Source of the DNA: a virus
Direction: 5' to 3' (one strand)
Virus record (IMG/VR): IMGVR_UViG_3300032220_001630
Location: 1 to 64,000 of that record
DNA length: 64,000 bases
Shown here: positions 1-64,000 of the stretch, piece after piece
Position numbering within the stretch: the stretch's first letter is position 1
How the letters are laid out: each line of letters starts with the position of its first letter
Translations under genes and position numbers: made by a program
Notes under the pieces: generated by a model
Databases searched by the model: none
What the model was told of the DNA's origin: nothing
The model's input: the letters and a program-made list of their open reading frames with translations, nothing else

Positions 1-405
1 GTTGATAAAAACCCAGGTGTAATGGAACAGAAGTATAAATTCTCAAAAAGAAGATATGCAGGTGGAGCAGTTGATGACACTGGTGTAAAAGTTAGAATTG
101 AATTCGAAACTAACTTAGATGATAACAACAGTAACTACGTGTTTAAGACTCTTAGACAGTGGTCAGACTTAGTTTACAATCCTCTAACAGGGGCAACAGG
201 AATTAAATCTGTCTATGCTGGAGGAACTTATATTCTTATCTCTATGTTTAATAAACAAGGGGATGTATTCAGAAGAGTTAAATTAGTTAATTGCTTCCCT
301 GTTGATCAGATAAAAGCTATGGATCTTGATTATACTAATGGAACATCACCTTATAAAATTTCATTATCATTTAGAGCAGATTATTTCGAAGATTTATTTA
401 ACTAA
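1..405 (+). CDS. Tail tube protein, gp19-like (5' end missing)
   Basis: The frame is open from the first base of the window, so the N-terminus lies upstream; an internal ATG at 22 should not be taken as the start. The visible 134 codons have the pattern of myovirus tail tube subunits: a charged beta-strand region, then a segment on a tryptophan-containing helix (LRQWSDLVYNPLTG), then alternating strands ending in a conserved-looking aromatic acidic tail (DYFEDLFN). T4 gp19 has 163 residues, so about 30 residues are probably missing. Tube subunits stack as hexameric rings inside the sheath and carry DNA into the cell. A clear rho-independent terminator follows, so this closes a transcription unit. 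The family call rests on pattern and context, not on an alignment. Confidence 0.6.
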   Translation, partial: VDKNPGVMEQKYKFSKRRYAGGAVDDTGVKVRIEFETNLDDNNSNYVFKTLRQWSDLVYNPLTGATGIKSVYAGGTYILISMFNKQGDVFRRVKLVNCFPVDQIKAMDLDYTNGTSPYKISLSFRADYFEDLFN

Positions 406-438
406 TTTTTATTTATAATTATTGAATAATATATACAT

Positions 439-465
439 GGAGACTCTACAAAGTCTCCATTTTTT
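439..465 (+). terminator. Rho-independent terminator
   Basis: A perfect 7-bp stem (GGAGACT/AGTCTCC) with a 6-base loop is followed after one base by six T residues. It sits 34 bases after the tail tube stop codon. Confidence 0.85.
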
Positions 466-519
466 ATGGAATCTGGTTCCGTCTAAAATGCACATCTAGA
501 AATAACATGGACGACAGTT

Positions 520-735
520 GTGAACAAAAAGAACAAACAAAAAATAGGATCAATCTGCCTAGTCTTAGCAACGTTCTTCAATCCCTTCGGATTCGATATC
601 CTTTTCGCGACAATCATGAAATGGACGAATTCTTACTGGCATACAGTTTCAATTTTCTACTTCCTTTCGGCACTCTTCTTTGGGTTATACTTTTTTTTAT
701 CCAGAGATAAGAAACTAAAAGAGGAAACAGAGTAA
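520..735 (+). CDS. Small two-helix membrane protein, unknown function
   Basis: This 71-residue frame begins with GTG and encodes a lysine-rich N-terminus, a first hydrophobic segment (about residues 10-31), a short polar turn, a second hydrophobic segment (about 40-60) and a basic/acidic tail (SRDKKLKEETE). That is a believable two-pass inner-membrane protein. A competing frame starts at an ATG at 507 and covers much of the same DNA, but it gives a mixed polar peptide without a sensible topology, so I prefer this one. There is no Shine-Dalgarno sequence. No function can be assigned; small phage membrane proteins often act in lysis or superinfection exclusion, but nothing here decides it. Confidence 0.5.
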   Translation: MNKKNKQKIGSICLVLATFFNPFGFDILFATIMKWTNSYWHTVSIFYFLSALFFGLYFFLSRDKKLKEETE

Positions 736-788
736 AAAATGGAAGAGATAAAGTATTCCAAGGGTTTGGAAGAATAAAAAAAATAATT

Positions 789-1823
789 ATGGATATGAAT
801 CAAGACGATTACTTATTGGACCAGCTGTCTAAAAAAGAATCTAAATCCCAGTTTGAATATGACAAGGATGTAAGTGATTATAAGATTCCTGATTGGATCC
901 CAAATTCACAAGGAAATAATCAATCTACTCCTAACCCCGTTAATAACCAATCAAATACTAACAGCTTAGGAAAAGCAATAAGAACCCCAATGGGTATGGA
1001 ATCAGAATGGAAAAATATTCCAGTTGAATCCCTTCCATCCAGAGGATTTGGATATCCAGAAGGATTTGAAATAGCTATTAAAGCTGCTGAAGTTAAGGAG
1101 ATTAGACAATATTCAACAGTAGATGAAGCTGATAGAATAGATCTAGACGAAAAACTAAACACCATTATATCTAAATGTATGAAGATAAGATGGAATGGTG
1201 GATTTCTAGAGCATTATGATTTATGGTACGAAGATAGATTTTTCGTGATAATGTCAATAAGAGATTTAACTTTTATTAAAGGAGAGAATAGAATACTTCT
1301 TCCAGTCACTAAAAATTGCTCTAAACCTGACTGCGAAATAGCAGATCAGATAGAATTAAAAGCTAATCTTTTAGATAGCTTTGTAATGGAGGATGAAATA
1401 CTAAAAAGATACAGTAGAGACACATTCTCTTTTAAATTTGTTCCTAAGGATGGAAGTCCGGAAATGAATCTTTACATTCCTACAGTTGGTGTGACTACTG
1501 TATGCAGAAAAATAATAAAAGACAAGAAAGAAAAAGGTAAAAAATTCGATGAGAGTTTTGCAAATATTGCAACCTTTATTATACCAGACTGGAGAGGTCT
1601 AGATGAAAGAACATATGATCAATATGAGAGAGCATCTAATGAATGGACTCCGCTACAATTCTCAATCGCAGATCAGATAAGTTCAAAGATCAACTTTGCA
1701 ACTAAATCAAGAATTTATAGTAAATGTAATAGCTGTGGTGGGGAGGTCACAGCACAAATATCATTTCCCAGAGGGTACAGATCTCTTTTCGTTATTTCAG
1801 ATATCTTTAGCCAATTACTTTGA
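789..1823 (+). CDS. Baseplate hub / tail chaperone-like protein, gp26 family (zero-frame product)
   Basis: The 344-residue zero-frame product has a disordered, Asn/Pro/Ser-rich first 70 residues. It then has LPSRGFGYP (residues 82-90) and an acidic helical segment, as in the T4 baseplate family that includes gp26, and near the end a CNSC pair (313-316). T4 gp26 is 208 residues, so this version has a long N-terminal addition. Just after the CxxC, the frame continues into an ill-fitting 16-residue tail, while the +1 frame continues with a well-formed helical domain and has no ATG or GTG of its own. I therefore read the main long product as a frameshift fusion of about 403 residues. Function as a baseplate or tail-assembly factor is inferred from the family. 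Confidence 0.55.
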   Translation: MDMNQDDYLLDQLSKKESKSQFEYDKDVSDYKIPDWIPNSQGNNQSTPNPVNNQSNTNSLGKAIRTPMGMESEWKNIPVESLPSRGFGYPEGFEIAIKAAEVKEIRQYSTVDEADRIDLDEKLNTIISKCMKIRWNGGFLEHYDLWYEDRFFVIMSIRDLTFIKGENRILLPVTKNCSKPDCEIADQIELKANLLDSFVMEDEILKRYSRDTFSFKFVPKDGSPEMNLYIPTVGVTTVCRKIIKDKKEKGKKFDESFANIATFIIPDWRGLDERTYDQYERASNEWTPLQFSIADQISSKINFATKSRIYSKCNSCGGEVTAQISFPRGYRSLFVISDIFSQLL

Positions 1824-2001
1824 TATTAAATTCCGTCTATGGGAAGAATATAAGCTATCTATTGACTCATTAGAGAAACTTCCATTCTATGAATATCAGT
1901 TGTTTATAGACAAATTAAACGAGAAAATAGAAGCGGAAAATAAAAAGAATGCTCAAGGAGATCTAGTTGAAGCTTTCTCATTTTCAAAACCAAAAATATA
2001 A
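1771..2001 (+). CDS. Probable +1 frameshift extension of the gp26-like gene
   Basis: The +1 frame stays open from before 1696 to 2001. It encodes a compact domain (DLFSLFQISLANYFDIKFRLW and onward through LEKLPFYEYQLFIDKLNEKIE). The only start-like codon in this frame is a TTG at 1696, with no leader signal, and translation from there would replace the CNSC segment by unrelated sequence. A +1 slip at TTT CCC AGA (1764-1772) moves a prolyl-tRNA from CCC to CCA and joins ...QISFP directly to EGTDLF. The fusion would add 76 residues after residue 327. Tail-assembly genes of many phages use frameshifting to make a short and a long product. A sequencing or real indel error is the main alternative. 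Confidence 0.6.
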   Translation, partial: EGTDLFSLFQISLANYFDIKFRLWEEYKLSIDSLEKLPFYEYQLFIDKLNEKIEAENKKNAQGDLVEAFSFSKPKI

Positions 2002-2019
2002 CAGAAAGTATTTTTTGGG

Positions 2020-2025
2020 TATATA
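2020..2025 (+). promoter_or_regulatory. Late promoter-like TATATA box
   Basis: GGTATATAA lies 13 bases before the TTG start of the next gene and matches the box seen upstream of other structural units in the window. Confidence 0.5.
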
Positions 2026-2038
2026 AGTAAAAAATACA

Positions 2039-3799
2039 TTGGCTGACGAAAAGGAATTCCCAATTTTTAAATCAGAAGGTGAAGCTTTTGATAGGGCTAA
2101 AATAAACCAAGAAGTAAACTCTGGTAATACAGGAGCAATCACCAGAGAGATTGGTGATGCAATGAGAGACGCAGACTCTGTATCTAAGGAGGCCAAAAAA
2201 TTCTACGATCAATCTTTTAATGAAGATATAAAAGCTTTAGATCCCGCATACGATCCCAATTCTATTTACTATACTTCAGCATATTCAAATCAGGGATCTG
2301 ATAAAAAGAATATAGAAAAAAGAATAGAAAAAGGTGAGGCAGTAGACGGTAAGGAAATAGTAGACATGGCACAAAAAGCAGCCTATAATAAGGTTGAAAA
2401 TGCCAAGGTATTAAAAACTGGTACTGTAACAAAAATAGTAGAGAATATAGGAGCACGCCAAATAAAAGATATGGAAGCTTTCGAAGACGTAAAAAGCGAA
2501 TTCGACTCTAAAATAAAATCTGAAAAATATAATTTTGATAAGCTATTTAGTTCACTATATAGTATTCTGAATGAAATAAATAATCCTGGCCCAACTGGTG
2601 TTCCGTCTGGTGTTTTTACACCAGAGAATAATGCGATTATATCTGCCCTAGCTAAAATACTAGAGAAAGAAGGTTTTGACAGCGAGAGTGTTAAGGCTAT
2701 GTCTGCTAAGTATGATGAAAACACCACTAAATTAACAGAGAAAGTAGGGGGATCTATAGAAAAAGCTGGGGAGGAGAAAAAGACAGAGGAGAAAAAATCT
2801 GAAGCAGGCGTTACCGGTGCAGAACAAAAATTAGAATCTAAAAATGAAAATGCTGCTAGTGCAACAGGAGCAACAGGAGCAGCTATAGAATCGGCACCAA
2901 AAACCACTGCAGAATCTCCAGTAGAAGGTGCAAAAACTGAGGTGGGTGAAACTAAAGTAGGTGAAAATGCGACCGGTGCATCTGCAACTGGTGCACAATC
3001 TCAATTACTTAATAAAGAAGGGGGTACAGGGGATAAATCTGGAGCTACCGGCATAGAGGGAAGCAAAAACGAATCAGAGATGATAAGAGGTTCTCAAGCA
3101 GGTGCGGATTTCCTAAAAGAAATGTTCGGGGGTATTCTTGGTCTATCTGAAGCAGGCGGAACTGGAGAAGCACAAAAGCTGGAAAGTAGAGGGGTAGAGC
3201 TAGCAAAAGGTATAGTAGGTGATAAAAGTGAAACGGGATCAACTGGGGGATCAACTGGGGGAGGTCCAGAGAAATTAGAATCAAAGACTGAGATAAAAAC
3301 TGAAACAAAGGCTGGTGAAAATAAAGAGGGTCCAAAATCCATAGAATCTAACAATACATCGATTACCTCTGATAAAACAGGTTCAAATAATCCAACTAAC
3401 CCAGAGAATGTTTCAACTGTAGAAAAAATTCAAGAAAAAGTTGGGGCTTCCCCTGAAACTTTTGCAAAATCGGAAGGTATAAAAGAAACCGTTACCCAAA
3501 AGCTGAGTAGTTCAATTTCTCCGGAGAAGGTATCTAACGAGAAACCAAACCAACCAACTACAAGTACGGTAGGAGAAGATAATTCTTCCCAAGCAAAAAC
3601 TGAAAATTCTACTACACAGGAAGGTGGAGCAGGAACAGAAAAAAAAGAGGAGCCTAGTAAATCAGGTGAATCTGAGGGAAGCAATTCGATGGAGGAACTA
3701 TCAAAGAAAATGGAAGCAATGGTAGGTCTTCTTTCACAGCTAAATGACACCCTTTCGGGTCCATTGTTAGTAACTCCGACAACAAAAAAGTTTGACTGA
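2039..3799 (+). CDS. Low-complexity structural protein with Gly-Ala-Thr-rich linker
   Basis: This 586-residue protein starts at TTG, the only start codon after an in-frame stop 15 bases upstream. Residues 1-250 are mostly helical and charged, with a short GPTGVPSG turn. Residues about 250-500 are a long disordered region rich in Gly, Ala, Thr, Ser, Glu and Lys with many GATG and ESK-type blocks. The last 60 residues form a helix (MEELSKKMEAMVGLLSQLND) ending in TPTTKKFD. The layout suggests two folded ends tethered by a flexible linker, as in tail or baseplate-associated phage proteins. It follows the gp26-like gene, so a tail role is plausible, but I do not recognise the family. Confidence 0.6.
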   Translation: MADEKEFPIFKSEGEAFDRAKINQEVNSGNTGAITREIGDAMRDADSVSKEAKKFYDQSFNEDIKALDPAYDPNSIYYTSAYSNQGSDKKNIEKRIEKGEAVDGKEIVDMAQKAAYNKVENAKVLKTGTVTKIVENIGARQIKDMEAFEDVKSEFDSKIKSEKYNFDKLFSSLYSILNEINNPGPTGVPSGVFTPENNAIISALAKILEKEGFDSESVKAMSAKYDENTTKLTEKVGGSIEKAGEEKKTEEKKSEAGVTGAEQKLESKNENAASATGATGAAIESAPKTTAESPVEGAKTEVGETKVGENATGASATGAQSQLLNKEGGTGDKSGATGIEGSKNESEMIRGSQAGADFLKEMFGGILGLSEAGGTGEAQKLESRGVELAKGIVGDKSETGSTGGSTGGGPEKLESKTEIKTETKAGENKEGPKSIESNNTSITSDKTGSNNPTNPENVSTVEKIQEKVGASPETFAKSEGIKETVTQKLSSSISPEKVSNEKPNQPTTSTVGEDNSSQAKTENSTTQEGGAGTEKKEEPSKSGESEGSNSMEELSKKMEAMVGLLSQLNDTLSGPLLVTPTTKKFD

Positions 3800-3821
3800 T
3801 GTTTACTTTTTAAAAAACATC
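3798..3821 (+). terminator. Possible weak terminator
   Basis: GATGTTT and AAACATC form a 7-bp stem around a T/A-rich 10-base loop, directly after the preceding stop and followed by the T-rich TCTTATATTT. There is no clean U-tract, so this is uncertain. Confidence 0.35.
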
Positions 3822-3824
3822 TCT

Positions 3825-3832
3825 TATATTTG
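3825..3832 (+). promoter_or_regulatory. Bacteroidota-type -7 promoter box (TATATTTG)
   Basis: TATATTTG fits the Bacteroidota primary sigma consensus TAnnTTTG, 26 bases before an ATG. A TTTA 19 bases upstream is a partial match to the TTTG -33 element. It would let the host polymerase transcribe the dCMP deaminase and sigma genes early. Confidence 0.4.
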
Positions 3833-3858
3833 TAACTAACTAAATAAAATAAATTAAA

Positions 3859-4128
3859 ATGACGAAAAATTACGAGATCACTAAGGAGCTCAGAAAGGCA
3901 TCGGTTGATTTTTTAACAACCTACGCTAACTATGGCAAATGTTTGGAAAATTTAAGTAACGAGGAAAAATCAGAATTTACAGAAGAGGAAGTCAATGAAA
4001 TCCTAAATCTGCTTGGCAGCTTCCGTCTTCGCGATGTATTCCATGTAGTAGAAAGATTTAAAGTAGAGGTTACACAACTCAAATCAGAACAAAGTGAACC
4101 CACAACTACTACAGAGCAAGCAGGATAA
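3859..4128 (+). CDS. Small helical protein, unknown function
   Basis: This is an 89-residue acidic, mostly helical protein. An N-terminal KNYEITKELRKASVDFLTTYANYG segment is followed by a Glu/Lys-rich middle and a hydrophobic helix around NEILNLLGSFRLRDVFHVV, ending in a polar Thr/Glu tail. It has an A-rich leader without Shine-Dalgarno and is the first gene after a host-like promoter box. Its last 35 bases overlap the GTG start of the dCMP deaminase, which suggests coupled translation. I do not recognise a family. Confidence 0.6.
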   Translation: MTKNYEITKELRKASVDFLTTYANYGKCLENLSNEEKSEFTEEEVNEILNLLGSFRLRDVFHVVERFKVEVTQLKSEQSEPTTTTEQAG

Positions 4129-4528
4129 AATAGATAGGTTATATTTAAGGATGGCTTCTGTATGGGCCGAAAATTCTCACTGTAAGAGAAGTAAGGTCGG
4201 TTGCTTAATAGTCAACAATAGAAGAATAATATCTGACGGATATAACGGTACACCCTCAGGCTTTCCTAATGAATGCGAGGATTGCGATAATAAAACATAC
4301 CCCATAGTTCTACACGCCGAGGCTAACGCTATAACTAAAATAGCAACCAGTACCAACACTTCAGAAGGTGCTACCTTATATGTAACTCTCTCTCCGTGTT
4401 TTGATTGCGCTAAGTTGATAATTCAGGCAGGAATAAAAAGAATTGTCTTCTCAGAGCTATACAGAAACACGGATTCATTCGAACTCTTTAAACACGCAGG
4501 AATTGAAATAAAACAACTAGAAATTTAA
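4094..4528 (+). CDS. Deoxycytidylate (dCMP) deaminase
   Basis: The enzyme converts dCMP to dUMP, feeding dTMP synthesis; T4 encodes the same activity (cd). The 144-residue product shows the zinc-dependent cytidine/dCMP deaminase signature: HAEAN (His74, catalytic Glu76) and PCFDC (Cys102, Cys105). It also has an upstream ECEDC cysteine cluster typical of dCMP deaminases. The family N-terminal pattern RMASVWAENSHC.R.KVG is intact, which requires a start upstream of the ATG at 4151. GTG at 4094 is the only suitable codon, although it overlaps the preceding gene. Length matches the family (T4 193, many phage versions about 140-150). Confidence 0.9.
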   Translation: MNPQLLQSKQDKIDRLYLRMASVWAENSHCKRSKVGCLIVNNRRIISDGYNGTPSGFPNECEDCDNKTYPIVLHAEANAITKIATSTNTSEGATLYVTLSPCFDCAKLIIQAGIKRIVFSELYRNTDSFELFKHAGIEIKQLEI

Positions 4529-4541
4529 AAAAATCAGGAAA

Positions 4542-5165
4542 ATGGCAGCAAAAAACATTCAGGAATTGGCAGAAAGCTTTATGCGGACTTCGTCAGAGAA
4601 GGATTTCGTAGAGCTTTACAAAAGAATTAAACCAGGACTTTTAAACCACTGTAAATCCATTTTGGTGGAGCAAGAAGCAGCAGAAGATGCTGTCTCAAAT
4701 ACAATGGCTAAGATCTGGACAAAAATAGCCCAGTACGATCCTCTTAGAGGAAATTTCTCAACTTGGGTTTATAATATAGCTAGGAACGAATCACTAGTTA
4801 TAAAAAAATGTGAGGATAGGTATATGCCTATCATACAAGAGATCATAAAAAATTCAGATGATAGTTCAGATGATCCGCAAATCTCTATAAATAAATTCGA
4901 AGAGGATAATTCGTTCGAGGTCACTTTCAGTAACGAGGATCAGAATGAGATGGAGGGATTATACGAGAACGTCATAGAAAAAATGAAAGGTCTTCCTGCT
5001 ATTTATAAAGATATTCTTTTCGATAGAGAAATACTAAGAATGAAATATCAGGACATAGCAGACAAGCACGGAATGAAGAAAAGAGCGATAGCAACAAGAA
5101 TAAGAAGAGCAAGATTAAAGGTGAGAGAAATGTTCCCTGGAATAAATCTTACTTTTAACGATTGA
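4542..5165 (+). CDS. ECF-like RNA polymerase sigma factor
   Basis: This 207-residue protein has the two-domain layout of ECF sigma factors. Region 2 spans about residues 20-90, with the aromatic DNA-melting segment LRGNFSTWVYNIARNES. An acidic linker follows (about 100-135), and region 4 with a helix-turn-helix is at about 150-200 (LRMKYQDIADKHGMKKRAIATRIRRARLK). It should bind host core polymerase and redirect it. It is distinct from the gp55-like sigma encoded at 11.9 kb, so the phage carries two sigma-type proteins. Position just after the dCMP deaminase and downstream of a host-type promoter box suggests early or middle expression. Its target promoters cannot be identified from this window. 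Confidence 0.8.
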   Translation: MAAKNIQELAESFMRTSSEKDFVELYKRIKPGLLNHCKSILVEQEAAEDAVSNTMAKIWTKIAQYDPLRGNFSTWVYNIARNESLVIKKCEDRYMPIIQEIIKNSDDSSDDPQISINKFEEDNSFEVTFSNEDQNEMEGLYENVIEKMKGLPAIYKDILFDREILRMKYQDIADKHGMKKRAIATRIRRARLKVREMFPGINLTFND

Positions 5166-5237
5166 TATCTTTACAATCCATTTTTGTAGATCAGCTGTAA
5201 CTTTTCCTTCCATATAATCTAAGAATAGAAAAGAGTC

Positions 5238-5699
5238 ATGAATTACCCTTTCAAAAGAGTTATCACAGATATAAAGAATTACAGGTTCCTTAAAAAAACC
5301 ATTAATCAAAATTTGGGAACTGTAGAATGGGAAAAATTTAAACTAAGAACTGATTGGATCGGAAGAATTTACACAGTTGTAAATCTTCCACCTGAAGTTA
5401 TCTATTCTCCTGATGCACCAGAGCAAATTAGACCTGCTTACGTTTTAGAGGAGACAAGACAGCTAAACGAATACCTTACTAGGCTAAATCTCCAAGAGAT
5501 TATTATGCCCGAGTTAACACCAATACCAAATTCAATTTCGTATCTGGTTGTTTATAAGCCATATTTTCAGAGATTATCGACTCGATGGTTTTTATATAGA
5601 ATCGCAGGTATAACTATAGCTATCTGGACACAGCATAAATTTGGTTTATTTGATTGGTGTTGGTCTCTACTGAAACAATTATATGGATTTATCCTCTAA
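5238..5699 (+). CDS. Unknown protein with aromatic hydrophobic C-terminus
   Basis: The 153-residue product has a basic N-terminus (FKRVITDIKNYRFLKKT). The middle is proline-rich with two strand-like stretches (WIGRIYTVVNLPPEVIY, NSISYLVVYKPYF), and the C-terminal hydrophobic region about residues 115-153 (WFLYRIAGITIAIWTQHKFG) could be one membrane-anchoring helix. Its stop overlaps the start of the next gene by 17 bases, so the two are probably translated together. I do not recognise the family and assign no function. Confidence 0.6.
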   Translation: MNYPFKRVITDIKNYRFLKKTINQNLGTVEWEKFKLRTDWIGRIYTVVNLPPEVIYSPDAPEQIRPAYVLEETRQLNEYLTRLNLQEIIMPELTPIPNSISYLVVYKPYFQRLSTRWFLYRIAGITIAIWTQHKFGLFDWCWSLLKQLYGFIL

Positions 5700-6441
5700 T
5701 CTCTCGATAAACAGAAAGCAGTATCCTTGGGGTAGGGCTTATATAGTAGAGCAACCTGGCAAAGAAACATTAATACTTCCTTCAGTAACAACAATTCTGA
5801 AGCTCGTAAAAATAGAAAAATACGAGAAGATGAGAGAAGAGCTTGGGGAAGAAAAAATGACTGTGATAATGAATAATGCCTCAGAGAGAGGAAATATTCT
5901 ACACAGAATGCTTGAGTTATTTCTTTTAGAATGGGCAAGAGAAAGAAATGTTGAAAGATCTCTTAAGAAAGCTCAAATCTATGCTATAGAGGAGGCAAGA
6001 AAAGACGGGGGTATTAACGCCAAATTAGTCGAAAGAGGGAGAAACCTTTTCTGGAATTTCTACCATGACAGATTTTGGGAGAACATTTCAGAAATAGTCG
6101 AAAATGAAATATTTCTGTACACTATTTTCAAAGGAGGTTGGGCAGGAGCTTCGGATTTTGTTTATAGAGATCTAAATCAGTATTTGATAGTGGAAGATTT
6201 TAAATCTGCTACATTTGCTAAAGACGAAGACGAAATACTTGCTTATAAGCTACAAATATCAGCATATATGTTTATGTGTGCAGAAAAATATAAGGAAGTT
6301 CCTAAAATGGGTAGAATAAGGATATCTAATGAGAATTCAGCTGATCTTCAAACTTTTACCGTCCATGACTATGAGATGAAAGGTTACCTAAAAACGTTCT
6401 TAGATCTCTTAGAAGAATTTAAAAAAATCAATAACATCTAG
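5683..6441 (+). CDS. RecB/Cas4-like PD-(D/E)XK nuclease
   Basis: The 252-residue protein carries the motif set of RecB-type nucleases in order: a helical entry motif RGNILH (His74), GASDFVYRD with the metal-binding Asp158, VEDFKSA giving the D-x-K pair (Asp172, Lys174), and the QISAY motif (Gln191, Tyr195). This arrangement is typical of single-domain phage exonucleases used in recombination, degradation of host DNA or end processing. No cysteine cluster of the Cas4 iron-sulfur type is evident. It overlaps the upstream gene and is followed by a small helical protein. Polarity and substrate cannot be read from sequence. Confidence 0.75.
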   Translation: MDLSSNLSINRKQYPWGRAYIVEQPGKETLILPSVTTILKLVKIEKYEKMREELGEEKMTVIMNNASERGNILHRMLELFLLEWARERNVERSLKKAQIYAIEEARKDGGINAKLVERGRNLFWNFYHDRFWENISEIVENEIFLYTIFKGGWAGASDFVYRDLNQYLIVEDFKSATFAKDEDEILAYKLQISAYMFMCAEKYKEVPKMGRIRISNENSADLQTFTVHDYEMKGYLKTFLDLLEEFKKINNI

Positions 6442-6484
6442 AAACTTATCCACATTATTAACTATAAAAATAAAAATCAATAAA

Positions 6485-6976
6485 ATGAATAACGAAAGTA
6501 ATCTAACGGTAGAGAATAACGAAGAGGTATTAGAAAAATTCATCAGCAATGTTGACCAGGAAAAAGTGTCAGCGCTAAAGAAAGAGATTGAAGAATATAA
6601 ACAATCCCTTTCTGGTAAAGAGTATGCAGTTTCTCTTGATAAGAATATCTTAGCAAGATTCGAAAAGTTCATGAAGCAAGAAGTTCAATGGAGATCTAAA
6701 GAAGCTCTTGGAGTTCTAGAAATTCTTAAAAGAATCGAATCTATTAAAAAAGAAGGCATTAAAGATGGTGTTGGCTATTTCACTAATCTAGAGGTAGAAG
6801 CTTCACACTATTTCATTTTGAAATGGGAAGGAAAAGGTGAAAAAGAAATCGCAGACTTCGTTACTCTATGGAAAACTTTCGAAGAAACATTAATGCTTAT
6901 CCACCAGGATAACGCTAAATTTGAAAATCTTAAAAAGCAATTACAGGCTGCTGAGCAAGGAATCGAATTAGAATAA
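6485..6976 (+). CDS. Acidic helical protein, unknown function
   Basis: The 163-residue product is almost entirely helical and rich in Glu and Lys, with coiled-coil-like stretches at about residues 20-45 and 140-163 (FENLKKQLQAAEQGIELE). A central segment contains aromatic residues (GVGYFTNLEVEASHYFILKWEG). The leader is A-rich without Shine-Dalgarno. A strong terminator follows, closing the unit that began with the dCMP deaminase region. I do not recognise the family; its position at the end of a replication-type unit is the only functional hint. Confidence 0.6.
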   Translation: MNNESNLTVENNEEVLEKFISNVDQEKVSALKKEIEEYKQSLSGKEYAVSLDKNILARFEKFMKQEVQWRSKEALGVLEILKRIESIKKEGIKDGVGYFTNLEVEASHYFILKWEGKGEKEIADFVTLWKTFEETLMLIHQDNAKFENLKKQLQAAEQGIELE

Positions 6977-7000
6977 ATCTATTAACTATCGCACAATCAA

Positions 7001-7030
7001 AAGACTCGGTTTGTTCCGGGTCTTTTTTTT
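7001..7030 (+). terminator. Rho-independent terminator
   Basis: A 9-bp stem (AAGACTCGG/CCGGGTCTT, one G-T pair) with a 6-base loop is followed by six further T residues. It separates the upstream unit from a late-type promoter box three bases downstream. Confidence 0.9.
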
Positions 7031-7032
7031 GC

Positions 7033-7040
7033 GATATATA
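7033..7040 (+). promoter_or_regulatory. Late promoter box GATATATA
   Basis: The box directly follows a terminator and ends only 5 bases before the ATG of the next gene, so a transcript starting at T4 late-promoter spacing would be leaderless or nearly so. Confidence 0.6.
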
Positions 7041-7045
7041 ATAAT

Positions 7046-8158
7046 ATGAAAAGGAAAATCTTACCTTGGATAATAGCACTTTCAGCTTTATCGGTATCTG
7101 CATCTGCTGCATTTTATTCTGTATCTGGTCTTGGAAAAATGTTTGCTGGTGCATCTTTACAAGTTATGATTCTAGCAGGTAGTCTAGAATTTGCTAAATT
7201 AGTTACTGCTTCATTACTTTATGAATATTGGAGCAAATTAAACAGAGCTTTAAAGTATTACCTTCTAATAGCGACATTTATTCTTATCGCTATCACATCT
7301 GCTGGTATTTATGGGTTCTTATCTTCAGCTTATCAAGAAACCGCTTTTAAAGTGGAAAACCAGGACAAAAATGTGGGTATGCTAGATAAGAGGATATTAA
7401 TTATCCAGTCTGAGCTATCTAGCTACGAAAAACAGGTGGAACAAAAAAATAACAGATTAACTCAGATAACCAATATTAGGTCAAATCTACAAGGAACACA
7501 GGATCAATTAATAGCTCAATCTAAATCAACCTCCGCAGTAAGACAACAAATAAAAGAAATTGATTCGGAAATAAAAAGAATTGATTCGGAAGTATCAGTA
7601 CTAAATGATTCTATTTCTTCTAAAAATGTACAGATAACAGATCTGGAGACGAAAAAGATAGATGCTTCATCTGATGAGGAACTTGCAAAAGAGGTTGGTC
7701 CTCTTAAATACATAGCAAGCTTAACCGGTAAGAGCTTAGCAGAAGTCGTAAACTGGTATATTATAGTCTTAATGCTCGTTTTTGATCCATTAGCAATAGC
7801 TTTGGTTCTAGCTGCTAACTTTGCTTTCAGTAAGAGTAAAGAGGAGGATAAGGATCAAGAAGAGACGAAAACAAAGGAAGAAGAGACACAAGAAGAATAC
7901 ACTGAATTAGAAATTGAAGAGACCAAAGAAGAAAATCCTATTGATATAAAGTTTAGAGATGATATATCAGATCCTTTATTAGATATTAAGGAGATAGCTA
8001 AAAAGGAGGAGGAAAATATACAAGAGGAGCCCCAGAATTTAGATCAGCCAAGTGATAAATACAGTAATGGAGAATTTGGTGGATATAAAGCGAAAGGAAT
8101 GCCTCCTGTAGATTATATGCCTCCTCAAAATTCAACAAATCCTTTAAGTTTAAGATGA
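7046..8158 (+). CDS. Membrane protein with periplasmic coiled coil and acidic tail
   Basis: The 370-residue protein has three hydrophobic segments near the N-terminus (about residues 5-28, 32-52 and 68-93). A long coiled coil follows (about 105-215, rich in QIKEIDSEIKRIDSE-type heptads). A further hydrophobic segment (about 235-265, VVNWYIIVLMLVFDPLAIALVLA) precedes a disordered Glu/Lys-rich tail ending in Pro-rich sequence. The arrangement resembles membrane-anchored coiled-coil proteins of marine T4-like phages whose role is unsettled. The gene is the first of a late unit and its stop overlaps the next start by ATGA. A lysis, envelope-remodelling or superinfection role is possible, but nothing decides it. 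Confidence 0.65.
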   Translation: MKRKILPWIIALSALSVSASAAFYSVSGLGKMFAGASLQVMILAGSLEFAKLVTASLLYEYWSKLNRALKYYLLIATFILIAITSAGIYGFLSSAYQETAFKVENQDKNVGMLDKRILIIQSELSSYEKQVEQKNNRLTQITNIRSNLQGTQDQLIAQSKSTSAVRQQIKEIDSEIKRIDSEVSVLNDSISSKNVQITDLETKKIDASSDEELAKEVGPLKYIASLTGKSLAEVVNWYIIVLMLVFDPLAIALVLAANFAFSKSKEEDKDQEETKTKEEETQEEYTELEIEETKEENPIDIKFRDDISDPLLDIKEIAKKEEENIQEEPQNLDQPSDKYSNGEFGGYKAKGMPPVDYMPPQNSTNPLSLR

Positions 8159-8736
8159 TAAAACCAGTATATACAACCGATACTCAATACATAAAATACC
8201 TAGACTGTAATCCTGGTGTTTACAGAAGAGTTGTTTTTCAATCATGTAATCTTGATATCAAAGAGGGATCTAATATCCTATCAAGTACATCTCTTTGTAA
8301 TTTTAAGTTAGAATCACTAGGAAATTCAGAACTTGGTGGATGCGGAGGAAATCTCAAGAAAAACATAACTCTTGCAGCTGGAGCAAATTATATACTAACT
8401 GCACCAGAAATAGGACAAGCGCAGGGAGAAGTACAGATGATTGTTGTTAAGGTTAAGTATAAAAAGGAACAGGCCGTAGAAGATAGGTATTTAACATGGG
8501 AATATAAAGGAAACGTATATCCTCTTTATTCTTTGATGTTTTTATCAGGAAGAACTGAACCTGATATTCCTTGGCAAGGATGGGATCTAAGTTATTATTC
8601 AAATAATCCCCCTTCACCCTCTTTTTCGCCAGCTTTATATCCTCCAGTAACATCACCAGACAATACTTTCGGAGGTATTATGTTTACTAATCCCGGAATT
8701 TATGAGGTAGATCTGGAAATATTAATTTTTAACTAA
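8155..8736 (+). CDS. Putative virion protein, paralogue of next gene
   Basis: The 193-residue beta-rich protein aligns by eye with the following gene. Matching blocks are VFQSCNLDI against IFQRCNLQV, a shared SLCxxxL/I segment, RYLTWEYKGNVYPLYSL against RFINIIYNGAYLPMSNL, a conserved GWDL, and GGIMFTNP against GGMILYNP. Four cysteines lie in the first 65 residues. No signal peptide or membrane segment is present. The start is coupled by an ATGA overlap to the membrane protein upstream, and the stop overlaps the next ATG. Beta-rich, Pro/Ser-rich composition in a late unit suggests a decoration, fibre or tail component, by inference only. Confidence 0.6.
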   Translation: MIKPVYTTDTQYIKYLDCNPGVYRRVVFQSCNLDIKEGSNILSSTSLCNFKLESLGNSELGGCGGNLKKNITLAAGANYILTAPEIGQAQGEVQMIVVKVKYKKEQAVEDRYLTWEYKGNVYPLYSLMFLSGRTEPDIPWQGWDLSYYSNNPPSPSFSPALYPPVTSPDNTFGGIMFTNPGIYEVDLEILIFN

Positions 8737-9233
8737 TGGCAACAGCTCCACAAGTATGTAACACGATAGAATTTGAGGGTGTAATCTTTCAGAGATGTAA
8801 CTTACAAGTAGTTCAAGGAACAACAGTTCTTAGAGAATTATCTCTTTGTGATACTGATATTATCATAAATAATTTTTCAACTTTCAGTGGTTGTGTTTAT
8901 GGAAATTCGTCTCTACTACTTAATTCTGAAGGATTAGGAGAGCTTTCTTTTATAATGATAAAGGCCAGTTACCCGTCAACCTTACCGGTTGCTAGTAGAT
9001 TTATAAACATAATCTATAACGGCGCATATCTGCCGATGAGTAATCTTACAATTTTAACAGGAAATCCTAGCGATACTTCACCATCTATTCCTAATAGAGG
9101 ATGGGATTTAGATCCTAATGGAAGCGATATAGAATCACCATATTTCTCTAGCGGAGGAATGATATTATACAACCCACATTCAGTAAGAGTAAACGTGGAA
9201 GTTGTACTTGCAGGTGAATTTTTAACTTCTTAA
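8736..9233 (+). CDS. Putative virion protein, paralogue of previous gene
   Basis: The 165-residue product is a shorter copy of the preceding protein with the same order of blocks, including the CNL motif, a repeated SLC segment, the LPMSNLTILTGNPSD loop, GWDLDPNGSD and a C-terminal GGMILYNPHSVRVNVEVVL strand pair. The pair looks like an old tandem duplication: architecture is kept but most positions differ. Late, beta-rich and probably part of the particle; the exact role is unknown. Confidence 0.6.
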   Translation: MATAPQVCNTIEFEGVIFQRCNLQVVQGTTVLRELSLCDTDIIINNFSTFSGCVYGNSSLLLNSEGLGELSFIMIKASYPSTLPVASRFINIIYNGAYLPMSNLTILTGNPSDTSPSIPNRGWDLDPNGSDIESPYFSSGGMILYNPHSVRVNVEVVLAGEFLTS

Positions 9234-9286
9234 ACATCATGAGCTATTGTTCTCTAATTATATAGGCATTTTAATATCTATAAGAG

Positions 9287-9294
9287 GATATATA
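9287..9294 (+). promoter_or_regulatory. Late promoter box GATATATA (distal of two)
   Basis: This is the first of two identical boxes 45 bases apart upstream of the 773-codon gene. Eight bases after it lies a tiny frame ATG-AAA-CAA-GAA-AAT-CTC-TAA. Confidence 0.5.
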
Positions 9295-9331
9295 ACTTTT
9301 AAATGAAACAAGAAAATCTCTAATAGAATAA

Positions 9332-9339
9332 GATATATA
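9332..9339 (+). promoter_or_regulatory. Late promoter box GATATATA (proximal of two)
   Basis: The second box ends 18 bases before the ATG of the 773-codon gene, the commonest spacing in this window. Confidence 0.6.
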
Positions 9340-9357
9340 CTAAAAAAGCGAATCAAA

Positions 9358-11679
9358 ATGGAAAAAAATAATAGTCCGGAGATCAACAGATTAAACATGG
9401 AGACTTCCAAAAATCTTGCAGAATCTTTAAAAGAATGGGCAGGATTAGATTCTCCAAAATCACAAGTTGCTTCTTCTTTCCTTAATGGATCGACCGCTCA
9501 GATGATAAAAGAATCTAACAGTAATGAATTTTCACCTAAGCCTTTAAATAATACAATATTTAGCTTTGGTCTTATTAATACTGTTTCTGCACTAAAAAAT
9601 TCAAGTCTTAATGAATTACCAGCAGGAAAGATTATGTTGGAAAGATACGAGGGTCTTCTTCTACAGAAAGGAATCTCAGAAGCTTTCCTTATTGAAGGAT
9701 TTTTAAATGACCTTAAATCTTTCTCATGGGAATCATCAGTAACTTCTGTTCTGGAAAACGTAAATTCTATCTTCGAAAATAGAAGAAGAGAGGTAGAGGT
9801 AGTAAAAGCATATGAGACTATCAAAGTAGCACCAGGGAAAGAATTATTCTCTGATGCAACTGCACAAATGAAAGATTGGTTAGTTTCTGAGAAAAAATCC
9901 TCAGATTCACTTATCCATGGTTTAAAAAGATTTGGCTTTAATCCACTTGTTAGAAATCTAGTTAGTTTCCTCTCTATATACGAAAATAAAAATCCAAACA
10001 AATTTAATCTCGGTGTAGATAATAACGTTTGCGAAGTTTCTAATGTATATTCACCAATAATGGTTACAGAGAGCGGATCTATTTTCTTCGCTGGAGGTAA
10101 ATTCCTAAAGATTAACGAGTCTGACAATTCTATATCTGAATGCTCTATGGATGAAGTACCAGTAGATTTTCAAAATAAAGCTGGTATAATTACTGACAGA
10201 GACGTTAAGATAGATGGAAATAGAATCTCATTAAATATCGGAAATAGTAAGGTAGAGATTGTATTCGAGAACGAAGAAAAGCAAATCTATTTCGACGGTA
10301 AAAGAATCAATGAATCTGATTTACCTGCTGCAGTTAGTGTTACTACTAATAGTCTTTTAGAAAATTCAAACTATAAAGCTTCTAAAGCAGCATTTATCGC
10401 TAAAAGTGCTGATGACATCGTAGATATAGATTTCGGTAAAAAGATAAAATCTAAACTGTACGAAGGAGTAGAAGCTAACATTTTCAAATTTGCAAATAAG
10501 ATATACGTTCAAACTGTTAATCCTTCTATGAGATTAAACAAAATTTATGAGGCTAATGCTACTCAAGCTATTAGCATTATAAAGGACTTTATCAAATATG
10601 ACATCTCTGAATCTTTAACTGAATTCTTACAGGGAGAGCAAGCTTTCCTAAGTGTAATGAAAAATGATAAAGCTGAGATTGTTAAGAATATCCAAATTTT
10701 AGAAAGCGAAATTGCTAAAATTGATAGAGTAAAAACAGAAAATCCTTTGATTGCAAAATCTAAAGAACTAATCAGCTTACAAGAATCATTAGAAGGAGAA
10801 TTAGAAAATCTTAAGGATAAATGGAACCAAATAAATATCGAGATCGATAGATTTGAAAAATCAGCAAATCCAATTTCGGTTAATGAAGAAATGGGTTATC
10901 CTATAGATACTGACGTTAGAATAAAAAGAAACGGTGCTAAAGGTAAAATCGTAGGTGTTGATGGAAGTTCAAAAACATATACAATTTTATTTAAGGAAGG
11001 AAAAACTGGAGAATATTTTTTCTCTGATGTTGAAGATCTAGCAGACGAAGTTGATAATTACGACATACAAACTCCCGATTTAGATCTTGAGTTTAGTGAC
11101 GATGCTAATGAATCATTAGATCAAAATTTTTCAACTGCACCTGGTCCAAAAGGAGCTACTCACTATAACAACGTTTTTATGAATATGGTGAAAAAGCACA
11201 TGGCAGCTGCTCCTGATAAGGATGCTAAAGGAAGTGCTAAATTTATAGACGACCAGAAAAATTCTAATATGGCTAGTGTTAAAGGAGAAGGTAAAAAATC
11301 TCCAGCTACTAAAAACGCTAAAGTTAAAGGTCAAAATTTAGTTGAAGCTCCAGGAAAAAGTGCAGGAAAGGGTAAGAATTTTATAGAAGATCTAAAAGAT
11401 TCTAATCTTTCAAAAGCACCATCATCTGTTATTAAAAGTGCTTCTAAATTCATCGAGGATCTTAAGGATCACAACTTAGCTCTAAAAGAAAACCAAAAGA
11501 ATTCTCATATCGAAAAAGCTCCTAAAGCAAAAGTTGCTAAGCCTAAGAAATTCATTGAGAGAGAAGAACATGCTAACTTAGAGGAAGCTCCTGGAGATCA
11601 CAAGAAAAACGGTAAAGAGTTTGTAGAAGATCAAAAGAGAGCAAATTTATCTTCTGCTCCGAAGACAAAAAAAAAGTAA
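9358..11679 (+). CDS. Large late protein with C-terminal FIED-NL-AP repeats
   Basis: The 773-residue protein has a long helical and beta-mixed body (residues 1-510). A small beta segment resembling a KOW/SH3-type fold follows at about 520-565 (VRIKRNGAKGKIVGVDGSS...). A low-complexity tail from about 600 onward is built of imperfect units of the form KFIEDxKxxNLxxAP separated by Lys/Ala/Gly-rich spacers; four units are clear and three more are partial. The tail is strongly basic and acidic in alternation and probably unstructured. Two late promoter boxes precede it, so it is likely abundant in the particle or its assembly. The stop codon is embedded in a slippery A AAA AAG site, and an 82-codon frame continues in the -1 frame. 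Function unknown. Confidence 0.7.
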   Translation: MEKNNSPEINRLNMETSKNLAESLKEWAGLDSPKSQVASSFLNGSTAQMIKESNSNEFSPKPLNNTIFSFGLINTVSALKNSSLNELPAGKIMLERYEGLLLQKGISEAFLIEGFLNDLKSFSWESSVTSVLENVNSIFENRRREVEVVKAYETIKVAPGKELFSDATAQMKDWLVSEKKSSDSLIHGLKRFGFNPLVRNLVSFLSIYENKNPNKFNLGVDNNVCEVSNVYSPIMVTESGSIFFAGGKFLKINESDNSISECSMDEVPVDFQNKAGIITDRDVKIDGNRISLNIGNSKVEIVFENEEKQIYFDGKRINESDLPAAVSVTTNSLLENSNYKASKAAFIAKSADDIVDIDFGKKIKSKLYEGVEANIFKFANKIYVQTVNPSMRLNKIYEANATQAISIIKDFIKYDISESLTEFLQGEQAFLSVMKNDKAEIVKNIQILESEIAKIDRVKTENPLIAKSKELISLQESLEGELENLKDKWNQINIEIDRFEKSANPISVNEEMGYPIDTDVRIKRNGAKGKIVGVDGSSKTYTILFKEGKTGEYFFSDVEDLADEVDNYDIQTPDLDLEFSDDANESLDQNFSTAPGPKGATHYNNVFMNMVKKHMAAAPDKDAKGSAKFIDDQKNSNMASVKGEGKKSPATKNAKVKGQNLVEAPGKSAGKGKNFIEDLKDSNLSKAPSSVIKSASKFIEDLKDHNLALKENQKNSHIEKAPKAKVAKPKKFIEREEHANLEEAPGDHKKNGKEFVEDQKRANLSSAPKTKKK
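11239..11662 (+). repeat. Degenerate coding repeats (KFIEDxKxxNLxxAP units)
   Basis: The clearest units read KFIDDQKNSNM, NFIEDLKDSNLSKAP, KFIEDLKDHNL, KFIEREEHANLEEAP and EFVEDQKRANLSSAP. DNA identity between units is low, so these are old protein-level repeats and not a recent expansion. Confidence 0.75.
11670..11676 (+). promoter_or_regulatory. Candidate -1 frameshift site A AAA AAG
   Basis: In the zero frame the codons read ACA AAA AAA AAG TAA, so the heptamer A AAA AAG ends right before the stop. This is the slippery sequence used by dnaX. A run of nine A residues also allows polymerase slippage. An 11-bp stem-loop begins 16 bases downstream. Confidence 0.6.
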
Positions 11680-11924
11680 AAACCAATAAATTAACTGAGT
11701 CTGAGACCTCTCCTGAAGAAGGAATAGGTAACAGACTCAGTTTTATTTTAGACGATTTAAAAGATTGTCTAGGAAAATTGAAAGAATTGGAAACTTCCAG
11801 TCTAGAAAACGGTAGAATTGGAATAGACGTAATTAAGGACTCTAAGGAAAATTTGGAAAAATTAAGGATTAATTTAGAAAATCAAATAAAAAAGTTCCAA
11901 AATAATTTCCCCGACCAGTCATGA
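11676..11924 (+). CDS. Probable -1 frameshift extension, helical C-terminal domain
   Basis: The -1 frame is open from 11616 to the stop at 11922-11924 and lacks any ATG or GTG. From the slip point it encodes 82 residues with strong coiled-coil character (SFILDDLKDCLGKLKELE, then NLEKLRINLENQIKKFQ). Its stop overlaps the ATG of the gp55-like gene as ATGA, the pattern expected of a real upstream reading frame. Unless a rare start codon or the TTG at 11778 is used, it can be reached only by frameshifting or polymerase slippage at the A-run, giving a fusion of about 857 residues. The encoded domain could oligomerise a minor form of the repeat-tailed protein. Confidence 0.6.
   Translation, partial: VKTNKLTESETSPEEGIGNRLSFILDDLKDCLGKLKELETSSLENGRIGIDVIKDSKENLEKLRINLENQIKKFQNNFPDQS
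11693..11742 (+). promoter_or_regulatory. 11-bp stem-loop, frameshift stimulator or terminator
   Basis: AACTGAGTCTG (11693-11703) pairs perfectly with CAGACTCAGTT (11732-11742), with a 28-base loop. It lies 16 bases after the slippery heptamer and is followed by TTTATTTTA. Location fits a frameshift stimulator; the T-rich tail also allows a terminator reading, or both. Confidence 0.6.
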
Positions 11925-12277
11925 TCTACGTAAAAAATAAAGAGCTAAAAAGAGCTTTACTCGAAAGCAAAGAAAAAGGAGAGCTAACTAGCGAAACCGT
12001 AAAAATGTTTACTTTAATAGTAAACGGTATGTCCAAGACACATTCCTATAGAGATACAGAAGACAGAGAAGATTGCATATCTTCAGGATTAGAAGATCTA
12101 GTTAAATACTGGAACAGATACGATCCAGAAAAATCTGATAATCCCTTTGCATTTATATCCCAAATAGCACACAATGGAATGAAAAAAGGATGGAAGAAAA
12201 TTCATCCACCAAAATCAATTAAAACAATCCCTTTTTCTAGAATAGTAAGAGAAGAGAATTCAAACTATAATGTTTAA
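11921..12277 (+). CDS. gp55: Late transcription sigma factor, gp55-like
   Basis: The 118-residue protein begins IYVKNKELKRALLESKEKG, close in pattern to the T4 gp55 start (YVNNKELLQAI). It continues through MSKTHSYRDTEDREDCISSGLED and YWNRYDPEKSDNPFAFISQIAHNG, matching the gp55 region 2-like core that binds polymerase and recognises the late TATA-type box. T4 gp55 is 185 residues and ends in a sliding-clamp binding peptide (SLDFLYE). That C-terminal part is absent here, the protein ending IPFSRIVREENSNYNV. Its start is coupled to the frameshift extension upstream. It is the natural reader of the GATATATA boxes described in this annotation. Confidence 0.8.
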   Translation: MIYVKNKELKRALLESKEKGELTSETVKMFTLIVNGMSKTHSYRDTEDREDCISSGLEDLVKYWNRYDPEKSDNPFAFISQIAHNGMKKGWKKIHPPKSIKTIPFSRIVREENSNYNV

Positions 12278-12279
12278 TC

Positions 12280-12768
12280 GTGGATATAAAAAAACTCAAG
12301 CCTTCTGATAGATTTAAGTCGGGAAAGTACTTCCCTACCAATCCAGAGAAGTATGTGGGTGATATACACAATATAATTTATAGGAGTTCATGGGAAAGAA
12401 AGTTTTGTCAATATTGTGACATTAATCCAAATATAACTAAATGGAGCTCTGAACCTTGTGCTATTCCCTATTGGAGTCCAATCGATAAAAAGGAGCACAA
12501 ATATTACGTTGATTATTACATCCAGGTTAAAAAAGCAAACGACGTATTAGAAAATTGGTTTATTGAAATAAAACCTGAAAATCAATACGACCTTAAAAAA
12601 AGACCAAAAGAACCAACCGGTAATTTAACAGAAAAGAAGATAAGGTCTTACAACGAAAAATTAAAAACCTGGATAACAAATAGAGCTAAATTCGAAGCTG
12701 CAACAAGATTTGCAGAAGCTAGGGGATATAAATTTGGAGCTATAAACGAAAGCTTCATAATGAGATGA
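12280..12768 (+). CDS. gp4: Head completion nuclease, gp4-like
   Basis: The 162-residue product has the conserved opening of T4 gp4-type proteins: FPTNPEKYVGD, NIIYRSSWERKFCQYCD, WSSEPCAIPYWSPIDKKEH and YYVDYYI, followed by an EIKP motif. The late (V)DYY...(E)IKP pair fits the PD-(D/E)XK nuclease core (Asp then Glu-x-Lys). T4 gp4 is about 150 residues and acts with gp50 in finishing the packaged head before tail joining. The start is GTG two bases after the gp55-like stop, with no ATG nearby. Its last bases overlap the next ATG. Confidence 0.85.
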   Translation: MDIKKLKPSDRFKSGKYFPTNPEKYVGDIHNIIYRSSWERKFCQYCDINPNITKWSSEPCAIPYWSPIDKKEHKYYVDYYIQVKKANDVLENWFIEIKPENQYDLKKRPKEPTGNLTEKKIRSYNEKLKTWITNRAKFEAATRFAEARGYKFGAINESFIMR

Positions 12769-13355
12769 AACCCTTTAATCAATTATTCGAAGACTACAAA
12801 CTACAAGTTTCTGGACTAACCTCTTTATCAGAGGAGTCATTTATGTTTTGGTTTAAAAATTACGTTAACCAAAAATCTGAATTTAACCCAAAAGACTTCT
12901 TAACTGGAAGAGTTTATTCTTTCGAGTATAATGACAAGATTGAAAAGAATAAAAAGTTCATAAATAAAAGACCAGTAGTATTTTTTACTGGCTTTCATAG
13001 TAAGGGAGATCAAAATTATTTTAACGGAGTAGATCTTATACTAATGCCTCCAATGATAAGAATACCTTTATTTACTAGAATACAGAGCGTTTATTCATCA
13101 CAAATAGAAAATATCATAAAGATGGATAAGCAAGGAGAAAAAAGCCAAATACAATTAAAAACAGACTATGAGGTATTGAATACAATTTTCAAAGGTATTC
13201 CATTTAAAAATGCTTATAGGTTTTGGGATCTTAAAAAAATAAGGGATGTCAAAGAAATTCCTTATGAAGAATGGACTAGAATAGTATATCTACATACGAG
13301 GTCAATTGAAGGGACCCCGATAGAAGAGATATATAATAAAAATATGCAGGTTTAA
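12765..13355 (+). CDS. Conserved-type phage protein of unknown function, between gp4 and portal
   Basis: The 196-residue product contains LTGRVYSFEYNDKIEKNKKF, a RPVVFFTGF strand and GVDLILMPPMIRIPLFTRI. This follows the pattern of an uncharacterised family in marine T4-like phages (a short linear segment, a strand, then GxNLxxLPPxxR). The N-terminus (MKPFNQLFEDYKLQVSG) resembles weakly the short targeting-like motif seen on several other proteins here. It overlaps both neighbours by one to four bases. A head-completion or end-protection role would fit its position, but the sequence does not resemble T4 gp2 or gp53. Confidence 0.6.
   Translation: MKPFNQLFEDYKLQVSGLTSLSEESFMFWFKNYVNQKSEFNPKDFLTGRVYSFEYNDKIEKNKKFINKRPVVFFTGFHSKGDQNYFNGVDLILMPPMIRIPLFTRIQSVYSSQIENIIKMDKQGEKSQIQLKTDYEVLNTIFKGIPFKNAYRFWDLKKIRDVKEIPYEEWTRIVYLHTRSIEGTPIEEIYNKNMQV
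13328..13335 (+). promoter_or_regulatory. Late promoter box GATATATA inside preceding gene
   Basis: The box is in the last codons of the upstream gene and ends 19 bases before the portal ATG, at the usual late spacing. Confidence 0.5.
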
Positions 13356-14944
13356 TGGCTGGATTTACAGATGGAAATAAAACTTTTTTTAGCTCGATAA
13401 TAGACAGCGTTAGGAAAGTTGGTAGCTTCGGGATGGCCTATGGTGATCTAGTAGTAAAAAATTCACAAGCTGTCGGTGTAACAGAAGCACAATTCTTAAA
13501 GAAAGGAGGAATAAAAGATGAGGCTTTTCTTTTTGGATTAAAAAGGTCAGATACAACTACTAAGCAATACATAGCTTATTTTGATAAGGACTTCAAAAAT
13601 AAAAGACACTATGTACAGGGATTTGCACAAAATCCAGAGATAGAGTTTATATTGGATACAGTATGTGATGAAGCAATAGTCTATGACGAGAAAAATTTCT
13701 GGGCATACTTCTCTTTCATGCAGCATGATGATGTGGATGATGACGTTGCAAAAAAAGTTCAAAAAAGATATAAAGAGATTTACAATCTCTTTGGATTTAA
13801 CCAAGACATCTTAGCTTGGCACTTATTTAGAAAATTCTTAATCGAAGGTATAATATCATTCGAAATCATATTTGACAAGAAAGGGAAAAATATCATAGGA
13901 TTTAAAGAAATAGATGCGGCTTCTTTAGTACCTACAGTTGAACAGCAGCCTGATGGATCATACGTAGATATCTGGATACAGTATCCCGATAATCCATCAC
14001 TAACAAGAAAACTTTACGATTCACAATTAATCTATATAAGTTATGCTAAAGGTGGAGGAACTTCTGCAAGAATAAGCTATATTGAAAGATTGATAAGATC
14101 TTTTAACCTCTTGAGGATAATGGAGCACACTAGAATCATCTGGAACGTGATGAATTCTTCTTTCCGTATGGCAATGACAGTTCCAATCGGTACTAAATCC
14201 CCACAAAAAGCAAAGCAAACATTAGGCGAACTTATGTCTATTTATAAAGAGGACATAAGGTTAAATACAGACAGTGGAGAATTAACAGTTGATGGGAGAC
14301 CAAAAATACAATTCTTTAAGAACTATTTAATGCCTTCATCACCAAACGGAACTCCAGATATACAGCCTTTAGCTGGCGGAGGTGATGCTAGTGCATTTTC
14401 AGATACAAAAGCTTTACAATATTTCGCTAATAAACTTAGAATAGATTCAAAAGTCCCTGCAACAAGATTTGGTAGAGACGACTCTGGATCTGAAGGTACC
14501 ATTACATTCTCTGCAGATGGATTAGATCAGGAAGAAATAAGATTTGGTAAATTTATAAACAGACTTAGATCTATTTACCAGGAGATATTAATGAAACCAC
14601 TATGGGTTCAATTCTGCTTAGATTTTCCACAGCTAAAAAATGATTATATAATTAAGTCAGAATTTGGACTAGATTATGTTAAAGAAAATATGTTCCTGGA
14701 AGCTAAGGAAATGGAGGTCATGACTGCAAGAAAGGATCAGGTTATAAAAATTCTAGGTCTTAAAGATTCAGAAGGTAAATCATACTTCAGTTTAAAATTT
14801 GCTCTCGATAGATGGTTAGGAATGACCCCTCAGGATATGTTGGATAACGAAAAAGCTAAGAAAGAAGCAGCAGAGAAAAAGAAGGAAGAGGGCAAAGAGG
14901 AAAAACCTGAAGGTGAAGGTTCTGGAGAAGAATTTAAAATATAA
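13355..14944 (+). CDS. gp20: Portal vertex protein, gp20-like, copy 1
   Basis: The 529-residue protein matches the size of T4 gp20 (524) and its landmarks: IAYFDKDF, EIEFILDTVCDEAIVYDE, ISFEIIFDKKGKNIIGFKEID, an ISYIERLIRSFNLLRIMEHTRIIWNVMNSS core helix, PIGTKSPQKAKQTLGELMSIYKED, and the C-terminal LMKPLWVQFCLDFPQLKND stem/crown segment. The last 30 residues are Lys/Glu-rich. Portal dodecamers sit at one capsid vertex, nucleate the prohead and form the DNA channel and motor docking site. Three bases after its stop begins a second, clearly homologous portal gene. Confidence 0.9.
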   Translation: MAGFTDGNKTFFSSIIDSVRKVGSFGMAYGDLVVKNSQAVGVTEAQFLKKGGIKDEAFLFGLKRSDTTTKQYIAYFDKDFKNKRHYVQGFAQNPEIEFILDTVCDEAIVYDEKNFWAYFSFMQHDDVDDDVAKKVQKRYKEIYNLFGFNQDILAWHLFRKFLIEGIISFEIIFDKKGKNIIGFKEIDAASLVPTVEQQPDGSYVDIWIQYPDNPSLTRKLYDSQLIYISYAKGGGTSARISYIERLIRSFNLLRIMEHTRIIWNVMNSSFRMAMTVPIGTKSPQKAKQTLGELMSIYKEDIRLNTDSGELTVDGRPKIQFFKNYLMPSSPNGTPDIQPLAGGGDASAFSDTKALQYFANKLRIDSKVPATRFGRDDSGSEGTITFSADGLDQEEIRFGKFINRLRSIYQEILMKPLWVQFCLDFPQLKNDYIIKSEFGLDYVKENMFLEAKEMEVMTARKDQVIKILGLKDSEGKSYFSLKFALDRWLGMTPQDMLDNEKAKKEAAEKKKEEGKEEKPEGEGSGEEFKI

Positions 14945-14947
14945 AAA

Positions 14948-16621
14948 ATGGCAGGATTCGTAGACAATTTACAAAAATTAAATCCCAATTTATCAAGAAT
15001 AATAAAGTCAATTAGCGGGCTTGGATCTTTTGGTATGGAGTACAAAGACATGGTCATTGAAGATTCCATGGCAATAGGTATTTCTGAAGCTAACCTAAGA
15101 GAAAGATTTGGCTACGGAGCAGACGACGAGGACTTTATTTACAGCATAGCTGCACAGGATTCTTCAAATAGAAAATATATTGCATATTTTGATAAGGATT
15201 ATCCAGTAAGAAGGGATTTTTTAAGAACGTTTGCACTTAATGCAGAGATAGAATACGTTTTAGATACTTTATGTGACGAAGGAATAGTTTATGACGAGAA
15301 AAATTTCTTTTGTCATCCCGCAACTATGAACATGGATCTTAAAGACGATGTTATGAAATCTTTAAGAGGTAACTTTAGAAAGCTTTATGTCCTTCACAAC
15401 TTCACAAACGGATTAACTGCTTGGCAATACTTTAGACAGCTTTTAGTTGATGGATTTTTAGCATTTGAAATAATTTATTCTAGTGACGGCAAAAATATAG
15501 TAGGATTCAAGGAATTAGATGCTACTAGTCTTACTCCTGCAGTAGAAAGAAAAGCTGACGGATCTAGAGAATCCCTTTGGTGGCAATATTACGGAGATAC
15601 AACTAGACAAAGAAAACTTTTAGATGCTCAAGTAATCTATATCTCCTATGCTAAAGCTAATACTGCAGCTAGAACTTCTTATTGTGAAAGATTAGTTAGA
15701 TCTTATAACCTTCTTAAAATAATGGAGCATTCCAGAATAATATGGAATGTAATGAATTCACAGTACAGAATAAAAATGACTGTACCAATTGGAAGTAAAT
15801 CTCCGCAAAAGGCTAAAGAAACTTTAGGCGAACTTATGTCCGTATACAAAGAGGATATAAAACTTGATACTTCATCAGGAGAACTTGCAATTAACGGAAG
15901 ACCAGATTTACAATTCTATAAAAACTATCTTTTCCCACAAAGCGGCGGTGAATCAACTAAAGTTGAGACTATAAACGCTCAAGGACCAAATCTGAATATT
16001 ATGGATTCGGTAGTTTATTTCTATAATAAATTAAGACAGGATTCTAAAATACCATATAATAGATTTTCTGCAAGATGGGGTTCAGGTAGTGCTGCAGCTT
16101 ATAAAATTCCAGCAGACGGATCAGAAAGAGACGAAGTTAGATTTGCAAAATTTATAACACGTCTAAGATCTATTTTCCAAGAAATAGTAGTAAAGCCTCT
16201 ATGGATACAAATGTGTTTAGATTTTCCACATTTAAAAAATGATTCTGAATTTAGAAGCCAAATTGGGGTTAAATTTGAGAGCGATAATACTTTTGGAGAA
16301 TCAAGAGAGATAGAGCAGCTTTTAAAACATATAGACTTCATAAATTCCTTAGGTGAAATAAAAGAAACAGTTAATGACGAAGAAGTTCAATTCTTCAATC
16401 AAGACTTCCTTATAGAAAGATGGTCAGGATTGCCATATGAAGATATAATGGCAAATAAAAAATATAAGGAAAAAGAAAAAGGTGAAGCTGCACCAGCAGA
16501 AGCTCCTGCTTCTGAAGAGACCCCAGCTGAAGAGACACCTGCTGAAACACCAGCAGAAGAAACACCAGCTGAGACCCCTGCTGAGACATCAGAGGAGGGA
16601 GGAGAAGAAACTACAACCTAA
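14948..16621 (+). CDS. gp20: Portal vertex protein, gp20-like, copy 2
   Basis: The 557-residue protein is a full-length paralogue of the preceding portal. Shared blocks run throughout, including GSFGMEYKDMVIEDSMAIGIS, IAYFDKDYPVRRDFLR, EIEYVLDTLCDEGIVYDEKNF, YCERLVRSYNLLKIMEHSRI, PIGSKSPQKAKETLGELMS and KPLWIQMCLDFPHLKND. No core segment is missing and no frame is broken, so both copies look functional. Differences concentrate in the region after DLQFYKNYLFPQ and in the C-terminus, where this copy has a Pro/Ala/Glu/Thr-rich tail of about 45 residues. The two could form a mixed ring, serve different vertices, or one could have a new function. Confidence 0.88.
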   Translation: MAGFVDNLQKLNPNLSRIIKSISGLGSFGMEYKDMVIEDSMAIGISEANLRERFGYGADDEDFIYSIAAQDSSNRKYIAYFDKDYPVRRDFLRTFALNAEIEYVLDTLCDEGIVYDEKNFFCHPATMNMDLKDDVMKSLRGNFRKLYVLHNFTNGLTAWQYFRQLLVDGFLAFEIIYSSDGKNIVGFKELDATSLTPAVERKADGSRESLWWQYYGDTTRQRKLLDAQVIYISYAKANTAARTSYCERLVRSYNLLKIMEHSRIIWNVMNSQYRIKMTVPIGSKSPQKAKETLGELMSVYKEDIKLDTSSGELAINGRPDLQFYKNYLFPQSGGESTKVETINAQGPNLNIMDSVVYFYNKLRQDSKIPYNRFSARWGSGSAAAYKIPADGSERDEVRFAKFITRLRSIFQEIVVKPLWIQMCLDFPHLKNDSEFRSQIGVKFESDNTFGESREIEQLLKHIDFINSLGEIKETVNDEEVQFFNQDFLIERWSGLPYEDIMANKKYKEKEKGEAAPAEAPASEETPAEETPAETPAEETPAETPAETSEEGGEETTT

Positions 16622-16654
16622 AGAAACTTAGATCAATTTAAAGTGTAAAAGAAA

Positions 16655-16685
16655 TATACCGGTTTCATTTTTTTCTATCGGTATA
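16655..16685 (+). terminator. Inverted repeat between portal 2 and ligase
   Basis: TATACCG and CGGTATA form a 7-bp stem around a T-rich 17-base loop. No U-tract follows, so this may be a weak terminator or an operator over the ligase promoter. Confidence 0.3.
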
Positions 16686-16691
16686 AATTTC

Positions 16692-16699
16692 TACATTTG
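16692..16699 (+). promoter_or_regulatory. Bacteroidota-type -7 promoter box (TACATTTG)
   Basis: TACATTTG fits TAnnTTTG and lies 17 bases before the ligase ATG. A T-run 19 bases upstream stands in for the -33 element. No GATATATA box precedes this replication unit, which fits early expression. Confidence 0.45.
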
Positions 16700-16716
16700 C
16701 TTTAAATTGAAATAAG

Positions 16717-18039
16717 ATGAAAAAAGAATTAGAGGTACTCCTAAAAATAGAATCTTCCACTGGAGAGGGGTCACAGAAAACAAAACAAGATCTCATTAAG
16801 CAAAACAGCAACGAGATACTTAATTATCTTTTAAAAGTAGCACTTAACCCCTTTTTAACAACTAAACTTCATAAACTTGAGGTTATAGAGAATTCTCCAT
16901 ATCTCGTGGATTATGACGTATTTGAAAAATTTCAGGATCTTACTGCTAGATTATTTAGTGCACCTGCAGCAAATGATAAATTTAGAGAAGAAGCTTTTGA
17001 GATAGTAAATTGTATAGATCTCCCGTTTGAGCACCGAAAGATGTTAGGAAAGATCCTAACAAAAAGACTGAATATTGGTATAGGAGCCAAATTGATCAAT
17101 AAAGCTTTTCCTGTTGAACTTATTCCAGATCCAAGCTTAATGCTAGCTCAAGATGATGAGGACGAAATAAAAAAATGGTCTAATATCATTTGTGAGGAAA
17201 AATATGACGGGGTAAGAATAGCTGCCTTCATATCTGGAAAGGAGGTTAAGTTCTTTACAAGGGCCTTTAATGAAATCCCTTCACATTATCTAGAAAAAAT
17301 AGCTAATGAGTGTCTTCTATTAATAGAAGCATCTGGATTAAAAGGAGAATGGTTCTTCGACGGGGAACTAACGGATCTAAATAGAAAAACAGTATCAGGT
17401 AAGGTCACACAAATGCTAAAGGGAAAACCGATGGATTCTATCGGGGACGATTTCATATTTAATGTTTTCGATCTCGAAGATGCTGAAACACTTAAAACAG
17501 GAAAAGGTGTTATACCATTCGATATGAGAAGATCTTCGCTAGAGGCCGTTTTTAAGACAAATAAGACATCTTCTGTCACACTTGCAGATTCTTTCTTAAC
17601 TAAAGAAAAAGAAGACGTATACGCTTACTATAAGAAAATAGTAGATGCTGGCGGAGAGGGAGTCATTTTAAAAAATCCTGACCATGTTTACGAGTGTAAA
17701 AGATCCAAAAATTGGATAAAACTAAAAGAGGTAAACGAATGCGATTTGGTTATCAAAGGGTGGTATCCAGGAGAAGGTAAAAGAGAAGGATTCATTGGGG
17801 GATTTATTTGTGAGGACCTTTCTGGAACTATCAAAGTAAATATAGGATCTGGTTTTACAGATGCAGATCTGAAAGAGCTAAGTCAAGATCCAGACTCGCA
17901 CATCGGAAAGGTATGTGCAGTACAATACAATGTTATAATCAGCGACAAAAATGGGAATTGGTCTTTATTTCTTCCTAGGTTCGTAGATATAAGACACGAT
18001 AAAACAAGTCCAGACAATTTAAAAGAAAAGTGTAAATGA
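16717..18039 (+). CDS. ATP-dependent DNA ligase
   Basis: The 440-residue enzyme shows the nucleotidyltransferase motifs of ATP-dependent ligases in order. Motif I is EEKYDGVR with the adenylated Lys162; then FFDGEL, the FNVFDLE strand, GGEGVILKNPDHVYECKRSKNWIKLK (motifs IV and V), and an OB-fold C-terminal domain with GSGFTDADLKEL. The N-terminal 150 residues correspond to the DNA-binding region of T4 gene 30 ligase (487 residues). It seals nicks during phage replication and repair. Its stop overlaps the clamp loader start as ATGA, placing it in a replication operon that begins after a host-type promoter box. Confidence 0.92.
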   Translation: MKKELEVLLKIESSTGEGSQKTKQDLIKQNSNEILNYLLKVALNPFLTTKLHKLEVIENSPYLVDYDVFEKFQDLTARLFSAPAANDKFREEAFEIVNCIDLPFEHRKMLGKILTKRLNIGIGAKLINKAFPVELIPDPSLMLAQDDEDEIKKWSNIICEEKYDGVRIAAFISGKEVKFFTRAFNEIPSHYLEKIANECLLLIEASGLKGEWFFDGELTDLNRKTVSGKVTQMLKGKPMDSIGDDFIFNVFDLEDAETLKTGKGVIPFDMRRSSLEAVFKTNKTSSVTLADSFLTKEKEDVYAYYKKIVDAGGEGVILKNPDHVYECKRSKNWIKLKEVNECDLVIKGWYPGEGKREGFIGGFICEDLSGTIKVNIGSGFTDADLKELSQDPDSHIGKVCAVQYNVIISDKNGNWSLFLPRFVDIRHDKTSPDNLKEKCK

Positions 18040-18986
18040 TACAAGAATTATTAACAGAGAAATTAAGGCCTAAAGAACTAAAACATATGATCCTTCCTTC
18101 AAGGATTAAAAGTTCTTTCGAAGGAGGGCTTCAACAAAATGTGTTATTGGCAGGATCCCCTGGTTCAGGCAAGACAAGTATGGCAAAGATTCTAATGAAG
18201 AATCATCCACACATTTTTATCAACGTTTCAGATGAAAGCTCAGTGGAAACAATTAGGACGAAGGTTCACGATTTTTGTTCTACTGTTTCTATTATGGATG
18301 GCGAGAATCAAACTAAGATAGTAATACTAGACGAGTTTGATGGTGCTTCAGATCAGTTCTATAAAGCCTTAAGGGGAACTATTGAAAAATACGCTAAAGG
18401 AACGAGATTTGTGGCTACCTGCAATTATCTAAATAAAATACCAGATGCTATTAGATCAAGGTTTGAGGTTTATGATTTTGATCCAATCAATAAGCAAGAA
18501 GAGCTAGAGATACAACAACAATGGAAGGACAGAATAAGTAAAATACTTTCCGCTCTTTCAATTAATCACGATGATAAAACCTTAGATCTTTTTACTAAAA
18601 GATATTTTCCAGATATGAGGTCCGCTCTTAATACTATACAGAGATGGAACATTGATGGCGTTACAGACCTAACAGAATCTAAAATAAATGAGGTATTATG
18701 GGATCACGAGGAAATATTTGAACTCATCTTCTCTAAACCAGACCCTGTAAAAAATTATCAATACGTAGTAGGTCAATATTCATCTAAAACTAATGAAGTT
18801 ATGTCTTCATTAAGTTCAGATTTCATAAAGTGGATACAAGAGAAAAGACCACAGAATGCAAACCTAATACCTGGGATAATAATCACAGTAGCAAAATATC
18901 AAGCAGAAAGGAATCTAGTTATAGATCCAGTCGTTAGTTTGTTGGCTCTGATTTTTACAATACAACAGATGGCAAATAAAAGCTAA
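18036..18986 (+). CDS. gp44: Sliding clamp loader large subunit, gp44-like
   Basis: The 316-residue AAA+ protein (T4 gp44 has 319) has Walker A GSPGSGKT (residues 40-47), Walker B ILDEFD (Asp99, Glu100), sensor 1 ATCNYLNKIP and the arginine finger in IRSRFEVYDF. In T4 four gp44 subunits and one gp62 load the gp45 clamp at primer-template junctions. Translation is coupled to the ligase. The C-terminal helical collar region (about residues 225-316) is complete. The clamp and the DNA polymerase genes are not in this window. Confidence 0.9.
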   Translation: MIQELLTEKLRPKELKHMILPSRIKSSFEGGLQQNVLLAGSPGSGKTSMAKILMKNHPHIFINVSDESSVETIRTKVHDFCSTVSIMDGENQTKIVILDEFDGASDQFYKALRGTIEKYAKGTRFVATCNYLNKIPDAIRSRFEVYDFDPINKQEELEIQQQWKDRISKILSALSINHDDKTLDLFTKRYFPDMRSALNTIQRWNIDGVTDLTESKINEVLWDHEEIFELIFSKPDPVKNYQYVVGQYSSKTNEVMSSLSSDFIKWIQEKRPQNANLIPGIIITVAKYQAERNLVIDPVVSLLALIFTIQQMANKS

Positions 18987-18990
18987 AAAA

Positions 18991-19044
18991 GCATAGTATA
19001 CTACTCGTTAGGTATTGTTTTCTTGGCTAACGCATAGTATACTA
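18991..19044 (+). repeat. Direct repeat pair GCATAGTATACTA with nested palindromes
   Basis: The 13-base sequence occurs at 18991-19003 and 19032-19044. Each copy contains the perfect palindrome TAGTATACTA. Between them CGTTAG (19006-19011) and CTAACG (19027-19032) form a further inverted repeat. The block fills the gap between the clamp loader and the NMP kinase. It looks like a paired operator or a structured RNA leader. Confidence 0.7.
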
Positions 19045-19071
19045 GGCATTTTTATACAAATAAAAACACGA

Positions 19072-19539
19072 ATGAATAGCAAAATTATTATAGTAGGATC
19101 TGGTGGATCAGGGAAGGATTTTCTAAGAAAAAAATTCACTTCTAAAGGATTCACGTATGGAATATCTTTCACATCTAGACCCCCAAGGGTAGATGAAAAG
19201 GAAGGTGTCGATTACTTTTTCAGAGATAAAGATTTCTTCGAATTGAATAAAGAAATATTTCTAGAGATCCAAGAATTTAATGGATGGTACTATGGAATAT
19301 CTAAAGGGGAATTTGAAGAAAAGAACCTATTTATACTTAGCCCTGCAGGATTAAAATCCCTTCCTAAAGAATATAGGGATAGAAGTATGGTGATCTATTT
19401 AGATCCACCATTAAGCCTAAGAGCGGAAAGATTAATGGAGAGAAGCGATGCAGATTCCATGGAAAGAAGAATATTAGCAGATAAGGAGGACTTTTTTGAA
19501 TTTTCCGACTATGATATGATAATAAAAAACATTTTTTAA
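19072..19539 (+). CDS. Guanylate kinase-like nucleoside monophosphate kinase
   Basis: Starting at the internal ATG (19072) gives 155 residues beginning MNSKIIIVGSGGSGKDFLRK, with Walker A GSGGSGKD at residues 9-16. The longer reading from 19015 would run through the repeat block and is unlikely. Following the P-loop are FTSRPPRVDEKEGVDYFF and the ENGWYYG-type segment (EFNGWYYGISKGEFE), which match guanylate kinase substrate-binding motifs (SxTxRxPR, DYxF, YYG). A LID-like RAERLMERSD precedes the acidic C-terminus. It probably phosphorylates dGMP or another dNMP for phage DNA synthesis. T4 has a different dNMP kinase (gene 1). Confidence 0.8.
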   Translation: MNSKIIIVGSGGSGKDFLRKKFTSKGFTYGISFTSRPPRVDEKEGVDYFFRDKDFFELNKEIFLEIQEFNGWYYGISKGEFEEKNLFILSPAGLKSLPKEYRDRSMVIYLDPPLSLRAERLMERSDADSMERRILADKEDFFEFSDYDMIIKNIF

Positions 19540-20673
19540 ATGATAACGGTTTGTATAGACGGTAACTACCTTTTCCATAAGACCTTCGGTATATTTTCGG
19601 GTTTCGGAAGCAAAAGTCCGGGTGATGTACTATCATCAGAAGCAGAGAGAAATATGTTTCTCAGAAAAGTAATAACAGATCTATGTTATTCATTAAATCA
19701 GATACCAGACATCAGCAGAGTAATTTTTTGTAAGGATTCTAAATCATGGAGAAAAGATTACAAGATAACAAGGAGCGTCTACAAGGAAAGCAGGATTAAG
19801 GGTGAAGGTGTTGATTGGGGTTCTTTCTTTAAGCTCATGGAAGAATTTGGAGAATTTCTAGAAGAAAATGGCTATATCTATAGTAGATACGGAGGAGCTG
19901 AAGGGGATGATCTTATTTGGGCTTGGTGTGATTATTTAAGAGACAAAGATGATTCAGTGATAGTTATAAGTGGCGATAAGGATATGCACCAATTAGTATC
20001 TTATTCAGATAAAAGTTGGATAGGAATTTGGAACAGCAATTCTAAAAATAACCGATTTATAGTATCTGATGATTGGGAGATGAAGAAAGAAGAAGAAATA
20101 AGCATATTTGATGTTAATCCCTCTTCAGGCTCTAATGATTCAAAAATTGATAAATTCATATCATCTTGTATTGTTGAAAAAATCCCAACTAAAGAATTCA
20201 TCTTTAAGAAAATATTAATGGGGGATAAAAAAGATGATGTCCCAGGAGTATTCCCCCATTTAACAAAAACAGGAAAGACCTCAAATATTGCTGAAGGCAA
20301 AGCACAAAAAATATGGGATTTATACAAAGATTCTCCGTGGGAAAAATATGCTATGGAAGATTTATGGATGAATAACGAATTTTTAGGATGGTTAGCAGGA
20401 CTTTCTTTAAGATTGATAGGACAAACAGACAATTCTGAAAATCGGGACAAATTTAAGCAGTTTTACGAAGAAAACGCAAGACTCGTATGGCTGAATGAAA
20501 AATCTATCCCTGAGGATATGTCAAGAGGTCTAAAAGAGCATGTACAATTTTTAGATTTAAAACCTAGATTGATCAGTCCTTTAATAGAGAAGAAAACAAT
20601 GATTGAAAAATCCCCATGGGCTAAGGATACTACGCCTCCTAAGGGATATGACCCTTTTGATTTATTTAATTGA
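19540..20673 (+). CDS. 5'-3' exonuclease, T4 RNase H / FEN-like
   Basis: The 377-residue protein starts with VCIDGNYLFHKTF, the first acidic motif of FEN-type nucleases (Asp7). It continues with GGAEGDDLIWAWCDY and VISGDKDMHQLVSY, which carry the other metal-binding acids, and a helix-hairpin-helix-like MGDKKDDVPGVFP. T4 RNase H (305 residues) removes RNA primers and flaps on the lagging strand. The extra C-terminus ends in a short peptide PKGYDPFDLFN, which resembles the clamp-binding tails of T4-type proteins such as gp43 (SLFDMFDF). The ATG follows the kinase stop directly, and the stop overlaps the next ATG (TGATG). Confidence 0.88.
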   Translation: MITVCIDGNYLFHKTFGIFSGFGSKSPGDVLSSEAERNMFLRKVITDLCYSLNQIPDISRVIFCKDSKSWRKDYKITRSVYKESRIKGEGVDWGSFFKLMEEFGEFLEENGYIYSRYGGAEGDDLIWAWCDYLRDKDDSVIVISGDKDMHQLVSYSDKSWIGIWNSNSKNNRFIVSDDWEMKKEEEISIFDVNPSSGSNDSKIDKFISSCIVEKIPTKEFIFKKILMGDKKDDVPGVFPHLTKTGKTSNIAEGKAQKIWDLYKDSPWEKYAMEDLWMNNEFLGWLAGLSLRLIGQTDNSENRDKFKQFYEENARLVWLNEKSIPEDMSRGLKEHVQFLDLKPRLISPLIEKKTMIEKSPWAKDTTPPKGYDPFDLFN

Positions 20674-21074
20674 TGAATAATCCTTTCGACATATTAAAAG
20701 CTTTCCACACTAAAGATTGGGAAAAAATTAATGATAGAGATAAATCTAGAAATCTTTTTATGATTAATAGAATTTGCTCTATAGCTTATCCCGTTCAAGC
20801 TAATTCGTTTAATCATATAAAGATACAGCCAGAAAAGGTTGTGGATTTCTGGAAAATATTTATTACTCACCACAATAAAAAAACCCCTCAATGGGTTTGG
20901 ACAAAAACTATTAAGACTGAAAAGGAAAAGGAAGATAACAAATATAAAGAAGAGATATTAGATTTCATAAAAAATAAGTATGAAATATCAGATCGAGAAA
21001 TAAAAGAAATGATGGATTTCTTTCCACAAAAATTTAAAATCTTCTATAAAGAAATAGAATCCCTATTGAGTTAA
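20673..21074 (+). CDS. Possible clamp loader small subunit, gp62-like
   Basis: I use the ATG at 20673, giving MNNPFDILKAFHTKDW; a TTG one codon earlier is less likely. The 133-residue product reads RNLFMINRICSIAYPVQANSFNH, then a short DFWKIFITHHNKKTPQWVWTK, then a C-terminal helical EILDFIKNKYEISDREIKEMMDFFP. This order (VNRxLS, N-rich helix, W-x-K, then I..Y.xS.xEA helices) is like short gp62 proteins of marine T4-like phages. The gp44-like gene is three genes upstream, which supports the idea. The similarity is a pattern judgement and the protein is shorter than T4 gp62 (187). Confidence 0.4.
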   Translation: MNNPFDILKAFHTKDWEKINDRDKSRNLFMINRICSIAYPVQANSFNHIKIQPEKVVDFWKIFITHHNKKTPQWVWTKTIKTEKEKEDNKYKEEILDFIKNKYEISDREIKEMMDFFPQKFKIFYKEIESLLS

Positions 21075-21092
21075 GATGATAGTTCATGTCCG

Positions 21093-21100
21093 GATATATA
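21093..21100 (+). promoter_or_regulatory. Late promoter box GATATATA inside start of fibre gene
   Basis: The box lies after the first possible ATG (21086) and ends 18 bases before the in-frame ATG at 21119, so the late transcript would use the second start. Confidence 0.5.
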
Positions 21101-21118
21101 AAGCAAAATACCTCTGGA

Positions 21119-24649
<3,531 letters not shown>

Positions 24650-24658
24650 TAAAGGAAA

Positions 24659-25207
24659 ATGGTAATTTCAGAAAAAAATAAGGTTCTAATAAATAGGGTA
24701 TTAGACACTATAGATTGGGACTTAATTTATAAGTTTTATAAATTGGTTGGAAGAAGCGTTGGTAACGAAACAACGCAAATCCCAGGCATTAAAAAATTAG
24801 CCAAGGGAATTAAATTAGACCAATCTCACATTAGGGAAGAAGTAAATTTTGTGGTTAACCATATTGTTGAAAATGATCTATCTCAATTTATGTACGGTCC
24901 TTGGAATGTAGTTTGGGTAAACGGTGAATGGGAGATGGAAATGCCTGAGATAGACGAAAACGGAAACGAGGTACAAGGAGGGGAATCTACTTTTATTCCT
25001 ATTTTAGAATCAATACTAGAGGTTCATTTTTCTCCAATGGTTGTTATCTCTAAAGAGATGGTGATGGATCCAGATGAGGAAGAAATCATAGAAACGCAAG
25101 AAACCATAAGCCTTTCAAAGCAACTAGAAAAAGCATTAGAGGAAGAAAATTATGAACTAGCTTCAAAAATCAGAGATCTGATTGATATGTATAAGAAAAA
25201 GAAATGA
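24659..25207 (+). CDS. Unknown protein with C-terminal UVR-like helix pair
   Basis: The 182-residue acidic protein has an N-terminal helical domain (about 1-75), a WNVVWVNGEWEMEMPE segment and a C-terminal LEKALEEENYELASKIRDLIDMYKK. The last part matches the UVR motif found in UvrB, UvrC and ClpC-type proteins (LxxALxxExYExAAxLRDxI), normally a protein-interaction helix pair. A leader AAAGGAAA precedes the start. It overlaps the next gene by four bases. The link to the collagen-like fibre is only positional. Confidence 0.65.
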   Translation: MVISEKNKVLINRVLDTIDWDLIYKFYKLVGRSVGNETTQIPGIKKLAKGIKLDQSHIREEVNFVVNHIVENDLSQFMYGPWNVVWVNGEWEMEMPEIDENGNEVQGGESTFIPILESILEVHFSPMVVISKEMVMDPDEEEIIETQETISLSKQLEKALEEENYELASKIRDLIDMYKKKK

Positions 25208-26082
25208 AAAAACCTATAATAAAATCACTCGACGAGTTCTATTCACAAACACTAACAGGAGATAGCTTTAATAGCTCTAATGGAGTTTTTAAAGTGGATT
25301 ACAAACCGTTTTCTGATCTTTCAATTAGTGTTGGTAGAGATCCTGATCCTAGTATTCTAATAAAAGATTCAAGGTTCCAGGTTGGTGATTTTGTTAAAGG
25401 AAACGTACAAGGAAAAAAGAAGAAAATTATAGGTGAGGTAATTGAAGTATCTAAATCAGAGGACGGAAAATTTTACATTATAAAGATACAAGCAGAGAGA
25501 GATAAAAAATCTTATACACTTATTCCAGGTTCGATCGAATTTGTAGAAGATAGAGGAAACTCTACTAACATTATGGGAATGAATGTTACTGCTAGAGAGA
25601 AAATGGCTCAAAATGCAAAGTATAGTGGAGGAAACGTAGTATGGGGTTCTCTAGAAAGTGAAAACCGAAACATTCTTCCTCTAAATCCTGAAAATGATAA
25701 TCCTGTAGAAGGTCCCTTCGGTACTGGGTGGAAAATAAAATTTGTTGACGAACTACCAGAAGGAACTCCTGTATTTAATTCATTAATTCCAGATAACAAA
25801 GAAAAGATCATCTTTTCTTTAATGAATGATGATACAGACCACTTAAAGAACCTATTAAAGGCAGCTGAAGCTTATTTTTTTATTACTAATCATGACGAAC
25901 TAAAAGAAGACCCAATTGACCTAAAAACATTGATGTCAATTATTTTTTTAGAAATAAAAAATGAATTAGAGCCTAAAAAGATTTTAATTAAACATTTTCC
26001 GGAATCAACTGGAAGATCGTATGGTGAATGTAGAGACCAACATCTCGAAAAGGCAAAATCTATGATTAACAGATTCCTATAA
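25204..26082 (+). CDS. Unknown protein with small beta-barrel-like segment
   Basis: The 292-residue protein begins KKPIIKSLDEFYSQTLTGDS, similar to the short N-terminal motifs of several candidate head-internal proteins here. Residues about 55-110 (FQVGDFVKGNVQGKKKKIIGEVIEV...) look like a compact beta domain. Residues about 130-180 are Asn/Gly/Pro-rich, and the C-terminus is helical with a DHLKNLLKAAEAYFFITNHD segment. One-base overlaps with the neighbours indicate coupled translation. I do not recognise the family. Confidence 0.6.
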   Translation: MKKPIIKSLDEFYSQTLTGDSFNSSNGVFKVDYKPFSDLSISVGRDPDPSILIKDSRFQVGDFVKGNVQGKKKKIIGEVIEVSKSEDGKFYIIKIQAERDKKSYTLIPGSIEFVEDRGNSTNIMGMNVTAREKMAQNAKYSGGNVVWGSLESENRNILPLNPENDNPVEGPFGTGWKIKFVDELPEGTPVFNSLIPDNKEKIIFSLMNDDTDHLKNLLKAAEAYFFITNHDELKEDPIDLKTLMSIIFLEIKNELEPKKILIKHFPESTGRSYGECRDQHLEKAKSMINRFL

Positions 26083-26891
26083 TGTCAATAGAAAGAAAAA
26101 GAGATCTTCTAAGAATTAGTAGAGAAAAGTCAAGGAATCCTAATTTTAATGGTTATTTTCCTACCCCTAAACCTGCACAGCAGGAAACATTTTTTAATAA
26201 CTTAGATAATAAAAGAGTGAACACAGAACCTTCTAGCACAAGGATTAAAACAAATCCAAAAAGTCAATATCTAGGAAAAAATCTATATCCTGATTACATA
26301 GGAAAATATAAAGACGAAACTTTCATAATAGCTGGGTGCGGATCATCGCTAAATGTGTATGCGGGAGAAGATTTCAGTAAATATTATATAATTGGTGTTA
26401 ACGACATAGAAAGAATTTTAACACCTGATTTTTTAGTAGTGGTAAATGAGATTAGAACATTTATGAGAGGAAGATGGGAGTTTGTAAGGGATTCTCTCAG
26501 TCCTGTCATTTTTTCGCATCTAGATGATCCAGGACCAATTAACCGTAAAGCACATCTGGCTAAAATTAAAATCGGTCAAAGAAACCAAGCCAGACTGGAT
26601 CAATTCCAAGAAGTTGATCACACAATGAATTCCCCCTATATGGCAGCCATAATAGCTTATCAATTAGGAGCTAAAAAAATAGGTATGCTTGGTGTGGATT
26701 TTACAAACAATCATTTCTTTTCTGAAACTGGCACTCATAAATTATCTAGGCACATAGTAAGCATAGATTCAGAGTATATGCTATTAAGAAATGAATTGGA
26801 GAGAAGAGGTGTAAAAGTTGCTAATTTATCCCCTATTAGTCAATTAGAAGCTTGGCCTAAAATGAGCTTAGCAGATTTCGACTCTTTATAA
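26082..26891 (+). CDS. Rossmann-like protein of the MAF/DUF115 type (tentative)
   Basis: Residues 1-75 are basic and disordered. From about residue 80 the product has ETFIIAGCGSSLNVY, then YYIIGVNDIERILTPDFLVVVN, then NSPYMAAIIAYQLGAKKIGMLGVDF and a late SxHxLS segment. A glycine-rich first strand (GCGSSL), an aspartate-centred second strand and a GxDF third strand are the outline of the flagellin-glycosylation (MAF) and MptE-like DUF115 superfamily. These are sugar- or pterin-transfer enzymes. If correct it may be linked in function to the glycan genes at the other end of the window. The assignment is by motif outline only. Confidence 0.4.
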   Translation: MSIERKRDLLRISREKSRNPNFNGYFPTPKPAQQETFFNNLDNKRVNTEPSSTRIKTNPKSQYLGKNLYPDYIGKYKDETFIIAGCGSSLNVYAGEDFSKYYIIGVNDIERILTPDFLVVVNEIRTFMRGRWEFVRDSLSPVIFSHLDDPGPINRKAHLAKIKIGQRNQARLDQFQEVDHTMNSPYMAAIIAYQLGAKKIGMLGVDFTNNHFFSETGTHKLSRHIVSIDSEYMLLRNELERRGVKVANLSPISQLEAWPKMSLADFDSL

Positions 26892-26923
26892 GAAACTTAT
26901 CTGTTAAATCCAATAAAAATGAT

Positions 26924-27673
26924 ATGGATTTAACAAGAAACGGAATAGTGATCAGATTACCATTAGTCTCTAGAGAAACCCTATTGGCTAGAAAAATCTG
27001 CGATCAAATAAAAAATTATATTCCCCTCGGATATAAAATGTTCGTAGTAGAGATTTCTGAAAAAGACGTAGATCTTAATCTAGAAGTTTTTCCTTCAGAA
27101 AAAGAAAGATTTTTTTATTTTTTAGATGATCTTGGAATTAGAATAGCTTTCTATATAAAGAGCAAAAACCATGTGGTTTCTACAGATCTAGAGTCAAGAA
27201 AAAAAGCTAAAAGTGAGATTTCTAAAATTGGTAACCTAATAGATGAAATTGACGGTGGAAAATTTGATATCCCCTTAATATGTCACGTTGGTGGTGCTAA
27301 AGGAAACAGAAGAAAAAGCATGCTTGAATTCTGTAAATTTTTTGACAGCCTTCCATGGAAAGCACAAAAGAGAGTTTGCTTAATTAATGATGAAAAACCT
27401 AGCTTATTTTCGGTAAAAGATCTTTTGTCTGTTACCTACATAGAAAAGAAAATTCCGATTGTTTTTAGAACATCATCTCACAGAACTAACCAAGGTGGAT
27501 TGACGTACAAAGAGAGTTTTTTCCTTGCTGCCTCAACTTGGGCAGAAAGAGATAATCCTATAATGTTTTATTGTCCTGCAACACAAGAAGAAACAGTAAC
27601 TGTTAAGGATTTGAATCCTTATAATTTAGTTGTTGATGTTGCTTTTGATAATTATTTGCCAGAGCCAAAATAA
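26924..27673 (+). CDS. UVDE-like TIM-barrel protein with altered active site
   Basis: The 249-residue protein follows the UV damage endonuclease (UvdE) pattern: a predicted barrel strand ending ICHVGGAKGNRRKSM (UVDE: iHpGG..GdK..a), then FFDSLPWKAQKRVCLINDEK (UVDE: F..Lp.s...Rl.lENDDk), then LLSVTYIEKKIPIVFRTSSHR (UVDE: IP.vFD.HHHR). The metal-binding ENDD and D.HHH signatures are changed to INDE and RTSSH, so known catalytic ligands are partly lost, while the first histidine remains. It may be a DNA-lesion binding protein, an inactive homologue or an enzyme with a new site. The stop lies two bases from that of a convergent minus-strand gene. Confidence 0.45.
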   Translation: MDLTRNGIVIRLPLVSRETLLARKICDQIKNYIPLGYKMFVVEISEKDVDLNLEVFPSEKERFFYFLDDLGIRIAFYIKSKNHVVSTDLESRKKAKSEISKIGNLIDEIDGGKFDIPLICHVGGAKGNRRKSMLEFCKFFDSLPWKAQKRVCLINDEKPSLFSVKDLLSVTYIEKKIPIVFRTSSHRTNQGGLTYKESFFLAASTWAERDNPIMFYCPATQEETVTVKDLNPYNLVVDVAFDNYLPEPK

Positions 27674-27675
27674 TG

Positions 27676-27942
27676 TTACCAACCAACATAGCCCTTAGGT
27701 TTTCTTTCCTTAGTTACGGCTTGACTTGTTTTTTCATTTGCTTTAACGAGAGAATCAAGATCTTTAACGAAGTATCTTGTTTGACCAGGCATTCCCCATT
27801 TCCCGTTGGAAGTAATATCAATAAAATCGTAATTGGTAAGATGCTTAGTCTCAACAGGATTATTTGGTATTTGAGTGTCGTTTCTAGAAGACTTTTCAAA
27901 TTCGTTTCTAGAACTAATGTTTTTGTAACCGTATTTTTCCAT
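27676..27942 (-). CDS. Small polar protein on the opposite strand
   Basis: The 88-residue product is polar and Lys/Asn/Ser-rich (MEKYGYKNISSRNEFEKSS...), with a C-terminal MPGQTRYFVKDLDSLVKANEK segment. I choose this frame over the overlapping plus-strand frame because it has a GATATATA box 9 bases before its ATG and a credible soluble composition; the plus frame is hydrophobic without topology. It is the only minus-strand gene between the plus-strand units on either side and converges on the UVDE-like gene with a two-base gap. Function unknown. Confidence 0.6.
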   Translation of the reverse strand: MEKYGYKNISSRNEFEKSSRNDTQIPNNPVETKHLTNYDFIDITSNGKWGMPGQTRYFVKDLDSLVKANEKTSQAVTKERKPKGYVGW

Positions 27943-27951
27943 AATTAAAAT

Positions 27952-27959
27952 TATATATC
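27952..27959 (-). promoter_or_regulatory. Late promoter box GATATATA (minus strand)
   Basis: Read on the minus strand, GATATATA ends 9 bases before the small gene's ATG. On the plus strand it abuts the ATG of the exonuclease gene, so the two starts share the element. Confidence 0.55.
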
Positions 27960-28664
27960 ATGATCCCAAAAAGTTTAATTGAAACCTACAACTTTATAGA
28001 CATCGAAACAGTTGGCTTATATCCAACTTTAGCTGAGTGTAGAAATAATGATCCACATTTAGCAGATCTTTGGATAAAAAGATGTAAATGGCTCCAAAAA
28101 AATATCGAAGCAGGTGAATCTTCAGATCCTGAAGATCTATGGTTAAACCGATCATCCCTACACCCAGAATTTGGCAAGATAGTATGTGTATCATTTGGTG
28201 TATTTTCTAGCGATCTTTCACTCGAAAGAATGAATAGCTTTTACGGGGACGACGAAAAAGAAGTTCTAGAAAAAACAAACAAGATATTGGCTAATTCTAG
28301 AACTAAAGGATTTAAAATAGCGGGGCAAAACATCAAGAACTTTGATATCCCATACCTAGGAAAAAGAATGTTAATCAATGGAATTACACCAGATCCTATT
28401 ATACAAACATGGAATAAAAAACCATGGGAGACTTCTTTTGTAGATCTAGCAGAGATATTTTCATTTGGAGCATGGGGACAAACATTTTCTTCTTTAGATC
28501 TGGTTTCTCACGTTTTAGGGGTTCCTACATCAAAAGATAATCTAGACGGATCAAAGGTCCATAACCATTTTTGGAATAAAGATGGAGGATTAGAGGAAAT
28601 TAAAAATTACTGCGAACAAGACGTTTATTGTACAATGAATTGTTTTAAAAGAATATCTTCATAA
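27960..28664 (+). CDS. DEDD-type 3'-5' exonuclease (PolB exonuclease-like)
   Basis: The 234-residue protein has the three DnaQ-like motifs. Exo I is NFIDIETVG (Asp and Glu), Exo II is AGQNIKNFDIPYL (Asp), and Exo III is YCEQDVYCTMNCF, where the Y..xD spacing indicates the DEDDy subclass. The layout matches stand-alone proteins related to the exonuclease domain of family B DNA polymerases. Possible roles are proofreading in trans, end trimming or host DNA degradation. The start codon sits directly at a minus-strand late promoter box. Confidence 0.85.
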   Translation: MIPKSLIETYNFIDIETVGLYPTLAECRNNDPHLADLWIKRCKWLQKNIEAGESSDPEDLWLNRSSLHPEFGKIVCVSFGVFSSDLSLERMNSFYGDDEKEVLEKTNKILANSRTKGFKIAGQNIKNFDIPYLGKRMLINGITPDPIIQTWNKKPWETSFVDLAEIFSFGAWGQTFSSLDLVSHVLGVPTSKDNLDGSKVHNHFWNKDGGLEEIKNYCEQDVYCTMNCFKRISS

Positions 28665-28678
28665 TCTTTAAAAAGAAT

Positions 28679-28706
28679 CTGGATATATAATTGGCTTAAT
28701 ATCCAG
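28679..28706 (+). repeat. Perfect 8-bp inverted repeat before TTG start
   Basis: CTGGATAT (28679-28686) and ATATCCAG (28699-28706) can pair with a 12-base loop, immediately before a TTG start; the left arm overlaps the late promoter box. Confidence 0.45.
28682..28689 (+). promoter_or_regulatory. Late promoter box GATATATA
   Basis: The box ends 19 bases before the TTG start of the nucleotidyltransferase-like gene, which opens the head module. Confidence 0.6.
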
Positions 28707-28708
28707 AT

Positions 28709-29464
28709 TTGAAAAATGTTTTAAAATTTACCGATTGGATCTTAGAAAACGAAGAAAGAAATGATTTCTATAAAAAGGAATTAAACCCATCTTTCTGGAA
28801 GGATTCTAACTTTGATCCACACATAAGAGAAAAGCTTTTAAAAATAGCTAAAGACTTTTATAGTGCTTTAAAATTAACAGCACCTATAAAAGATATCCAA
28901 TTAACAGGTTCGTTGGCCAATTATAATTGGACAGATAAATCCGACCTAGATGTACACGTCCTTATAGATTTTGAGGACATAGATGATAATAAAGATCTAG
29001 TAAAAAAGGCTTTAGACGGACTAAGATTCATTTGGAATTTAAGACACAAGATAGTTTTAAGAGATCACGACGTAGAGCTTTATATACAAGATGTAAAGGA
29101 ACCTCACGTTGCGTCGGGATTATTTTCATTGATGAATAATGAATGGATCAGAGTACCTAAGTACAATCCTCCCGAAATAGACTACAAAGACGTAGATAAA
29201 AAATTCCAAGGTTTAGTTTCTGAAATCCAAGAGATGGAGAATCTTATGGGTACAGCAGATTTTTCTTCTGTTTCTAAAGAAGAATTATACTCCTATGCAG
29301 AAAAACTCAAAAAGAAGATCCTTGAAATGAGAAGAGAAGGATTAGCAAGAGATGGTGAATTTTCCGTTGAGAATCTAGTCTTTAAAAAATTAAGGAATGA
29401 AGGATATATAGAAAAGATAATAGAGATAATCTCTAAAGCATATACAAATATCTACAATGAATAA
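28709..29464 (+). CDS. Nucleotidyltransferase-like protein (Pol beta fold)
   Basis: The product starts at TTG, as no ATG occurs in frame for over 120 codons, and has 251 residues. Residues about 65-90 contain IQLTGSLANYNWTDKSDLDVHV, the GS...DxD signature of the Pol beta nucleotidyltransferase fold. The third acid is probably in the later DHDVELYIQD strand. The C-terminal 80 residues are helical. The first residues (MKNVLKFTDWILENEE) resemble the short motif shared by candidate internal head proteins, with a possible protease site after ILE or ENE. If so it could be packaged and act on RNA or nucleotides after injection. Its stop overlaps the next gene by eight bases. Confidence 0.7.
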   Translation: MKNVLKFTDWILENEERNDFYKKELNPSFWKDSNFDPHIREKLLKIAKDFYSALKLTAPIKDIQLTGSLANYNWTDKSDLDVHVLIDFEDIDDNKDLVKKALDGLRFIWNLRHKIVLRDHDVELYIQDVKEPHVASGLFSLMNNEWIRVPKYNPPEIDYKDVDKKFQGLVSEIQEMENLMGTADFSSVSKEELYSYAEKLKKKILEMRREGLARDGEFSVENLVFKKLRNEGYIEKIIEIISKAYTNIYNE

Positions 29465-32060
29465 GAACATGAACGACTTGTACAAAGGTATAAACCCAAT
29501 TTACGAAAGTATGAAATCCTCAATCATGGAGGATAAAGAAAAAGGAACAGACAAGAAAGCAAAAGCCCTTGATACTGTTTCTCTTGTATCTACAGCCATG
29601 AATACTTTCTTTTCCATCCTTTTAAATTCAAAGATGGAAAATGCTAAAACGGTAAGAGGATTCCAAGAGATTAAAAACAAAATATTAGGAACTAACAATT
29701 TTGGTGCGTTCAGACAATATTTAATTTCTGTAGTAGATTCTTTAGCTGCTATGGATCCTTCACAAAAAGATGCTTACCAAAAAAATATTCAGTTCATTAC
29801 TGGTTTATTAGCAAATGTAGAGCCTCTTTTATCTGATCCAAAAATATTTGATAGCTTAAAGAAAGATACAGTTTCTAAACTAGTAAGCAACTTCGAAAAC
29901 GATCTAAAGGAAAGAGAATCTCAAATGAGAAAAACTAATCCAAAATTATTTGGTGAAGTTGTTAAGCAAGGTTTAGTTGTTAAGGAAGCTAAAAGAACAG
30001 GTGAAGAAGACAACGTAGAAGATGCAGAGTTTAGAGGTAAAGCTTTTAATAAATCCAAAGAATCATTAGATGCTTCTAGTGCTTTTGTAGGTATGATCGA
30101 TAGAGATTCATACGTTGCAGTTCTTAAAGATAACGAGGACGTAAAAAGATATAAAGAAATTGCTCAGAATCTTTACAAAAGAGCTCAAGATCTACAAATG
30201 CTAGACAGAAAGGGATTACTAAATATAGTAACACCTTCAGGAGAATATAAAAGAAAAGATTACGTAAGACAGCAAGATTCATTATTAAATGACATCATAA
30301 GACAAAAGAAAGAATACGAAAGAATTAAGGAAGGTATTCTAAAACAAGGAGGATTAACACCTCCCCCACCAGTTATTCCAGTTTGTCCTCCTGGAAAAAT
30401 ATACGATCCATCTAAAGGAATTTGTGTAAGCTCAGGAGAAACACAAGCAACAGGAGGAACCTCCGGAGGCGAAGGAGACAACAAACCAAAACCAAAAACT
30501 TCAGATTGCACATTCCCTATTTCTCTAAATACTAAATGTGCACAAGTAGGAGATATACAAAATAAATTGATGGAAGTTATTCCTTCAGTTAAAGAGTATC
30601 TTCCAAAGAAAGGTGGAGCGGATAAGGTTTACGGAAAAGGAACTGCAACTGTATCTAATATAGTTTGGGGTTACCTTTCAGGAAATACTGGACAATCTAT
30701 AACATCTCCTCTATCTAAGGAAATGTATGACGCTATCATGGCTTTAACGCCTAATGATATCGACACAACAACTGCAATGATGGCAGGAGCAGCTATTAAA
30801 GATAGCAAAAACTGGGAAATGTCAATCAGCGACAAAATACAGGAAAGAGAAGAGATTAAAGGATCTCCTATCTTATCTTTCGAAGACTTTTATTCAGTAA
30901 TAGAAGAATCCTATAACTTCGCAAAAATTGACGAGGATTCAGTATTTGATAGATTAAAAAAAGTAGCAGAGCCAGTTACAGATGTTAACAAAAAAGTAGA
31001 ACCTGCTACAACTCCATCAGGTAAGAAATTAATAGATTCTTGTATTAAAGATTCTATTGCACAAGGTAAGGTTCTTCCTTGCGTTGGTGCTACAGGAGGT
31101 ACAGGAGGTACAGGTGGTACAGGTGGTACTGGAGGTACTGGAGGTACTGGAGGTACTGGAGGTACTGGAGGTACAGGTGGTACAGGTGACGTTAAATGGA
31201 AAGGTTTAAAGCCAGTTAAAGACGGAGCTTATACAGTATACTATGATGAAAGTTGGTCAGAATGGTGGAGTGATACAGGTAAAGGAGTTATAGTAGCTGG
31301 ATTAATCGTAGGTGCTATAGTTGCTACCGCAGGAGCAGCAAGTATTGCAGTTCCAGTAGGAGGTACATTAATAGGAGCATCCTCATTAGGAGCATCTGGA
31401 TTAGCAGGAGCTGGTGCAGCTGCAGCAGGATTAGTTACAACTGGAGCAGGTGGAATCGTATTAGCTACAGGAGCTATAGGAGGTTCTGCAATAGCAAAAT
31501 GGGCAGGTGATGATAGAAAACCTGCTACAATCTTAGTATTTAACGGATATATTGAAAGCGTGGCTGTTAAAGCAATGGCTAGAGGATTATACAATAGCTT
31601 AACTGGTACAGTTTCATCACAAGATCTTTTAGCTATCTTCTCTACATTAATTCTTTGTAGAGGAACTTATACAGAAGGTCCAGATGGTAAAGCAATTTCA
31701 GTATGGGAAAAAGTTAAGAAGGATTACTCTGCATTCGGAGGTGAAGATCTATCTTATGATATCAAGGATATCACTAGTGGAGGTGTTGGTGGATTCTTTA
31801 AAGACGTAGTTACAGATATGGACGAAATTCCAGGATTCCCTACTAGCTTTAAAACTAAAGATCCAACAAACGGAGGTCCTACAACATTCGAATCAGCAAA
31901 AGATGCTTGCGACGAAGCAGTAGGTAAACTTAATGGCAACGTAACTAAAATGGCAGAAAATCTGCAAAATATTACAGAAGAAGATTTAGAGGTTCTTTCA
32001 GAAAGTATGGGTGAACTCACAGAAGGGGTAGCTAAAGAAGCAGGGGAATCTGAAGAGTAA
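29457..32060 (+). CDS. Large candidate head-internal or ejected protein with Gly-Thr repeat linker and membrane segment
   Basis: This 867-residue protein has a helical N-terminal half (1-290) and a Pro-rich turn (LTPPPPVIPVCPPGK). A Gly-rich linker and a domain around residues 345-440 resembling a peptidoglycan-binding helical fold come next (CTFPISLNTKCAQVGDIQNK). At 469-486 there is an internal ILSFEDFYSVIEES motif like the N-terminal motifs of neighbours. After a (TGG)n linker (545-577) comes a hydrophobic Gly/Ala stretch (about 605-685) able to span a membrane, then a C-terminal soluble domain. The layout suits a protein packaged in the head and delivered across the envelope. Neither function nor location is proven. 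Confidence 0.6.
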   Translation: MNKNMNDLYKGINPIYESMKSSIMEDKEKGTDKKAKALDTVSLVSTAMNTFFSILLNSKMENAKTVRGFQEIKNKILGTNNFGAFRQYLISVVDSLAAMDPSQKDAYQKNIQFITGLLANVEPLLSDPKIFDSLKKDTVSKLVSNFENDLKERESQMRKTNPKLFGEVVKQGLVVKEAKRTGEEDNVEDAEFRGKAFNKSKESLDASSAFVGMIDRDSYVAVLKDNEDVKRYKEIAQNLYKRAQDLQMLDRKGLLNIVTPSGEYKRKDYVRQQDSLLNDIIRQKKEYERIKEGILKQGGLTPPPPVIPVCPPGKIYDPSKGICVSSGETQATGGTSGGEGDNKPKPKTSDCTFPISLNTKCAQVGDIQNKLMEVIPSVKEYLPKKGGADKVYGKGTATVSNIVWGYLSGNTGQSITSPLSKEMYDAIMALTPNDIDTTTAMMAGAAIKDSKNWEMSISDKIQEREEIKGSPILSFEDFYSVIEESYNFAKIDEDSVFDRLKKVAEPVTDVNKKVEPATTPSGKKLIDSCIKDSIAQGKVLPCVGATGGTGGTGGTGGTGGTGGTGGTGGTGGTGGTGDVKWKGLKPVKDGAYTVYYDESWSEWWSDTGKGVIVAGLIVGAIVATAGAASIAVPVGGTLIGASSLGASGLAGAGAAAAGLVTTGAGGIVLATGAIGGSAIAKWAGDDRKPATILVFNGYIESVAVKAMARGLYNSLTGTVSSQDLLAIFSTLILCRGTYTEGPDGKAISVWEKVKKDYSAFGGEDLSYDIKDITSGGVGGFFKDVVTDMDEIPGFPTSFKTKDPTNGGPTTFESAKDACDEAVGKLNGNVTKMAENLQNITEEDLEVLSESMGELTEGVAKEAGESEE
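31090..31189 (+). repeat. Tandem 9-bp repeat GGTACWGGW
   Basis: About ten in-frame copies of GGTACTGGA / GGTACAGGT code for a (Gly-Thr-Gly)n linker. The near-identity of copies indicates a slippage-prone, length-variable tract. Confidence 0.85.
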
Positions 32061-32062
32061 TA

Positions 32063-32070
32063 GATATATA
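32063..32070 (+). promoter_or_regulatory. Late promoter box GATATATA
   Basis: The box ends 12 bases before the prohead protease-scaffold ATG and begins two bases after the previous stop. Confidence 0.65.
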
Positions 32071-32082
32071 AAAAAATAAAAA

Positions 32083-34143
32083 ATGGAAAAAAACTTAGAC
32101 TACGTACTTATACTAGAAAAATCATCTAATAATCTTTCGTCTGTAAAAAAAGACGGAGATTATTTCTTAGAAGGTGTAGCTGCTGTATTCGGGGTAGAAA
32201 ATTCAAATCATAGAATATATGAGGAGAAGGAATATCTTCCACATTTAGACTATCTTAAGAAGAAGATCGATCAAAATAGATTAGTAGGTGAATTAGATCA
32301 CCCTAAAGAATTTGATGTGTCTTTAAAAAATATTTCTCATATCATCACAGATTTAGATTACGATGATGATAAAAGAGTAGTAAGAATTAAAGTTAAGCTT
32401 CTAGATACTCCAGCAGGTAAAATCGCAAAGAGTTTAGTTGATGCTGGTATACCTATTTCAATTTCTTCTAGAGCAGCAGGTAATGTAAAAGACAATAAAA
32501 AAGTAGAGATCAAGAAGATTTTTACTTATGATCTTGTTGCAGATCCTGGATTCGAAAATGCTCAATTAGAAAGAGTTCAAGAGAGTCTATACGAGAGTTT
32601 AGGATACGGTTCTTTTAATGATACACAAAAAAGTTCAGTAATTTCCACACTTACCAATATAAATGAAAGTTTTGGTCTAAGAAAAAATTCCAACACGCAG
32701 ATATATAGAATTAAAGATACGGAGAAAATCTCTAGACTCTTGAAAGAAAACACAACAAATAATTCAAAGAATATGGACAATAACTTTGTCACTGCAGAAG
32801 AACTAAACGAATATTCTCTCATTCTTAAAAAAGAGATGGATTCTTTAAAGAATGAAATTAAATCCGTTTCTAAAGGTTCTAGTAATACATCTACTTCTAA
32901 TGGTGATCAATCTTTAGAAGAAAGAGTACAAAGACTTGAAAAATACTCTGAGTATCTTGCTGAGAATCTAGAATCTTCTATTAAGTATGGTGATTATTTA
33001 GCAGAAAATTTAGAAGGGTCTATATCTTACAATAAATATTTAGCTGAAAATCTTGACAAAGCTATTTCATATGCTAAATACTTAGCAGAGCACGTAGACG
33101 GAAATATTTCTTATTCTGAATACATCGCAGAGAATTTAGATAACAATATCGCTTATAGCAAATACATAGCTGAAAACTTAGACAAGAACATTTCTTACTC
33201 TGAGTACTTAGCAGAAAATTTAGATAAAAACATTTCGTATTCAGAATATCTTGCAGAGAACTTAGACAAGAACATTTCTTACTCTGAGTACCTAGCAGAA
33301 AATCTTGACAAAAACATTTCATATTCAGAATATCTTGCAGAGAACTTAGACAGAAACATTTCTTATTCTGACTATCTTGCAGAAAATTTAGATAAGAGCA
33401 TTTCTTATTCAGATTACCTAGGAGAAAAATTAAACGGTAACATTAACTACTCTGACTATTTAGCAGAGAAAGTTAAATCTGGTATCGAATACACTCAATA
33501 CGTTGCAGAGTCAATGAATAAGGGTGGATCTCCTAAAGCTGATTTAGGAAAACAAGTTAATGAATCAGTTAACACTGGCAAGAGAACTTCAGGTTTCTCA
33601 GGAGACTACACTTCTCTTTCAGGTAAGGTTGATCAATTAATAGAATCTCTTAATAAGAACAAGACTGAAGAAATTATTAGTGAAAATAAATATTCTTTCT
33701 TAAAGCTTGTCGATGACAATACCAAGAAAGGATTTCTTTCTTTGAACGAGGCCGAAAAACAAAAGGTCGCTAAAGCTCTTAACGAGCAGAACTATAATTC
33801 GGGTACGGATGTAGTTCAAATAATGGGATCTGCTTTAACTGAGCAGGTTAACTCAGGAGAAAAATTCTTAGACATGATGCCAGAAGATTTGGTACCGGTT
33901 TGGGAGTCTTTAAATGAATCACAAAGAGCATCAATTATTGCTCAGAGTAAATTCTACAAATTAGACACACCTTATCAGATCAATCACTTCTGGAGAACAC
34001 GTCCTAATTTTTCAGCTCCAGCTGCTAACCTAGAACAATTAAGCGAATCTCAGCAAGTTCAAAACAACACTGCTAAAATGGGGATCAGCAATAGCTATCT
34101 CCAAAACATCGCAGCTGAATTGGACAAAAGATTTAAAAAATAA
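32083..34143 (+). CDS. gp21: Prohead protease (gp21-like) fused to a repeat-rich scaffold region
   Basis: Residues 1-170 match T4 gp21-type maturation proteases: an EGVAAVFGVENSNHRIY start, GELDHP with the likely catalytic His73, the serine-rich ISISSRAAG (126-132) and YDLVADPGF (149-156). T4 gp21 ends near residue 212. Here the chain continues to 686 with a coiled coil, then 14 units of a 14-residue repeat of YSEYLAENLDKNIS type (288-483), then a helical C-terminus reminiscent of a scaffold core (gp22). Each repeat has an LAE or IAE tripeptide, fitting the (L/I)xE cleavage preference of this protease family. The gene lies directly before the major capsid gene, as 21-22-23 do in T4. Confidence 0.85.
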   Translation: MEKNLDYVLILEKSSNNLSSVKKDGDYFLEGVAAVFGVENSNHRIYEEKEYLPHLDYLKKKIDQNRLVGELDHPKEFDVSLKNISHIITDLDYDDDKRVVRIKVKLLDTPAGKIAKSLVDAGIPISISSRAAGNVKDNKKVEIKKIFTYDLVADPGFENAQLERVQESLYESLGYGSFNDTQKSSVISTLTNINESFGLRKNSNTQIYRIKDTEKISRLLKENTTNNSKNMDNNFVTAEELNEYSLILKKEMDSLKNEIKSVSKGSSNTSTSNGDQSLEERVQRLEKYSEYLAENLESSIKYGDYLAENLEGSISYNKYLAENLDKAISYAKYLAEHVDGNISYSEYIAENLDNNIAYSKYIAENLDKNISYSEYLAENLDKNISYSEYLAENLDKNISYSEYLAENLDKNISYSEYLAENLDRNISYSDYLAENLDKSISYSDYLGEKLNGNINYSDYLAEKVKSGIEYTQYVAESMNKGGSPKADLGKQVNESVNTGKRTSGFSGDYTSLSGKVDQLIESLNKNKTEEIISENKYSFLKLVDDNTKKGFLSLNEAEKQKVAKALNEQNYNSGTDVVQIMGSALTEQVNSGEKFLDMMPEDLVPVWESLNESQRASIIAQSKFYKLDTPYQINHFWRTRPNFSAPAANLEQLSESQQVQNNTAKMGISNSYLQNIAAELDKRFKK
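32944..33531 (+). repeat. 14 tandem 42-bp coding repeats (YSEYLAENLDKNIS)
   Basis: Units of exactly 14 codons run without interruption. Units 7 to 9 are identical in protein, while the first and last units diverge. Synonymous differences between units show that the protein sequence is being kept. Confidence 0.95.
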
Positions 34144-34155
34144 GATCTAAAAAAA

Positions 34156-35943
34156 ATGCAACTCTTAAATCAAAACGAGATCTACGAAACATGGTCTCCT
34201 ATCATTGAGAGCAAGACCGGCATGACTGATCGTTCAAAAGTAGAATGGCTTTCTAAATATTGCCACTTCCACTCACTTAACGAATCTGCTGGAGCTTATA
34301 ACTCTCTTTCAGTAATCCCAGGTATGGGTAACATCTTACCTCCAGGTAACTACTCAGGTGGTGCTGCTGGTGCTGGTAACGCAGGTTTTTACTACAACAA
34401 CACTTACAACGCTGGTACTCCATATGTTGGTTCTGGTGATAAGTTCCCTTCATTACTTCCATTGGCTATTCAGGTAGCTGCTAAAACCGTTGGTTTTGAC
34501 ATCGTTCCTGTTATTCCTATGGCTGGTCCTACAGGGGTACTTTCTTACCTTGACTATGTATATGCAGGTGGTACTTTAACTGGTACTTCAACAGATTCAG
34601 GTACAGGTTACATCGCTAATACACCTGATATGATCAAGGTTCCTATTGCGACTGCATCTCCAGTATACGGTACTTTAACTGTAGGTTCTAACTACGCTAT
34701 TTACGTAACTGGTGCAGCTCCTACTTCAGGTCTTGCTTCTGGTAACGCTGGTGCTATTGGTACTTACGTTGGTAACTCACGTATTGACGGTTTCCCAATC
34801 TTCAGAATTATCGGTATCACTACTGGTTCTTCAGTTGCTGCTGCAATCACTGCTAACTCTGAGATTAAAGCTGTTACTTTAACTTCTGCAGCTGGTGCAA
34901 TCCCTACATGGGCATCACTTGGTTCTTTAGTTGCTTACTCTGGTGGTGCTGCTGTATTAGTTAAAACGTTAGAAGATCACATCCAAGGTTTCTCTGGTGC
35001 TGGTCCAACTAACAACAACAACTGGCAAGGTCCTTACGTAGACGGTACTCAAAACTACGATCCAATGTTAAGAGGTACAGCCGAGTCAACTTACTTCAAG
35101 TCTCTTGGTTTATCTACTTTCACTAAGTTCGTAGAAGCTGGTACTTTCCAAGTTGCTGCTTCTGTTACTACTGAGCAAATCCAAGACCTTAACAAGCAAT
35201 TCGGTATCGACGTAGTTTCTATGATCGAGAACGCTCTTGTTAACGAGGTTTCTCAAGCTATTAACAAGCACATCTTATCAAGAGGTTTTGCTCTTGGTTG
35301 GTCAAACCACTCACAATTCTTCGTAACTGAAAGTACAAACCTTAACCTTAACTTAGTAATTGGCGGTCTTGCTGCAAGTTATGCAGTTCCTTCTTACGTA
35401 GGTAAGACTGGTTCTCCTGTAACTGGAGCACCAGGTTCAGTTGCTGGTCCTGCTTCAGGTACTTTCGAGAACTTATCAACAGTTCAAAGAAGACTTTACA
35501 GCCGTATCTTAGCTGCTGCTAACGTAGTTGCTAACAGAGGTCGTAGAGGTCCTGCTAACTTCATCGTTACTAACTCACAAATTGCTTCTGCTCTACAAGA
35601 CATTAGCCAATTTACATTCGCTCCATTTACTAACACTCTTACTCAAAACAACGGTACTTTATACCCAGTAGGTTCACTTGCAGGTATGACAGTATATGTT
35701 GACCAAAACATGTCATTCGGTGACACTAGAGTATTAGTTGGTAGAAAAGGTGCTGATGATGAGCCAGGTATGAAGTTCATGCCTTACATGATGGCTGAAT
35801 CAATTCAGACTATCTCTGAAGGTACTATGTCTCCTAAGATCGCGGTTAAGTCTCGTTACTCTTTAGTTGAGGCTGGTCACTTACCAGAGACTATGTATTT
35901 CACGTTCCACGTTAATACTGGTTCTGCTACTTCTATCATCTAA
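34156..35943 (+). CDS. gp23: Major capsid protein, gp23-like
   Basis: The 595-residue protein (T4 gp23 has 521) opens with IYETWSPIIESKTGMTDRSKVEWLSKYCHFHSLNE, the gp23 pattern, and a likely maturation site after SLNE (Glu43). It has the GPTGVLSYLDYVYAGG strand typical of the fold. The end contains FMPYMMAESIQTISEGTMSPKIAVKSRYSL, a hallmark of gp23 C-termini. The region 175-300 is Gly/Thr/Ala-rich and probably forms an inserted surface domain. Codon use is shifted toward a narrow set (GGT, GCT, AAC, ACT) compared with neighbours, as expected for the most highly expressed gene. No GATATATA box precedes it, so it is probably read through from the protease gene. Confidence 0.95.
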   Translation: MQLLNQNEIYETWSPIIESKTGMTDRSKVEWLSKYCHFHSLNESAGAYNSLSVIPGMGNILPPGNYSGGAAGAGNAGFYYNNTYNAGTPYVGSGDKFPSLLPLAIQVAAKTVGFDIVPVIPMAGPTGVLSYLDYVYAGGTLTGTSTDSGTGYIANTPDMIKVPIATASPVYGTLTVGSNYAIYVTGAAPTSGLASGNAGAIGTYVGNSRIDGFPIFRIIGITTGSSVAAAITANSEIKAVTLTSAAGAIPTWASLGSLVAYSGGAAVLVKTLEDHIQGFSGAGPTNNNNWQGPYVDGTQNYDPMLRGTAESTYFKSLGLSTFTKFVEAGTFQVAASVTTEQIQDLNKQFGIDVVSMIENALVNEVSQAINKHILSRGFALGWSNHSQFFVTESTNLNLNLVIGGLAASYAVPSYVGKTGSPVTGAPGSVAGPASGTFENLSTVQRRLYSRILAAANVVANRGRRGPANFIVTNSQIASALQDISQFTFAPFTNTLTQNNGTLYPVGSLAGMTVYVDQNMSFGDTRVLVGRKGADDEPGMKFMPYMMAESIQTISEGTMSPKIAVKSRYSLVEAGHLPETMYFTFHVNTGSATSII

Positions 35944-35968
35944 TTGATATAAGTTATAATAAAAAAAA

Positions 35969-35992
35969 GGGTCTCTTCGGAGACCCTTTTTT
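35969..35992 (+). terminator. Strong rho-independent terminator with UUCG loop
   Basis: GGGTCTC-TTCG-GAGACCC is a 7-bp stem with a stable tetraloop followed by six T residues, 26 bases after the capsid stop. Eight A residues before it would also allow some termination from the other side. Confidence 0.95.
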
Positions 35993-36014
35993 ATTTGTTT
36001 TGGTTCCTAGGAAG

Positions 36015-36022
36015 GATATATA
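36015..36022 (+). promoter_or_regulatory. Late promoter box GATATATA
   Basis: The box follows the capsid terminator and ends 17 bases before the ATG at 36040. It argues against the longer frame that starts at 35995. Confidence 0.65.
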
Positions 36023-36039
36023 GACTAAAAGAAAGCTGT

Positions 36040-37035
36040 ATGTTATTCGAAAACATAAAACAATACGACAAAGCTAAAAAAGCTCTTATAGAGAACGAAG
36101 GGAATATTAATCTAGTATTTAATATCCTAAAAAACGATCAGGATTTTAAAACACTTTCAGAAGGTGAATTAAGATCCTCTTTAAGTGAGCTTAACGAAGG
36201 ATTAGGAGAAAGAATAGTTAATTTTATAGGTGGAGCTTTTGGTGGAGATATAAGCAAAATAAAAACAGTTCTTACTCAAATGAAAGAGCAGGAATTAAAA
36301 TTTAATAGAGAGGAGAACGAGATATACAATGAATTCTATAGCTTATTACAAGACAAAAAACAACTAGAAAAGGCTAAAGATAATCCCAATCGCGAATCCC
36401 TTAGTAAGGATATTACCACAGGTATGAATGCTCTTAATACTAGAATGAGAGAGCTAACTAAGACACATGACGAAATATTTAATGCTCTAGAAGAGAAAGT
36501 AAAAAGTCTTGTAGGTGATAATAGTAGAAAGAAAAGATATTTTAATGCACAGAGAGCAACTGATGTATTAGAAACTAAAAACGACAGATATGAGAAGATA
36601 AAAGCTATAACTGCTAAGAGCGCAAAAAGATCACAGGAACTAGAAAGTTTCTTTGGCGTTGATGTAGAAGGAACAAAAAAAGAGGCAGAAAAAGCTGCAG
36701 CAGAGGCAGAAAAAAAGGTTGACACTTTAACAAATTCACAGACTGCACCAACAGCAAGTACTACATCTTCTACTAGTAAAAATGTAAAGATATCTTTTGA
36801 CGAAAGTCCAGAAAAAGAACTATTTCAGAAACTAGAAAAAATTAAAAATGATCCAGGAGGATTCTATGCAAAAAGAAAAAACCTGGAGGATCTAGAAGAG
36901 GAAATCTTGATTGCTACCAATGATGATGCTTTTAAAAACTATTCAGAGGAAAAAAAGAAATCGATCAATAATTTATATCTTTTAACTAAACAACTCTACA
37001 AAGAGCTGGAGAGAGAAGCAACTAAAATCAAATAA
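36040..37035 (+). CDS. Candidate head-internal protein, LNEG group
   Basis: I choose the ATG at 36040 because a terminator and a late promoter box lie within the longer frame. The 331-residue product is helical and highly charged. Near residues 50-76 is SELNEGLGERIVNFIGGAFGGDISK, which pairs a protease-like LNE site with a Gly-rich amphipathic helix; the next gene and the minus-strand gene at 45 kb have closely similar segments. The rest is long helices, an Ala/Thr/Ser linker and a C-terminal coiled region. It sits directly after the capsid gene in the head module. Packaging and injection are inferred. Confidence 0.55.
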   Translation: MLFENIKQYDKAKKALIENEGNINLVFNILKNDQDFKTLSEGELRSSLSELNEGLGERIVNFIGGAFGGDISKIKTVLTQMKEQELKFNREENEIYNEFYSLLQDKKQLEKAKDNPNRESLSKDITTGMNALNTRMRELTKTHDEIFNALEEKVKSLVGDNSRKKRYFNAQRATDVLETKNDRYEKIKAITAKSAKRSQELESFFGVDVEGTKKEAEKAAAEAEKKVDTLTNSQTAPTASTTSSTSKNVKISFDESPEKELFQKLEKIKNDPGGFYAKRKNLEDLEEEILIATNDDAFKNYSEEKKKSINNLYLLTKQLYKELEREATKIK

Positions 37036-37036
37036 A

Positions 37037-37909
37037 ATGGAGATTAAAAGATTAAAGGATTTTGAATTAAACGAGGGAATTATTTCTTCAATATTTGGCG
37101 GGATTGGTGATTTTTTTAAAAGTAAAAAATCAAAAATTGAATCAATTCTAAAAAGTATTAAGAAAGCAAAAGAAGAGGACGTTAGCCATATAATTAATGT
37201 GGAAAAGGAAATCTGGAACATGCCTAAGGATAATTCTCCTGAATACAGATTTCAAATTACTAATCTGAATAGACAGGTTAGAACATACAGCTCCTTAAAA
37301 AGACAAGAGATGGATTCCTTAATAAAGGAAGCAAATAAGATAATTGATAACGACCCAAAATTACAGGCTTTTTTCAGTGCAGGTCTTGCTAAAATAGAAG
37401 CAGATGTAACTGAGAAAATGATCAAAGGATTAAAGCCTTATAAGGAGAAAACTTATCTAGATCAATTAAATGCAGAGTTTGATTCATTAGTTAGAGATGC
37501 TACAAAAAAATCTGAATTTTATAGTGAATACTCAGAAAGACCTTCATATGCTGGAGATTTTGAATCAATCCGTGAAAATACACCTCCAGAGGTATTCGCC
37601 TTTATAGATTCAACTAATGGAAAAAATATTGAATACATGGAAGGACTAGGTAACGAAGATCTTTACAAACTATACAATAAAATTAAAGACTTCTCTTTTG
37701 ACCTAGACGTTAGATACAAAAAAACAATAGATTCATTAAGAAAGGATCGAAAAAGATTTGCTAAGGAAGATCAGGATTACTTAACTCCTCCTATAGAAAA
37801 AGAGGAGATAAGAATTAAAAACGAAGCATTTTTTATTATGGAAAGGCTAAAAACTAAAATTTCCCTAATAGAAAAAGAAATTAAATCTAGAAAATATGGG
37901 AATAGTTAA
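37037..37909 (+). CDS. Candidate head-internal protein with N-terminal targeting-like motif
   Basis: The 290-residue product begins MEIKRLKDFELNEGIISS. The short basic-hydrophobic leader with an LxE site resembles the capsid-targeting sequences of T4 internal proteins, which are cleaved by gp21. Immediately after the site comes IFGGIGDFFKSKKSKIE, a Gly-rich amphipathic helix like that of the gene upstream. The remaining 250 residues are charged and helical. The start is one base after the previous stop and the end overlaps the next start. The family is not otherwise recognised. Confidence 0.55.
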   Translation: MEIKRLKDFELNEGIISSIFGGIGDFFKSKKSKIESILKSIKKAKEEDVSHIINVEKEIWNMPKDNSPEYRFQITNLNRQVRTYSSLKRQEMDSLIKEANKIIDNDPKLQAFFSAGLAKIEADVTEKMIKGLKPYKEKTYLDQLNAEFDSLVRDATKKSEFYSEYSERPSYAGDFESIRENTPPEVFAFIDSTNGKNIEYMEGLGNEDLYKLYNKIKDFSFDLDVRYKKTIDSLRKDRKRFAKEDQDYLTPPIEKEEIRIKNEAFFIMERLKTKISLIEKEIKSRKYGNS

Positions 37910-38177
37910 ACTAAAGGATTTTCTATCTGAACAATCCACACAGGAAAAGGTAAAGGATCTACAGGCTAAAACCAATATAGAGAAAGAAATAATGGAGATT
38001 GATAAAAGAATCTCCGACATAGATCTTGCTCTGGCTAACTTAGCTAAAAGAGAGAAAGACGGGAGTCTTAAAAAAAGTGAATCCCTGTCTCAGCAAGCCA
38101 TAGAGCTACAAAAAAAAGTAGCAGAATTCCAGAAGAAATCACAGGCTGTTAAAAAGATGGAAAGCCTAGAAAAATAA
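37896..38177 (+). CDS. Small coiled-coil protein with targeting-like N-terminus
   Basis: The 93-residue product begins MGIVKLKDFLSEQSTQEK, with the VKLKDFxxE motif shared by the preceding protein, followed by an unbroken helical, Lys/Glu-rich coiled coil (SLSQQAIELQKKVAEFQKKSQ). It overlaps the preceding gene by 14 bases. The small size, charge and leader are those of a T4-type internal protein. Actual function unknown. Confidence 0.55.
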   Translation: MGIVKLKDFLSEQSTQEKVKDLQAKTNIEKEIMEIDKRISDIDLALANLAKREKDGSLKKSESLSQQAIELQKKVAEFQKKSQAVKKMESLEK

Positions 38178-38185
38178 GATATATA
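38178..38185 (+). promoter_or_regulatory. Late promoter box GATATATA
   Basis: The box starts right at the end of the previous gene and ends 17 bases before the next ATG. Confidence 0.65.
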
Positions 38186-38202
38186 ATAAAAAAAGACAAA
38201 AA

Positions 38203-38748
38203 ATGAGAAATTCGTATTTACCATACAATCCAGTTTTTGAATCTCTCTCCTTACAGGCAAGCAAATACACATCTTCACCAAGATTTAGTATTTATGAGAG
38301 GACTGATGATAAACTTAATGCAGAGGAAACACAGAAATATGCGATAACAATTATTAGTGATACTCTTTACCCTAATGTAACAGAATTTGCGTTAGCTGCT
38401 CCTATTGGTGATATGTATGATGTGATTTTACCACTATTATCAGAAAAATCCGACACATTATCTAAAAATGCTAAATTAGAAGATTTAGTTACTTCTATGT
38501 ACGAAATATGGGAAAAATGCTACAAATTGGCTTCTTCTCATAAAAGAAAAGACATTATTATGCCTTATTACGATAAGGTAAATGAGGGGATTAATCATGT
38601 AATGAAAGCATGGGCAGTTCTAAAAGATTCAGCCCAGGAATTAGAAAGACCAGAGCTTATAAATCTCGTTAACTCTAAAATGGAGGAAAATACTAAAGTC
38701 CTAAAAAAGAGTATAGCAGATGTTAAAGCTAGACTGGGAAAAAAATAA
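38203..38748 (+). CDS. Helical head-module protein, unknown function
   Basis: The 181-residue protein begins MRNSYLPYNPVFESLSLQASKY, with an FESL segment that could hold a processing site. The rest is mostly helical, with DVILPLLSEKSDTLSKNAKLEDLVTSMYEIWEKCYK and a Lys-rich C-terminal helix. It is the first gene of its own late unit, followed after 18 bases by a 577-codon gene. Not recognised; location suggests a virion or assembly role. Confidence 0.55.
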   Translation: MRNSYLPYNPVFESLSLQASKYTSSPRFSIYERTDDKLNAEETQKYAITIISDTLYPNVTEFALAAPIGDMYDVILPLLSEKSDTLSKNAKLEDLVTSMYEIWEKCYKLASSHKRKDIIMPYYDKVNEGINHVMKAWAVLKDSAQELERPELINLVNSKMEENTKVLKKSIADVKARLGKK

Positions 38749-38766
38749 AAAATAATATAAATCCAA

Positions 38767-40500
38767 ATGGCAATCAGTAATAATTTTAGAATGTTAATGG
38801 AGGACATGAAAAGAATCCCCATTGTAACAGAAGATAAGAGTGAAAGAAGAGAGAGAAGAGAAAAAAGAAGGGAAGAAAGAAAATCTGGAAGATTCGAGGA
38901 TACAACCAAAGATTTTAATCTTAACTCTTTTATGTCTGCTCTTAACTCTTTAAAAAATTCTATTGTATCTCAAATAGTATCTTGCGATAATTCTATTGCT
39001 AACCCTGATTTAGGAAATAAACAAAATGCAGAGAAATACAAGGGTATATTTAATAAACAGTTAGATAAAGTTGCGTTATTATTAGCGAAAGCTCAAAATA
39101 AAAAAGATACTGGAGAGGGTAGAAAATTAGAGTCTGGTAGTAAAGATCAAAGTATTATAGATTCTTTCAGAAAACAATATCAGCAAGTACTAGACGATTT
39201 TACAAAGAGCTCAGAAGAATATGAAGTCAATTCTGGTAAAGAATATGACGAGTATGTATCTAAAATTGATTTCTCTGAATTAGAAAAACCATTATCAGCA
39301 GCAAATAAAGCATTTGTAGAAGCAAAACTGCTATCTTCAGATGTATTAAAAGAGATTAAGGATGTTTTAGCAATAGAAGGTGCGGGAAGTACAGGTTCAG
39401 GAGGTTCTACTGGAGGAACTAATAGTGGCTCAACAAATACATCAAGTATTAAAGTTGCTAAAACAATTAAAAGTGGTACAACTCCAACAGGTGAAGATGC
39501 TGAGATAACTAAAAAGATTTTTGCATTAATCTGTGAAAAATGGAAAGAATCGAAAACATTAACTGCTACTACAGCATGGAAAAAATCAGCATTCTGTTCA
39601 CCTGGTTCATTAATCTTAGGACCTAACAGAAAAAAATGTGTAGCTGCAATTAAAGCTGCATATGGTATTTCCGATAGCAGTGGAGATTTAACACAAGAGT
39701 TAGTGGATAAATTATCTGCATCTGAAGCAGTTAAAGAATCATTCGAAGTTAAATCAATTCCTACATCTTCGAGACTTCTTTCTTTCAATGATTTTTTATC
39801 CGCGAAATCAACATTCAATGAAGAGGTTAATATGGATGCTCTTAAAAAAGCATTAGGCGGTGGATCATCAGATGGTAAAAGTAAATCTGGATCTTCTGAT
39901 AAAAAAAGTAGCTGGGAATCTCCATTCAAAAATAAGGAAGAAGGAGACGCTTTTAGAAAATGGGTTAATGATAATCATTCAGACTGGGCTAAAGAAAATA
40001 AACTTGACGTAAGTGGAAGCCACACTAACTCTTTCGTTAAAAAAGCTTGGGAAAAATTCAAGAATGACTATAAGCCAGGTGAAAATAAATCAGACAGTAA
40101 AGTAGATTCTGGAAACGCAAGTGAAAATGCTGCTGAGATAGAAAAACTAATGTTATCAGCTTCTGATTCAATCGTTGAGCTTTTCAATAACGCAGAATTT
40201 TGGAGAGATTATAAAGGTAAATTTGATGACAACGAAGAAAAAGCTAAAGTTGGATTCAATGATTGGTGGGATAATAATATCTTAAGAAAAAAACTTAAGC
40301 CCGCTAAGCAAAAATTAGAGACTTTACCAGAAGATTCAGACGAAAAGAGTACTTGCAAGAAAATGTACGACACTATCGTAGGTCTAAAAAGCACTATAGA
40401 TAATAAAATCATAGGCGAAACAGAGAACGATACTGCCACTTGGAAAATGTATTTGTTAAACGGAGAAGCTAAAAGCTACAAAGTAGATACAGATTTCTAA
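38767..40500 (+). CDS. Candidate head-internal protein, same architecture as the 867-residue protein
   Basis: The 577-residue product has an acidic/basic N-terminus (RRERREKRREERK). A helical region runs to about residue 200, and a Gly/Ser/Thr linker lies at 203-225. A Cys-containing domain (226-320) precedes an internal RLLSFNDFLSAKSTFNEE motif near residue 334. A C-terminal domain rich in Trp, Lys and Asp follows (WESPFKNKEEGDAFRKWVN). The large protein encoded at 29.5 kb has the same order: helical part, Gly-rich linker, Cys-containing domain, LSFxDF motif, C-terminal domain. The shared internal motif suggests cutting by the prohead protease. Function unknown. Confidence 0.55.
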   Translation: MAISNNFRMLMEDMKRIPIVTEDKSERRERREKRREERKSGRFEDTTKDFNLNSFMSALNSLKNSIVSQIVSCDNSIANPDLGNKQNAEKYKGIFNKQLDKVALLLAKAQNKKDTGEGRKLESGSKDQSIIDSFRKQYQQVLDDFTKSSEEYEVNSGKEYDEYVSKIDFSELEKPLSAANKAFVEAKLLSSDVLKEIKDVLAIEGAGSTGSGGSTGGTNSGSTNTSSIKVAKTIKSGTTPTGEDAEITKKIFALICEKWKESKTLTATTAWKKSAFCSPGSLILGPNRKKCVAAIKAAYGISDSSGDLTQELVDKLSASEAVKESFEVKSIPTSSRLLSFNDFLSAKSTFNEEVNMDALKKALGGGSSDGKSKSGSSDKKSSWESPFKNKEEGDAFRKWVNDNHSDWAKENKLDVSGSHTNSFVKKAWEKFKNDYKPGENKSDSKVDSGNASENAAEIEKLMLSASDSIVELFNNAEFWRDYKGKFDDNEEKAKVGFNDWWDNNILRKKLKPAKQKLETLPEDSDEKSTCKKMYDTIVGLKSTIDNKIIGETENDTATWKMYLLNGEAKSYKVDTDF

Positions 40501-40545
40501 AAGCAAGAAATTTTTAATAAATTAGGGGTATAATGAATAAACATT

Positions 40546-41082
40546 ATGCCCCTTTTAATTGTAGAAGGTCCTAGAAAATCCGGTAAAAGTTACCTAATAT
40601 CCCAGCAGGATTCTCTTCCAGTTTTTAAGTTTAACTTCAATGAGAATTTTGCATACTGGAACTTTGACAAAAATGGTAAAGATGTTCATTGGTTTGGACT
40701 GGGAAAAGAAGTTATGCTTCACGAATTGAACAATGCTGGATTTATTCCAAAGATGATTGTTGACAGGGGTATACTTACAAATTCAGTATGGGGAGTTTTC
40801 CAAAAGAGAATAACAGAGGAACAGGCAAAAAAAGATCTTGTTAATTTCTATAAAAGAGGACTTTTTAACGATGTAAGTATCTTGCTAATCGAAGGTAATT
40901 ACAAGAAGGATAGAGTAAAAGATATATGGGATCAAGACGATGCTAGACAGGATGAAGAAAGACGTCTTTTTTCATCGTTTTCTTTGCTTTTACGAGACTT
41001 AGGAGTAGAGGTCAATGTTTTCCATAATAATATGGATTTGGACTCCGTAATAAGATTTAAAACAAAAATATCAGAATTATAA
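40546..41082 (+). CDS. P-loop kinase, thymidylate kinase-like
   Basis: The 178-residue protein starts MPLLIVEGPRKSGKSYLI, with Walker A GPRKSGKS. A DRG motif (MIVDRGILTNSVWG) follows, as in the DR(Y/W/G) substrate motif of dTMP and deoxynucleoside kinases, and later ILLIEGNYKKDR. A lid-like DDARQDEERR lies before the last helix. It may phosphorylate a deoxynucleoside or nucleotide, or another small substrate. It has its own leader with GTATAATG upstream and no GATATATA box. It precedes asparagine synthetase with only four bases between. Confidence 0.65.
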   Translation: MPLLIVEGPRKSGKSYLISQQDSLPVFKFNFNENFAYWNFDKNGKDVHWFGLGKEVMLHELNNAGFIPKMIVDRGILTNSVWGVFQKRITEEQAKKDLVNFYKRGLFNDVSILLIEGNYKKDRVKDIWDQDDARQDEERRLFSSFSLLLRDLGVEVNVFHNNMDLDSVIRFKTKISEL

Positions 41083-41086
41083 AAAC

Positions 41087-42502
41087 ATGTGTGGAATTTT
41101 AGTAGCTATTAACCCGACAAAGGAAAGGATAGAATCTATATCTCATAGAGGAATAGAACATTCTATTGTAAACGATCAAAATCTATATCTAGTTCATCAC
41201 AGGCTTCCAATACAAACAGTGGATGGTGATAGCTGGTCACAGCCTATACAAATTGGCGAAAATAGGTGGCTGTTATTTAATGGCGAGATTTTCAATTATA
41301 GTGGCGGATTCGATTCGGATACAGCATACCTTCAAAATCTATTTAGTAGTTTTAATTTTAGTGGTATTGACATGCTACAAGCTATATACGAACCCCATAT
41401 AGTTTCATGGGATGGGTTTTGGGCAATAGTTATGGTAGACACCAAAGAGAAAGAAATATATGCTTTTACTGATCCTTTGGGCAAAAAGGTTTTATACAAG
41501 AACGATCTTGGCGAAATCTGCTCAGAAATAAAAGGATTATTTGAAAAGGACAATGAACCCGCACCAGATCCATCATTCTTCAGTGGTGTTATAAAGTGGG
41601 GATATTTAACCACCGATCAGACACCTTATGAAGGCATAAAAAAACTACAACCTAATAGATTTTATAAATGGAATCTCTATAACCCATCAAAAATGGAAGT
41701 ATCTGATCCATATTATAATTTTTACTCTTTTGAGGCAGGATTAGAAACATATGAAGATAGAATGGATTGGTTATGGAATAAACTTGAAAATTCAGTAGAA
41801 TCAAGATTGATCTCTAAAAACTACCCGACATCTCTTCTGTTATCAGGGGGTTTAGATTCTGCCATTATTGCAGGTCTTCTTCTTAAACTCGGAGCAGATG
41901 TTCAGTTTTATTCTATATCCAACGGTGAAGATGAGCAATACGTAAAAGCATGTGAGGAATATTGGGGTGTTAAATCTATAAGATTAGATTACGATGTTGA
42001 CATAGAAAGCGAAGAGGGTAAGAATAAAACACTAGAAATATATCAGAAATGGAATGAATCACCCATAGATATGGGAAGTGTTCTACCTCAATATCATTTA
42101 TTTGATGCAATAAAAAAAGGATCTAAAACCAGGATAGTTATTTCAGGAGATGGAGCTGATGAATTATTTGGAGGATATAGGAGAATTAATGAATACGATT
42201 CACAAGATTCAGACATCTTTCACGAATTAACTTCATACCATCTACCAAGATTGGACAAGTTATCAATGGCACACACCTTGGAGCTTAGAAGTCCTTTTTT
42301 AAATCACGACATAGTAAGATTTGCTTTAACACTTCCTTTTGAAGAGAGAAAGAATAAAAAAATATTGAAGGATACTTTTAAAGGATTAGTTCCAGATTCA
42401 GTAATTGAAAGAAAAAAATTGCCTCTTAAAAATCAGATGATTGTAGAGGATCAAATTTCTTACAGAAAAAAGATAAAGGATTTATATCTTAAATCCATTT
42501 GA
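41087..42502 (+). CDS. asnB: Asparagine synthetase B-like, glutamine-hydrolysing
   Basis: The 471-residue enzyme begins MCGIL, giving Cys2 as the class II glutamine amidotransferase nucleophile. RGIEH, VHHRL and LLFNGEIFN follow in the glutaminase domain. The synthetase domain has the SGGLDSA pyrophosphatase loop and ISGDGADELFGGYRR. Bacterial AsnB is about 550 residues, so the C-terminal part is shorter, but all visible motifs are intact. It would make asparagine, or amidate another carboxylate, at the expense of glutamine and ATP. Its 3' end overlaps by 21 bases the end of a convergent minus-strand ATP-grasp gene. Confidence 0.9.
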   Translation: MCGILVAINPTKERIESISHRGIEHSIVNDQNLYLVHHRLPIQTVDGDSWSQPIQIGENRWLLFNGEIFNYSGGFDSDTAYLQNLFSSFNFSGIDMLQAIYEPHIVSWDGFWAIVMVDTKEKEIYAFTDPLGKKVLYKNDLGEICSEIKGLFEKDNEPAPDPSFFSGVIKWGYLTTDQTPYEGIKKLQPNRFYKWNLYNPSKMEVSDPYYNFYSFEAGLETYEDRMDWLWNKLENSVESRLISKNYPTSLLLSGGLDSAIIAGLLLKLGADVQFYSISNGEDEQYVKACEEYWGVKSIRLDYDVDIESEEGKNKTLEIYQKWNESPIDMGSVLPQYHLFDAIKKGSKTRIVISGDGADELFGGYRRINEYDSQDSDIFHELTSYHLPRLDKLSMAHTLELRSPFLNHDIVRFALTLPFEERKNKKILKDTFKGLVPDSVIERKKLPLKNQMIVEDQISYRKKIKDLYLKSI

Positions 42503-43963
42503 TAAAACTACCTCCACACCCGCAACAGGATCCCCTTTTGCGTCTTTTGGAGAATATCCGTCTGGTCTATCTGTTAATACGAAATCCTCTGAAGGATCTA
42601 CTATTAAACCTGCGGAGCTTAGAAAATCTCTATTTAATAAAAGAGGTGTGCTTTTTTCAGTTCTATCTACTAGTGAAAACTTTACTTTCTTGTAAAGAAT
42701 ACCATTGAATTCAACATCAAGATTAACAACCGCTCTGTGGTGGATTTTTTCACCAACCTCAGCTTTAGATTGTCCTACGATTTTATTTACAAATTGCTGA
42801 TTACCTAAAGTCCATACCACTTCTCCGTCTTTTTCTTCGATAGTATCTGCGTGTAACGAACAAGACGTAGCACCATTACCAGTATCTAATTTTCCTACAA
42901 ACGTACCAACTCCAGAGATAGATATCAATTCTCTAAATCCTGTTACTTTCTTAGGCTTAACCCAGTTTTTTCTATCAATTAAGAAATCTACTACAATATC
43001 TGTTACTGGTATACCGGTTGTTTTTTCTATCCCCGTAGTTCCAGGAGATGCGTTAACTTCTAATACGTATGGGTTTTCTGTTCCTTTATCAACAATTATA
43101 TCAACTCCACACCATAGACAACCTGTAGCTTTAGCAGATTCAATAGCTATTTTTTCTATCGATTCTGGTAGCTCTACTGTTTCAGTGTCACCACCGAGTG
43201 AGAAGTTAGTTCTAAAATCGCCTTTAATCTTAATTCTTTTCATCGCTGCGATGACTTTGTACTCTCTTCCAGACATACCATCAGATTCAGCAATTACGTG
43301 AATTCTTAAGTCATATTCAGCTTCGATTTTTTCTTGTAAAACTATCTCAGTTCCTGGTGCTAAATGCCATAAAGCTTGAAGAGTAGAAACTAATGATGGT
43401 CTCGAATCAATCATGAATACTCCTATACCTTTAGTTCCTGAAAGAAACTTACATACTACAGGGTATTTTCCACCAACATCTTCAACAGCCTTATCTATAT
43501 CTGCCTCAGAAGATATTAAAGATGTTTTAGGTACGGGGATATTATTTAATTGAAGCTTTCTTGTTGTTTGTAATTTATCCTCACATATGATAACAGAATC
43601 ATAAGAGTTAACACAAGGAAAACCTAAATCTTCCATTTTCTTAAAGAATCCCTTAGCAGCATTATTTTTTATGGAAGATCTTCTAGTTAGAACTATTGTA
43701 CGATCAAGATAAATTTCTTGCTGTTTATCTCCTCTACTAGATATAAGATATGTTCCTTTTGGTGTTTTTTGAATAGATCCTTTTTCTGTATCTACTATAA
43801 TACATTTTAAACCTTTCTCCTCACATATCTTCATTATTTTGTCAGTGGTTGGAGCATTCTTTAGGGTCTTACCTAATTTAGTGGTTAGCACAACTACTGT
43901 TAAGGGTCTTTCTTTTCCTTTTACCCCTTTGAATATAAATTTTTCTAGCAATGGATTATCCAT
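42482..43963 (-). CDS. RimK-like ATP-grasp ligase fused to retropepsin-like domain
   Basis: Residues 1-335 form a RimK-type ATP-grasp enzyme: VVCKFLSGTKGIGVF (ATP loop), YDLRIHVIAE, FRTNFSLGG, and GVDIIVDKGTENPYVLEVNASPGTTGIEKTTG with the Mg-binding Glu and Asn. From about 345 a second domain begins with GTFVGKLDTGNGATSCSLHA, the DTGxxxS motif of the ATP-dependent protease / retropepsin-like family (DUF785), and ends with LVDRTEKSTPLLLNRDFL. RimK adds glutamates to the C-terminus of ribosomal protein S6. Encoding ligase and peptidase together suggests writing and trimming of amino-acid tails on a host or phage protein. It has its own late-type promoter. Confidence 0.85.
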   Translation of the reverse strand: MDNPLLEKFIFKGVKGKERPLTVVVLTTKLGKTLKNAPTTDKIMKICEEKGLKCIIVDTEKGSIQKTPKGTYLISSRGDKQQEIYLDRTIVLTRRSSIKNNAAKGFFKKMEDLGFPCVNSYDSVIICEDKLQTTRKLQLNNIPVPKTSLISSEADIDKAVEDVGGKYPVVCKFLSGTKGIGVFMIDSRPSLVSTLQALWHLAPGTEIVLQEKIEAEYDLRIHVIAESDGMSGREYKVIAAMKRIKIKGDFRTNFSLGGDTETVELPESIEKIAIESAKATGCLWCGVDIIVDKGTENPYVLEVNASPGTTGIEKTTGIPVTDIVVDFLIDRKNWVKPKKVTGFRELISISGVGTFVGKLDTGNGATSCSLHADTIEEKDGEVVWTLGNQQFVNKIVGQSKAEVGEKIHHRAVVNLDVEFNGILYKKVKFSLVDRTEKSTPLLLNRDFLSSAGLIVDPSEDFVLTDRPDGYSPKDAKGDPVAGVEVVLSNGFKI

Positions 43964-43967
43964 GTTG

Positions 43968-43975
43968 TATATATC
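43968..43975 (-). promoter_or_regulatory. Late promoter box GATATATA (minus strand)
   Basis: On the minus strand the box ends 4 bases before the ATG of the ATP-grasp/peptidase gene, again implying an almost leaderless message. Confidence 0.55.
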
Positions 43976-43986
43976 GATATAACACT

Positions 43987-44012
43987 AAAAAGCCTAGAAT
44001 AGTCTAGGCTTT
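43987..44012 (-). terminator. Rho-independent terminator for the minus-strand acidic-protein unit
   Basis: A perfect 10-bp stem (AAAGCCTAGA/TCTAGGCTTT on the plus strand) with an ATAG loop is followed on the minus strand by TTTTAG. It lies 21 bases beyond the acidic-protein stop. Confidence 0.8.
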
Positions 44013-44032
44013 ATAAATTGTATATTTAAGTT

Positions 44033-44782
44033 TTAATTGAAGAACTTATCAAATCTTATAACTCTTTGAGATTCCTCCTCTTTATCTTCCAGATCTGATT
44101 CATCCTCTTCCTCAGTATCTTCAGTATCATCTTCTATCTCAGTAGTTTGCATAGGGGCTTCATCTGAAATAACCTCGTTATCATCTTCTTCCTCGGTTTC
44201 TTCATCTTCATCTTCTTCGTCTTCTTCTTCGTCTTCTTCATCTTCTTCAGATTCCTCGTCTTCATCTTCATCTTCAGATTCATCGTTCTCTTCCTCGTCT
44301 TCAGATTCTGCATCTTCTTCAGATTCCTCGTCCTCGTCTTCCTCTTCAGGCTCTTCTTCGGTTTCCTCTTCTGATTCTTCTTCAGATTCCTCGTCTTCCT
44401 CTTCAGACTCTTCCTCAGTCTCTTCTTCAGATTCCTCGTCTTCCTCTTCGGACTCTTCCTCAGTTTCTTCGTCTTCCTCTTCGGACTCTTCTTCTGATTC
44501 TTCGTCTTCCTCTTCGGACTCTTCTTCTGATTCTTCCTCAGTCTCTTCTTCAGATTCCTCGTCTTCTTCTTCAGTTTCCTCTTCAGATTCTTCCTCAGTT
44601 TCCTCAGTGTTGTCAGATTCTTCTTCAGAACCTTCCTCCTCTGATTCTTCTTCAGTTTCCTCCTCGTCCTCAGTTTCCTCCTCTTCCTCTATTTCTAGAT
44701 CTTTCCAGATTTCATTTTCTTCTGGTAATTGGTTGCTTCTATTAGAGGCAAACTCTTCGAATGATAATATTTTTTTCTCCAT
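44033..44782 (-). CDS. Extremely acidic low-complexity protein
   Basis: The 249-residue product is almost entirely Glu, Asp, Ser and Thr between residues 30 and 205, in imperfect units of EESEEEDEESEEETEE type. It begins MEKKILSFEEFASNRSNQ, a motif shared with candidate internal head proteins, and ends with a short basic-aromatic tail (RVIRFDKFFN). Well over half of all residues are acidic. Possible roles are a DNA mimic, a counter-ion or scaffold-like filler in the head, or a substrate for the neighbouring ligase/peptidase. None is demonstrated. It is the last gene of a three-gene minus-strand unit ending at a strong terminator. Confidence 0.75.
   Translation of the reverse strand: MEKKILSFEEFASNRSNQLPEENEIWKDLEIEEEEETEDEEETEEESEEEGSEEESDNTEETEEESEEETEEEDEESEEETEEESEEESEEEDEESEEESEEEDEETEEESEEEDEESEEETEEESEEEDEESEEESEEETEEEPEEEDEDEESEEDAESEDEEENDESEDEDEDEESEEDEEDEEEDEEDEDEETEEEDDNEVISDEAPMQTTEIEDDTEDTEEEDESDLEDKEEESQRVIRFDKFFN
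44175..44700 (-). repeat. Imperfect Glu/Ser/Asp codon repeats
   Basis: On the plus strand this is an almost pure pyrimidine tract of TCTTCC/TCTTCA/TCCTCG hexamers. It codes for the acidic region on the minus strand and is likely to vary in length. Confidence 0.85.
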
Positions 44783-44788
44783 TTTGTT

Positions 44789-45040
44789 TTATTCTGTTAT
44801 TCCTATAGCATGAGCACTTCCAGATTCGGTAGCGCCATATCCAGGATAGTCTATTTTAGATACGCCTTTAAAAACGGAATCTTGGAATCCAACATAAGCA
44901 TAAGCCTCTTCAGGTGTTATTTTATGTAGTCCAGTTCTGTCTTCTTTGCTAAGATTTTCAGGATTCCATGGGTCTTGTGCGACTTTCATAAAATCCTTAT
45001 AGCTAAGAATTTCTCTCTTTTTTATGTTCTTTTGGTTCAT
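44789..45040 (-). CDS. Small protein with targeting-like N-terminus
   Basis: The 83-residue product starts MNQKNIKKREILSYKDFMK. The ILSYKDF segment matches ILSFEEF and LLSFNDF in neighbouring proteins. The rest is Pro/Gly/Tyr-containing (WNPENLSKEDRTGLHKITPEEAYAYVGF), without a membrane segment. It lies in the same minus-strand unit as the acidic protein, 6 bases away. It may be a small internal head protein; the family is unknown. Confidence 0.55.
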   Translation of the reverse strand: MNQKNIKKREILSYKDFMKVAQDPWNPENLSKEDRTGLHKITPEEAYAYVGFQDSVFKGVSKIDYPGYGATESGSAHAIGITE

Positions 45041-45054
45041 TTTAATTACTTCTT

Positions 45055-45762
45055 TTAGAATTGTAGGATATTAGATAATCCGGTTTTCATGGCCTTAGCA
45101 AAAATGTTAGGGTCATTAGTTTCCGCTTTTTCTATTTCTGATGATAATTTTTGTTTGTCTCCTTGAGTAATGTTACCAGATAAAACGTCACCTAGACTAA
45201 ATCCACATATTTTATCTCCTATCATTTTCTCTACGTTATTCATGAAGTTAGTATTGTTTATAGCATTAGTTAAAGCTTCTCTTAATCCTGCTGATATAGT
45301 ACCACCCATACCTGTATTCATGTCAATTTTTAATCCTAGTTTAGGTAATAAATATTCTACTCCTCTCTCTTGCAATGTTTCAGATAATCCCTCTACTATT
45401 GCTCTTGCCCAATTTTTACAAGATCCTTTACCAAAATAACTTCCCAACTCGGTTATACTTACTCCTTCTATTACGTTTCTTATAAGTTGGTAAAAGAATG
45501 TTGGCTGGTTTTGTTCATCGTAAGGTTCTATACCTAATTTTTGTGCTGCCCAGTCGATAACATAATCTTTAAAGGTATCAGTAAAACCTCCACCTAAAGA
45601 TCCAAGTAAAGATGAAAAAATGTTTTCGTTTATTTCTTGCTCTGATAGACCCTCTCCCTTCATTCTCAAATACTCATTCTCGAGTATAGCTATTTGATCT
45701 TTTGAACCATTATTTCTAGGTGTTGCCGACTCAGAAACAAACTGTGAATATCTGTATATCAT
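45055..45762 (-). CDS. Candidate head-internal protein, LNEG-like group
   Basis: The 235-residue product starts MIYRYSQFVSESATPRN, a short leader with a VSE site like T4 capsid-targeting sequences. Around residues 40-72 it has EQEINENIFSSLLGSLGGGFTDTFKDY, parallel to the NEG-plus-Gly-rich-helix segments encoded just after the capsid gene. Further hydrophobic helices follow (EGVSITELGSYFGKGS). It is the first gene of a three-gene minus-strand unit with a late promoter box 18 bases before its ATG. Membrane-active or DNA-associated function is possible but unproven. Confidence 0.55.
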   Translation of the reverse strand: MIYRYSQFVSESATPRNNGSKDQIAILENEYLRMKGEGLSEQEINENIFSSLLGSLGGGFTDTFKDYVIDWAAQKLGIEPYDEQNQPTFFYQLIRNVIEGVSITELGSYFGKGSCKNWARAIVEGLSETLQERGVEYLLPKLGLKIDMNTGMGGTISAGLREALTNAINNTNFMNNVEKMIGDKICGFSLGDVLSGNITQGDKQKLSSEIEKAETNDPNIFAKAMKTGLSNILQF

Positions 45763-45780
45763 TCCCGTTTACTTTTCTTA

Positions 45781-45788
45781 TATATATC
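45781..45788 (-). promoter_or_regulatory. Late promoter box GATATATA (minus strand, divergent pair)
   Basis: On the minus strand the box ends 18 bases before the ATG. It is 20 bases away from an opposite box on the plus strand. Confidence 0.65.
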
Positions 45789-45807
45789 ATTTTACTATCT
45801 AAATTCT

Positions 45808-45815
45808 GATATATA
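45808..45815 (+). promoter_or_regulatory. Late promoter box GATATATA (plus strand, divergent pair)
   Basis: The box ends 7 bases before the ATG. The intervening AGGAGAA is one of the few Shine-Dalgarno-like leaders in the window. Confidence 0.65.
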
Positions 45816-45822
45816 AGGAGAA

Positions 45823-46233
45823 ATGTCTAGAATACTAAAAATTGACGATTTTGAAAAATCATTCCCTACCAAATATGGTTTGGATGCTGATGGATCTTGT
45901 TACGAGATAGAATCTCCATTTGATATAATGATAATTGTAGATTATGAAGATTTAGACGGGCAGATTGATACTAAATACAAATCACCAAAATGGGAAAAGT
46001 TTAAAACTAGCAAGGGTGATGTTATACTGTGTAGTAAAAACGGATCTTTTATATTTCCAAAAGACAAAGAAGGATTCGTAGAATGCACACCAGTAAAAGA
46101 TTCAAATCAACAAGATATTAGTTTTGATACATTTCCAAAAAATTCTTTAAAGAAAATAGGAAAGGATCTTTTTAGAATGCACTCTATGCCTTTCGAGGAA
46201 AGAAAAAAAATGACCATCTTTAACGGGCTATGA
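45823..46233 (+). CDS. Small protein with targeting-like N-terminus, unknown function
   Basis: The 136-residue product begins MSRILKIDDFEKSFPTKYG, with the ILKxxDFxK pattern seen in nearby proteins. The body is a small alpha/beta protein (FDIMIIVDYEDLDGQ, KGDVILCSKNGSFIFPKD). It is divergent from the minus-strand unit and overlaps the following gene by ATGA. Not recognised. Confidence 0.55.
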   Translation: MSRILKIDDFEKSFPTKYGLDADGSCYEIESPFDIMIIVDYEDLDGQIDTKYKSPKWEKFKTSKGDVILCSKNGSFIFPKDKEGFVECTPVKDSNQQDISFDTFPKNSLKKIGKDLFRMHSMPFEERKKMTIFNGL

Positions 46234-46784
46234 AAAATTTAAAGAATTTCAAAAATTTTATTATCAATGAGAGTTCTGCTGCAGGAAACAGAGAACATAC
46301 TTACGATACTCCATTCTCTTACACCTCAAACGATCCAAAATTTGGATACAACAGTAAAAGCTTTGTAGACGACCTTAAAGCTCTTTTTGTAGAGAAACCT
46401 TCTCTGAAAGGAGAAATTACTGAATTTCTTGTTCAAAATACAGGGATATCAAGAGTTGAGGATTTAGCTTTAAAGCCTTTTGCATTAATAAAAGAGATAA
46501 TTCCTGAAATAGAAAGAATAATAGCTGCTGGAGAATATGAGCCAGAACTTATTATGCCTGGTGGTGCTTTACTGTTTATAAGAAATAAAATACTAGACAA
46601 CGGAAAAGGAGCTGATTTCTATATAAACAGGAAAGGAACTAAAATAGAAGTTGTTACTGACGATTTTAACGGGGAAGAAAAAGTATTATTCTACAATTCT
46701 AAAAATTTCCCGTACGATAGGTATGATTTCACACAAGAGGAAAAAGAAGAACTTCAATCAATTATAAAAGCAAAGGGAGCTTAA
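46230..46784 (+). CDS. Candidate head-internal protein with INE leader
   Basis: The 184-residue product begins MKNLKNFKNFIINESSAAG. This basic-aromatic leader followed by INE and small residues is the closest match in the window to T4 internal protein leaders of the MKTYQEFIxEA type. After the presumed cut the protein is soluble alpha/beta, with IIPEIERIIAAGEYEPELIMPGGALLF and a basic TKIEVVTDDF segment. Its end overlaps the convergent minus-strand gene by four bases. Function unknown. Confidence 0.55.
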   Translation: MKNLKNFKNFIINESSAAGNREHTYDTPFSYTSNDPKFGYNSKSFVDDLKALFVEKPSLKGEITEFLVQNTGISRVEDLALKPFALIKEIIPEIERIIAAGEYEPELIMPGGALLFIRNKILDNGKGADFYINRKGTKIEVVTDDFNGEEKVLFYNSKNFPYDRYDFTQEEKEELQSIIKAKGA

Positions 46785-47491
46785 TTATTATTAAAATTTT
46801 TAAGTATAAGCTCTATAGATTTTTCTTTTCCTATTTCGGTTCCTGTTTCTAGATCGACACCTTTAGCAACATCCGCAATAATAACACAATCAAATTTATC
46901 TGAGAAATCTTTTATATTGGTCTTCAAAAATCTTCTTATTTTAATAATCTCAGTGGTTGTTTCGCATTTAGGATCTAACATTTCTGTCATAAGAAGTGCT
47001 ACTTTTTCATCATCCCCTATCTTAACAACAGAAAAGAACCAGCTAAATACTTTCATATATTCCTCTTCGGTTTTTCTTACTACCAAAAATCCCTGATCCC
47101 AAAGATTGTATCTGGTACAATAGCTTTCAACATCAACTAGTGAATTATATTTAAAAGACACCTCTTTATTCTCCTCCATAAATTTATCTATGGTTTCTAT
47201 GGAGTTTTTAACTATCGTCTCTATTTCGCCGATCAGATCTAAGTTTTTATCTAGTAAGTTGTAGAAAATATTTTTATCTACGTCGGTCATATTTGCAAGG
47301 GTCCTTTGACTAAACTCTGTTTTTTTATCAAAACTCTCAAGATCTCTCTTAAGTATTAATACCTCTTTAAAGTGTTTCTCAAATCCCTTTTTATTAAAAT
47401 TATTTTTTGCCTTCGTTAGTAAATCCATCAAAACATAATATTTATGCTCTACATCTATAGGGGATTCGAGAAACCAATATGGCTTTATCAT
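46781..47491 (-). CDS. Helical protein of unknown function
   Basis: The 236-residue product is mainly helical and charged: DLLTKAKNNFNKKGFEKHFKEVLILKRD, then IGEIETIVKNSIETIDKFMEENKE. The C-terminal part is alpha/beta (FDCVIIADVAKGVDLETGTEIGKEK) and could be a small Rossmann-like or regulatory domain. It converges on the preceding gene with a four-base overlap and is divergent from the glycan locus. A TATATATA element lies upstream. The family is not recognised. Confidence 0.55.
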   Translation of the reverse strand: MIKPYWFLESPIDVEHKYYVLMDLLTKAKNNFNKKGFEKHFKEVLILKRDLESFDKKTEFSQRTLANMTDVDKNIFYNLLDKNLDLIGEIETIVKNSIETIDKFMEENKEVSFKYNSLVDVESYCTRYNLWDQGFLVVRKTEEEYMKVFSWFFSVVKIGDDEKVALLMTEMLDPKCETTTEIIKIRRFLKTNIKDFSDKFDCVIIADVAKGVDLETGTEIGKEKSIELILKNFNNN

Positions 47492-47652
47492 TATCTTGTA
47501 TTATTCTGTATCTATAACTTATATATAGAACAAAATGTTTTATTCCGGTTGTAGAAAAAAATTTTTCTATATGTGAAACTTATCTCCGAACAGGGACTAA
47601 AATTTTTACGTAGTAAATCCCGGACTATGAATCATATAATATAGTATTACTT
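47492..47652. other. Divergent intergenic region before the glycan locus
   Basis: The 161 bases contain a TATATATA element (47520-47527) serving the minus-strand gene and a perfect palindrome TAGAAAAA-AA-TTTTTCTA (47552-47569). CATATAATATAG lies just before the first glycan gene and is a possible promoter for it. No open frame of note. Confidence 0.5.
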
Positions 47653-48276
47653 ATGTGCCCCCAATTCTTAGTTATCGCTTACTATACTGAAAACACTTCC
47701 TACCAAGACTTAGCTGAAAAATTAAAAAATTCGCTTCAAAGGTTTGGTTTACCCCATTACATAGAACCTATCAAAGATCAAGGCTCATGGGAAAAGAATA
47801 CACACTACAAAGCTTATTTTATTAAGAAATGTCTAAATGACAGAAATCTAGATCTTCTCTACGTAGATGTAGATGCAGTGTTTAAAGCGTATCCTAGCTT
47901 AATCGATGGCTTAGATTGTGACATTGCATACAGAACCCAAGATTTTAGATGGAGAAAAGATGAGGCCTTATCTGGTACTATCTTTCTAAAGAACAATGAC
48001 AAGGTAAAGAGGTTAGTTGATAGGTGGATAGAGATTAACGAAAAGACTCCTGCTGAAAGAATGAAACCTGAGACCTGGGAGCAAAAAAATATGCAAACCG
48101 CACATAGAGAATTCTCCGATGTGGTTTATTATAATCTACCACCAGAATATACTTTTATATTTGATCACTCAAGAACAATGTATCCTAAGGCTTCTCCTGT
48201 AATAGAGCATTACCAAGAATCTAGAAATGTACATCGAAATAATTTACAATCTCGAGGTATAATTAGAAAAAGATAG
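47653..48276 (+). CDS. Nucleotide-diphospho-sugar transferase, GT-A type
   Basis: The 207-residue protein has a GT-A outline: N-terminal strand FLVIAYYTENTSYQDLAEKL, a conserved WEKNTHYKAYFIKKCL helix, then LDLLYVDVDAVF with the metal- and sugar-nucleotide-binding DxD. A short GTIFLKNNDKVKRLVDRWIE acceptor-side helix follows. It opens the glycan locus. Two further genes a little downstream are paralogues with the same layout. The donor and acceptor cannot be told from sequence. Confidence 0.7.
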   Translation: MCPQFLVIAYYTENTSYQDLAEKLKNSLQRFGLPHYIEPIKDQGSWEKNTHYKAYFIKKCLNDRNLDLLYVDVDAVFKAYPSLIDGLDCDIAYRTQDFRWRKDEALSGTIFLKNNDKVKRLVDRWIEINEKTPAERMKPETWEQKNMQTAHREFSDVVYYNLPPEYTFIFDHSRTMYPKASPVIEHYQESRNVHRNNLQSRGIIRKR

Positions 48277-48277
48277 A

Positions 48278-49009
48278 ATGCAATTAACCTATGCAGTAGT
48301 CAGCTCTAATTCCAACCCTGAGTACTTGGATTTTTGGCCATATGTGGCAAAAATGTGGCAGAGGATAGGATTAGAGCCTGTCCTTTTTTATATAGATAAA
48401 GAAGCTCCTAAGGAAAATGCGGCAGAATATGGTAGAGTTATCTTTCTAGAATCTATACCCGAATGGGACATAGCCCAACAGGCACAGTGTATTAGATTTT
48501 GGGCTGCAAAGGTTTTAGACAATCCTTTTATTATCTCAGATATTGATATGCTTCCTATTTCAAAGGATTATTACATAAATGAAGCATTGAAAATAGGACA
48601 CAGAGGTATAATATCCTATAGTTCTGATATTATCAAATATAGATGGTATAGGACTAATCCTCAGTATCCTATGTGTTATCTTGCCGGAGATCCCTTATCA
48701 TTCACACAGCTTCTGGATATGAATGATACTGATCATAAAAGTTTTCTCAGAAGATTAATGAGAATGAATATCAGATTTGGTACTGATCAAAAATTCTTCT
48801 ATAACCAATCCCTTCGAAAGCCTGATATTAAAATTAAGCATTTGGAGAGAGGATGGATAGAAGAAAAATATGCGGTTAAAAGACTTGATAAAGCTATCTG
48901 GCCAAAATCTGATTATAATCCAGAGGAATATATAGACTGTCATTTACCTAGACCCTTATCATCAAATGCAGTCCTTTGTAAAAAATTATTTAGTAAGCTA
49001 GATTTATGA
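48278..49009 (+). CDS. Glycosyltransferase-like protein with DxD motif
   Basis: The 243-residue product starts TYAVVSSNSNPEYLDFWPYVAKMW and has QCIRFWAAKVLDNPFIISDIDMLP, where DID is the DxD-like metal site after a helix that places the substrate. A late PLSSNAVLCKKLFSKL closes the fold. The protein encoded at 59.1 kb follows the same plan (FKNFWPIVVKSWNKYF, then MIEDIDTIP). It overlaps the next gene by ATGA. Likely a sugar transferase of unknown specificity. Confidence 0.65.
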   Translation: MQLTYAVVSSNSNPEYLDFWPYVAKMWQRIGLEPVLFYIDKEAPKENAAEYGRVIFLESIPEWDIAQQAQCIRFWAAKVLDNPFIISDIDMLPISKDYYINEALKIGHRGIISYSSDIIKYRWYRTNPQYPMCYLAGDPLSFTQLLDMNDTDHKSFLRRLMRMNIRFGTDQKFFYNQSLRKPDIKIKHLERGWIEEKYAVKRLDKAIWPKSDYNPEEYIDCHLPRPLSSNAVLCKKLFSKLDL

Positions 49010-49647
49010 CAAATCTCCCTATATTTATATCCTATCATACTGGGGATTCTTATTATTCCTCCTGTGCAGAAAATCTTGTATCTAATATAAGATCTTTAGG
49101 CGGTGAGATAATAATGGAGAAAGTTACAGATACTGGATATTACTGGAAGAATACTTTAAAAAAGCCTGGGTTCATACTTTCTAAAATGGATGAACTAAAA
49201 AGAGATCTAATTTGGATAGATGCAGATACCAATATTTTTGGATATACAGATTGTATGAAAAAATGGGAATCCGATATACTATTTGCATCCCATACCGGAG
49301 ACATCCATGGTATAAAGGCATCTCCTATGGGTATAAAGTACAGTGAAAAAACACTGGGATTCTTTAAAAAATTTTCAGATTTGTGTAATCATAAAATAGA
49401 ATCCAATGAATTGGATTTAGATCACGACGTTTTAAAGTATGAATTACTTCCTGATTACAAGGAGAAGATCAGTTTAGAAATTTTAGGTTGTGAAGGAGTA
49501 CCATCGGATTACACAGACGGGAAATATATAAGAAATGGAATTTCCAGAGGAATTAATAAAGGAAGAGAGGTTCATTCTGTCACTTTAAAAAATTCTACTA
49601 GAGATCTAAAATTTAGAATGCTATCTTTAAATGACTTCACAATATGA
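49006..49647 (+). CDS. Nucleotide-diphospho-sugar transferase, paralogue of first glycan gene
   Basis: The 213-residue product parallels the first gene of the locus: PIFISYHTGDSYYSSCAENL, YYWKNTLKKPGFILSKMD, then RDLIWIDADTNIF with a DxD site, then a DLDHDVLKYELLPDYKEK segment. It overlaps both neighbours by four bases. Sugar-transfer function is inferred from the DxD layout. Confidence 0.65.
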   Translation: MTNLPIFISYHTGDSYYSSCAENLVSNIRSLGGEIIMEKVTDTGYYWKNTLKKPGFILSKMDELKRDLIWIDADTNIFGYTDCMKKWESDILFASHTGDIHGIKASPMGIKYSEKTLGFFKKFSDLCNHKIESNELDLDHDVLKYELLPDYKEKISLEILGCEGVPSDYTDGKYIRNGISRGINKGREVHSVTLKNSTRDLKFRMLSLNDFTI

Positions 49648-50459
49648 GCACATACAGAGTAACTAAAAGAGGTGACCTTAGAAGAAGAGTAATTAATAAT
49701 TCACCACCTTTACAAAATTCAAACAAAAACGAAATAGGAAAAGAAGAAAAAATGAACGAAGATTTATTTTATCCGATTAAAAATTCTAGGGAAAGAAAAA
49801 TAATAGAAAGAAAGGAGAGATTGACAGGTAAAGATGATATTGTAATATCTTTTATATCTGATCCCGTAGGATCAAATTTTTACAGCGAAAAATTTAGAAC
49901 CTTATTAGATAAGGTGGATCAATTAGGACTTGATTATATTTTCTGTAAATACGAAAGTGATAGGAATTATTACCAGAACTGCTGTTACAAGCCATATTTT
50001 ATAAAGACACTTATCAAAGAAACTGGAAAAAACGTTATATGGGTCGATGGAGATACAATATTAAAGAATGGGTTTTCTTCATTAAACAGAAAGGATAAGG
50101 AATTTGATATGGGATTAGTATCATATACAGGATCGATGGATTCTTTTGTAGCATCCCCTGTTTATTTCAAAAACACAGAGGTAAGCAATACTATTATAGA
50201 TCATTGGGAAAACCATTGTACTTCTAGAATAGAAAATGGAGAATGTGAGTTAGATCATGATGCTTTAAAGCATTCTATACTTCCACATTATAGAGATAGA
50301 GTTAGAATCAATCTCTGTGGGATCGAGCTCCATAAGGGAGAAAACGTAGAAAATGTAAATTCAGATGTTCCGTATAAAAGAGATATACTTATAAAAATGA
50401 GAAGCGTAAATATGAATAGAACATTTCCAGGAAATATAACAAACTATAATATAGTATGA
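49644..50459 (+). CDS. Nucleotide-diphospho-sugar transferase, third paralogue
   Basis: The 271-residue product has a basic 65-residue N-terminal addition and then the same layout as the previous gene: DIVISFISDPVGSNFYSEKF, YYQNCCYKPYFIKTLIKE, KNVIWVDGDTILKNG with DxD, and ECELDHDALKHSILPHYRDR, close to the DLDHDVLKYELLPDYKEK of its neighbour. The pair is probably a recent tandem duplication that has diverged. Substrate unknown. Confidence 0.65.
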   Translation: MSTYRVTKRGDLRRRVINNSPPLQNSNKNEIGKEEKMNEDLFYPIKNSRERKIIERKERLTGKDDIVISFISDPVGSNFYSEKFRTLLDKVDQLGLDYIFCKYESDRNYYQNCCYKPYFIKTLIKETGKNVIWVDGDTILKNGFSSLNRKDKEFDMGLVSYTGSMDSFVASPVYFKNTEVSNTIIDHWENHCTSRIENGECELDHDALKHSILPHYRDRVRINLCGIELHKGENVENVNSDVPYKRDILIKMRSVNMNRTFPGNITNYNIV

Positions 50460-51301
50460 ATAAATTAAAAACTAACTGGGCGCCTTTTCCTCACGAGTAT
50501 TCGTCTTGTTCAAATTTTAAACCTGAGGACTTCGAATGGTCAAGAACTGAGGGAATAGCTAATATAGTTATCGATAATCAGATAATGACTTACAATCCTC
50601 CTTTAAACGAGAAAAATTTTGGATGGTTCTGTGAGTCCAGTGAAATACTTCCATCTTTAAAATCCTATATTAGAAGTAATATGCCGGCTCTAAAGAGGAA
50701 GTTTAGAAATATATTTACCTCTGATCGTGAAATAATCTCTTGGGATCCAAGCTTTTTTATATTTAACCCTCCAGGATCTAATTTACCATGGACACCTAAG
50801 AATAATTATAGGATTCCTGAAAAAACTAAAAAATGCTCAATGATCTGCAGTCCAAAAAGTATGACATCCGGACATAAATTGAGATTAGAAGTAGCAGAAA
50901 AATATAGTGCAAATTTTGATCTGTTTGGCGGAGCATCAGGAAGCTCTCGAATAGGATCCGGATCTGGTCCTAATGGAGATTGGTGGAGATCTAAAGAAGA
51001 AGCATTAGCTCCATATATGTTTTCTTTAGTTTTTGAGAATGCTAAAATAGATAAGTATTATACTGAAAAAATAACAGATTGCTTTGCATTGGGGGTAATT
51101 CCTATATACTGGGGAACCGATAAGATCTCTGAAGATTTCAATATGGGAGGTATTATTAAATGGGAAGATAATTTTGATTTTTCTATGCTTACGTTGGATC
51201 TTTACAACTCTAAAATGGAATATGTAAAAGATAACATGGAAAGAGTCAGAAATATGTTATCCGCAGATTCATTAATTTTCAATAAGATAAAAACTTTATG
51301 A
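50456..51301 (+). CDS. Fucosyltransferase-like GT10 family glycosyltransferase
   Basis: The 281-residue protein contains the GT10 (alpha-1,3/1,4-fucosyltransferase) signature late in the chain: YMFSLVFENAKIDKYYTEKI, then ALGVIPIYWGTDKISEDF (family: FENS....YvTEKl....aG.vPIYwG). An SKEEALAPY helix precedes it, and the CSMICSPKSMTSGH and LFGGASGSS segments fit the donor-binding half. These enzymes use GDP-L-fucose. Genes for making GDP-fucose from GDP-mannose lie at the end of this same locus, which strengthens the call. No membrane anchor is visible, so it should be cytoplasmic. Confidence 0.8.
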   Translation: MNKLKTNWAPFPHEYSSCSNFKPEDFEWSRTEGIANIVIDNQIMTYNPPLNEKNFGWFCESSEILPSLKSYIRSNMPALKRKFRNIFTSDREIISWDPSFFIFNPPGSNLPWTPKNNYRIPEKTKKCSMICSPKSMTSGHKLRLEVAEKYSANFDLFGGASGSSRIGSGSGPNGDWWRSKEEALAPYMFSLVFENAKIDKYYTEKITDCFALGVIPIYWGTDKISEDFNMGGIIKWEDNFDFSMLTLDLYNSKMEYVKDNMERVRNMLSADSLIFNKIKTL

Positions 51302-52020
51302 GTAAAATAAACCTCGTAGCTGCATCCAGACAAAGACCAGTAAGGATGTTCAATGTATTAAAAAAATGGCTGAGTAATTCTGCATCACCTTCTGATATAA
51401 AGGTAATTATATCTATAGACTCTAGCGATCCTACAATTGATAAATATTTTGAATTAATAAATCCATTATCGCTGGAATACAATACAAATATATTGATAAT
51501 TGTTAACCACAATACATGTACAGTTGAAGCAATAAATTCTGTTAAGCCATATTTGGATGGGGATTTAGTTATAGTATTTTCTGATGACACAGATTGCTTT
51601 AAAAATTGGGATAAGGAATTGATAGATTTCTCGACTAATCTTTCAGGTAAATATGTGATAAAGACCTCTGATGGAATAGGCAAAGACCTTATTACAATGC
51701 CAGTATTTTCTAAAGAATATTTAGATGGATTCACTTACATATACCATCCATCTTACAAGCATATGTTTTGTGATACAGAACTTACGTGTGTAGCTACCGT
51801 ATTAGGGTGTGTGATTAATGGCGATCAATTTGAATTTAAGCATTTACACTACTCCCAATTACATCATGATAAGGATTCTGTTGATGATAAAAATCAATCT
51901 ACTTTTTATGACGGAATGGACATTTTTAAAGAAAGACTTTCTAATAATTTCGATCTAGAACCTTCTGATTTTAAATGTGAAATGCCAAAAGAAATAATAG
52001 AATGGATATCTCAAAAATAA
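51298..52020 (+). CDS. GT2-like glycosyltransferase
   Basis: The 240-residue product starts KINLVAASRQRPVRMFNVLKKW, followed by VIISIDSSDPT and DLVIVFSDDTDCFKNWD, the nucleotide-sugar strands and DxD of a GT-A family 2-like fold. A TVLGCVINGDQFEFKHLHY segment follows. It overlaps the next gene by 19 bases. Specificity unknown. Confidence 0.65.
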   Translation: MSKINLVAASRQRPVRMFNVLKKWLSNSASPSDIKVIISIDSSDPTIDKYFELINPLSLEYNTNILIIVNHNTCTVEAINSVKPYLDGDLVIVFSDDTDCFKNWDKELIDFSTNLSGKYVIKTSDGIGKDLITMPVFSKEYLDGFTYIYHPSYKHMFCDTELTCVATVLGCVINGDQFEFKHLHYSQLHHDKDSVDDKNQSTFYDGMDIFKERLSNNFDLEPSDFKCEMPKEIIEWISQK

Positions 52021-52667
52021 ATCTTGATAGAGTAACATTGGTGTGTATCGATGGGAGGGAAGAGGATTCTGAAAGAACCTCTAGATATAGAGATATATTT
52101 AGATACTCTATGAATCATATTGATTTTAAAAGAGTAATTTTTTTCAGCCACATAGATTACAAATTCGATGGGGTAGAAACTATTAATATATGGAAACTAG
52201 GAAGTACTGGTGAATATTCTAATTTTTGTATGAGATTGCTAAATCCTTATATCAATACAGATTACTGTATGATTATGCAGGATGATGGATTTATATTAAA
52301 TCCTGATCTATGGGATGATGAATTTTTATCTTATGATTATATAGGAGCTCCCTGGCCTATAGGATTAGGATCTACTACAGAGGAAACACAGGTAGGAAAT
52401 GGAGGATTTTGTATAAGAAGTAAAAAATTTCTAGAGTTTAGTTCTAAGCTTTTCCCTACAATGCAAAACGAGGATAAGTACATATTAGAAACTAACAGAA
52501 AAGCAGTTAATCAAGCGAATTTAAAAATAGCACCAGTCGAGTTAGCTAAAAGATTTTCTGTAGAAATTCCAATAGATGATCAGCATAGTATAAAGAATTG
52601 TTTTGGTTTTCATGCAAAACATCTATTGGAAGAATCAATTGAATACATAAAAAATAAAAATAAATGA
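52002..52667 (+). CDS. DUF5672-type glycosyltransferase
   Basis: The 221-residue product has NPYINTDYCMIMQDDGFILNPDLWDDEFLSYDYIGAPWP and then VGNGGFCIRSKKFLE. A QDDG metal site with a Yd.IGAPWp...vGNGGFslRs pattern is the signature of the DUF5672 glycosyltransferase family, common in polysaccharide loci. It overlaps its neighbours at both ends. Confidence 0.75.
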   Translation: MDISKINLDRVTLVCIDGREEDSERTSRYRDIFRYSMNHIDFKRVIFFSHIDYKFDGVETINIWKLGSTGEYSNFCMRLLNPYINTDYCMIMQDDGFILNPDLWDDEFLSYDYIGAPWPIGLGSTTEETQVGNGGFCIRSKKFLEFSSKLFPTMQNEDKYILETNRKAVNQANLKIAPVELAKRFSVEIPIDDQHSIKNCFGFHAKHLLEESIEYIKNKNK

Positions 52668-53245
52668 CTAAACAAATCAAAGCCTTTAACACGGATTACA
52701 AACTAGCAGAAAGATTTATTGCTTTTAAGAAAAAGTACAAAATAAAAACTGCAATAGAAACCGGAACATACCATGGAGACACCACATCCTGGCTAGCAGA
52801 AAATTTCGATACTGTATATACTGTCGAATACGATAAAAGATATCTAGACGTGGCTCAGGATCAAATATCCAAGTATACCAATATAAGAAGTTATTTAGGT
52901 AGCAGCACGGATTATCTTGGAAAATTCCTTGATGAATCAAAGGATAATAATGTTATAGTTTTCCTAGATGCACATTGGTATGCTAATCCAGTATTACAAG
53001 AACTGGACAGGATTAGAGAGTCTGGAACAAAACCTGTTCTTGCTATACACGATTTCAAAGTTCCAGAAAGACCAGATCTTGGTTATGATGAATATCCTAA
53101 TCAGGGTATAGTCTATGAATGGAATTGGATAAAGGAAAAAATAGATGCCATTTATGGAATCGATCAGTATGACATAGAATACAATACATACTCTGAACAA
53201 AATATGAGAGGCTGTATATTCATATTACCAAAAAATAAATTATGA
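52664..53245 (+). CDS. SAM-dependent methyltransferase-like protein
   Basis: The 193-residue product has IKTAIETGTYHGDTTSWLAE, a glycine-containing SAM-binding motif with the Glu-Thr-Gly variation, VYTVEYDKRYLDVAQ (acidic end of strand 2) and NVIVFLDAHWYANPVLQEL (post II). This is a class I methyltransferase fold. The target in the glycan or a protein is unknown. Four-base overlaps with both neighbours indicate coupled translation. Confidence 0.65.
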   Translation: MTKQIKAFNTDYKLAERFIAFKKKYKIKTAIETGTYHGDTTSWLAENFDTVYTVEYDKRYLDVAQDQISKYTNIRSYLGSSTDYLGKFLDESKDNNVIVFLDAHWYANPVLQELDRIRESGTKPVLAIHDFKVPERPDLGYDEYPNQGIVYEWNWIKEKIDAIYGIDQYDIEYNTYSEQNMRGCIFILPKNKL

Positions 53246-53931
53246 TAAAATTAAACGACTATAGAAAGAGTGTCTACTCTCAAACAGGTGAAGACGGAAT
53301 ACTAGAAAAACTTTTCCAAACTCTAGATATAAAACAAGGCCAATTTTGTGAATTTGGTGCATCTGATGGTATGTCATATTGTAATACCCGAAAATTGAGA
53401 GAGGAAGGATGGGGAGGAGTTTTAATCGAAGGTGATCCATTATATGCAGAGGGAATAAAAGAAAACCTTAAGGACTATAAAAATATTGAGATCCTAGATA
53501 GCTTTATTAGCTGTGAACCAGGAAGTACATTGGATGAGATTCTAAAACCTACGAAATTAAAAAAAGACTTTGATTTTATTTCAATAGATATAGACGGGAA
53601 CGATCTTTGGGTCTGGGAATCTTTAAAAAATTATTCTCCTAAGGTAATAATGGTAGAATATAATTCTAATTATCCTTCTACTGATAGCTTGTCTATAAAA
53701 TATGATAAGGATCATAGACATCAGTTAGATGCTTATTATAGCGCCACAGCTGGTGCATATAAGAAATTAGCTGATAAGAAGGGATATAAATTAGTAGGAT
53801 TTACTGAGGGATTAAACCTAGTATTTTGTAAGAATGAATTAGCTTCCAATTTTTACGAATATAAACTAGAGGAAATACCAGTAATGAGAGTGTGGCCTAT
53901 AAAAGAAGGGAGAGAGCTTTTAATATATTAA
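53242..53931 (+). CDS. SAM-dependent methyltransferase, FkbM-related
   Basis: The 229-residue product starts SVYSQTGEDGILEKLFQTLDI, then QFCEFGASDGMSYCNTRKLREEGWGGVLIEGD, a well-known pattern of polysaccharide-locus methyltransferases (SGEDGI, FvEfGa.dG....NT..L...gW.GvlIE). DFDFISIDIDGNDLWVWESL closes the SAM site. Probably O-methylates a sugar or a nucleotide-sugar. Confidence 0.75.
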   Translation: MIKLNDYRKSVYSQTGEDGILEKLFQTLDIKQGQFCEFGASDGMSYCNTRKLREEGWGGVLIEGDPLYAEGIKENLKDYKNIEILDSFISCEPGSTLDEILKPTKLKKDFDFISIDIDGNDLWVWESLKNYSPKVIMVEYNSNYPSTDSLSIKYDKDHRHQLDAYYSATAGAYKKLADKKGYKLVGFTEGLNLVFCKNELASNFYEYKLEEIPVMRVWPIKEGRELLIY

Positions 53932-53932
53932 A

Positions 53933-54604
53933 ATGAAAATAATATCTTTCTCACTTTGGGGAGAACACGAGAGATACTTTATAGGTGCTTTTAGAAATTG
54001 CGAGTTAGCTTTACAGTGGTATCCGGATTGGACATGCTTTTTTTATGTAAGATCTGATTCTAGTATAAAGCATATGGATAAATTGAGAGCTTATCCGAAT
54101 GCTAGAGTTATTGAAATAGAATCACCCGATGAAAAAAGAGGACTTTTCTGGAGGTTTATTCCTGCTTTTGATAAATCGATAGATGTTACAATTGTAAGAG
54201 ATTGCGATTCACGTCTCTCTGAGAGAGAATTATTAGCGGTTAATCAATGGCTCGAAAGTGACAAGGCATTTCACATAATGAGAGATCATCCTTATCATAG
54301 TACCGAAATACTTGGCGGTATGTGGGGAGTTAAGAATAAAATGATAGATCTAGGAGATCCTCTTAATCTTGAAATCATTAGTTCTTACAAAGATGAATAC
54401 CAAGAGGACCAAAGATATCTTAGAGAAAAGATATGGCCAAGAGTCAAGGATAATTGCATGATACATGACGAATTTTTCGGTGGATTAAAATTTCCTAAGG
54501 AAAGGTATGATTTTGACGATTTTGTTGGTCAGCAATATAACGATAATGATCAGCCGGTAAAGGAAAATTCAGATATTCTTAAAAAATACTTGCAAGGATC
54601 ATGA
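53933..54604 (+). CDS. Glycosyltransferase-like protein with DCDSR motif
   Basis: The 223-residue product reads ISFSLWGEHERYFIGAFRNCELALQWYPDW, then RFIPAFDKSIDVTIVRDCDSRLSERE. The DCDSR replaces a classical DxD, and GGMWGVKNK follows. This layout is found in uncharacterised transferases of capsule and O-antigen loci. It overlaps the next gene by four bases. Confidence 0.6.
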   Translation: MKIISFSLWGEHERYFIGAFRNCELALQWYPDWTCFFYVRSDSSIKHMDKLRAYPNARVIEIESPDEKRGLFWRFIPAFDKSIDVTIVRDCDSRLSERELLAVNQWLESDKAFHIMRDHPYHSTEILGGMWGVKNKMIDLGDPLNLEIISSYKDEYQEDQRYLREKIWPRVKDNCMIHDEFFGGLKFPKERYDFDDFVGQQYNDNDQPVKENSDILKKYLQGS

Positions 54605-55437
54605 GGATTATTATTATACAAGAAGCAGGAAGGCATGACGAGAATAGAAATTTTAGAGAGTGCTTAAGCTTACAGAGAGCATTTCTATATAACGGTCATC
54701 AGTGCGACGTTTGGGGATTGGGTCATTCCAATTATAGTCAAATCCCAGATTGGGATTCCTATGATCTTATAATGAATATAGAAAATTACGATTCTGTCGG
54801 ATGGGTTCCTAATCTATCTTCATTTAATAAACCCATAAAATTACTTTGGAGTATAGATGCTCACTGTAGGGGAGAAGAGATATACGAAAATACCTTTTCT
54901 TCTGGAAGATATAATTTCTTGCTTCACTCCACTAAAGATTTTGTCAAAAATAATTATCATATATGGTTTCCTAATTGTTTTGATGACGACCTAGTTAAAA
55001 ATATGCAGGTTGATAAAAAACATTTCATAGGGTTTTGTGGTAATTATGTTAACAGAAAAGATCTTATAGATACAATTACTTCCGAATTCGGTATGAAGCA
55101 GGACATATTTGTAATAGGAGAATCTATGGTTAAATCTATCAATGAATATAGAATACACTTTAACAAGAACATGTTAAACGATATAAACTATAGAAACTTC
55201 GAAACAATAGGTACAGGTACAGTTCTACTCACGAGCAATAATCCAAATTATGAAAGTCTTGGGTTTATCGATGGTGAAAATTGTTTAATATATAATGATA
55301 TTGGGGACATTAGAAGAATATTGATGGAGGTAAAACAAAATCCTGATATTTTGGAAAAAATAGGGGATTCCGGATATGGACTTTCTAAAAATCATACCTA
55401 TAAAGTAAGGGTTAATGATTTATTGAAAAAAATTTAG
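54601..55437 (+). CDS. GT-B glycosyltransferase, CgeB-like
   Basis: The 278-residue product has a GT-B style C-terminal half: EYRIHFNKNMLNDINYRNFETIGTGTVLLT, then LGFIDGENCLIYNDIGDIRRIL. This matches the CgeB/glycosyltransferase group 1 pattern (N..d.n.R.fE..a.G...l....F.dg.e...y.d..dl). The N-terminal half has IIIIQEAGRHDENRNFRECLSL and LLWSIDAHCRG. No DxD is needed in this fold. Confidence 0.75.
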   Translation: MRIIIIQEAGRHDENRNFRECLSLQRAFLYNGHQCDVWGLGHSNYSQIPDWDSYDLIMNIENYDSVGWVPNLSSFNKPIKLLWSIDAHCRGEEIYENTFSSGRYNFLLHSTKDFVKNNYHIWFPNCFDDDLVKNMQVDKKHFIGFCGNYVNRKDLIDTITSEFGMKQDIFVIGESMVKSINEYRIHFNKNMLNDINYRNFETIGTGTVLLTSNNPNYESLGFIDGENCLIYNDIGDIRRILMEVKQNPDILEKIGDSGYGLSKNHTYKVRVNDLLKKI

Positions 55438-55438
55438 C

Positions 55439-56389
55439 ATGAGAGTTTTAATTACAGGCGGAGCAGGATTTATCGGATCTAATATAGCTAATCAACTTGC
55501 TAAAGATGATATTATTAAAGATGTGATTGTTCTTGATAATTTATCTAATGGAAGTGTTTCCAATTTAATAGATTCTCCAAAGATAAATTTTATAGAAGGA
55601 GATATCTGCGATTACAAATTAGTTTCCGATATATGTAAAAATGTTGATATTATATCGCACCAAGCTGCATGGGGATCTGTCCCTAAGTCTATAATAGATC
55701 CTATAAATTTTATTTATAACAATGTTTATGGATTTACCTGTATATTACAAGCTGCAAGGGATAATCAGGTAAAAAAAATTATTTATGCTACTTCTTCTTC
55801 TGTATATGGAGATAATGAACTTTATAAGAAGAATGAAAAAATTATAGGAAATCCTCTTTCCCCTTATGCTTTGAGCAAAAGGTTCGATGAGATGCTAGCT
55901 GATAATTTTAACCGTTTGTATGGTATTAATTTTTATGGACTAAGATATTTCAATGTCTTTGGAGAAAATCAAAGGTTTGATTCGGAATATTCTGCGGTTA
56001 TCCCTAAATTTATAGATGCTATCATAAAAAAAGAACAGCCCGTAATATATGGTGACGGGGAGCAAAGAAGAGATTTTACATATATTAAAAATGTCGTAGA
56101 TTTTAATGTAGACCTAATAAAAAAGGAGGTCGCTAAAGGATCACATATTTATAATGTTGGGGCGGGAAAAAGTACATCTGTTAATGAGATATTTAGCATG
56201 ATAAGAAATAAATTGAAATCCGATATAAATCCTAGATATACTGATAGGAGAAATGGCGATATATTGAATTCTTTAGCTGATATAGATGCTTCTGTTAATA
56301 TAGGATATATCCCTAAGATTGATGTTGAAGAAGGTATAGAGAAGACCATAGAATGGTTTAAAAATAAAAATAAAAATGCAGGATATTAA
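55439..56389 (+). CDS. UDP-GlcNAc/UDP-GalNAc 4-epimerase-like (WbpP/TviC type)
   Basis: The 316-residue SDR enzyme starts RVLITGGAGFIGSNIANQL (NAD-binding GxxGxxG). It has HQAAWGSVPKSIIDP, the feature that separates WbpP/TviC-type UDP-N-acetylhexosamine epimerases from GalE. ATSSSVYGD and PYALSKRFDE supply the catalytic Ser and Tyr-x3-Lys. GVTG-like RYFNVFGENQR and a YGDGEQRRDFTYIKNVVD segment complete the family pattern. It would provide a HexNAc nucleotide sugar for the locus. It overlaps the deacetylase by 14 bases. Confidence 0.85.
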   Translation: MRVLITGGAGFIGSNIANQLAKDDIIKDVIVLDNLSNGSVSNLIDSPKINFIEGDICDYKLVSDICKNVDIISHQAAWGSVPKSIIDPINFIYNNVYGFTCILQAARDNQVKKIIYATSSSVYGDNELYKKNEKIIGNPLSPYALSKRFDEMLADNFNRLYGINFYGLRYFNVFGENQRFDSEYSAVIPKFIDAIIKKEQPVIYGDGEQRRDFTYIKNVVDFNVDLIKKEVAKGSHIYNVGAGKSTSVNEIFSMIRNKLKSDINPRYTDRRNGDILNSLADIDASVNIGYIPKIDVEEGIEKTIEWFKNKNKNAGY

Positions 56390-57056
56390 AAAAAGAATAT
56401 TAGTTATATCCCCACATACTGATGATGAACTATTTGGTGTGGGTGGAACTTTGATAAAGAGAAAAAAAGAAGGATCTCACATAAAAGTTGTTGTTATGTC
56501 TTGCTCTAGTAGGTATCTTCACCATTTAGGAAGGGAGATAACAGAGGAAGAGCAATGGTCTGAGTTTAATAATGTTTCAAAGTTTATATCAACAGAAGAA
56601 CCTGAAAAATTCGATACTGGCGGTATAAGACTGGAAGAAGTTCCGCAATATAAGATTGTTAGGTGGTTAGACGAATTGATAAGATCCTATAGGCCTACTG
56701 TTATTTATATTCCAGAGCCTTCTTACCACCAAGAACATAAAGATGTTTATAATGCTTGTATATCAGCGGTTAGACCTACCGGGGTGGGATTAATCCCTGA
56801 AATCATATCCTATGAAATACCAACATCAACGTGGTCTGATCCATCCAATAGATTTCAGCCTAATTTATTTGAGAACATCGAGGATACCATAGAAGATAAA
56901 ATAAACATTTTTAAAGAAAATTATGTTTTACAGTATACTAAAACAAAGAGGGATAAATTGGGTGAAGAAGGAATAAAAGCACATGCTCATTATAGGGGAT
57001 TTGAGTGCGGGATAAAGTATGCAGAAGCTTTCAACATAATAAGAAAAATAAAATAA
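56376..57056 (+). CDS. PIG-L / LmbE family N-deacetylase
   Basis: The 226-residue product has ILVISPHTDDELFGVGGTL, the PHxDDE zinc and catalytic motif of PIG-L deacetylases, and PEPSYHQEHKDVYNA carrying the third zinc-binding histidine. These enzymes remove acetyl groups from GlcNAc-type sugars. With an epimerase for N-acetylhexosamines directly upstream, the locus may make a deacetylated amino sugar. Confidence 0.85.
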   Translation: MQDIKKRILVISPHTDDELFGVGGTLIKRKKEGSHIKVVVMSCSSRYLHHLGREITEEEQWSEFNNVSKFISTEEPEKFDTGGIRLEEVPQYKIVRWLDELIRSYRPTVIYIPEPSYHQEHKDVYNACISAVRPTGVGLIPEIISYEIPTSTWSDPSNRFQPNLFENIEDTIEDKINIFKENYVLQYTKTKRDKLGEEGIKAHAHYRGFECGIKYAEAFNIIRKIK

Positions 57057-57062
57057 AATATT

Positions 57063-57734
57063 TTGAGAATTAATTTTTTCGATTTAGGAGCTTTCGATGG
57101 GATAGAATCCAAAATAGCTTCGGATATCTTTAGATCATTAGGTATTGAAGATTTTAAAATATACACTTTTGAACCGTGTCAAAAATCTTTTGACCAAATA
57201 TCTTCCCTGTTAAAGGATGATCCTAATGTTAAACTTGTAAAATCTGCTATTTCTAATAGTAACGGAATGAGCAAATTATATCACTCATTTGAAGGAAATG
57301 AAGTGGGGCACTCTATTTTCTCCTCGAAAAATAACGTATACGAAAGTGATTATGAAGAAATAGAAACTATAAAATTTTCTTCATTTTGTACTAATGAAAA
57401 TATTGACCTAGAAAATGGGTTTAATATCATTAAAATTAATATCGAAGGCGCTGAATGGCATCTATTTAATGATTTGATAGATTCAAAAATGATTCAAAAT
57501 ATACATATTTTTTGCGGGGAAGCAATAGACATGCCTAAAGTTAAAGAGCTACATCCTTACATACCCGAGTATGAGTCGATGCTAAAAAAATACAAAATAG
57601 AATTCGTACCATTTTCAGCACAGGGTATACAAAACGAATCTGATAGGGTACTTAGTGAAACCCGAGATTTTAAAAATAAAATAAAAATGGAATATGAAAA
57701 AATGCAGGGATTTGACCCAGGATCTACAAAGTAA
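57063..57734 (+). CDS. FkbM family methyltransferase
   Basis: The start is TTG, six bases after the previous stop; no ATG suits. The 223-residue product has INFFDLGAFDGIESKIAS (SAM motif), FKIYTFEPCQKSFDQI, LVKSAISNSNGMSKLY and FNIIKINIEGAEWHLF, the ordered motifs of FkbM methyltransferases (E-P, ai....g...l, iKiDiEGaE). It probably O-methylates a sugar of the phage-encoded glycan. The end overlaps the GSCFA gene by 41 bases. Confidence 0.75.
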   Translation: MRINFFDLGAFDGIESKIASDIFRSLGIEDFKIYTFEPCQKSFDQISSLLKDDPNVKLVKSAISNSNGMSKLYHSFEGNEVGHSIFSSKNNVYESDYEEIETIKFSSFCTNENIDLENGFNIIKINIEGAEWHLFNDLIDSKMIQNIHIFCGEAIDMPKVKELHPYIPEYESMLKKYKIEFVPFSAQGIQNESDRVLSETRDFKNKIKMEYEKMQGFDPGSTK

Positions 57735-58548
57735 TCCAATTAAAAGGGAATCTAATAAATTCATCGATGTAAACACAAAAGTTTTCACTATAGGTAGCTG
57801 TTTTGCACTTGAGATAAAGGATTTTCTCATGAGAAATTCGTATAATGTATTGGTTCCAGAGGAGACAAGCTCAACACCAGAGCCAAGATTGATATGGTAT
57901 AACACATATACTATATTATATGAATTTCAAAGAATAACCGGTGAATTTGTACAGAAAGAGGATGATGTTTGGGATCTGGGTAATAGGTGGCAAGACCCTT
58001 ACAGAAGGTGTGTATTTGGTGATACGAAAGAGGATCTTTGGAAAAAAATAAATAAATTAAACGAGGATATAAAATTTGGAATTTTAAACTCTGAATGTTT
58101 AGTAATAACTTTAGGACTTACAGAAGTTTTCTTTAATGGAAACTCCGCAATATGTTCCACACCGGGTTATGCTGGAGGAGGTGGACATGAGTGCGTATTT
58201 CGACCTACTAAATTCAATGAAAATTACGATAATGTGAAAAAGATTGTTGAAATACTAAAAAATATAAATCCTAATTGTAGTATAATTTTAACTGTTTCTC
58301 CTGTTCCCCTAGGAATGACCTTCAGAGATTTAGACCATTTAATTGCAAATACTGAAAGTAAATCTATATTAAGAACCGTAGCTGGACAAATACAGGAAGA
58401 ATATCCAGATATAGTCAATTATTTCCATAGCTTTGAGATTTCATCAAATAGTAATAGAGAAGCTGTTTATATGGAAGATGCGAGACATGTTCGTAGAGAT
58501 TTTGTTGAGGGAATTATGAGTGAATTTAAAAAATATTTCATAAAGTAA
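57694..58548 (+). CDS. GSCFA family protein (SGNH-like)
   Basis: The 284-residue product contains VFTIGSCFALEIKDFL, the block that names the GSCFA family, then LVITLGLTEVFFNG and SIILTVSPVPLGMTF. The late DARHVRRD segment could complete an SGNH-hydrolase-like Ser-Asp-His site. GSCFA proteins are frequent in Bacteroidota and in polysaccharide loci and are thought to be acyl esterases or transferases. An acetylation or deacetylation step on the glycan is a reasonable guess. Confidence 0.8.
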   Translation: MKKCRDLTQDLQSNPIKRESNKFIDVNTKVFTIGSCFALEIKDFLMRNSYNVLVPEETSSTPEPRLIWYNTYTILYEFQRITGEFVQKEDDVWDLGNRWQDPYRRCVFGDTKEDLWKKINKLNEDIKFGILNSECLVITLGLTEVFFNGNSAICSTPGYAGGGGHECVFRPTKFNENYDNVKKIVEILKNINPNCSIILTVSPVPLGMTFRDLDHLIANTESKSILRTVAGQIQEEYPDIVNYFHSFEISSNSNREAVYMEDARHVRRDFVEGIMSEFKKYFIK

Positions 58549-59114
58549 TGACTATTTCTATACACCAGCCTAATTTTTTCCCCTGGTATCCTTTTTTTCA
58601 GAAAGTCGAAAAATCCCAAAAATTTATTCTTTTGAATCAGTCACAATTTCAGAAGAACAATCTGCAGAATAGATTTAGTATGGACGATAAATGGTATACT
58701 ATTTCTGTTAATAGAGGACTAGATCCAATATTTACAAAAAAATATTTATCCCCAACCGATGATTGGGAAAGAATAAAAAAATCACTTCCCGAATACAAAA
58801 AGATTTTAGAAAAATTTGATCCTTTCATAGGTCATGATTTAAAAGACACCAATACTAATATAATCAAAAAAATATGTGATATTATTGAAGTCGATACCGA
58901 AATATTATCCGATTACCCTACTGAATTAAAAGCAAGCGAAAGAATTTTGGACATATGCTTAAAATTCGAAGCTTCTACTTATATTTCTGGCATTTCTGGA
59001 AAAAAATACTTAGACCTAGAGATTTTCAAAAAAAATGGTATAGAGGTATTTTTTCAAAAAGAGGAAGAAATGATCAAGGAACCTATTTTAAAAATACTAA
59101 AAAAATATGTTTAA
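58548..59114 (+). CDS. WbqC family protein
   Basis: The 188-residue product starts MTISIHQPNFFPWYPFFQKV, the hallmark of WbqC proteins (IhQPnYlPw.gff.k), with KNNLQNRF and a KASERILDICLKFEASTYISG block. The family occurs in O-antigen loci and makes or attaches modified amino sugars in an uncharacterised way. It shares one base with the preceding stop and overlaps the next gene by eight. Confidence 0.85.
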   Translation: MTISIHQPNFFPWYPFFQKVEKSQKFILLNQSQFQKNNLQNRFSMDDKWYTISVNRGLDPIFTKKYLSPTDDWERIKKSLPEYKKILEKFDPFIGHDLKDTNTNIIKKICDIIEVDTEILSDYPTELKASERILDICLKFEASTYISGISGKKYLDLEIFKKNGIEVFFQKEEEMIKEPILKILKKYV

Positions 59115-59934
59115 TAGAGTTATTGTTAGCTCAGACGATTCTGATTTTAAAAATTTCTGGCCTATAGTGGTTAAGTCTTGGAATAAATATTTTCCGGAAG
59201 TAAAGGTGTGTTTAGCATTTGTAACGGACAGAAAAGAAAATGATGAGATCGTAAAAAGGCTTAAAAAATATGGTGAGGTTTATTTATTCCCCGTTCAACC
59301 TAATATACCTACTCCCAACCAAGCAAAAATGTACAGACATATATTAGCTGGACAATTTGGTGATGATGTGTGTATGATAGAGGATATAGATACTATTCCA
59401 CTACAATCTGAATTTGTACACAGAATCCTATCTCAGAGGGATTTTGGAAAAATGCTCAGGGTTGGCTCTGAGATCTACAACGGGACACTTGACGAGGGTA
59501 AATTTCCTACGAGTAACCTTACAGGGGAATCATATCTCTTCAAGGAATTAATAAATCCAGATAATCTAAACTACAAATCTCTATTTGATACGTGGTGTAA
59601 TATTAGATATTATGACCACAAAGAATCTGTTAATAACCATCCGGATTTATCTGGATTAGATGGATTCTCTGATGAATCTTTGATGAGAGTACTAATGAAT
59701 AGATTTTCCCCAACAAAAGATAGAATTAATGAAATAAAAAGGGATGTTGATATACGGGACAATTGGATAGACAGATCTTGGTGGAATATAGATAAAAATA
59801 AATTAATTAATAACGAATATGTGATCTGTAACTTTTTAAGACCTTTTGCTGAAAATATTCATCTATGCAAACCGATAATTGAATATATATTCGACACTCA
59901 AAATATCCGGTTAGACGAAATATTAATAGATTAA
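59107..59934 (+). CDS. Glycosyltransferase-like protein, paralogue of the second glycan gene
   Basis: The 275-residue product reads RVIVSSDDSDFKNFWPIVVKSWNKYF, then AKMYRHILAGQFGDDVCMIEDIDTIP. The DID site matches the ISDIDMLP of the gene at 48.3 kb, and LSGLDGFSDESLMRVLMNRF corresponds to its FGTDQKFFYN segment. A conserved SSDDSDF opening suggests nucleotide-sugar binding. Specificity unknown. Confidence 0.65.
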   Translation: MFNRVIVSSDDSDFKNFWPIVVKSWNKYFPEVKVCLAFVTDRKENDEIVKRLKKYGEVYLFPVQPNIPTPNQAKMYRHILAGQFGDDVCMIEDIDTIPLQSEFVHRILSQRDFGKMLRVGSEIYNGTLDEGKFPTSNLTGESYLFKELINPDNLNYKSLFDTWCNIRYYDHKESVNNHPDLSGLDGFSDESLMRVLMNRFSPTKDRINEIKRDVDIRDNWIDRSWWNIDKNKLINNEYVICNFLRPFAENIHLCKPIIEYIFDTQNIRLDEILID

Positions 59935-59936
59935 AA

Positions 59937-60575
59937 ATGATTACAACCATTTATGAGCATTCTGTTGATTTAGAAATTCTAGAAAAAGGTGGGTGGGTTT
60001 TAGATCTGGGATGTGGTGTAGACTTCCTATTTTCAAAAGCCATGCTAGAAAAAGGAATGAAAGTTTTAGCAGTAGATCCAAATCCTAAAATTTCACAAAT
60101 TCCAGATCATCCTAATTTCTATTTTGTAAACAAGGCAATAACCACAGAAGAATCTAAAGAGCCTTTGGAATTCACCATATATAATGACTCTGACGCATTT
60201 AGTTCAGTTAATACAATGCATGATGTTTCCTTCGTTGAAAAACAGGGGAATATCATGATTGAAACTGTGACCCTCAATGATCTTAAAAACGAATTTTCAA
60301 TTAATTCTATAGAGCTGATTAAAATTGACATCGAAGGGGCAGAATACGGTCTATTAGAATCTTTACATTATCCAATTTCTAGACAAATAAGTATCGAGTA
60401 TCACGATTTTAGAGGAATGAATCCATATTTTCCAAATAATCAATTATACCATGATAAATTGAAAATAAAACTTGGCTTTTACAACTTTGTTAAGTACAGC
60501 ATAGAACAACACAAGGGAATTTCAGGAGAACAGGGACTTAATTATTGGGATTGTCTTTTAGTTCAAAAAAATTAG
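59937..60575 (+). CDS. FkbM family methyltransferase
   Basis: The 212-residue product has GGWVLDLGCGVDFLFSKAM (SAM motif I), KVLAVDPNPK (acidic end of strand 2), NKAITTEESKEPLEFTIY and IELIKIDIEGAEYGLLESL, the FkbM core. It is a third methyltransferase of this general type in the locus, so the glycan may carry several methyl groups or the enzymes serve different sugars. Confidence 0.75.
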   Translation: MITTIYEHSVDLEILEKGGWVLDLGCGVDFLFSKAMLEKGMKVLAVDPNPKISQIPDHPNFYFVNKAITTEESKEPLEFTIYNDSDAFSSVNTMHDVSFVEKQGNIMIETVTLNDLKNEFSINSIELIKIDIEGAEYGLLESLHYPISRQISIEYHDFRGMNPYFPNNQLYHDKLKIKLGFYNFVKYSIEQHKGISGEQGLNYWDCLLVQKN

Positions 60576-60579
60576 ATCT

Positions 60580-61251
60580 ATGGTTATAGGAAATGGCCTA
60601 CTGGCAAGAAAGTTCCAAGGAATTGACAATGTTATTGTTTTTGCTTCCGGAGTTTCAGACTCTTCAGAAACCGACCAGAAAGAATTTGAAAGAGAAAAAA
60701 AACTCCTTTTAAAGGTAATAGAATCGAACTCTTGTGTTCCTCTTGTTTATTTCAGTTCTGTTTCAATATTAACCCAATCTTCACCATATATCTTACACAA
60801 GAAAGAAATGGAACAAATCATACAAGGATTAGGGATTAATTATTGGATATTTAGACTTCCCCAAATTGTTGGCTTTGGCGGATGCAAAAGAAATCTTATA
60901 AATTTTATTCTTGGTAAGATAATGTCAGGAGATGAAATACAAATTTATGACACAAAAAGAAGTATATTGGACGTTGATGACGCTAGGAGTATTGTTGAGT
61001 ATATCATACAAAACTTTGAACCTAATAAAATTTTAAATGTTGGCGGGGTGCAAGCTTTGAAGGTTCATGATATTGTTGACATTTTAGAATCTTTAACTGG
61101 AAATAAACCCATAGTAAACAAAATCAAGAAAGAATGTTTAGATCAATCTACTGTTAATTCGGAAGAAGTTGAACAAGCAATCAGCTTTCTGGGAATAAAA
61201 ACTGAATTTTACATTAAAAAAACTTTAGCTAAATATGTTGCACATTACTGA
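60580..61251 (+). CDS. NAD-dependent epimerase/dehydratase-like, short form
   Basis: The 223-residue product starts MVIGNGLLARKFQGID, a shortened GxGxxA dinucleotide-binding motif, and has VIVFASGVSDSSETDQ, LVYFSSVSIL, an HKKEMEQI helix in place of the usual Y-x3-K, and NYWIFRLPQIVGFGG. The missing catalytic Tyr-x3-Lys and the short length (typical SDR epimerases are 300 or more) suggest a reductase-like or non-catalytic role. It overlaps the GT32-like gene. Confidence 0.65.
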   Translation: MVIGNGLLARKFQGIDNVIVFASGVSDSSETDQKEFEREKKLLLKVIESNSCVPLVYFSSVSILTQSSPYILHKKEMEQIIQGLGINYWIFRLPQIVGFGGCKRNLINFILGKIMSGDEIQIYDTKRSILDVDDARSIVEYIIQNFEPNKILNVGGVQALKVHDIVDILESLTGNKPIVNKIKKECLDQSTVNSEEVEQAISFLGIKTEFYIKKTLAKYVAHY

Positions 61252-62152
61252 AGAAACACACCACGACCTATATTATAATGTAGAAAAATGTGTGGAGTAT
61301 TGTAGACAAATTAAGACATCTGTTCGCAAGGAAATAACTGAATATCACATGTTTTGGAATGTCGGTTTACCATTCGAGAGAAAACAAATTTTATCTATAA
61401 AATCATATCTTTGTACTCAAGATCTTAAGAATACACGATTAAACATATGGTCAAATGTAGACCTAAGGTCGAATCATTTTTTGTTGCCTTTTCTCCCTTA
61501 TATAAATTTTAAAATATGGGATCCTATCAAAGAAGCACGAGGAACTGAATTGGAAGGGAGGTTAGATGTTCTTCTAGTAAAAGACGACTTAAACTATTCT
61601 GCGGGGGATCTTTTCAGAATTTTGGTTTTGCATAATTATGGAGGATTATACGTAGATTTTGATGTCGTTTTTTTAAGGGATTTCTCCCCTATTCTTGATC
61701 AAGAATTTATGTATAAATGGTCCTTCCAAGAAGAAATGATAAATGGTGCTGTGATGAGGATGTTTAAAGGTAGTAAACTTTCTAAGGATCTTTTAAAAGA
61801 AATAGCAAAAGGTGAAGTTTATTCTGGAACTGTTAATTGGTCAACAGTTTTATATCAAAAAGTTAGATCTTATAATAAGGATTGGACAGTTTTCCCTTGT
61901 GCGTTCTTTAATACTGAGTGGCAAATTAAATTAACAGAGGAACAAAAAAACAACGACCCCGAATATAGGGAATTAGTTAATTTTATTCTTTATCCTTTCA
62001 AAAAAACAGAATGGAGTTCAAAATTGATGTATGAGGGGGTATTCAGTTGGCATTGGCATAACAACTGGAATGCAGAAATTGAAATAGGAAGTAAGTGGCA
62101 AATTTTAGAAGATAAATTTAACAATGAAATCAAAACAAAATTTAAAATTTGA
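61235..62152 (+). CDS. GT32-like glycosyltransferase
   Basis: The 305-residue product contains SAGDLFRILVLHNYGGLYVDFDVVF, the signature of the glycosyltransferase sugar-binding DxD family (GT32: sD..RY..L...GGiY.D.D). NIWSNVDLR lies upstream, and a long C-terminal half contains HWHNNW. GT32 members transfer mannose, galactose or GlcNAc. It overlaps both neighbours (16 and 29 bases). Confidence 0.8.
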   Translation: MLHITEETHHDLYYNVEKCVEYCRQIKTSVRKEITEYHMFWNVGLPFERKQILSIKSYLCTQDLKNTRLNIWSNVDLRSNHFLLPFLPYINFKIWDPIKEARGTELEGRLDVLLVKDDLNYSAGDLFRILVLHNYGGLYVDFDVVFLRDFSPILDQEFMYKWSFQEEMINGAVMRMFKGSKLSKDLLKEIAKGEVYSGTVNWSTVLYQKVRSYNKDWTVFPCAFFNTEWQIKLTEEQKNNDPEYRELVNFILYPFKKTEWSSKLMYEGVFSWHWHNNWNAEIEIGSKWQILEDKFNNEIKTKFKI

Positions 62153-62705
62153 TATCGATAAAAAGTATTTAACAATGTTTACGTCAGATAAAGAGGTAAA
62201 CCAGCTTGGATGGGGATCGATACATTCTCAAAATAGTAGATTTGAAATACTCCTACAGATTAGAGGATACAACCAAAACGATACGGTATTAGATGTTGGG
62301 TGTGGATACGGGGATCTTTGTAAATATATTCAAAATTATACTGGTATAGATCTGAGAGCATCTGCAATAGACAAGGCTAAAAATAAATACCCAGGGAGGG
62401 ATTTTAAAAATTGTGAAATATATTCAATCGACGAGAAATATGACTGGGTTTTTGCATCGGGAATATTTTGTTTTGATTATGAATGGGAAAAAAATACTAA
62501 TGATTGCATAAAAAAAATGTATGAAATTTCCAAAAAAGGATTAGCCTTTAATTTCCTTTCTGACCTAAGCGAGGGCAATAGAGAAATCGGAATGAAATAT
62601 ACCAAAATAGAAGAGGCTTTACCTATTGTTTCATCATTATGTAAGAATTTTACATTTAGACACGACTATCTAAAAAACGATTTTACTGTCTATATGTACA
62701 AATAA
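62124..62705 (+). CDS. Class I SAM-dependent methyltransferase
   Basis: The 193-residue product has NDTVLDVGCGYGDLCKYI (motif I), YTGIDLRASAIDKAKNKYP (motif II) and KYDWVFASGIFCFD (motif III/post II). It is closer to general methyltransferases than to the FkbM type. It overlaps the GT32-like gene by 29 bases. Confidence 0.75.
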   Translation: MKSKQNLKFDIDKKYLTMFTSDKEVNQLGWGSIHSQNSRFEILLQIRGYNQNDTVLDVGCGYGDLCKYIQNYTGIDLRASAIDKAKNKYPGRDFKNCEIYSIDEKYDWVFASGIFCFDYEWEKNTNDCIKKMYEISKKGLAFNFLSDLSEGNREIGMKYTKIEEALPIVSSLCKNFTFRHDYLKNDFTVYMYK

Positions 62706-62715
62706 TTCACGTTAT

Positions 62716-62757
62716 AGGAGGAACTATCTTTAATACATTTTATATAATTTATAAATA
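62716..62757 (+). promoter_or_regulatory. Intergenic signal with T4-type TATAAATA box
   Basis: An AGGAGG (62716-62721) is not followed by a start codon at useful spacing. TATAAATA (62750-62757), the exact T4 late consensus, ends 5 bases before the GDP-fucose synthase ATG and could give that gene its own near-leaderless transcript. Confidence 0.45.
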
Positions 62758-62762
62758 TCGTT

Positions 62763-63689
62763 ATGATTCTTTGTATTTTTGGATCCTCTGGATTAGTAGG
62801 AAGCAATCTTTATAATAAATGTTTAGAAAAATATTCGAATTACAGAATACTTGCTCCTAAAAGATCTGATGTGGATCTTTCTAATAGGGAAGAAACCTTA
62901 TCGTATCTCCATTTTAATAAGCCCGACATAGTTTTTCTATGTGCTGCTAAAGTTGGAGGAATAAAGGCTAATAGCGATTTTAAAGCTGATTTTATAACAG
63001 AGAATATAAAAATACAATCCAATGTTATAGAGGGATGTTTTCTAGCTGGTATAAAGAAGCTAGTATTTTTAGGATCTTCTTGCATATATCCTAAGAATTG
63101 TCCTCAACCCATCAAGGAAGAATACCTCATGACTGGACCATTAGAACCTACTAACGATGCTTATGCTATTGCAAAGATATCTGGGATTAAGATGTGTCAA
63201 TCCTACAGAAGTCAATATGGATGTGATTTTATATCCGTAATGCCGTCAAATCTTTATGGTCCTGGTGATAATTTCGATCTTAATTCGAGTCATGTATTGC
63301 CTGCTCTAATTAGAAAATTCCACGAGGCTAAAATAAAAAATAAGCCATACGTTGAGGTGTGGGGATCTGGTACACCCATGAGAGAATTTTTATATGTTGA
63401 GGATCTTGCGGATGCTTTAATTTTTCTGTCCGAAAATTATTCAGACGAGAAAATAATAAATGTTGGATCTGGAATGGACCTATCAATTAAACTTTTGTCC
63501 CATTATATACAAAAAGAAGTCGGTTATGAGGGTGATGTAGTTTTTAATAATTCTTATCCTGACGGAACAATGAGAAAGGTTATGGACTCATCCAGAATAT
63601 TCGAAATGGGATGGAGTCCTAAAATTTCATTGGAGGATGGGATTAAAAAGACATATTCCTACTATAAAGAAACATATGAACAACAATAA
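62763..63689 (+). CDS. fcl: GDP-L-fucose synthase
   Basis: The 308-residue SDR enzyme starts [20 protein letters not shown], with the family GxxGxxG. It has [19 protein letters not shown], a block specific to GDP-fucose synthase, then [20 protein letters not shown] and [12 protein letters not shown] (Tyr-x3-Lys). [13 protein letters not shown] and [16 protein letters not shown] follow. It converts GDP-4-keto-6-deoxymannose to GDP-L-fucose. The next gene, overlapping by 14 bases, makes its substrate. Length matches E. coli Fcl/WcaG (321). Confidence 0.92.
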
Positions 63690-64000
63690 GAAAGCTATTA
63701 TAACCGGGGTTAATGGGCAGGACGGAAGCTACCTTGCTGAACTTCTTCTGAATAAAGGATATGAGGTTCATGGTACAATAAGAAGATCCTCGTCTTTTAA
63801 TACCTGGAGAATAGATCATTTAAGAAAAGATAGTAATTTTCACTGGCATTATGCTGATATAACAGACCCAGTAAGTATATCTAACCTAGTATCTTCTCTA
63901 AAACCTGACGAATTCTATAACCTTGCAGCGCAAAGCCATGTAAAGATTTCTTTTGAAATCCCATACTATACCGGACAAGTTGATGCTATAGGGACTTTAA
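63676..64000 (+). CDS. gmd: GDP-mannose 4,6-dehydratase (3' end beyond window)
   Basis: The first 108 codons are visible: an NAD(P)-binding [19 protein letters not shown] and [20 protein letters not shown], which is diagnostic of GMD, then [20 protein letters not shown] (family: [12 protein letters not shown].yT). The complete enzyme is about 350 residues, so two thirds lie past the window end. It catalyses the first step from GDP-mannose toward GDP-fucose. The ATG lies inside the end of the fucose synthase gene. Confidence 0.92.

Follow-up and report, generated by a model that had tools for sequence, protein, structure and literature searches.

The question raised by this locus is how a gp26-like phage gene is related to a second protein domain that follows it in a different reading frame: whether the two are expressed as separate proteins, or whether some of the ribosomes translating the first slip forward by one base and so join the second to it. 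The window analysed here is a 64,000-nt stretch of viral DNA (positions 1 to 64,000 of IMG/VR record IMGVR_UViG_3300032220_001630), for which an earlier note, made from the letters alone, had proposed a +1 programmed frameshift at TTT CCC AGA. The reading put forward below, very probable when taken as a whole, is that one start codon would give two proteins by a +1 shift at UUU_CCC, and that the pair would be the counterpart of lambda gpG/gpGT.

The locus and its neighbours

The zero-frame open reading frame (ORF), as read from the sequence, runs from 789 to 1823 (344 aa) and its end reads CNSC...FPRGYRSLFVISDIFSQLL, while the +1 frame, already open upstream, stays so until a TAA at 1999-2001. 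Joining the two frames at TTT CCC A (1764-1770), with CCCA at 1767 taken as a single step, gives a protein of 403 aa, the length that had been predicted for the long form. The features referred to below are these:

22..405, + strand: C-terminal part of the tail tube protein, the upstream neighbour (phrog_3629 tail tube, E 1.8e-5; phrog_45 tail tube, E 1.7e-4)
789..1823, + strand: gp26-like gene, short form of 344 aa, with a zinc-ribbon-like CxxC near the C-terminus (phrog_36717, E 9e-15; profile match to the T4 gp26/gp51N family, PF12322 members, E 2.7e-6)
789..2001, + strand: putative long form after the +1 shift, 403 aa (joined translation; predicted fold)
1742..1748, + strand: GGAGGTC, a Shine-Dalgarno (SD)-like candidate cis element, its GGAGGT ending 16 nt before the slip codon (fixed spacing, fixed rare codons)
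1764..1769, + strand: TTT CCC, the proposed slip site, where tRNAPhe in the P site would shift from UUU to UUC while the A site holds the rare CCC (TTT_C in 89 of 92 unique protein-selected relatives)
1771..1820, + strand: dual-coded stretch, the zero frame giving the tail of the short form and the +1 frame the start of the gp51 domain (zero-frame third positions nearly fixed, unlike upstream)
1771..2001, + strand: gp51-type domain in the +1 frame (the 'T' part of the long form) and its stop codon (phrog_634, E 2.6e-6; profile match to cyanophage/T4 gp51, E 1.7e-8)
2039-3799: 586-aa Ser/Thr/Gly/Glu-rich ORF with a TTG start, directly 3' of the frameshift gene (no family match)

The last of these is possibly a tape measure or assembly protein; no tape measure gene beside the locus was identified in the window, nor were any tRNA genes found there. 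Portal, head protease and major head proteins of T4 type are encoded in the same window, which places the phage in the T4 superfamily, broadly understood; its relatives include phages of 460-735 kb and Lak phages, together with isolates from Chryseobacterium, Flavobacterium and Tenacibaculum. Two adjacent ORFs (13355-14944, 529 aa, and 14948-16621, 557 aa) form a tandem portal-like pair, both matching the T4-type portal family phrog_213 (E 1.6e-56 and 1.5e-57).

Conservation of the +1 frame

Relatives of the locus were gathered in two ways, by protein search and, separately, by DNA pattern, and the frame relation was scored at all loci by means of profiles for each of the two parts. In every one of the 272 window-type loci with a detectable gp51 domain (and in 265/265 of those with full flank) the domain lies in the +1 frame, with no case of a fusion or of any other frame; since many of the loci are closely related to one another, such counts do not represent independent events. 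The arrangement recurs at 194 unique junctions, drawn from many samples, and is present in the isolates PAU, PTm1, MA9V and MaF61. Outside the T4-type phages, neither an unbroken frame nor a clearly separate, full-length second gene was seen. The pattern GGAGGTC-N15-TTTCCC-NNN-GG picked out at least 120 stretches, and 118 of the 120 listed hold a gp26-like gene; because these loci were selected by that very pattern, they were left out of the cis-element counts given further on.

Past the zero-frame stop, one-base codon differences within the window's group number 6652 synonymous against 1647 nonsynonymous in the +1 frame, as compared with 992 against 8197 in the −1 frame; for a second group, that of locus L067, the +1 figures are 19132 and 6211. 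Judged by these codon differences, the +1 frame after the zero-frame stop is under strong purifying selection and the other frames are not. Taken with the constancy of the frame relation, this makes it almost certain that a conserved +1 programmed frameshift operates at the locus, much as had been proposed.

A few relatives deserve separate mention. The Lak phages (L064 and L065, about 3600-4180) have the same +1 arrangement with TTT CAA, and the +1 domain of Lak-B5 holds an in-frame TAG, which fits the TAG-recoded genomes of Lak phages. In the Chryseobacterium phages MA9V-2 (L068) and MA9V-1 (L070), at about 4680-4780, the +1 domain is kept while GGAGGT and a homologous TTT_C are absent. Flavobacterium phage MaF61 (L071) has an ATG-started +1 ORF at 4833-5003, overlapping the end of its gp26-like gene; the conserved domain begins upstream of that ATG, beside TTT CGA, and both routes, frameshift and separate start, may therefore be in use in this phage.

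Identity of the two protein parts

The +1 part matches phrog_634, the 'baseplate hub assembly catalyst' or T4 gp51 family (E 2.6e-6), and when the whole 103-kb contig was searched with phrog_634 a single place was found, at 1771-1956 (E 1.1e-7), directly after the slip site. A profile of the +1 domain matches the cyanophage/T4 gp51 profile at 30% identity (E 1.7e-8, nominal, as are all E-values here from single profile comparisons), with the +1 peptide LFSLFQ aligned to EIFTFYQ of T4 gp51. By these matches the second domain, of about 75 aa, is the C-terminal domain of T4 gp51.

The identity of the zero-frame part rests on profile comparison and on fold. Combined with its relatives into a profile, it can be aligned over almost its whole length with T4 gp26, with residues 1-200 of T4 gp51 and with cyanophage gp26; in hhalign the body matches the T4 gp26/PF12322 family with a probability of 88.5 over 215 columns and with the same C-terminus (nominal E 2.7e-6). 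A direct Pfam search with the window protein gave no match, while T4 gp26, gp51 and cyanophage gp26 all match PF12322. The long form is predicted to fold with a mean pLDDT of 79.8 and with C-terminal helices at 340-354, 358-362 and 366-389; the nearest folds include those of close relatives (PAU gp93-type and Tenacibaculum phage proteins), followed by T4-type baseplate hub proteins, and a search against solved structures returned no match. The 344-aa gene is on this basis a distant homologue of T4 gp26. Its zero-frame tail, which the earlier note had called poor, turns out to be conserved across the window's group and to correspond to the end of T4 gp26.

T4, cyanophages and the role of the pair

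T4 gp26 and residues 1-201 of gp51 both match PF12322, gp51 147-246 also matches phrog_634, and the two proteins match each other directly (nominal profile E 2e-6). As far as these comparisons go, T4 gp26 and gp51 are paralogues, gp51 being a gp26 body with an extra domain; full-length gp51 is carried by 1334 phage records, and the annotation of Klebsiella phage Matisse already puts gp26 and gp51 in one family. T4 thus has homologues of both parts of the present gene (a PF12322-family body and a gp51 C-terminal domain), both of its proteins being assembly factors, but each of the two is encoded there by a full gene of its own, on opposite strands, and the gp51 domain is read in frame with no frameshift.

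A third arrangement is found in cyanophages and their like, where the same two parts lie in the same order and the domain is again out of frame, but in the −1 frame (92 of 92 cyanophage-type loci). At 60 unique marine loci the end of gp26 carries a codon-aligned heptamer, T TTT TTC or T TTT TTT, placed 7-10 nt ahead of the stop of that gene, with the gp51 domain following in −1; T TTT TTY with a −1 gp51 domain is present also in the isolates S-PM2, ACG-2014e, HTVC008M and Sf-FP1, vibriophage nt-1 and Pseudomonas phage Milchi, and the part of the Rhizobium phage RL38J1 genome that was examined has the same look. We infer from these sequences that cyanophages, pelagiphages and KVP40-type vibriophages would join both parts by a −1 shift at T TTT TTY, as against +1 at TTT_C here. 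None of the six −1-type records examined annotates slippage, gp51 being given as a separate gene or omitted; and the cyanophage gp51 without its first ~200 residues that Sullivan et al. described (PMC3037559) would be explained by frameshifting. The expectation that such recoding would prove little described in T4-like phages is borne out, in that no report of gp26-gp51 frameshifting was found in the open-access journal literature searched.

As to function, adjacency to the tail tube gene, the design of a shared body with an extra domain, and homology to T4 gp26/gp51 together argue that the pair is the counterpart of lambda gpG/gpGT, and a G/GT-type role seems probable, in keeping with the tail-assembly role suggested earlier for what was rightly taken to be a T4-related phage. 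On the comparative evidence, the locus would make short and long forms that share an N-terminus through programmed frameshifting, as chaperones of the G/GT type do. As in lambda, there would be one start, a C-terminal domain added by a rare frameshift, and a gene beside that for the tail tube; unlike lambda, the protein family is different as far as can be detected, the shift is +1 rather than −1, and the products, at 344 and 403 aa, are longer. A proposed precedent among myoviruses is halovirus HSTV-2, with a probable +1 tail-chaperone shift (PMC5009743), though that is an archaeal virus.

It is possible, but a good deal less likely, that the frameshift is real and that the pair are simply gp26/gp51 hub-assembly factors, with a role unrelated to that of tape-measure chaperones. 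T4 gp51 and gp26 have been classed as hub assembly chaperones (PMC3004832), and lambda gpG-type chaperones were not matched above noise in either sequence or fold, annotated tail assembly chaperones appearing only at sub-threshold fold scores (E 0.65 and 2.0). What speaks for the G/GT-type role is that both the short/long design and the site next to the tail tube are the same, and that in HTVC008M the pair lies one ORF before a putative tape measure gene, the order as annotated being tail tube - 26 - 51 - ORF - putative tape measure. T4 itself would then resemble phage 0305phi8-36, where a paralogous pair has been proposed to replace a frameshift-made G/GT (PMC2147016); that phage is of a different lineage, however, and frameshifted relatives were not part of that proposal.

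The proposed slip site

Among unique protein-selected junctions, 89 of 92 show a TTT with C as its next base in the expected range, the unit being TTTCCC in 82, TTTCAA in four (one of which, in Tenacibaculum PTm1, lies away from the homologous place), TTTCCT in two and TTTCGA in one; the Chryseobacterium phages and LR756504 have no TTT_C at the homologous place. In many pattern-found stretches, and at locus L004, a +1 stop codon directly precedes the TTT, which places the shift at TTT or later and not earlier. The A-site codon CCC is invariant in the window and L067 groups (80/80), as against 7.6% of proline codons in the window, where it accounts for 42 of 15,565 codons in all. For some 50-60 nt after the slip the zero-frame third positions are nearly frozen, as dual coding predicts.

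Most ribosomes would thus terminate at 1821, giving the 344-aa gp26-type protein, while a minority would shift to the +1 frame on UUU_CCC (1764), so extending the product by the gp51-type domain. Rare CCC would leave the A site empty for long enough for peptidyl-tRNAPhe to re-pair from UUU to UUC, perhaps with assistance from the GGAGGTC upstream. The short chaperone would then be plentiful and the long one scarce, with the added domain of the latter probably serving to bring in a second component of the tail. Comparison establishes the +1 domain and its conservation, together with the cis elements and the family links; the shifting itself, its efficiency, the slipping tRNA, the chaperone role and any role for GGAGGTC we infer.

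UUU_C is, on balance, the favoured slip unit. A close parallel is PA-X of influenza A, where a reference cited in PMC5009743 describes re-pairing of P-site tRNAPhe at UUU_CGU: both sites have UUU then C, a move of P-site tRNAPhe to UUC, and a slow next codon, although the CAA and CCT lineages here are without a rare codon. The same frameshift could instead be made by a proline tRNA slipping from CCC to CCA or CCG, in the manner of Listeria phage PSA, and this was the mechanism first proposed. It is compatible with the invariant CCC of the two main groups and yields an identical product, so that protein sequence cannot tell it from a tRNAPhe slip. It would, however, need wobble-base re-pairing in the many relatives where CCC moves to CCG, and it is impossible in lineages with TTT CAA, TTT CCT or TTT CGA, which rule it out as a universal mechanism; P-site tRNAPhe is favoured because only UUU to UUC works in all TTT_C lineages. 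Proline slippage must accordingly be considered improbable, its scope being confined to relatives with CCC, and of the original proposal TTT CCC stands as the site while the CCC-to-CCA step most likely gives way to a slip by tRNAPhe. The PSA analogy likewise holds for the direction of the shift, though not for its setting, the PSA sites being in capsid and tail-shaft genes (PMC5009743).

Other slip points fare worse. GGGG at 1740-1743, suggested earlier as a second candidate, is rejected: it is followed by +1 stops in relatives (in several of which one abuts the TTT, so that any earlier shift would end in termination), varies in its base run, and overlaps the start of the conserved GGAGGTC. 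A later slip at CTT TTC is disfavoured by the alignment of the surrounding +1 peptide with T4 gp51, there being no overlap at that point. Transcriptional slippage is disfavoured by homopolymers that mostly reach only 4, and as for RNA structure acting as stimulator, three weak pairs without covariation were all that was found at the junction.

The GGAGGTC element presents a different problem. The distance from its GGAGGT to TTT is exactly 16 nt in 77 of the 89 unique protein-selected relatives with TTT_C, and its codons are fixed (GTC in 73/74 against 7% usage, GGG in 30/30 against 8%), while synonymous codons drift freely between GGAGGTC and TTTCCC. In prfB an SD-like element likewise stands upstream of a +1 site, but there it is 3 nt from the slip codon, with a stop codon in the A site; the present GGAGGT, 16 nt away and with the sense codon CCC in the A site, is not of that SD-stimulated type. 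According to the accounts in PMC9976891 and PMC8710568, Bacteroidia ribosomes usually occlude the anti-SD; prfB frameshift sites are nevertheless common in Bacteroidia, and in the clade of the Chryseobacterium hosts the anti-SD is altered and prfB has no frameshift (PMC8710568). That GGAGGTC at its fixed 16 nt should be a working stimulator, pairing with 16S rRNA in hosts that normally hide the anti-SD, must be thought doubtful. The absence of GGAGGT from the Chryseobacterium phages, whose hosts have the altered anti-SD, fits the prediction, although as one lineage it is suggestive only. If the element does act in this way, the ratio of long to short form would follow the state of the ribosomes, for example the presence of bS21-free ribosomes. 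Elsewhere in the window GGAGGT is plentiful on the + strand (30 occurrences against about 8 expected from composition, and 7 on the minus strand), being concentrated especially at 31095-31872 with a tandem cluster at 31095-31167.

Explanations without a frameshift

The gp51 domain might alternatively be a separate protein started inside gene 26, at a GTG near 1735 or by reinitiation. The +1 frame had been described as having no ATG or GTG, which is incorrect, as there is GTG GTG at 1735-1740 (and TTG at 1696); most relatives have a +1-frame GTG some 26-29 nt before the slip, and public annotations show a small downstream ORF starting in mid-domain. That GTG is, however, a by-product of a conserved Cys-Gly in the zero frame, and a +1 stop separates it from the slip in 26 of 191 unique junctions, 21 of these 26 having no ATG, GTG or TTG before the conserved domain. 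The annotated mid-domain starts would cut into the conserved LFSLFQ part, and GGAGGTC comes after the GTG rather than before it. An internal start is therefore very unlikely. As for an assembly or sequencing indel, or a decayed gene, the window is indeed a single metagenomic contig, but the same +1 arrangement in so many unique junctions and in isolates, with selection on both frames, refutes this and leaves it practically no probability.

Significance

If the frameshift operates as these comparisons indicate, a large group of phages infecting Bacteroidota-type hosts would make a longer tail-building protein by a +1 slip, at a site accompanied by an unusual, strictly spaced SD-like element, and this in phages of SD-avoiding hosts. 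This would also put right many annotations that lack gp51 or give it in truncated form. More broadly, the sequences suggest that the T4 superfamily may have a G/GT-type system in three forms: by +1 shift, by −1 shift and by gene duplication. Atkins et al., in their 2016 review, describe G-GT frameshifting as conserved 'except T4' (PMC5009743); the three-form reading would remove T4 as the named exception to a frameshift-made tail chaperone, and would provide a testable model for T4 gp26 and gp51, whose roles are disputed.

Follow-up and report, generated by a model that had tools for sequence, protein, structure and literature searches.

The locus and its genes

The window, by which we mean the whole 64,000-nucleotide stretch of viral DNA analysed here (IMG/VR record IMGVR_UViG_3300032220_001630, positions 1 to 64,000), comes from a virus record of 103 kb. 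It contains a gene for a 773-residue protein, referred to below as the main protein, followed by a gp55-like late sigma factor gene and a head closure gene (Table 1). In addition to its PHROG match the sigma gene matched Pfam Sigma70_r2 (E 1.8e-6, above its cut-off) and, by tblastn, annotated late sigma factors. The genes after it match the families of T4-type head closure, DNA end protector and portal proteins, which places the locus among the head genes of a large T4-like phage. The portal family is represented by tandem genes (13355-14944 and 14948-16621, both phrog_213, E 1.6e-56 and 1.5e-57). A second sigma-factor-like gene (4542-5165, phrog_1740, E 9.5e-23) was found ~7 kb upstream of the gp55-like gene, and GATATATAA-like motifs lie closely upstream of several gene starts (about 2020, 7035, 28684, 32065, 38180 and 45810), and could be the late promoter that the gp55-like sigma factor recognises. 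On the minus strand, 42482-43963 matched the ribosomal protein S6 glutaminyl transferase family (phrog_2599, E 4.9e-18) and is a possible host-takeover gene.

Table 1. Features of the main gene and sigma factor gene region; positions are those of the window unless a locus is named.
Feature	Position	Strand	Basis
Main gene, 773 aa	9358..11679	+	ORF; AlphaFold2 model with 24 relatives; structure matches
Lys-rich repeat tail of KxFIEDLKxxNLxxAP-like units, ending KKK at the slip site	11158..11676	+	Alignment
A9 run, proposed RNA polymerase slippage site	11667..11675	+	Sequence; kept in extension-bearing relatives
A AAA AAG heptamer, rival ribosomal -1 slip site	11670..11676	+	Sequence, in frame (X XXY YYZ)
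-1 frame extension, predicted two-helix hairpin protein without its own start codon	11676..11924	+	82 codons plus TGA
Conserved hairpin within the extension frame, best read as a terminator stem-loop	11693..11742	+	Folding
Extension helix 1, residues 17-44	11724..11807	+	AlphaFold2, pLDDT ~90
T tract TTTTATTTT 3' of the hairpin	11741..11749	+	Sequence
Extension helix 2, residues 50-76	11823..11903	+	AlphaFold2, pLDDT ~90 through residue 70
gp55-like late sigma factor gene, start overlapping the extension stop	11921..12277	+	phrog_234, E 2.4e-16
Head completion/closure protein gene, T4 gp4-like	12280..12768	+	phrog_218, E 3.9e-45
A9 runs of the distant clade	L085 5343; L147 5661; L148 5658; L150 5733; L154 5664		

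A Shine-Dalgarno 4-mer preceded none of the 54 gene starts on the plus strand of the window, against 17.5% expected at random positions, and 53% of the bases preceding these starts were A. Starts of this kind, lacking a Shine-Dalgarno sequence and having A-rich leaders, are usual for Bacteroidota and their phages. The same trait was noted in freshwater Bacteroidetes phages (PMC9723584), and the hosts of this uncultured virus family are probably Bacteroidota.

The main protein belonged to no Pfam or PHROG family, had no credible relative in a PDB sequence search and no relative among the genome contigs searched. Its AlphaFold2 model, of moderate overall confidence (pTM 0.37), is helical in its N-terminal half and beta-rich in the middle; a coiled-coil hairpin (aa 427-502) and a Tudor/KOW-like domain (~aa 511-567) come next, followed by the repeat tail, which has low pLDDT and is predicted to be disordered. 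Searched with Foldseek against BFVD, the fold matched uncharacterised phage proteins (E 3e-17 to 4e-24), including A0A5S9HXP5 of Tenacibaculum phage PTm1 and a protein of LR756500; the LR756500 gene also adjoins a gp55-like gene, but it has neither the A run nor the extension described below. TnpB-type genes lie near the main-gene/sigma region of LR756500 (L087 3984-5240; C-terminal CxxC motifs recognised by eye) and of Chryseobacterium phage MA9V-2 (L161 723-1889, annotated). VIA-align matched the model to SMC/Rad50 coiled coils (Z ~10) and to Tudor/NusG-KOW domains (Z ~8), matches that are confined to residues 425-567 and concern the fold, giving no indication of function. The first-pass annotation had suggested a particle protein, which we do not adopt because no relative of known function was found; a head role is plausible from gene order, and a head- or DNA-related role may be guessed from the gene neighbours and the Tudor/KOW-like domain.

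An open -1 frame behind nine adenines

The main gene ends with the zero-frame codons ACA AAA AAA AAG TAA (11665-11679), in which the nine As form the sole run of at least nine As in the 64 kb window. The slippery heptamer that the first-pass annotation had placed on the stop is there as described, with TAA directly after it, as are the open -1 frame of 82 codons devoid of ATG and GTG and the overlap of its stop with the next gene. Free of stops from 11616 onwards, this frame closes with a TGA (11922-11924), its 82 codons being counted from 11676; the TGA overlaps the sigma gene ATG at 11921 as ATGA.

The extension evolves as a protein. Relatives encode extensions 50-80% identical to that of the window, with a shared core (...GxGNRLxFxLDDLKxCLxKIKELETSSxENGKIGI...NLExL...QIxKLQNN); substitutions at -1 frame codon positions 1, 2 and 3 amounted to 0.22, 0.14 and 0.32 respectively, and the median dN/dS was 0.29, indicating purifying selection. 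A profile search found the extension in 59 viral contigs, and in all of those with upstream sequence that were examined it lay 3' of the main gene and the A run. No credible relative was found in Pfam or PDB sequence searches, nor any match in the phage collection. AlphaFold2 predicted two antiparallel helices preceded by a flexible lead, and so not obviously the multimerising coiled coil proposed from composition; ferritin/Dps-type helix pairs came up in Foldseek only at E 0.26 or worse and were rejected as relatives, the arrangement being merely common.

Translation of the extension from a start of its own, as a separate small protein made from an internal non-AUG codon or by re-initiation past the main stop, was considered, given that TTG codons exist in the frame and that leaderless or Shine-Dalgarno-less starts are normal in Bacteroidota. 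The only candidate starts in the window extension are three TTG codons (residues 35, 38 and 60). No relative sequence examined has a -1 frame start codon upstream of the A run, and no early start within the extension is conserved, the sole conserved position being a TTG close to the domain's end (residue 60-61), whilst conservation of the protein begins ahead of it (residues 8-9 and 15-29). A separate protein would also leave the A9 run, and its joint loss with the extension (see below), unexplained, and we regard this origin as very improbable. Because the extension shows protein-like evolution, has no conserved start of its own and lies behind the A run wherever the upstream sequence was examined, the domain is most simply reached by frameshifting at or near that run, and the longer form of the main protein proposed in the first-pass annotation gains support from its conservation in relatives.

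Conservation of the run and its loss together with the extension

Relatives were gathered from IMG/VR using the main protein and the head-closure protein as queries, and the comparison set consisted of loci holding both the main-gene end and the sigma gene. The A run, the adjacent stop and the open -1 frame were present in 35 distinct sequences including the window and in one found later (L142), their main proteins being 40-75% identical; these 36 sequences are related, hence the counts given here are not independent events. The -1 frame is 80-84 codons long in all 36, its end falling on the sigma start codon or beside it. Every one of them retained the run, as A9 in 35 and as A10 in one, and the base ending the heptamer was G in 34 of the 36, with AAC in L013 and AAA in L060 where AAG is expected. 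The codon preceding KKK ended in A throughout (22 ACA, 10 TCA, 3 GCA and 1 AGA), whilst only 26%, 39% and 41% of Ser, Thr and Ala codons respectively do so in the rest of the main gene. The first two Lys codons of KKK were both AAA in 36/36, against 1638 AAA and 468 AAG elsewhere in the gene.

Nine-base homopolymers are error-prone, and the arrangement could in principle reflect an assembly error, or a decaying gene in which the frames are really continuous. Related phages do have the -1 frame, and dozens of independent assemblies show the A9 again, so that neither objection foreseen in the first-pass annotation holds; an identical frame and a near-uniform run length in 36 distinct sequences from many metagenomes, together with purifying selection on the extension, argue against such an artefact, and decayed versions of the locus (L055 and L070) look quite different. 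Chance or sequencing error is very unlikely to be the source of the pattern, and error or decay, to which we give almost no credence, is refuted for the clade as a whole by these comparisons.

L055 and L070 have no A9 and their -1 frame is closed, yet degraded extension DNA is still recognisable before the sigma gene (local alignment scores of 50 and 42 respectively, against shuffle maxima of 36). In the main-protein tree both are nested within the extension-bearing clade, the divergent extension-bearing L003 falling outside L070 at a fork with support of only 80%. The simplest history would be two independent losses, in each of which the run and the frame went together. In the Lak phages and LR756504, which have the sigma gene, no A9 slip site was found near it. 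Comparison among the relatives establishes that the A run is conserved, that the -1 frame codes for protein and that A9 and extension were lost together.

A terminator-like hairpin within the extension

The 11-bp stem-loop reported in the first pass as beginning 16 bases downstream is real. Its stem starts at 11693, 16 nt past the heptamer, and has inner pairs in addition to 11 outer ones (-27 kcal/mol, z = -5.8 relative to shuffled sequences). A hairpin was found in every extension-bearing sequence examined, and L003 retains one by individual folding although its stem sequence is wholly different. Covariation in RNAalifold was weak, with one pair changed on both sides, because most stems are near-identical and L003 was misaligned there; the case for conservation is based on the individual folds. 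No Rfam match was obtained, and the hairpin, whose long loop is bulged, was for that reason missed by a simple terminator scan.

Relatives without the extension (L055, L070, L072, L074, L085, L147, L148 and L154) also have a hairpin with a T run after the main stop, which in L055 and L070 is now a cleaner terminator; none was seen after the main gene in L150 and LR756500. Because of its T tract, a feature absent from the first-pass annotation, and because it has counterparts where there is neither slip site nor extension, the hairpin is best read as an intrinsic (Rho-independent) terminator between the main and sigma genes over which the extension frame is laid, its terminator-like character being established by the same comparison. 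A main role as a frameshift stimulator was rejected: heptamer sites typically have a stimulatory structure 5-9 nt downstream (PMC5009743), whereas the stem here starts at least 16 nt downstream in most sequences (weak A-U pairing reaches to ~11 nt in a few relatives), is followed by a U tract in the RNA and occurs without the slip site.

Slippage by the polymerase or by the ribosome

The same peptide, T-K-K-K-V-K, is predicted whether RNA polymerase slips in the run (one A gained or two As lost) or the ribosome slips at A AAA AAG. Programmed -1 ribosomal frameshifting of the dnaX type, with tandem lysyl-tRNA re-pairing, would yield the same long protein and was the first choice in the first-pass annotation. 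It draws on the E. coli dnaX-type heptamer in 34/36 sequences, on the two overlapping slippery heptamers that A9 holds, on the stable conserved hairpin downstream and on the stop directly after the heptamer, which can favour slippage.

Four features point the other way. The whole A9 is invariant, whilst the heptamer needs neither of the two extra As outside it. The base after the run, which is important for ribosomal slipping, is altered in L013 and L060. Runs of eight or more As are depleted elsewhere, as detailed below. The usual stimulators of ribosomal slippage are also missing: no conserved Shine-Dalgarno or purine motif was found upstream of the A run, in keeping with gene starts in the window that use none, and the hairpin lies too far downstream in most sequences and persists with its T run where the slip site is absent.

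The depletion was assessed by shuffling synonymous codons. The window has 7 runs of A8 or longer where ~18 were expected, and across 15 divergent loci there were 17 A8 runs against 37 in the shuffles and no runs of A10 or longer against 7. In these loci 14 of the 18 A9 runs were the two slip sites, namely the one described above and the one of the distant clade described below. Depletion was the criterion used by Baranov et al. 2005, who placed the threshold at nine As for many genomes and cautioned that long A runs could equally be depleted by replication slippage (PMC1088944), an alternative cause that can also apply here.

Taken on these four grounds, RNA polymerase slippage at A9, which had been the secondary idea of the first-pass annotation, is probably what produces the longer form, whereas ribosomal frameshifting at the heptamer is a possible but rather less plausible origin. 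Which machine slips is our inference, and so are the proportions in which the short and long forms arise and any influence on the sigma gene.

Another A9 site in distant relatives

A distant clade (L085, L147, L148/149, L150 and L154/155), whose proteins are ~20% identical to that of the window, has in the same gene the sole A9 of each 8.6-12.5 kb locus, placed earlier, just before the Tudor/KOW-like domain, in the context GAA AAA AAA A(CT/GT/CA). There the zero frame gives the full protein, and one A gained or lost brings a stop one to six codons on. In five of these loci the EKK-type contexts were compared, and A9 occurred at 5/5 of the sites before the Tudor/KOW-like domain and at 0/11 others. 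In a single contig, L076, the phase of the A9 (5290) is reversed and the Tudor/KOW-like domain is encoded by the -1 frame; this may be an assembly error. These observations suggest that the main-gene family uses A9 in both ways, lengthening the protein in the window clade and truncating it in the distant clade, the latter case being the weaker of the two.

Comparison with known systems

Homopolymer slippage that gives a C-terminal extension, as proposed for the window gene, is described for Shigella spa13 (112 aa) and mxiE, and in the spa13/spa32 pair the end of the extension overlaps the next gene, which slippage affects (PMC5009743); those are bacterial secretion genes without homology to the phage gene, which in contrast has a putative terminator inside its extension. 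Exactly nine As yield two forms from one gene in Thermus thermophilus dnaX, where, as in the distant clade, either slip leads to a stop within a few codons (PMC1088944); the proteins are unrelated, and in the window clade slippage would lengthen and not truncate. A comparable arrangement of the stop is that of Citrobacter rodentium tssM, in which an A run just before the stop adds a C-terminal domain upon slippage and both forms are required, but the run is A11, in one bacterial gene encoding an unrelated protein (PMC4256274). With the -1 frameshift of E. coli dnaX the locus shares the A AAA AAG heptamer and a downstream hairpin; it differs in having no Shine-Dalgarno stimulator, a hairpin that is too far away and terminator-like, an A9 conserved beyond the heptamer, and the opposite outcome, extension.

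A proposed course of events and its meaning

We propose that in most transcripts the nine As would be copied without error, yielding the 773-residue form with its ...TKKK end, whilst in a fraction RNA polymerase would slip in A9, gaining one A or losing two. On these slipped messages ribosomes would read T-K-K-K-V-K and on into the -1 frame, adding 82 residues that are predicted to form the two-helix hairpin domain. The long frame crosses the putative intrinsic terminator past the main stop and continues as far as the late sigma start codon, on which it ends. Because this frame passes through the terminator, the long form could come only from transcripts that read through it, and ribosomes making it would finish where the sigma gene starts. 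As a whole, this reading, in which 9358-11679 gives rise to two proteins through polymerase slippage at A9, is fairly likely on the comparative evidence.

A small number of bacterial genes and insertion sequences are known to use slippage at A runs productively. We found no published report of it in a tailed phage in a limited literature search, and this is apparently an unreported case of a known trick, with an 82-residue domain that has been overlooked by gene callers in every genome. The slippage signature is conserved over a wide clade of environmental phages, and slippage would operate in both directions within one gene family.

A further idea, to which we assign a low likelihood, is that the slip site acts as a switch controlling the late sigma gene. 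Ribosomes on A9 messages would stop 13 nt before the hairpin, which would then form and end transcription; on slipped messages the following ribosome would cross the hairpin, block termination and arrive on the overlapping sigma start. That L055 and L070 keep the sigma gene without any extension speaks against an essential role for the extension. If the switch did exist, polymerase slippage in one gene would govern both transcription and translation of the late-transcription regulator, with the long protein being a coupled by-product of sigma control or a partner in it. With a -1 frame overlying a putative terminator beside a late sigma gene, these phages allow a direct test of whether slippage, termination and late transcription are linked.

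Follow-up and report, generated by a model that had tools for sequence, protein, structure and literature searches.

Portals are treated as homododecamers, and their 12-fold symmetry belongs to the standard account of how a five-fold vertex meets a six-fold tail; we know of no heteromeric portal. A search of the main texts of open-access articles found no account of a phage with two portals, be they tandem, duplicated, or heteromeric. In T4, a single gene encodes the portal protein gp20 (PF07230; PDB 3JA7, 6UZC, 9MKB, 9LU6/9LU7), which assembles into a homododecamer (PMC4493910). The gp20 clip contains an inter-subunit β-sheet and is the docking site of motor and neck; the inner clip and the loops of channel and tunnel point towards or touch the DNA (PMC4493910). 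The arms of the neck protein gp13 insert between the clip helices of adjacent portal subunits (PMC12270204).

The closest named relatives of the two portals described here, among the matches listed, are those of the Mahaphages and Lak phages (LR756500 with 462 kb, LR756501 with 735 kb, LR756502/LR756504, and Prevotella Lak phages). The portal of LR756500 is 42–45% identical to the portals of the window, by which we denote the whole 64-kb stretch of DNA under analysis, itself part of a 103-kb virus record; the other Mahaphage/Lak records reach about 31–37%. LR756500 also has a similar gene order upstream. Unlike the window with its pair, however, LR756500 and LR756501 encode one full portal each, and Lak and other huge-phage records have one portal place among the tblastn matches listed. 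The freshwater bS21-encoding Bacteroidetes phages are likewise large and of freshwater origin, and the abstract of the article on them uses the plural "portal vertex proteins"; the main-text passages covered do not describe two portal genes (PMC9723584). Membership in the bS21 lineage was not supported, as ribosomal protein S21 occurred in only 1 of 11 tested records of the clade delineated below.

The tandem portal genes and their neighborhood

In place of the one portal gene of T4, the window contains two diverged genes in tandem, termed A and B (Table 1). The original prediction of two intact genes of 529 and 557 codons, three bases apart, proved exact in coordinates, lengths, and spacer. 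BLASTP aligns A with B across 507 positions at 48% identity (E 6e-175). Each matches Pfam PF07230 Portal_T4 across 417 aa (profile positions 9–432 of 433; cut-off 22.9 bits) as well as the portal family PHROG 213, and the match of both to T4 gp20 extends from wing and stem to clip and crown (profile E values around 2e-35 to 5e-35). A portal fold is also predicted for B, whose AF2 model (mean pLDDT 66.9, pTM 0.57) retrieved T4 gp20 chains as the top PDB matches in Foldseek (E 2e-19), with portals of other phages ranking next. Judged by their sequences, A and B are full-length T4 gp20-type portal proteins: Taken singly, neither stands out within the T4 portal family, and what is apparently new is the conserved obligate pair.

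The stop codon of the gp2-like gene and the start codon of A overlap by one base (TAATG). Since the spacer between A and B varies from 2 to 23 bases among relatives and often places the two genes out of frame, expression of an A–B fusion by readthrough was rejected. A genome-wide habit of tandem duplication was discarded as well, because the portals constitute the strongest paralog pair of the 103-kb record with 532 bits and the runner-up pair scores 80 bits. The pair is located in a head module: gp55-, gp4-, and gp2-like genes adjoin it on the 5' side, DNA ligase and clamp-loader-like genes follow on the 3' side, and the protease and the major capsid protein (MCP) are encoded ≈16–18 kb further 3'. 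No second full MCP gene was found in any checked record of the clade and TerL gives one main match in the clade contigs, on which grounds a second capsid/terminase set was rejected; nothing found thus points to a second type of head.

Table 1. Positions of the portal genes, their subregions, and neighboring genes in the window.
Feature	Position	Strand	Remarks
Late sigma factor (gp55-like), conserved upstream neighbor	11921..12277	+	PHROG 234
Head closure/completion protein (gp4-like), conserved neighbor	12280..12768	+	PHROG 218
DNA end protector (gp2-like), directly 5' of A	12765..13355	+	PHROG 429
Portal protein A, gp20-type, 529 aa	13355..14944	+	PF07230 203.8 bits, PHROG 213 193 bits
A outer clip, residues 268–325, motor/neck docking by T4 homology	14156..14329	+	0/58 diagnostic
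A inner clip and channel loop, residues 326–351, DNA-facing in T4	14330..14407	+	9/24 diagnostic
A tunnel loop, residues 366–393, mean net charge -0.8 (representatives)	14450..14533	+	9/26 diagnostic
Spacer of 3 bases, A to B	14945..14947	+	Length 2–23 bases among relatives, frame often not kept
Portal protein B, gp20-type, 557 aa	14948..16621	+	PF07230 199.5 bits; AF2 model matches T4 gp20 in Foldseek
B outer clip, residues 271–328	15758..15931	+	0/58 diagnostic
B inner clip and channel loop, residues 329–352	15932..16003	+	9/24 diagnostic
B tunnel loop, residues 367–395, mean net charge +2.6 (representatives)	16046..16132	+	9/26 diagnostic
ATP-dependent DNA ligase, usual downstream neighbor of the pair	16717..18039	+	PHROG 114
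Prohead protease, 686 aa	32083..34143	+	PHROG 207
Major capsid protein, sole full MCP found in the record	34156..35943	+	PHROG 28442 and 138

Occurrence and ancestry of the pair

Relatives were collected by searches of IMG/VR, whose contigs are metagenomic, with the 80 best loci kept per search. Both portals were found near full length in at least 295 loci, which collapse to at least 111 distinct A–B protein pairs and to at least 120 distinct nucleotide sequences apart from that of the window. Among the IMG/VR loci listed there was no single-portal locus of the clade with 2 kb of sequence on each side. Large contigs were also retrieved via their MCP: those covering the locus, among them contigs of 343, 348, and 430 kb, always have exactly two tandem portals, and the remaining ones have no portal, a match cut by the end of the contig, or a single match that is short and weak. 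The scheme of one portal gene per phage does not describe this clade, in which each contig searched that covers the locus bears two genes, and in the sample searched both paralogs are kept in all descendants, that is, the duplication was never reversed. The pair-bearing clade is large and consists of mostly aquatic giant phages related to Lak/Mahaphages; a search for relatives in GTDB genomes confirmed none.

Beyond the clade, INPHARED bore out the expectation of a single portal as the norm in T4-like phages; there, 1271 records matched with query A and 2192 with query B: Among the matches listed, a second portal place occurs only in two 735-kb records, and the extra portal matches of LR756501 are short fragments, the longest of which lies in a 342-aa ORF. 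Single-portal relatives comprise LR756500 and its IMG/VR kin, the 636–735-kb Mahaphages, Sphingomonas phage PAU, as well as Tenacibaculum and Chryseobacterium phages. The conserved tandem pair hence suggests a portal of two subunit kinds, whereas the other phages searched show one portal.

The locus might, of course, reflect an assembly duplication or a decaying pseudogene, and one copy is indeed interrupted by an in-frame stop or a split ORF in a few contigs (L008/L368, L180, L293, G027). We consider the probability of such an origin negligible because the two copies are only 48% identical, were assembled independently from many metagenomes, and evolve at a dN/dS of about 0.02. Of the two outcomes that would have spoken against the original prediction, the loss of the second copy among relatives and a duplication generated during assembly, neither applies.

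A maximum-likelihood tree, computed from 50 representative pairs and outgroups, resolves A (support 1.00), B (0.97), and A+B (0.997) as monophyletic and places the A+B clade as sister to the single-portal huge phages. At the level of sequence, this topology shows that a single tandem duplication predates the radiation of the clade. The duplication is thus ancient, neither an artefact nor a recent copy. Since then, the two lineages have evolved at nearly the same pace: mean depth is 0.59 within A and 0.64 within B, the distance matrices of A and B correlate in a mirror-tree comparison with r 0.99 and a slope of 1.09, and identity to the single-copy sister is about 43% for A and B alike. Median dN/dS values of 0.020 (A) and 0.022 (B), which are approximate as many dS exceed 1, show strong and near-equal purifying selection on the two coding sequences. 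Gene conversion or concerted evolution was rejected: The within-phage identity of A and B stays between 45 and 52%, and 2 columns with concerted changes compare with 2.2 expected from simulation (LG+C20+G4, shared site rates and profiles), so that there is no sign of homogenization.

Distribution of the differences between A and B

Domain limits of T4 gp20 (PMC4493910) were transferred to A and B by alignment. Mean within-phage identity between A and B is highest for stem helix 5 (82%) and the clip (62%), falls to 33% for the tunnel loop, and amounts to 24% for the channel loop and for the crown. This agrees with the original prediction, which placed the divergence mainly in the tails and behind the FYKNYL motif. 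Over the 111 pairs, 48 of 499 alignment columns contain essentially disjoint residues in A and B and are hence diagnostic. Two regions are enriched in such columns: the inner-clip/channel loop has 9/24 (p 1.5e-4, odds ratio 6.7), the tunnel loop 9/26 (p 3e-4, odds ratio 5.9). They are missing from the outer clip (0/58, p 0.003), all p values being uncorrected for the nine regions compared; stem helix 5 contains none either (0/24). Pooled, stem helix 5 and the outer clip have 0/82 diagnostic columns and the channel and tunnel loops 18/50, which shows, for the aligned sequences, that divergence is concentrated in the loops predicted to face the DNA. The tunnel loop is more basic in B than in A, and the region aligned to T4 residues 284–308, the clip helix that docks motor and neck, is present and nearly identical in both. 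This pattern bears on the idea that A and B are interchangeable portals retained just for extra product. Adjacent genes with similar sequences are what such a dosage effect would lead one to expect, but the disjoint columns cluster in functional loops and the identity of the copies holds steady without homogenization, which renders this explanation very unlikely.

A further explanation assigns the two copies different tasks: one would be the virion portal, and the other a head-assembly initiator, a stacked second ring, or a plug that has kept the fold and given up the channel role. Consistent A versus B differences in the crown, the N-terminus, and the DNA-facing loops are compatible with such a division of labor. 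A non-portal role would, however, be expected to free the surface that docks motor and neck, whereas neither copy evolves faster or has lost its outer clip or stem, both parts being near-identical in A and B; we therefore regard this explanation as unlikely. The residues conserved in single-copy portals (n = 80) point the same way, as 58 of them are kept by A and 60 by B. Two near-invariant positions are affected reciprocally: T4 D163 is kept in A and replaced by Ser in B, and T4 R398 is kept in B and replaced by Gln/Lys in A.

Possible arrangement of the two portals in the virion

The original prediction had left three ideas side by side, namely a mixed ring, two kinds of portal, and another role for one copy such as a cap or a second pore. 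The last is disfavored by the retention of conserved residues just described, and the mixed ring is favored by the clade-wide conservation of both genes, their near-equal rates, the near-identical docking surfaces, and the single MCP. With moderate confidence, and from sequence comparison, we propose that A and B jointly form a single portal ring, obligately mixed, in which two kinds of loop face the DNA. With stems and outer clips so similar, co-assembly of products made from neighboring genes would be hard to avoid. The alternative that all-A and all-B rings serve different particles or conditions, for instance differing in head fill, in the chemistry of the DNA ends, or in the stage of infection, would accommodate both the differing DNA-contact loops and the presence of every portal domain, with about 73–75% of the single-copy conserved residues, in each protein. 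It would, however, need some means to avoid mixing, since neither stem nor outer clip differs enough to insulate the rings in an obvious way, and differential expression is made harder by the distance of merely 2–23 bases between the genes. As, in addition, a second full MCP was not found in the checked records, TerL has one main match, and neither copy was lost in the sample or freed from constraint, separate homomeric rings appear improbable to us.

Two further analyses addressed the mixed ring. The evolutionary rates of A and B covary with rho 0.65, the highest value among 21 pairs when judged against mostly non-head neighbors. Measured against MCP, protease, and gp4 as yardstick, the value for A–B (0.57) does not exceed those of other head-protein pairs (A–MCP 0.58, protease–gp4 0.73), and covariation was dropped as evidence for co-assembly. 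AF2 modeling of an A–B fusion with a paired alignment gave a mean pLDDT of 39, at which the interface is not readable.

A known case with some likeness is the c-ring of the V-ATPase, for which the passage of PMC7414715 citing Finnigan 2012 relates that complementary losses made the paralogs Vma3 and Vma11 mutually dependent; as portrayed there, the ring became an obligate heteromer after duplication through such losses. Vma3/Vma11 and the portal pair are not homologous, and it is only by inference that we ascribe co-assembly to the latter. By analogy, the reciprocal losses of D163 in B and R398 in A may be of this kind, which would make these residues candidates for an interface.

For the mixed ring, we envisage the following course: It starts from the single tandem duplication of the gp20-type portal gene in the ancestor of the clade, after which both copies would have turned indispensable. 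A and B would be translated side by side and co-assemble into one mixed dodecamer, for example in alternating A–B order as a hexamer of dimers, whose symmetry would be lower than the usual 12-fold one. Every subunit would show the motor and the neck an identical outer clip. As the DNA-facing loops are specialized, such a ring would offer the DNA two kinds of them, and the two types of channel and tunnel loop may split the tasks of gripping, gating, or sealing. More tentatively, and with somewhat less than even confidence in this full form, the pair could constitute the first heteromeric portal, made of obligate paralogs in a likely alternating six-fold arrangement that matches the symmetry of the six-fold tail, with a near-neutral to slightly acidic loop set from A and a basic one from B acting as a two-part DNA clamp.

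Two obligate portal paralogs across a widespread clade amount to a natural experiment on which parts of a portal tolerate asymmetry. The pair could reveal the function of the tunnel and channel loops and whether very large phage heads use a more elaborate DNA gate. If the mixed ring is true, it would provide a viral example in which duplication was followed by the change of a homomeric ring into an obligate heteromer, and two-component protein nanopores might be derived from it.

Further genes of the window and of clade contigs

The protein encoded immediately 5' of the head genes (773 aa) is conserved together with the portal pair and carries several repeats of a KFIEDLKxxNLxxAP-like motif in its C-terminal third; a family search returned no confident match for it. 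Besides the portals, the window holds two more tandem paralog pairs, which are weaker (51 and 80 bits), and the 1187-aa collagen-like protein is probably a fibre. Ribosomal protein S21 is encoded on one contig of the two-portal clade, G005. On contig G000, an ORF of about 230 aa is the sole terminase-family match of that record, the main TerL probably lying beyond the limits of the fragment.

Coordinates of the features (L and G numbers, loci and contigs)
Feature	Location	Strand	Remark
Interruption in a portal copy	L008:2523-2525
Interruption in a portal copy	L180:4970-4972
Interrupted portal copy	L293:4629-6247
Interrupted portal copy	G027:132485-134065
Short ORF, portal or MCP piece	L241:10912-11481	-
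Short ORF, portal or MCP piece	L241:2593-3534	-
Short ORF, portal or MCP piece	L242:3021-4049	+
Short ORF, portal or MCP piece	L243:2029-2550	+
Fragment ORF of the same set	L244:3527-4411	-
773-aa protein	window 9358-11679
1187-aa protein	window 21086-24649		long G-x-T/G-P-T-G stretches
Tandem paralog pair	window 8155-8736, 8736-9233
Tandem paralog pair	window 49006-49647, 49644-50459
RimK-like ATP-grasp protein	window 42482-43963	-	C-terminal ATP-dependent zinc protease-like domain
Ribosomal protein S21	G005:C1:105196-105348	-	77-aa ORF
Terminase-ATPase-like ORF	G000:C1:95709-96233	-	weak match

Interrupted and displaced head-gene copies

In a few contigs one portal copy contains an in-frame stop or a split reading frame, reflecting either sequencing error or real decay. 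In the single-portal Mahaphage records LR756500 and LR756501, rearranged portal or MCP pieces occur within short ORFs distant from the head module, and the two-portal contig G002 encodes an MCP-like ORF of 294 aa; the fragment ORFs of these three records could be debris or interference factors.

Follow-up and report, generated by a model that had tools for sequence, protein, structure and literature searches.

A gp21-type prohead protease fused to its scaffold, with a predicted nested scaffold gene, in a group of T4-type phages

Tailed phages and herpesviruses all face a stoichiometry problem: the prohead protease has to enter the core in small numbers, while the scaffold is made in hundreds of copies. 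In T4, the protease, the scaffold and the major capsid protein are encoded by separate genes (21, 22 and 23). Within the T4 core, gp21 acts as a protease on gp22 and gp23, which it cleaves after (L/I)xE, and gp22 is broken down into many fragments (PMC9026906). The T4 late promoter TATAAATA has a copy 35 bases ahead of gene 22, which begins within the last part of gene 21, and in 6/6 other T4-like phages the motif was found 34-37 nt before gene 22. In lambda, the protease gpC is of the S49 type and the scaffold Nu3 is also made from an internal in-frame start; this C/Nu3 overlap was reportedly described by Shaw and Murialdo in 1980. In herpesviruses, a protease-scaffold precursor gene (UL26) contains a nested, separately transcribed in-frame scaffold gene (UL26.5). 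For lambda as for Mu, protease and scaffold are encoded in one gene (PMC8508860).

Fusions that resemble the one described here are on record from three sources. The cultured Tenacibaculum phage PTm1 has the same fusion and the same C-terminal domain, and the gene is named ‘prohead core scaffolding protein and protease’ in PTm1/pT24, but it carries a KELSEGIEKWI-type helical repeat and no recognizable internal start. The available portions of the paper on bS21-encoding Bacteroidetes phages give the same gene name and neighborhood (PMC9723584), and a nested scaffold gene is mentioned neither in those portions nor in the available description of PTm1/pT24. The Prevotella Lak phages (Lak-A1 and Lak-C1) have a 595-residue ORF with the same protease and the same type of C-terminal domain, but in these an acidic linker replaces the repeats and there is no internal start with the A-rich motif. 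As the PTm1 and Lak fusions show no start comparable to the one reported below, the fusion can apparently do without it.

The fused open reading frame

The window analyzed is a stretch of 64,000 nucleotides (positions 1 to 64,000 of the IMG/VR virus record IMGVR_UViG_3300032220_001630), to which all coordinates refer unless a contig is named. An open and intact ORF of 686 aa at 32083-34143 on the plus strand encodes a gp21-type prohead protease followed by a scaffold, as assigned by Pfam, PHROG and relatives. The protease domain comprises residues ~1-171 (32083-32595, plus strand) according to Pfam, PHROGs, conservation and the AlphaFold model. The ORF matched Peptidase_S77 (PF03420, 5.7e-10, 39.5 bits, cut-off 27), Peptidase_S80 (PF20034, 1.8e-9, 37.6 bits, cut-off 23.4) and the head maturation protease family PHROG 207 (5.5e-39), and T4 gp21 (5jbl) was the best PDB match of the AlphaFold protease domain (E 3.8e-9). 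T4 His85 and Ser140 align with His73 (codon 32299-32301, plus strand) and Ser128 (codon 32464-32466, plus strand, in SSRAAG), which occupy the catalytic places and were invariant in 67/67 homologues; the assignment of the N-terminal part as a T4 gp21-type prohead protease (S77/S80) is secure. An earlier note, made from the letters of this DNA, had described a gp21-type protease that runs without a stop into 14 repeats of 14 residues and a helical tail, and ORF, profile and structure checks all agree with that description. Its proposal that protease and scaffold are one chain is supported in that a single ORF encodes both, but it is probably incomplete, as a conserved internal late-promoter-like element and start codon predict a separate scaffold too.

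The scaffold half lies between the protease and a gp23-type major capsid protein, which is the next gene after the fused ORF (34156-35943, plus strand; Pfam, PHROG), just as gene 22 lies between genes 21 and 23. The locus is also like T4 in its [LI]xE-rich helical scaffold and in a putative late promoter just before the predicted scaffold start, and it differs in that a single ORF encloses that promoter and start and in its tandem 14-residue repeats. Lambda gpC/Nu3 is alike in having protease and then scaffold in a single ORF, but gpC is unrelated to the gp21-type protease identified here by profile match; the internal start of the present gene is predicted on strong comparative evidence, and an internal late-promoter-like element is present in addition. 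Herpesvirus UL26 has a nested in-frame scaffold gene like the one predicted here and a distantly related protease fold (weak Foldseek matches of the protease model to herpesvirus proteases, E ~0.1), but has another scaffold, another cleavage specificity and a eukaryotic promoter. Directly 5' of the fused ORF, positions 29457-32060 hold an 867-aa ORF with a long Gly-Gly-Thr run and weak family matches only.

The tail of the fused protein was predicted to be helical and ends in a conserved helical C-terminal domain (33541-34140, plus strand; MPexxxpxWExL...LxTxYQIxxFWxTR) that is common to the PTm1 and Lak fusions. A structure search with the model of this domain returned, as good matches, other fused proteases and one uncharacterized viral protein, with no independent scaffold among them. 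Profile-profile comparison (hhalign) of T4 gp22 with the scaffold half detected no homology (probability 0.8%, E 0.066), and the visual impression that the C-terminal sequence is like that of T4 gp22 was therefore dropped as evidence. A separate gp22 gene was not found in four of these genomes with PHROG 237, a profile that is insensitive here. Because sequence homology to T4 gp22 is not detectable, the name ‘gene 22’ is used on grounds of position, signals and composition; in T4 gp22, [LI]xE shows a comparable excess (16 vs. 5.7 in shuffled sequence). Codons 554-563 (33742-33771), within the C-terminal domain, form a second stretch of low synonymous change, and no start or promoter was found that explains it.

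A scan of viral contigs yielded 492 relatives of the fused ORF, and in essentially all of the best 80 of these 492 (38-92% identity) a single frame encoded the protease, the repeats and the C-terminal domain. Among the huge uncultured phages in GenBank, one of 735 kb and others also had the fused gene. T4, gp22-matched T4-like phages and cyanophages, PA5oct and PAU encode the protease in a gene of its own. Since PTm1 and Lak have the fusion without these repeats, the fusion has a wider distribution than the repeats and probably predates them, and the 14-residue repeats are one of several rod fillings. Near relatives were binned with Psychroflexus and with an uncultured Bacteroidetes bacterium, and Bacteroidetes are the predicted hosts of a published clade that has the same gene set (PMC9723584); both are suggestive only of a Bacteroidetes host for this phage group. 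A bS21 gene was found in one related genome (G001) and in LR756501 and not in the 103-kb record that contains the window, which is a fragment, and the linkage was therefore not used as evidence.

Internal start codon and late-promoter-like elements

Divergent dereplicated homologues (27, then 67) were aligned, and this identified an internal in-frame ATG at 32773-32775 (plus strand, Met231). Met231 was the sole conserved internal Met, occupying the column in 66/67 homologues, and the 67th has a linker Met that is shifted by the alignment. The linker around it varies in length and sequence, and because nothing in the protein accounts for an invariant Met there, its explanation should lie in the DNA. 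The nested scaffold ORF that would begin at this codon has a predicted length of 456 aa (32773-34143, plus strand).

The context of ATG231 resembles that of a gene start in these AT-rich phages and differs from that of other in-frame ATGs. Positions -20 to -1 contained 57.5% A and 6.9% G, vs. 38% and 20% at 495 other in-frame ATGs. The triplet AAA at -16 to -14 was 96-100% conserved, and the fold energy at the codon was weaker (-3.3 vs. -6.4). An A-rich initiation element, AAATAA at -16 to -11 in the window (32757-32762, plus strand), was found as AAATAA or AAAATA upstream of ATG231 in 85%, vs. 2.1% of other ATGs. Using a gene-start matrix trained on 466 other gene starts, ATG231 scored first of ~29 ATGs in 36/67 genes and among the top three in 56. 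Such an A-rich, gene-start-like context is expected, because Bacteroidota hosts do not rely on Shine-Dalgarno sequences (PMC6847099). Synonymous change was suppressed at codons 221, 225 and 226, which lie in the A-rich element, and more strongly at codons 200-212, ~70 bases upstream of ATG231. That the context is a by-product of Asn/Lys-rich coding was rejected, as synonymous sites are constrained and the A-rich motif of one clade encodes different amino acids. On these comparisons, the scaffold half is probably also made alone from ATG231.

The motif GATATATA occurs 20 nt 5' of the fused ORF (32063-32070, plus strand) and again inside it (32700-32707, plus strand), 73 nt before ATG231. GATWWATA was present no more than 80 nt upstream of the fused ORF in 47/65 homologues, and GATWWATR was present no more than 130 nt before the internal ATG in 63/67, with 15 occurrences elsewhere in the remaining 127,866 nt of these genes. 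Among 14 widely divergent representatives, 12 carried the internal motif and two lacked it, compared with a mean of 1.9 and a maximum of 5 in 300 synonymous-codon randomizations; as the homologues share ancestry, p-values overstate independence and are not to be taken literally. Codon 206 ends in G whether it encodes K, Q, R or M, and Ile207 is ATA in 57/64, with ATA making up ~19% of Ile codons. The position of the motif shifts between homologues (-34, -46, -49 and -67 to -91) and the amino acids change too, while the motif is retained. A by-product of a conserved Ile-Tyr was accordingly rejected as its source, on the codon randomization and on this movement.

Exact copies of GATATATA in the window (both strands, n = 15) lie at 7033, 9287, 9332, 13328, 21093, 28682, 29403, 32063, 32700, 36015, 38178 and 45808 on the plus strand and at 27959, 43975 and 45788 on the minus strand, and 13 of them have a correctly oriented gene start 12-54 nt downstream. 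The other two are the copy at 9287, which shares a leader with another copy 45 nt downstream of it, and the internal site, whose spacing to ATG231 exceeds the range of the other window genes. In 220 kb of related loci, 52% of GATATATA copies preceded an ORF start, vs. 0-31% for permuted motifs, and some relatives use GATAAATA instead. This phage group apparently uses the motif, a variant of the T4 one, as its late promoter. A gp55-type late sigma factor is encoded at 11921-12277 (plus strand; PHROG 234 2.4e-16, PF04542 1.8e-6) and is its likely reader. The positions of the motif also suggest corrected gene starts, for example 36040 and not 35995, and 21119 and not 21086. A second phage sigma factor, of the sigma-70 type with regions 2 and 4, is encoded at 4542-5165.

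The 14-residue repeats and candidate cleavage sites

Residues 288-483 (32944-33531, plus strand) consist of 14 tandem 14-residue repeats, Y-x-x-Y-[LIV]-A-E-N-L-D-x-x-I-x. The earlier observation of LAE or IAE in nearly every repeat was confirmed for 12/14 units (LAE in 10, IAE in 2), the remaining two having LGE and, in the last unit, VAE. [LI]xE was counted 13 times in the repeats, vs. 4.1 ± 1.7 in 2000 shuffles (maximum 9). The array is old, since codons differ among most of its units and the first units can be matched position by position across other phages. Conservation of the repeat unit was scored with positions 5-8 masked during unit detection. The P1 Glu (Glu7) was the top conserved position (832/857 units) and P3 was L, I or V in 853/857; a detection artefact was rejected as the cause of the Glu conservation, which persists with the masking. 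Within the repeat, the strongest constraint falls on [LIV]xE. When repeat number was compared between related phages, as the earlier note had suggested, it proved fairly constant, mostly 11-15, but the Lak and PTm1 fusions lack these repeats altogether.

Outside the repeats, two candidate self-cleavage sites were recognized. LYE↓S at E171 (32593-32595, plus strand) lies at the end of the protease domain and is [YN]E↓S in most homologues, and INE↓SFG at E195 (32665-32667, plus strand) lies between protease and scaffold and is conserved at a level of at least 90% within the variable linker. In gp23, cleavage is predicted in HSLNE↓SAG at E43 (34282-34284, plus strand).

Two readings of the repeats were weighed, of which the first comes close to an even prospect. 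It holds that the repeats are purely structural, forming a helical rod that would set the dimensions of the core and self-associate via Tyr and aliphatic faces, with Glu7 conserved for helix packing and with cuts only at the flanking [LIV]xE↓S sites. AlphaFold placed a single helix over residues 273-479, with low confidence in the repeats, and Tyr1, Tyr4, Leu5, Leu9 and Ile13 are conserved along with Glu7; the fairly constant repeat number and the different helical repeat that PTm1 holds at the same place also point to a rod. So do similar units found in small proteins that lack a protease, among them a collagen-like protein of LR756501, products of further small ORFs from that contig and the product of a small ORF behind a tail-fiber-like ORF on a Fulvivirgaceae contig; the repeat is also present in a 313-residue protein of another genome (G002). 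However, a helical wheel puts Glu7 opposite the hydrophobic face, where packing alone would not predict strict conservation, and its conservation exceeds that of core positions 9 and 13.

The second reading, which we judge plausible but somewhat short of an even chance, is the self-digestion ladder proposed in the earlier note: the repeats would be gp21-type sites, and cuts at intervals of about 14 residues would let the scaffold leave as small peptides. It would account for the P1 Glu being the most conserved repeat position even when detection is blind to positions 5-8, and for the aliphatic P3. T4 gp22, which is comparably rich in [LI]xE and includes LAE↓N, IAE↓K and IAE↓Q, is a scaffold that is cut into many fragments, and a P1' Asn stands at the predicted gp23 site of some relatives (HSINE↓NAY). 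P1' in the repeats of the window is N in 10, K in 2 and H in 1, though, whereas it is Ser at the flanking candidate sites and in gp23, and the other [LI]xE sites of the window are mostly E↓S. The related SPN3US protease favors Ser at P1' (PMC10052503). Furthermore, one relative, LR756500, has kept the 14-residue periodicity but has [LIV]xE in 6/10 detected units, having lost it in four, the Lak and PTm1 fusions do without these repeats, and the repeat, including its Glu, occurs in small proteins that have no protease. The ladder is compatible with a nested scaffold gene; the claim that protease and scaffold are made as a single chain only is not.

One to three YxxYLAE units were also seen in unrelated small phage proteins (L103:1761-2384, L104:1557-2498, L105:659-1577 and L195:4938-5165), which include a collagen-like protein, a 313-aa protein, a membrane-anchored protein and one behind a tail-fiber-like ORF. 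The YxxYLAE repeat might serve generally as a module for helical association, or else as a tag for docking to the core.

Predicted products and neighboring genes

Read most simply, the locus arose by loss of the gene 21 stop, with the promoter and start of gene 22 retained. We regard it as likely that the T4-type genes 21 and 22 are now one ORF in which gene 22 has kept a late promoter, GATATATA, and ATG231, which would give two products. The conserved internal signals, and the late promoter that T4 has at the same place, suggest that gene 22 persists as a nested gene. In 40/41 relatives, no separate promoter motif for gp23 was found within 200 nt, and the internal promoter therefore probably feeds the scaffold and gp23 together. 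That result would also suit an internal promoter that is real but serves gp23 and later genes only, with Met231 unused as a start, but this is improbable, as it leaves the invariant ATG231, its A-rich context and the neighboring suppressed synonymous change unexplained.

With gene 22 nested in the fused ORF, the promoter at 32063 would lead to the 686-residue protease-scaffold chain, and the promoter at 32700 would give an mRNA from inside the ORF for the 456-residue scaffold-only protein and would supply gp23 as well. The scaffold would build the core via its long helical rod (14 repeats) and the conserved C-terminal domain. As the few fused and many free scaffold chains would have the scaffold domain in common, co-assembly would bring the protease into the core. 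At maturation, the protease would free itself by cutting at E171 and E195, both conserved [LIV]xE↓S sites, and would cut gp23 at HSLNE↓S. A fuller version, which is tentative and on the doubtful side, is a herpesvirus UL26/UL26.5-like gene in T4-type Bacteroidota phages, in which two late promoters would set the protease:scaffold ratio and a ladder of 14 steps would time scaffold removal.

This T4-type lineage thus appears to solve the stoichiometry problem in the way of lambda and the herpesviruses, by a fusion with the scaffold kept as a nested gene. The nested gene is the main new point; a protease-scaffold fusion with a nested scaffold is already known elsewhere, and for a gp21-type fusion no paper on a nested scaffold was found among the openly available papers searched, which does not prove absence. 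A protein from Met231 and a transcript from near 32710 are predicted for these very common uncultured large phages, and searches or gene callers that know just the 686-residue ORF would miss the main scaffold protein.

Several other genes of the window deserve mention. The starts of two genes downstream of the fused ORF, KRLKDFELNE↓G (37037-37073) and KLKDFLSE↓Q (37896-37935), are like the capsid-targeting propeptides of T4, and the products of these genes may be internal head proteins. An asparagine-synthase-like gene (41087-42502; PF00733 3e-38) lies downstream of the head module, and 47653-63689 is a run of more than 20 ORFs on one strand, similar in size (~190-310 aa) and with no function assigned. 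Two adjacent genes (13355-14944 and 14948-16621) both match the T4 gp20 portal (PF07230, 5.5e-60 and 1.1e-58); such a tandem portal pair is unusual, since one gene normally supplies all twelve subunits of the portal.
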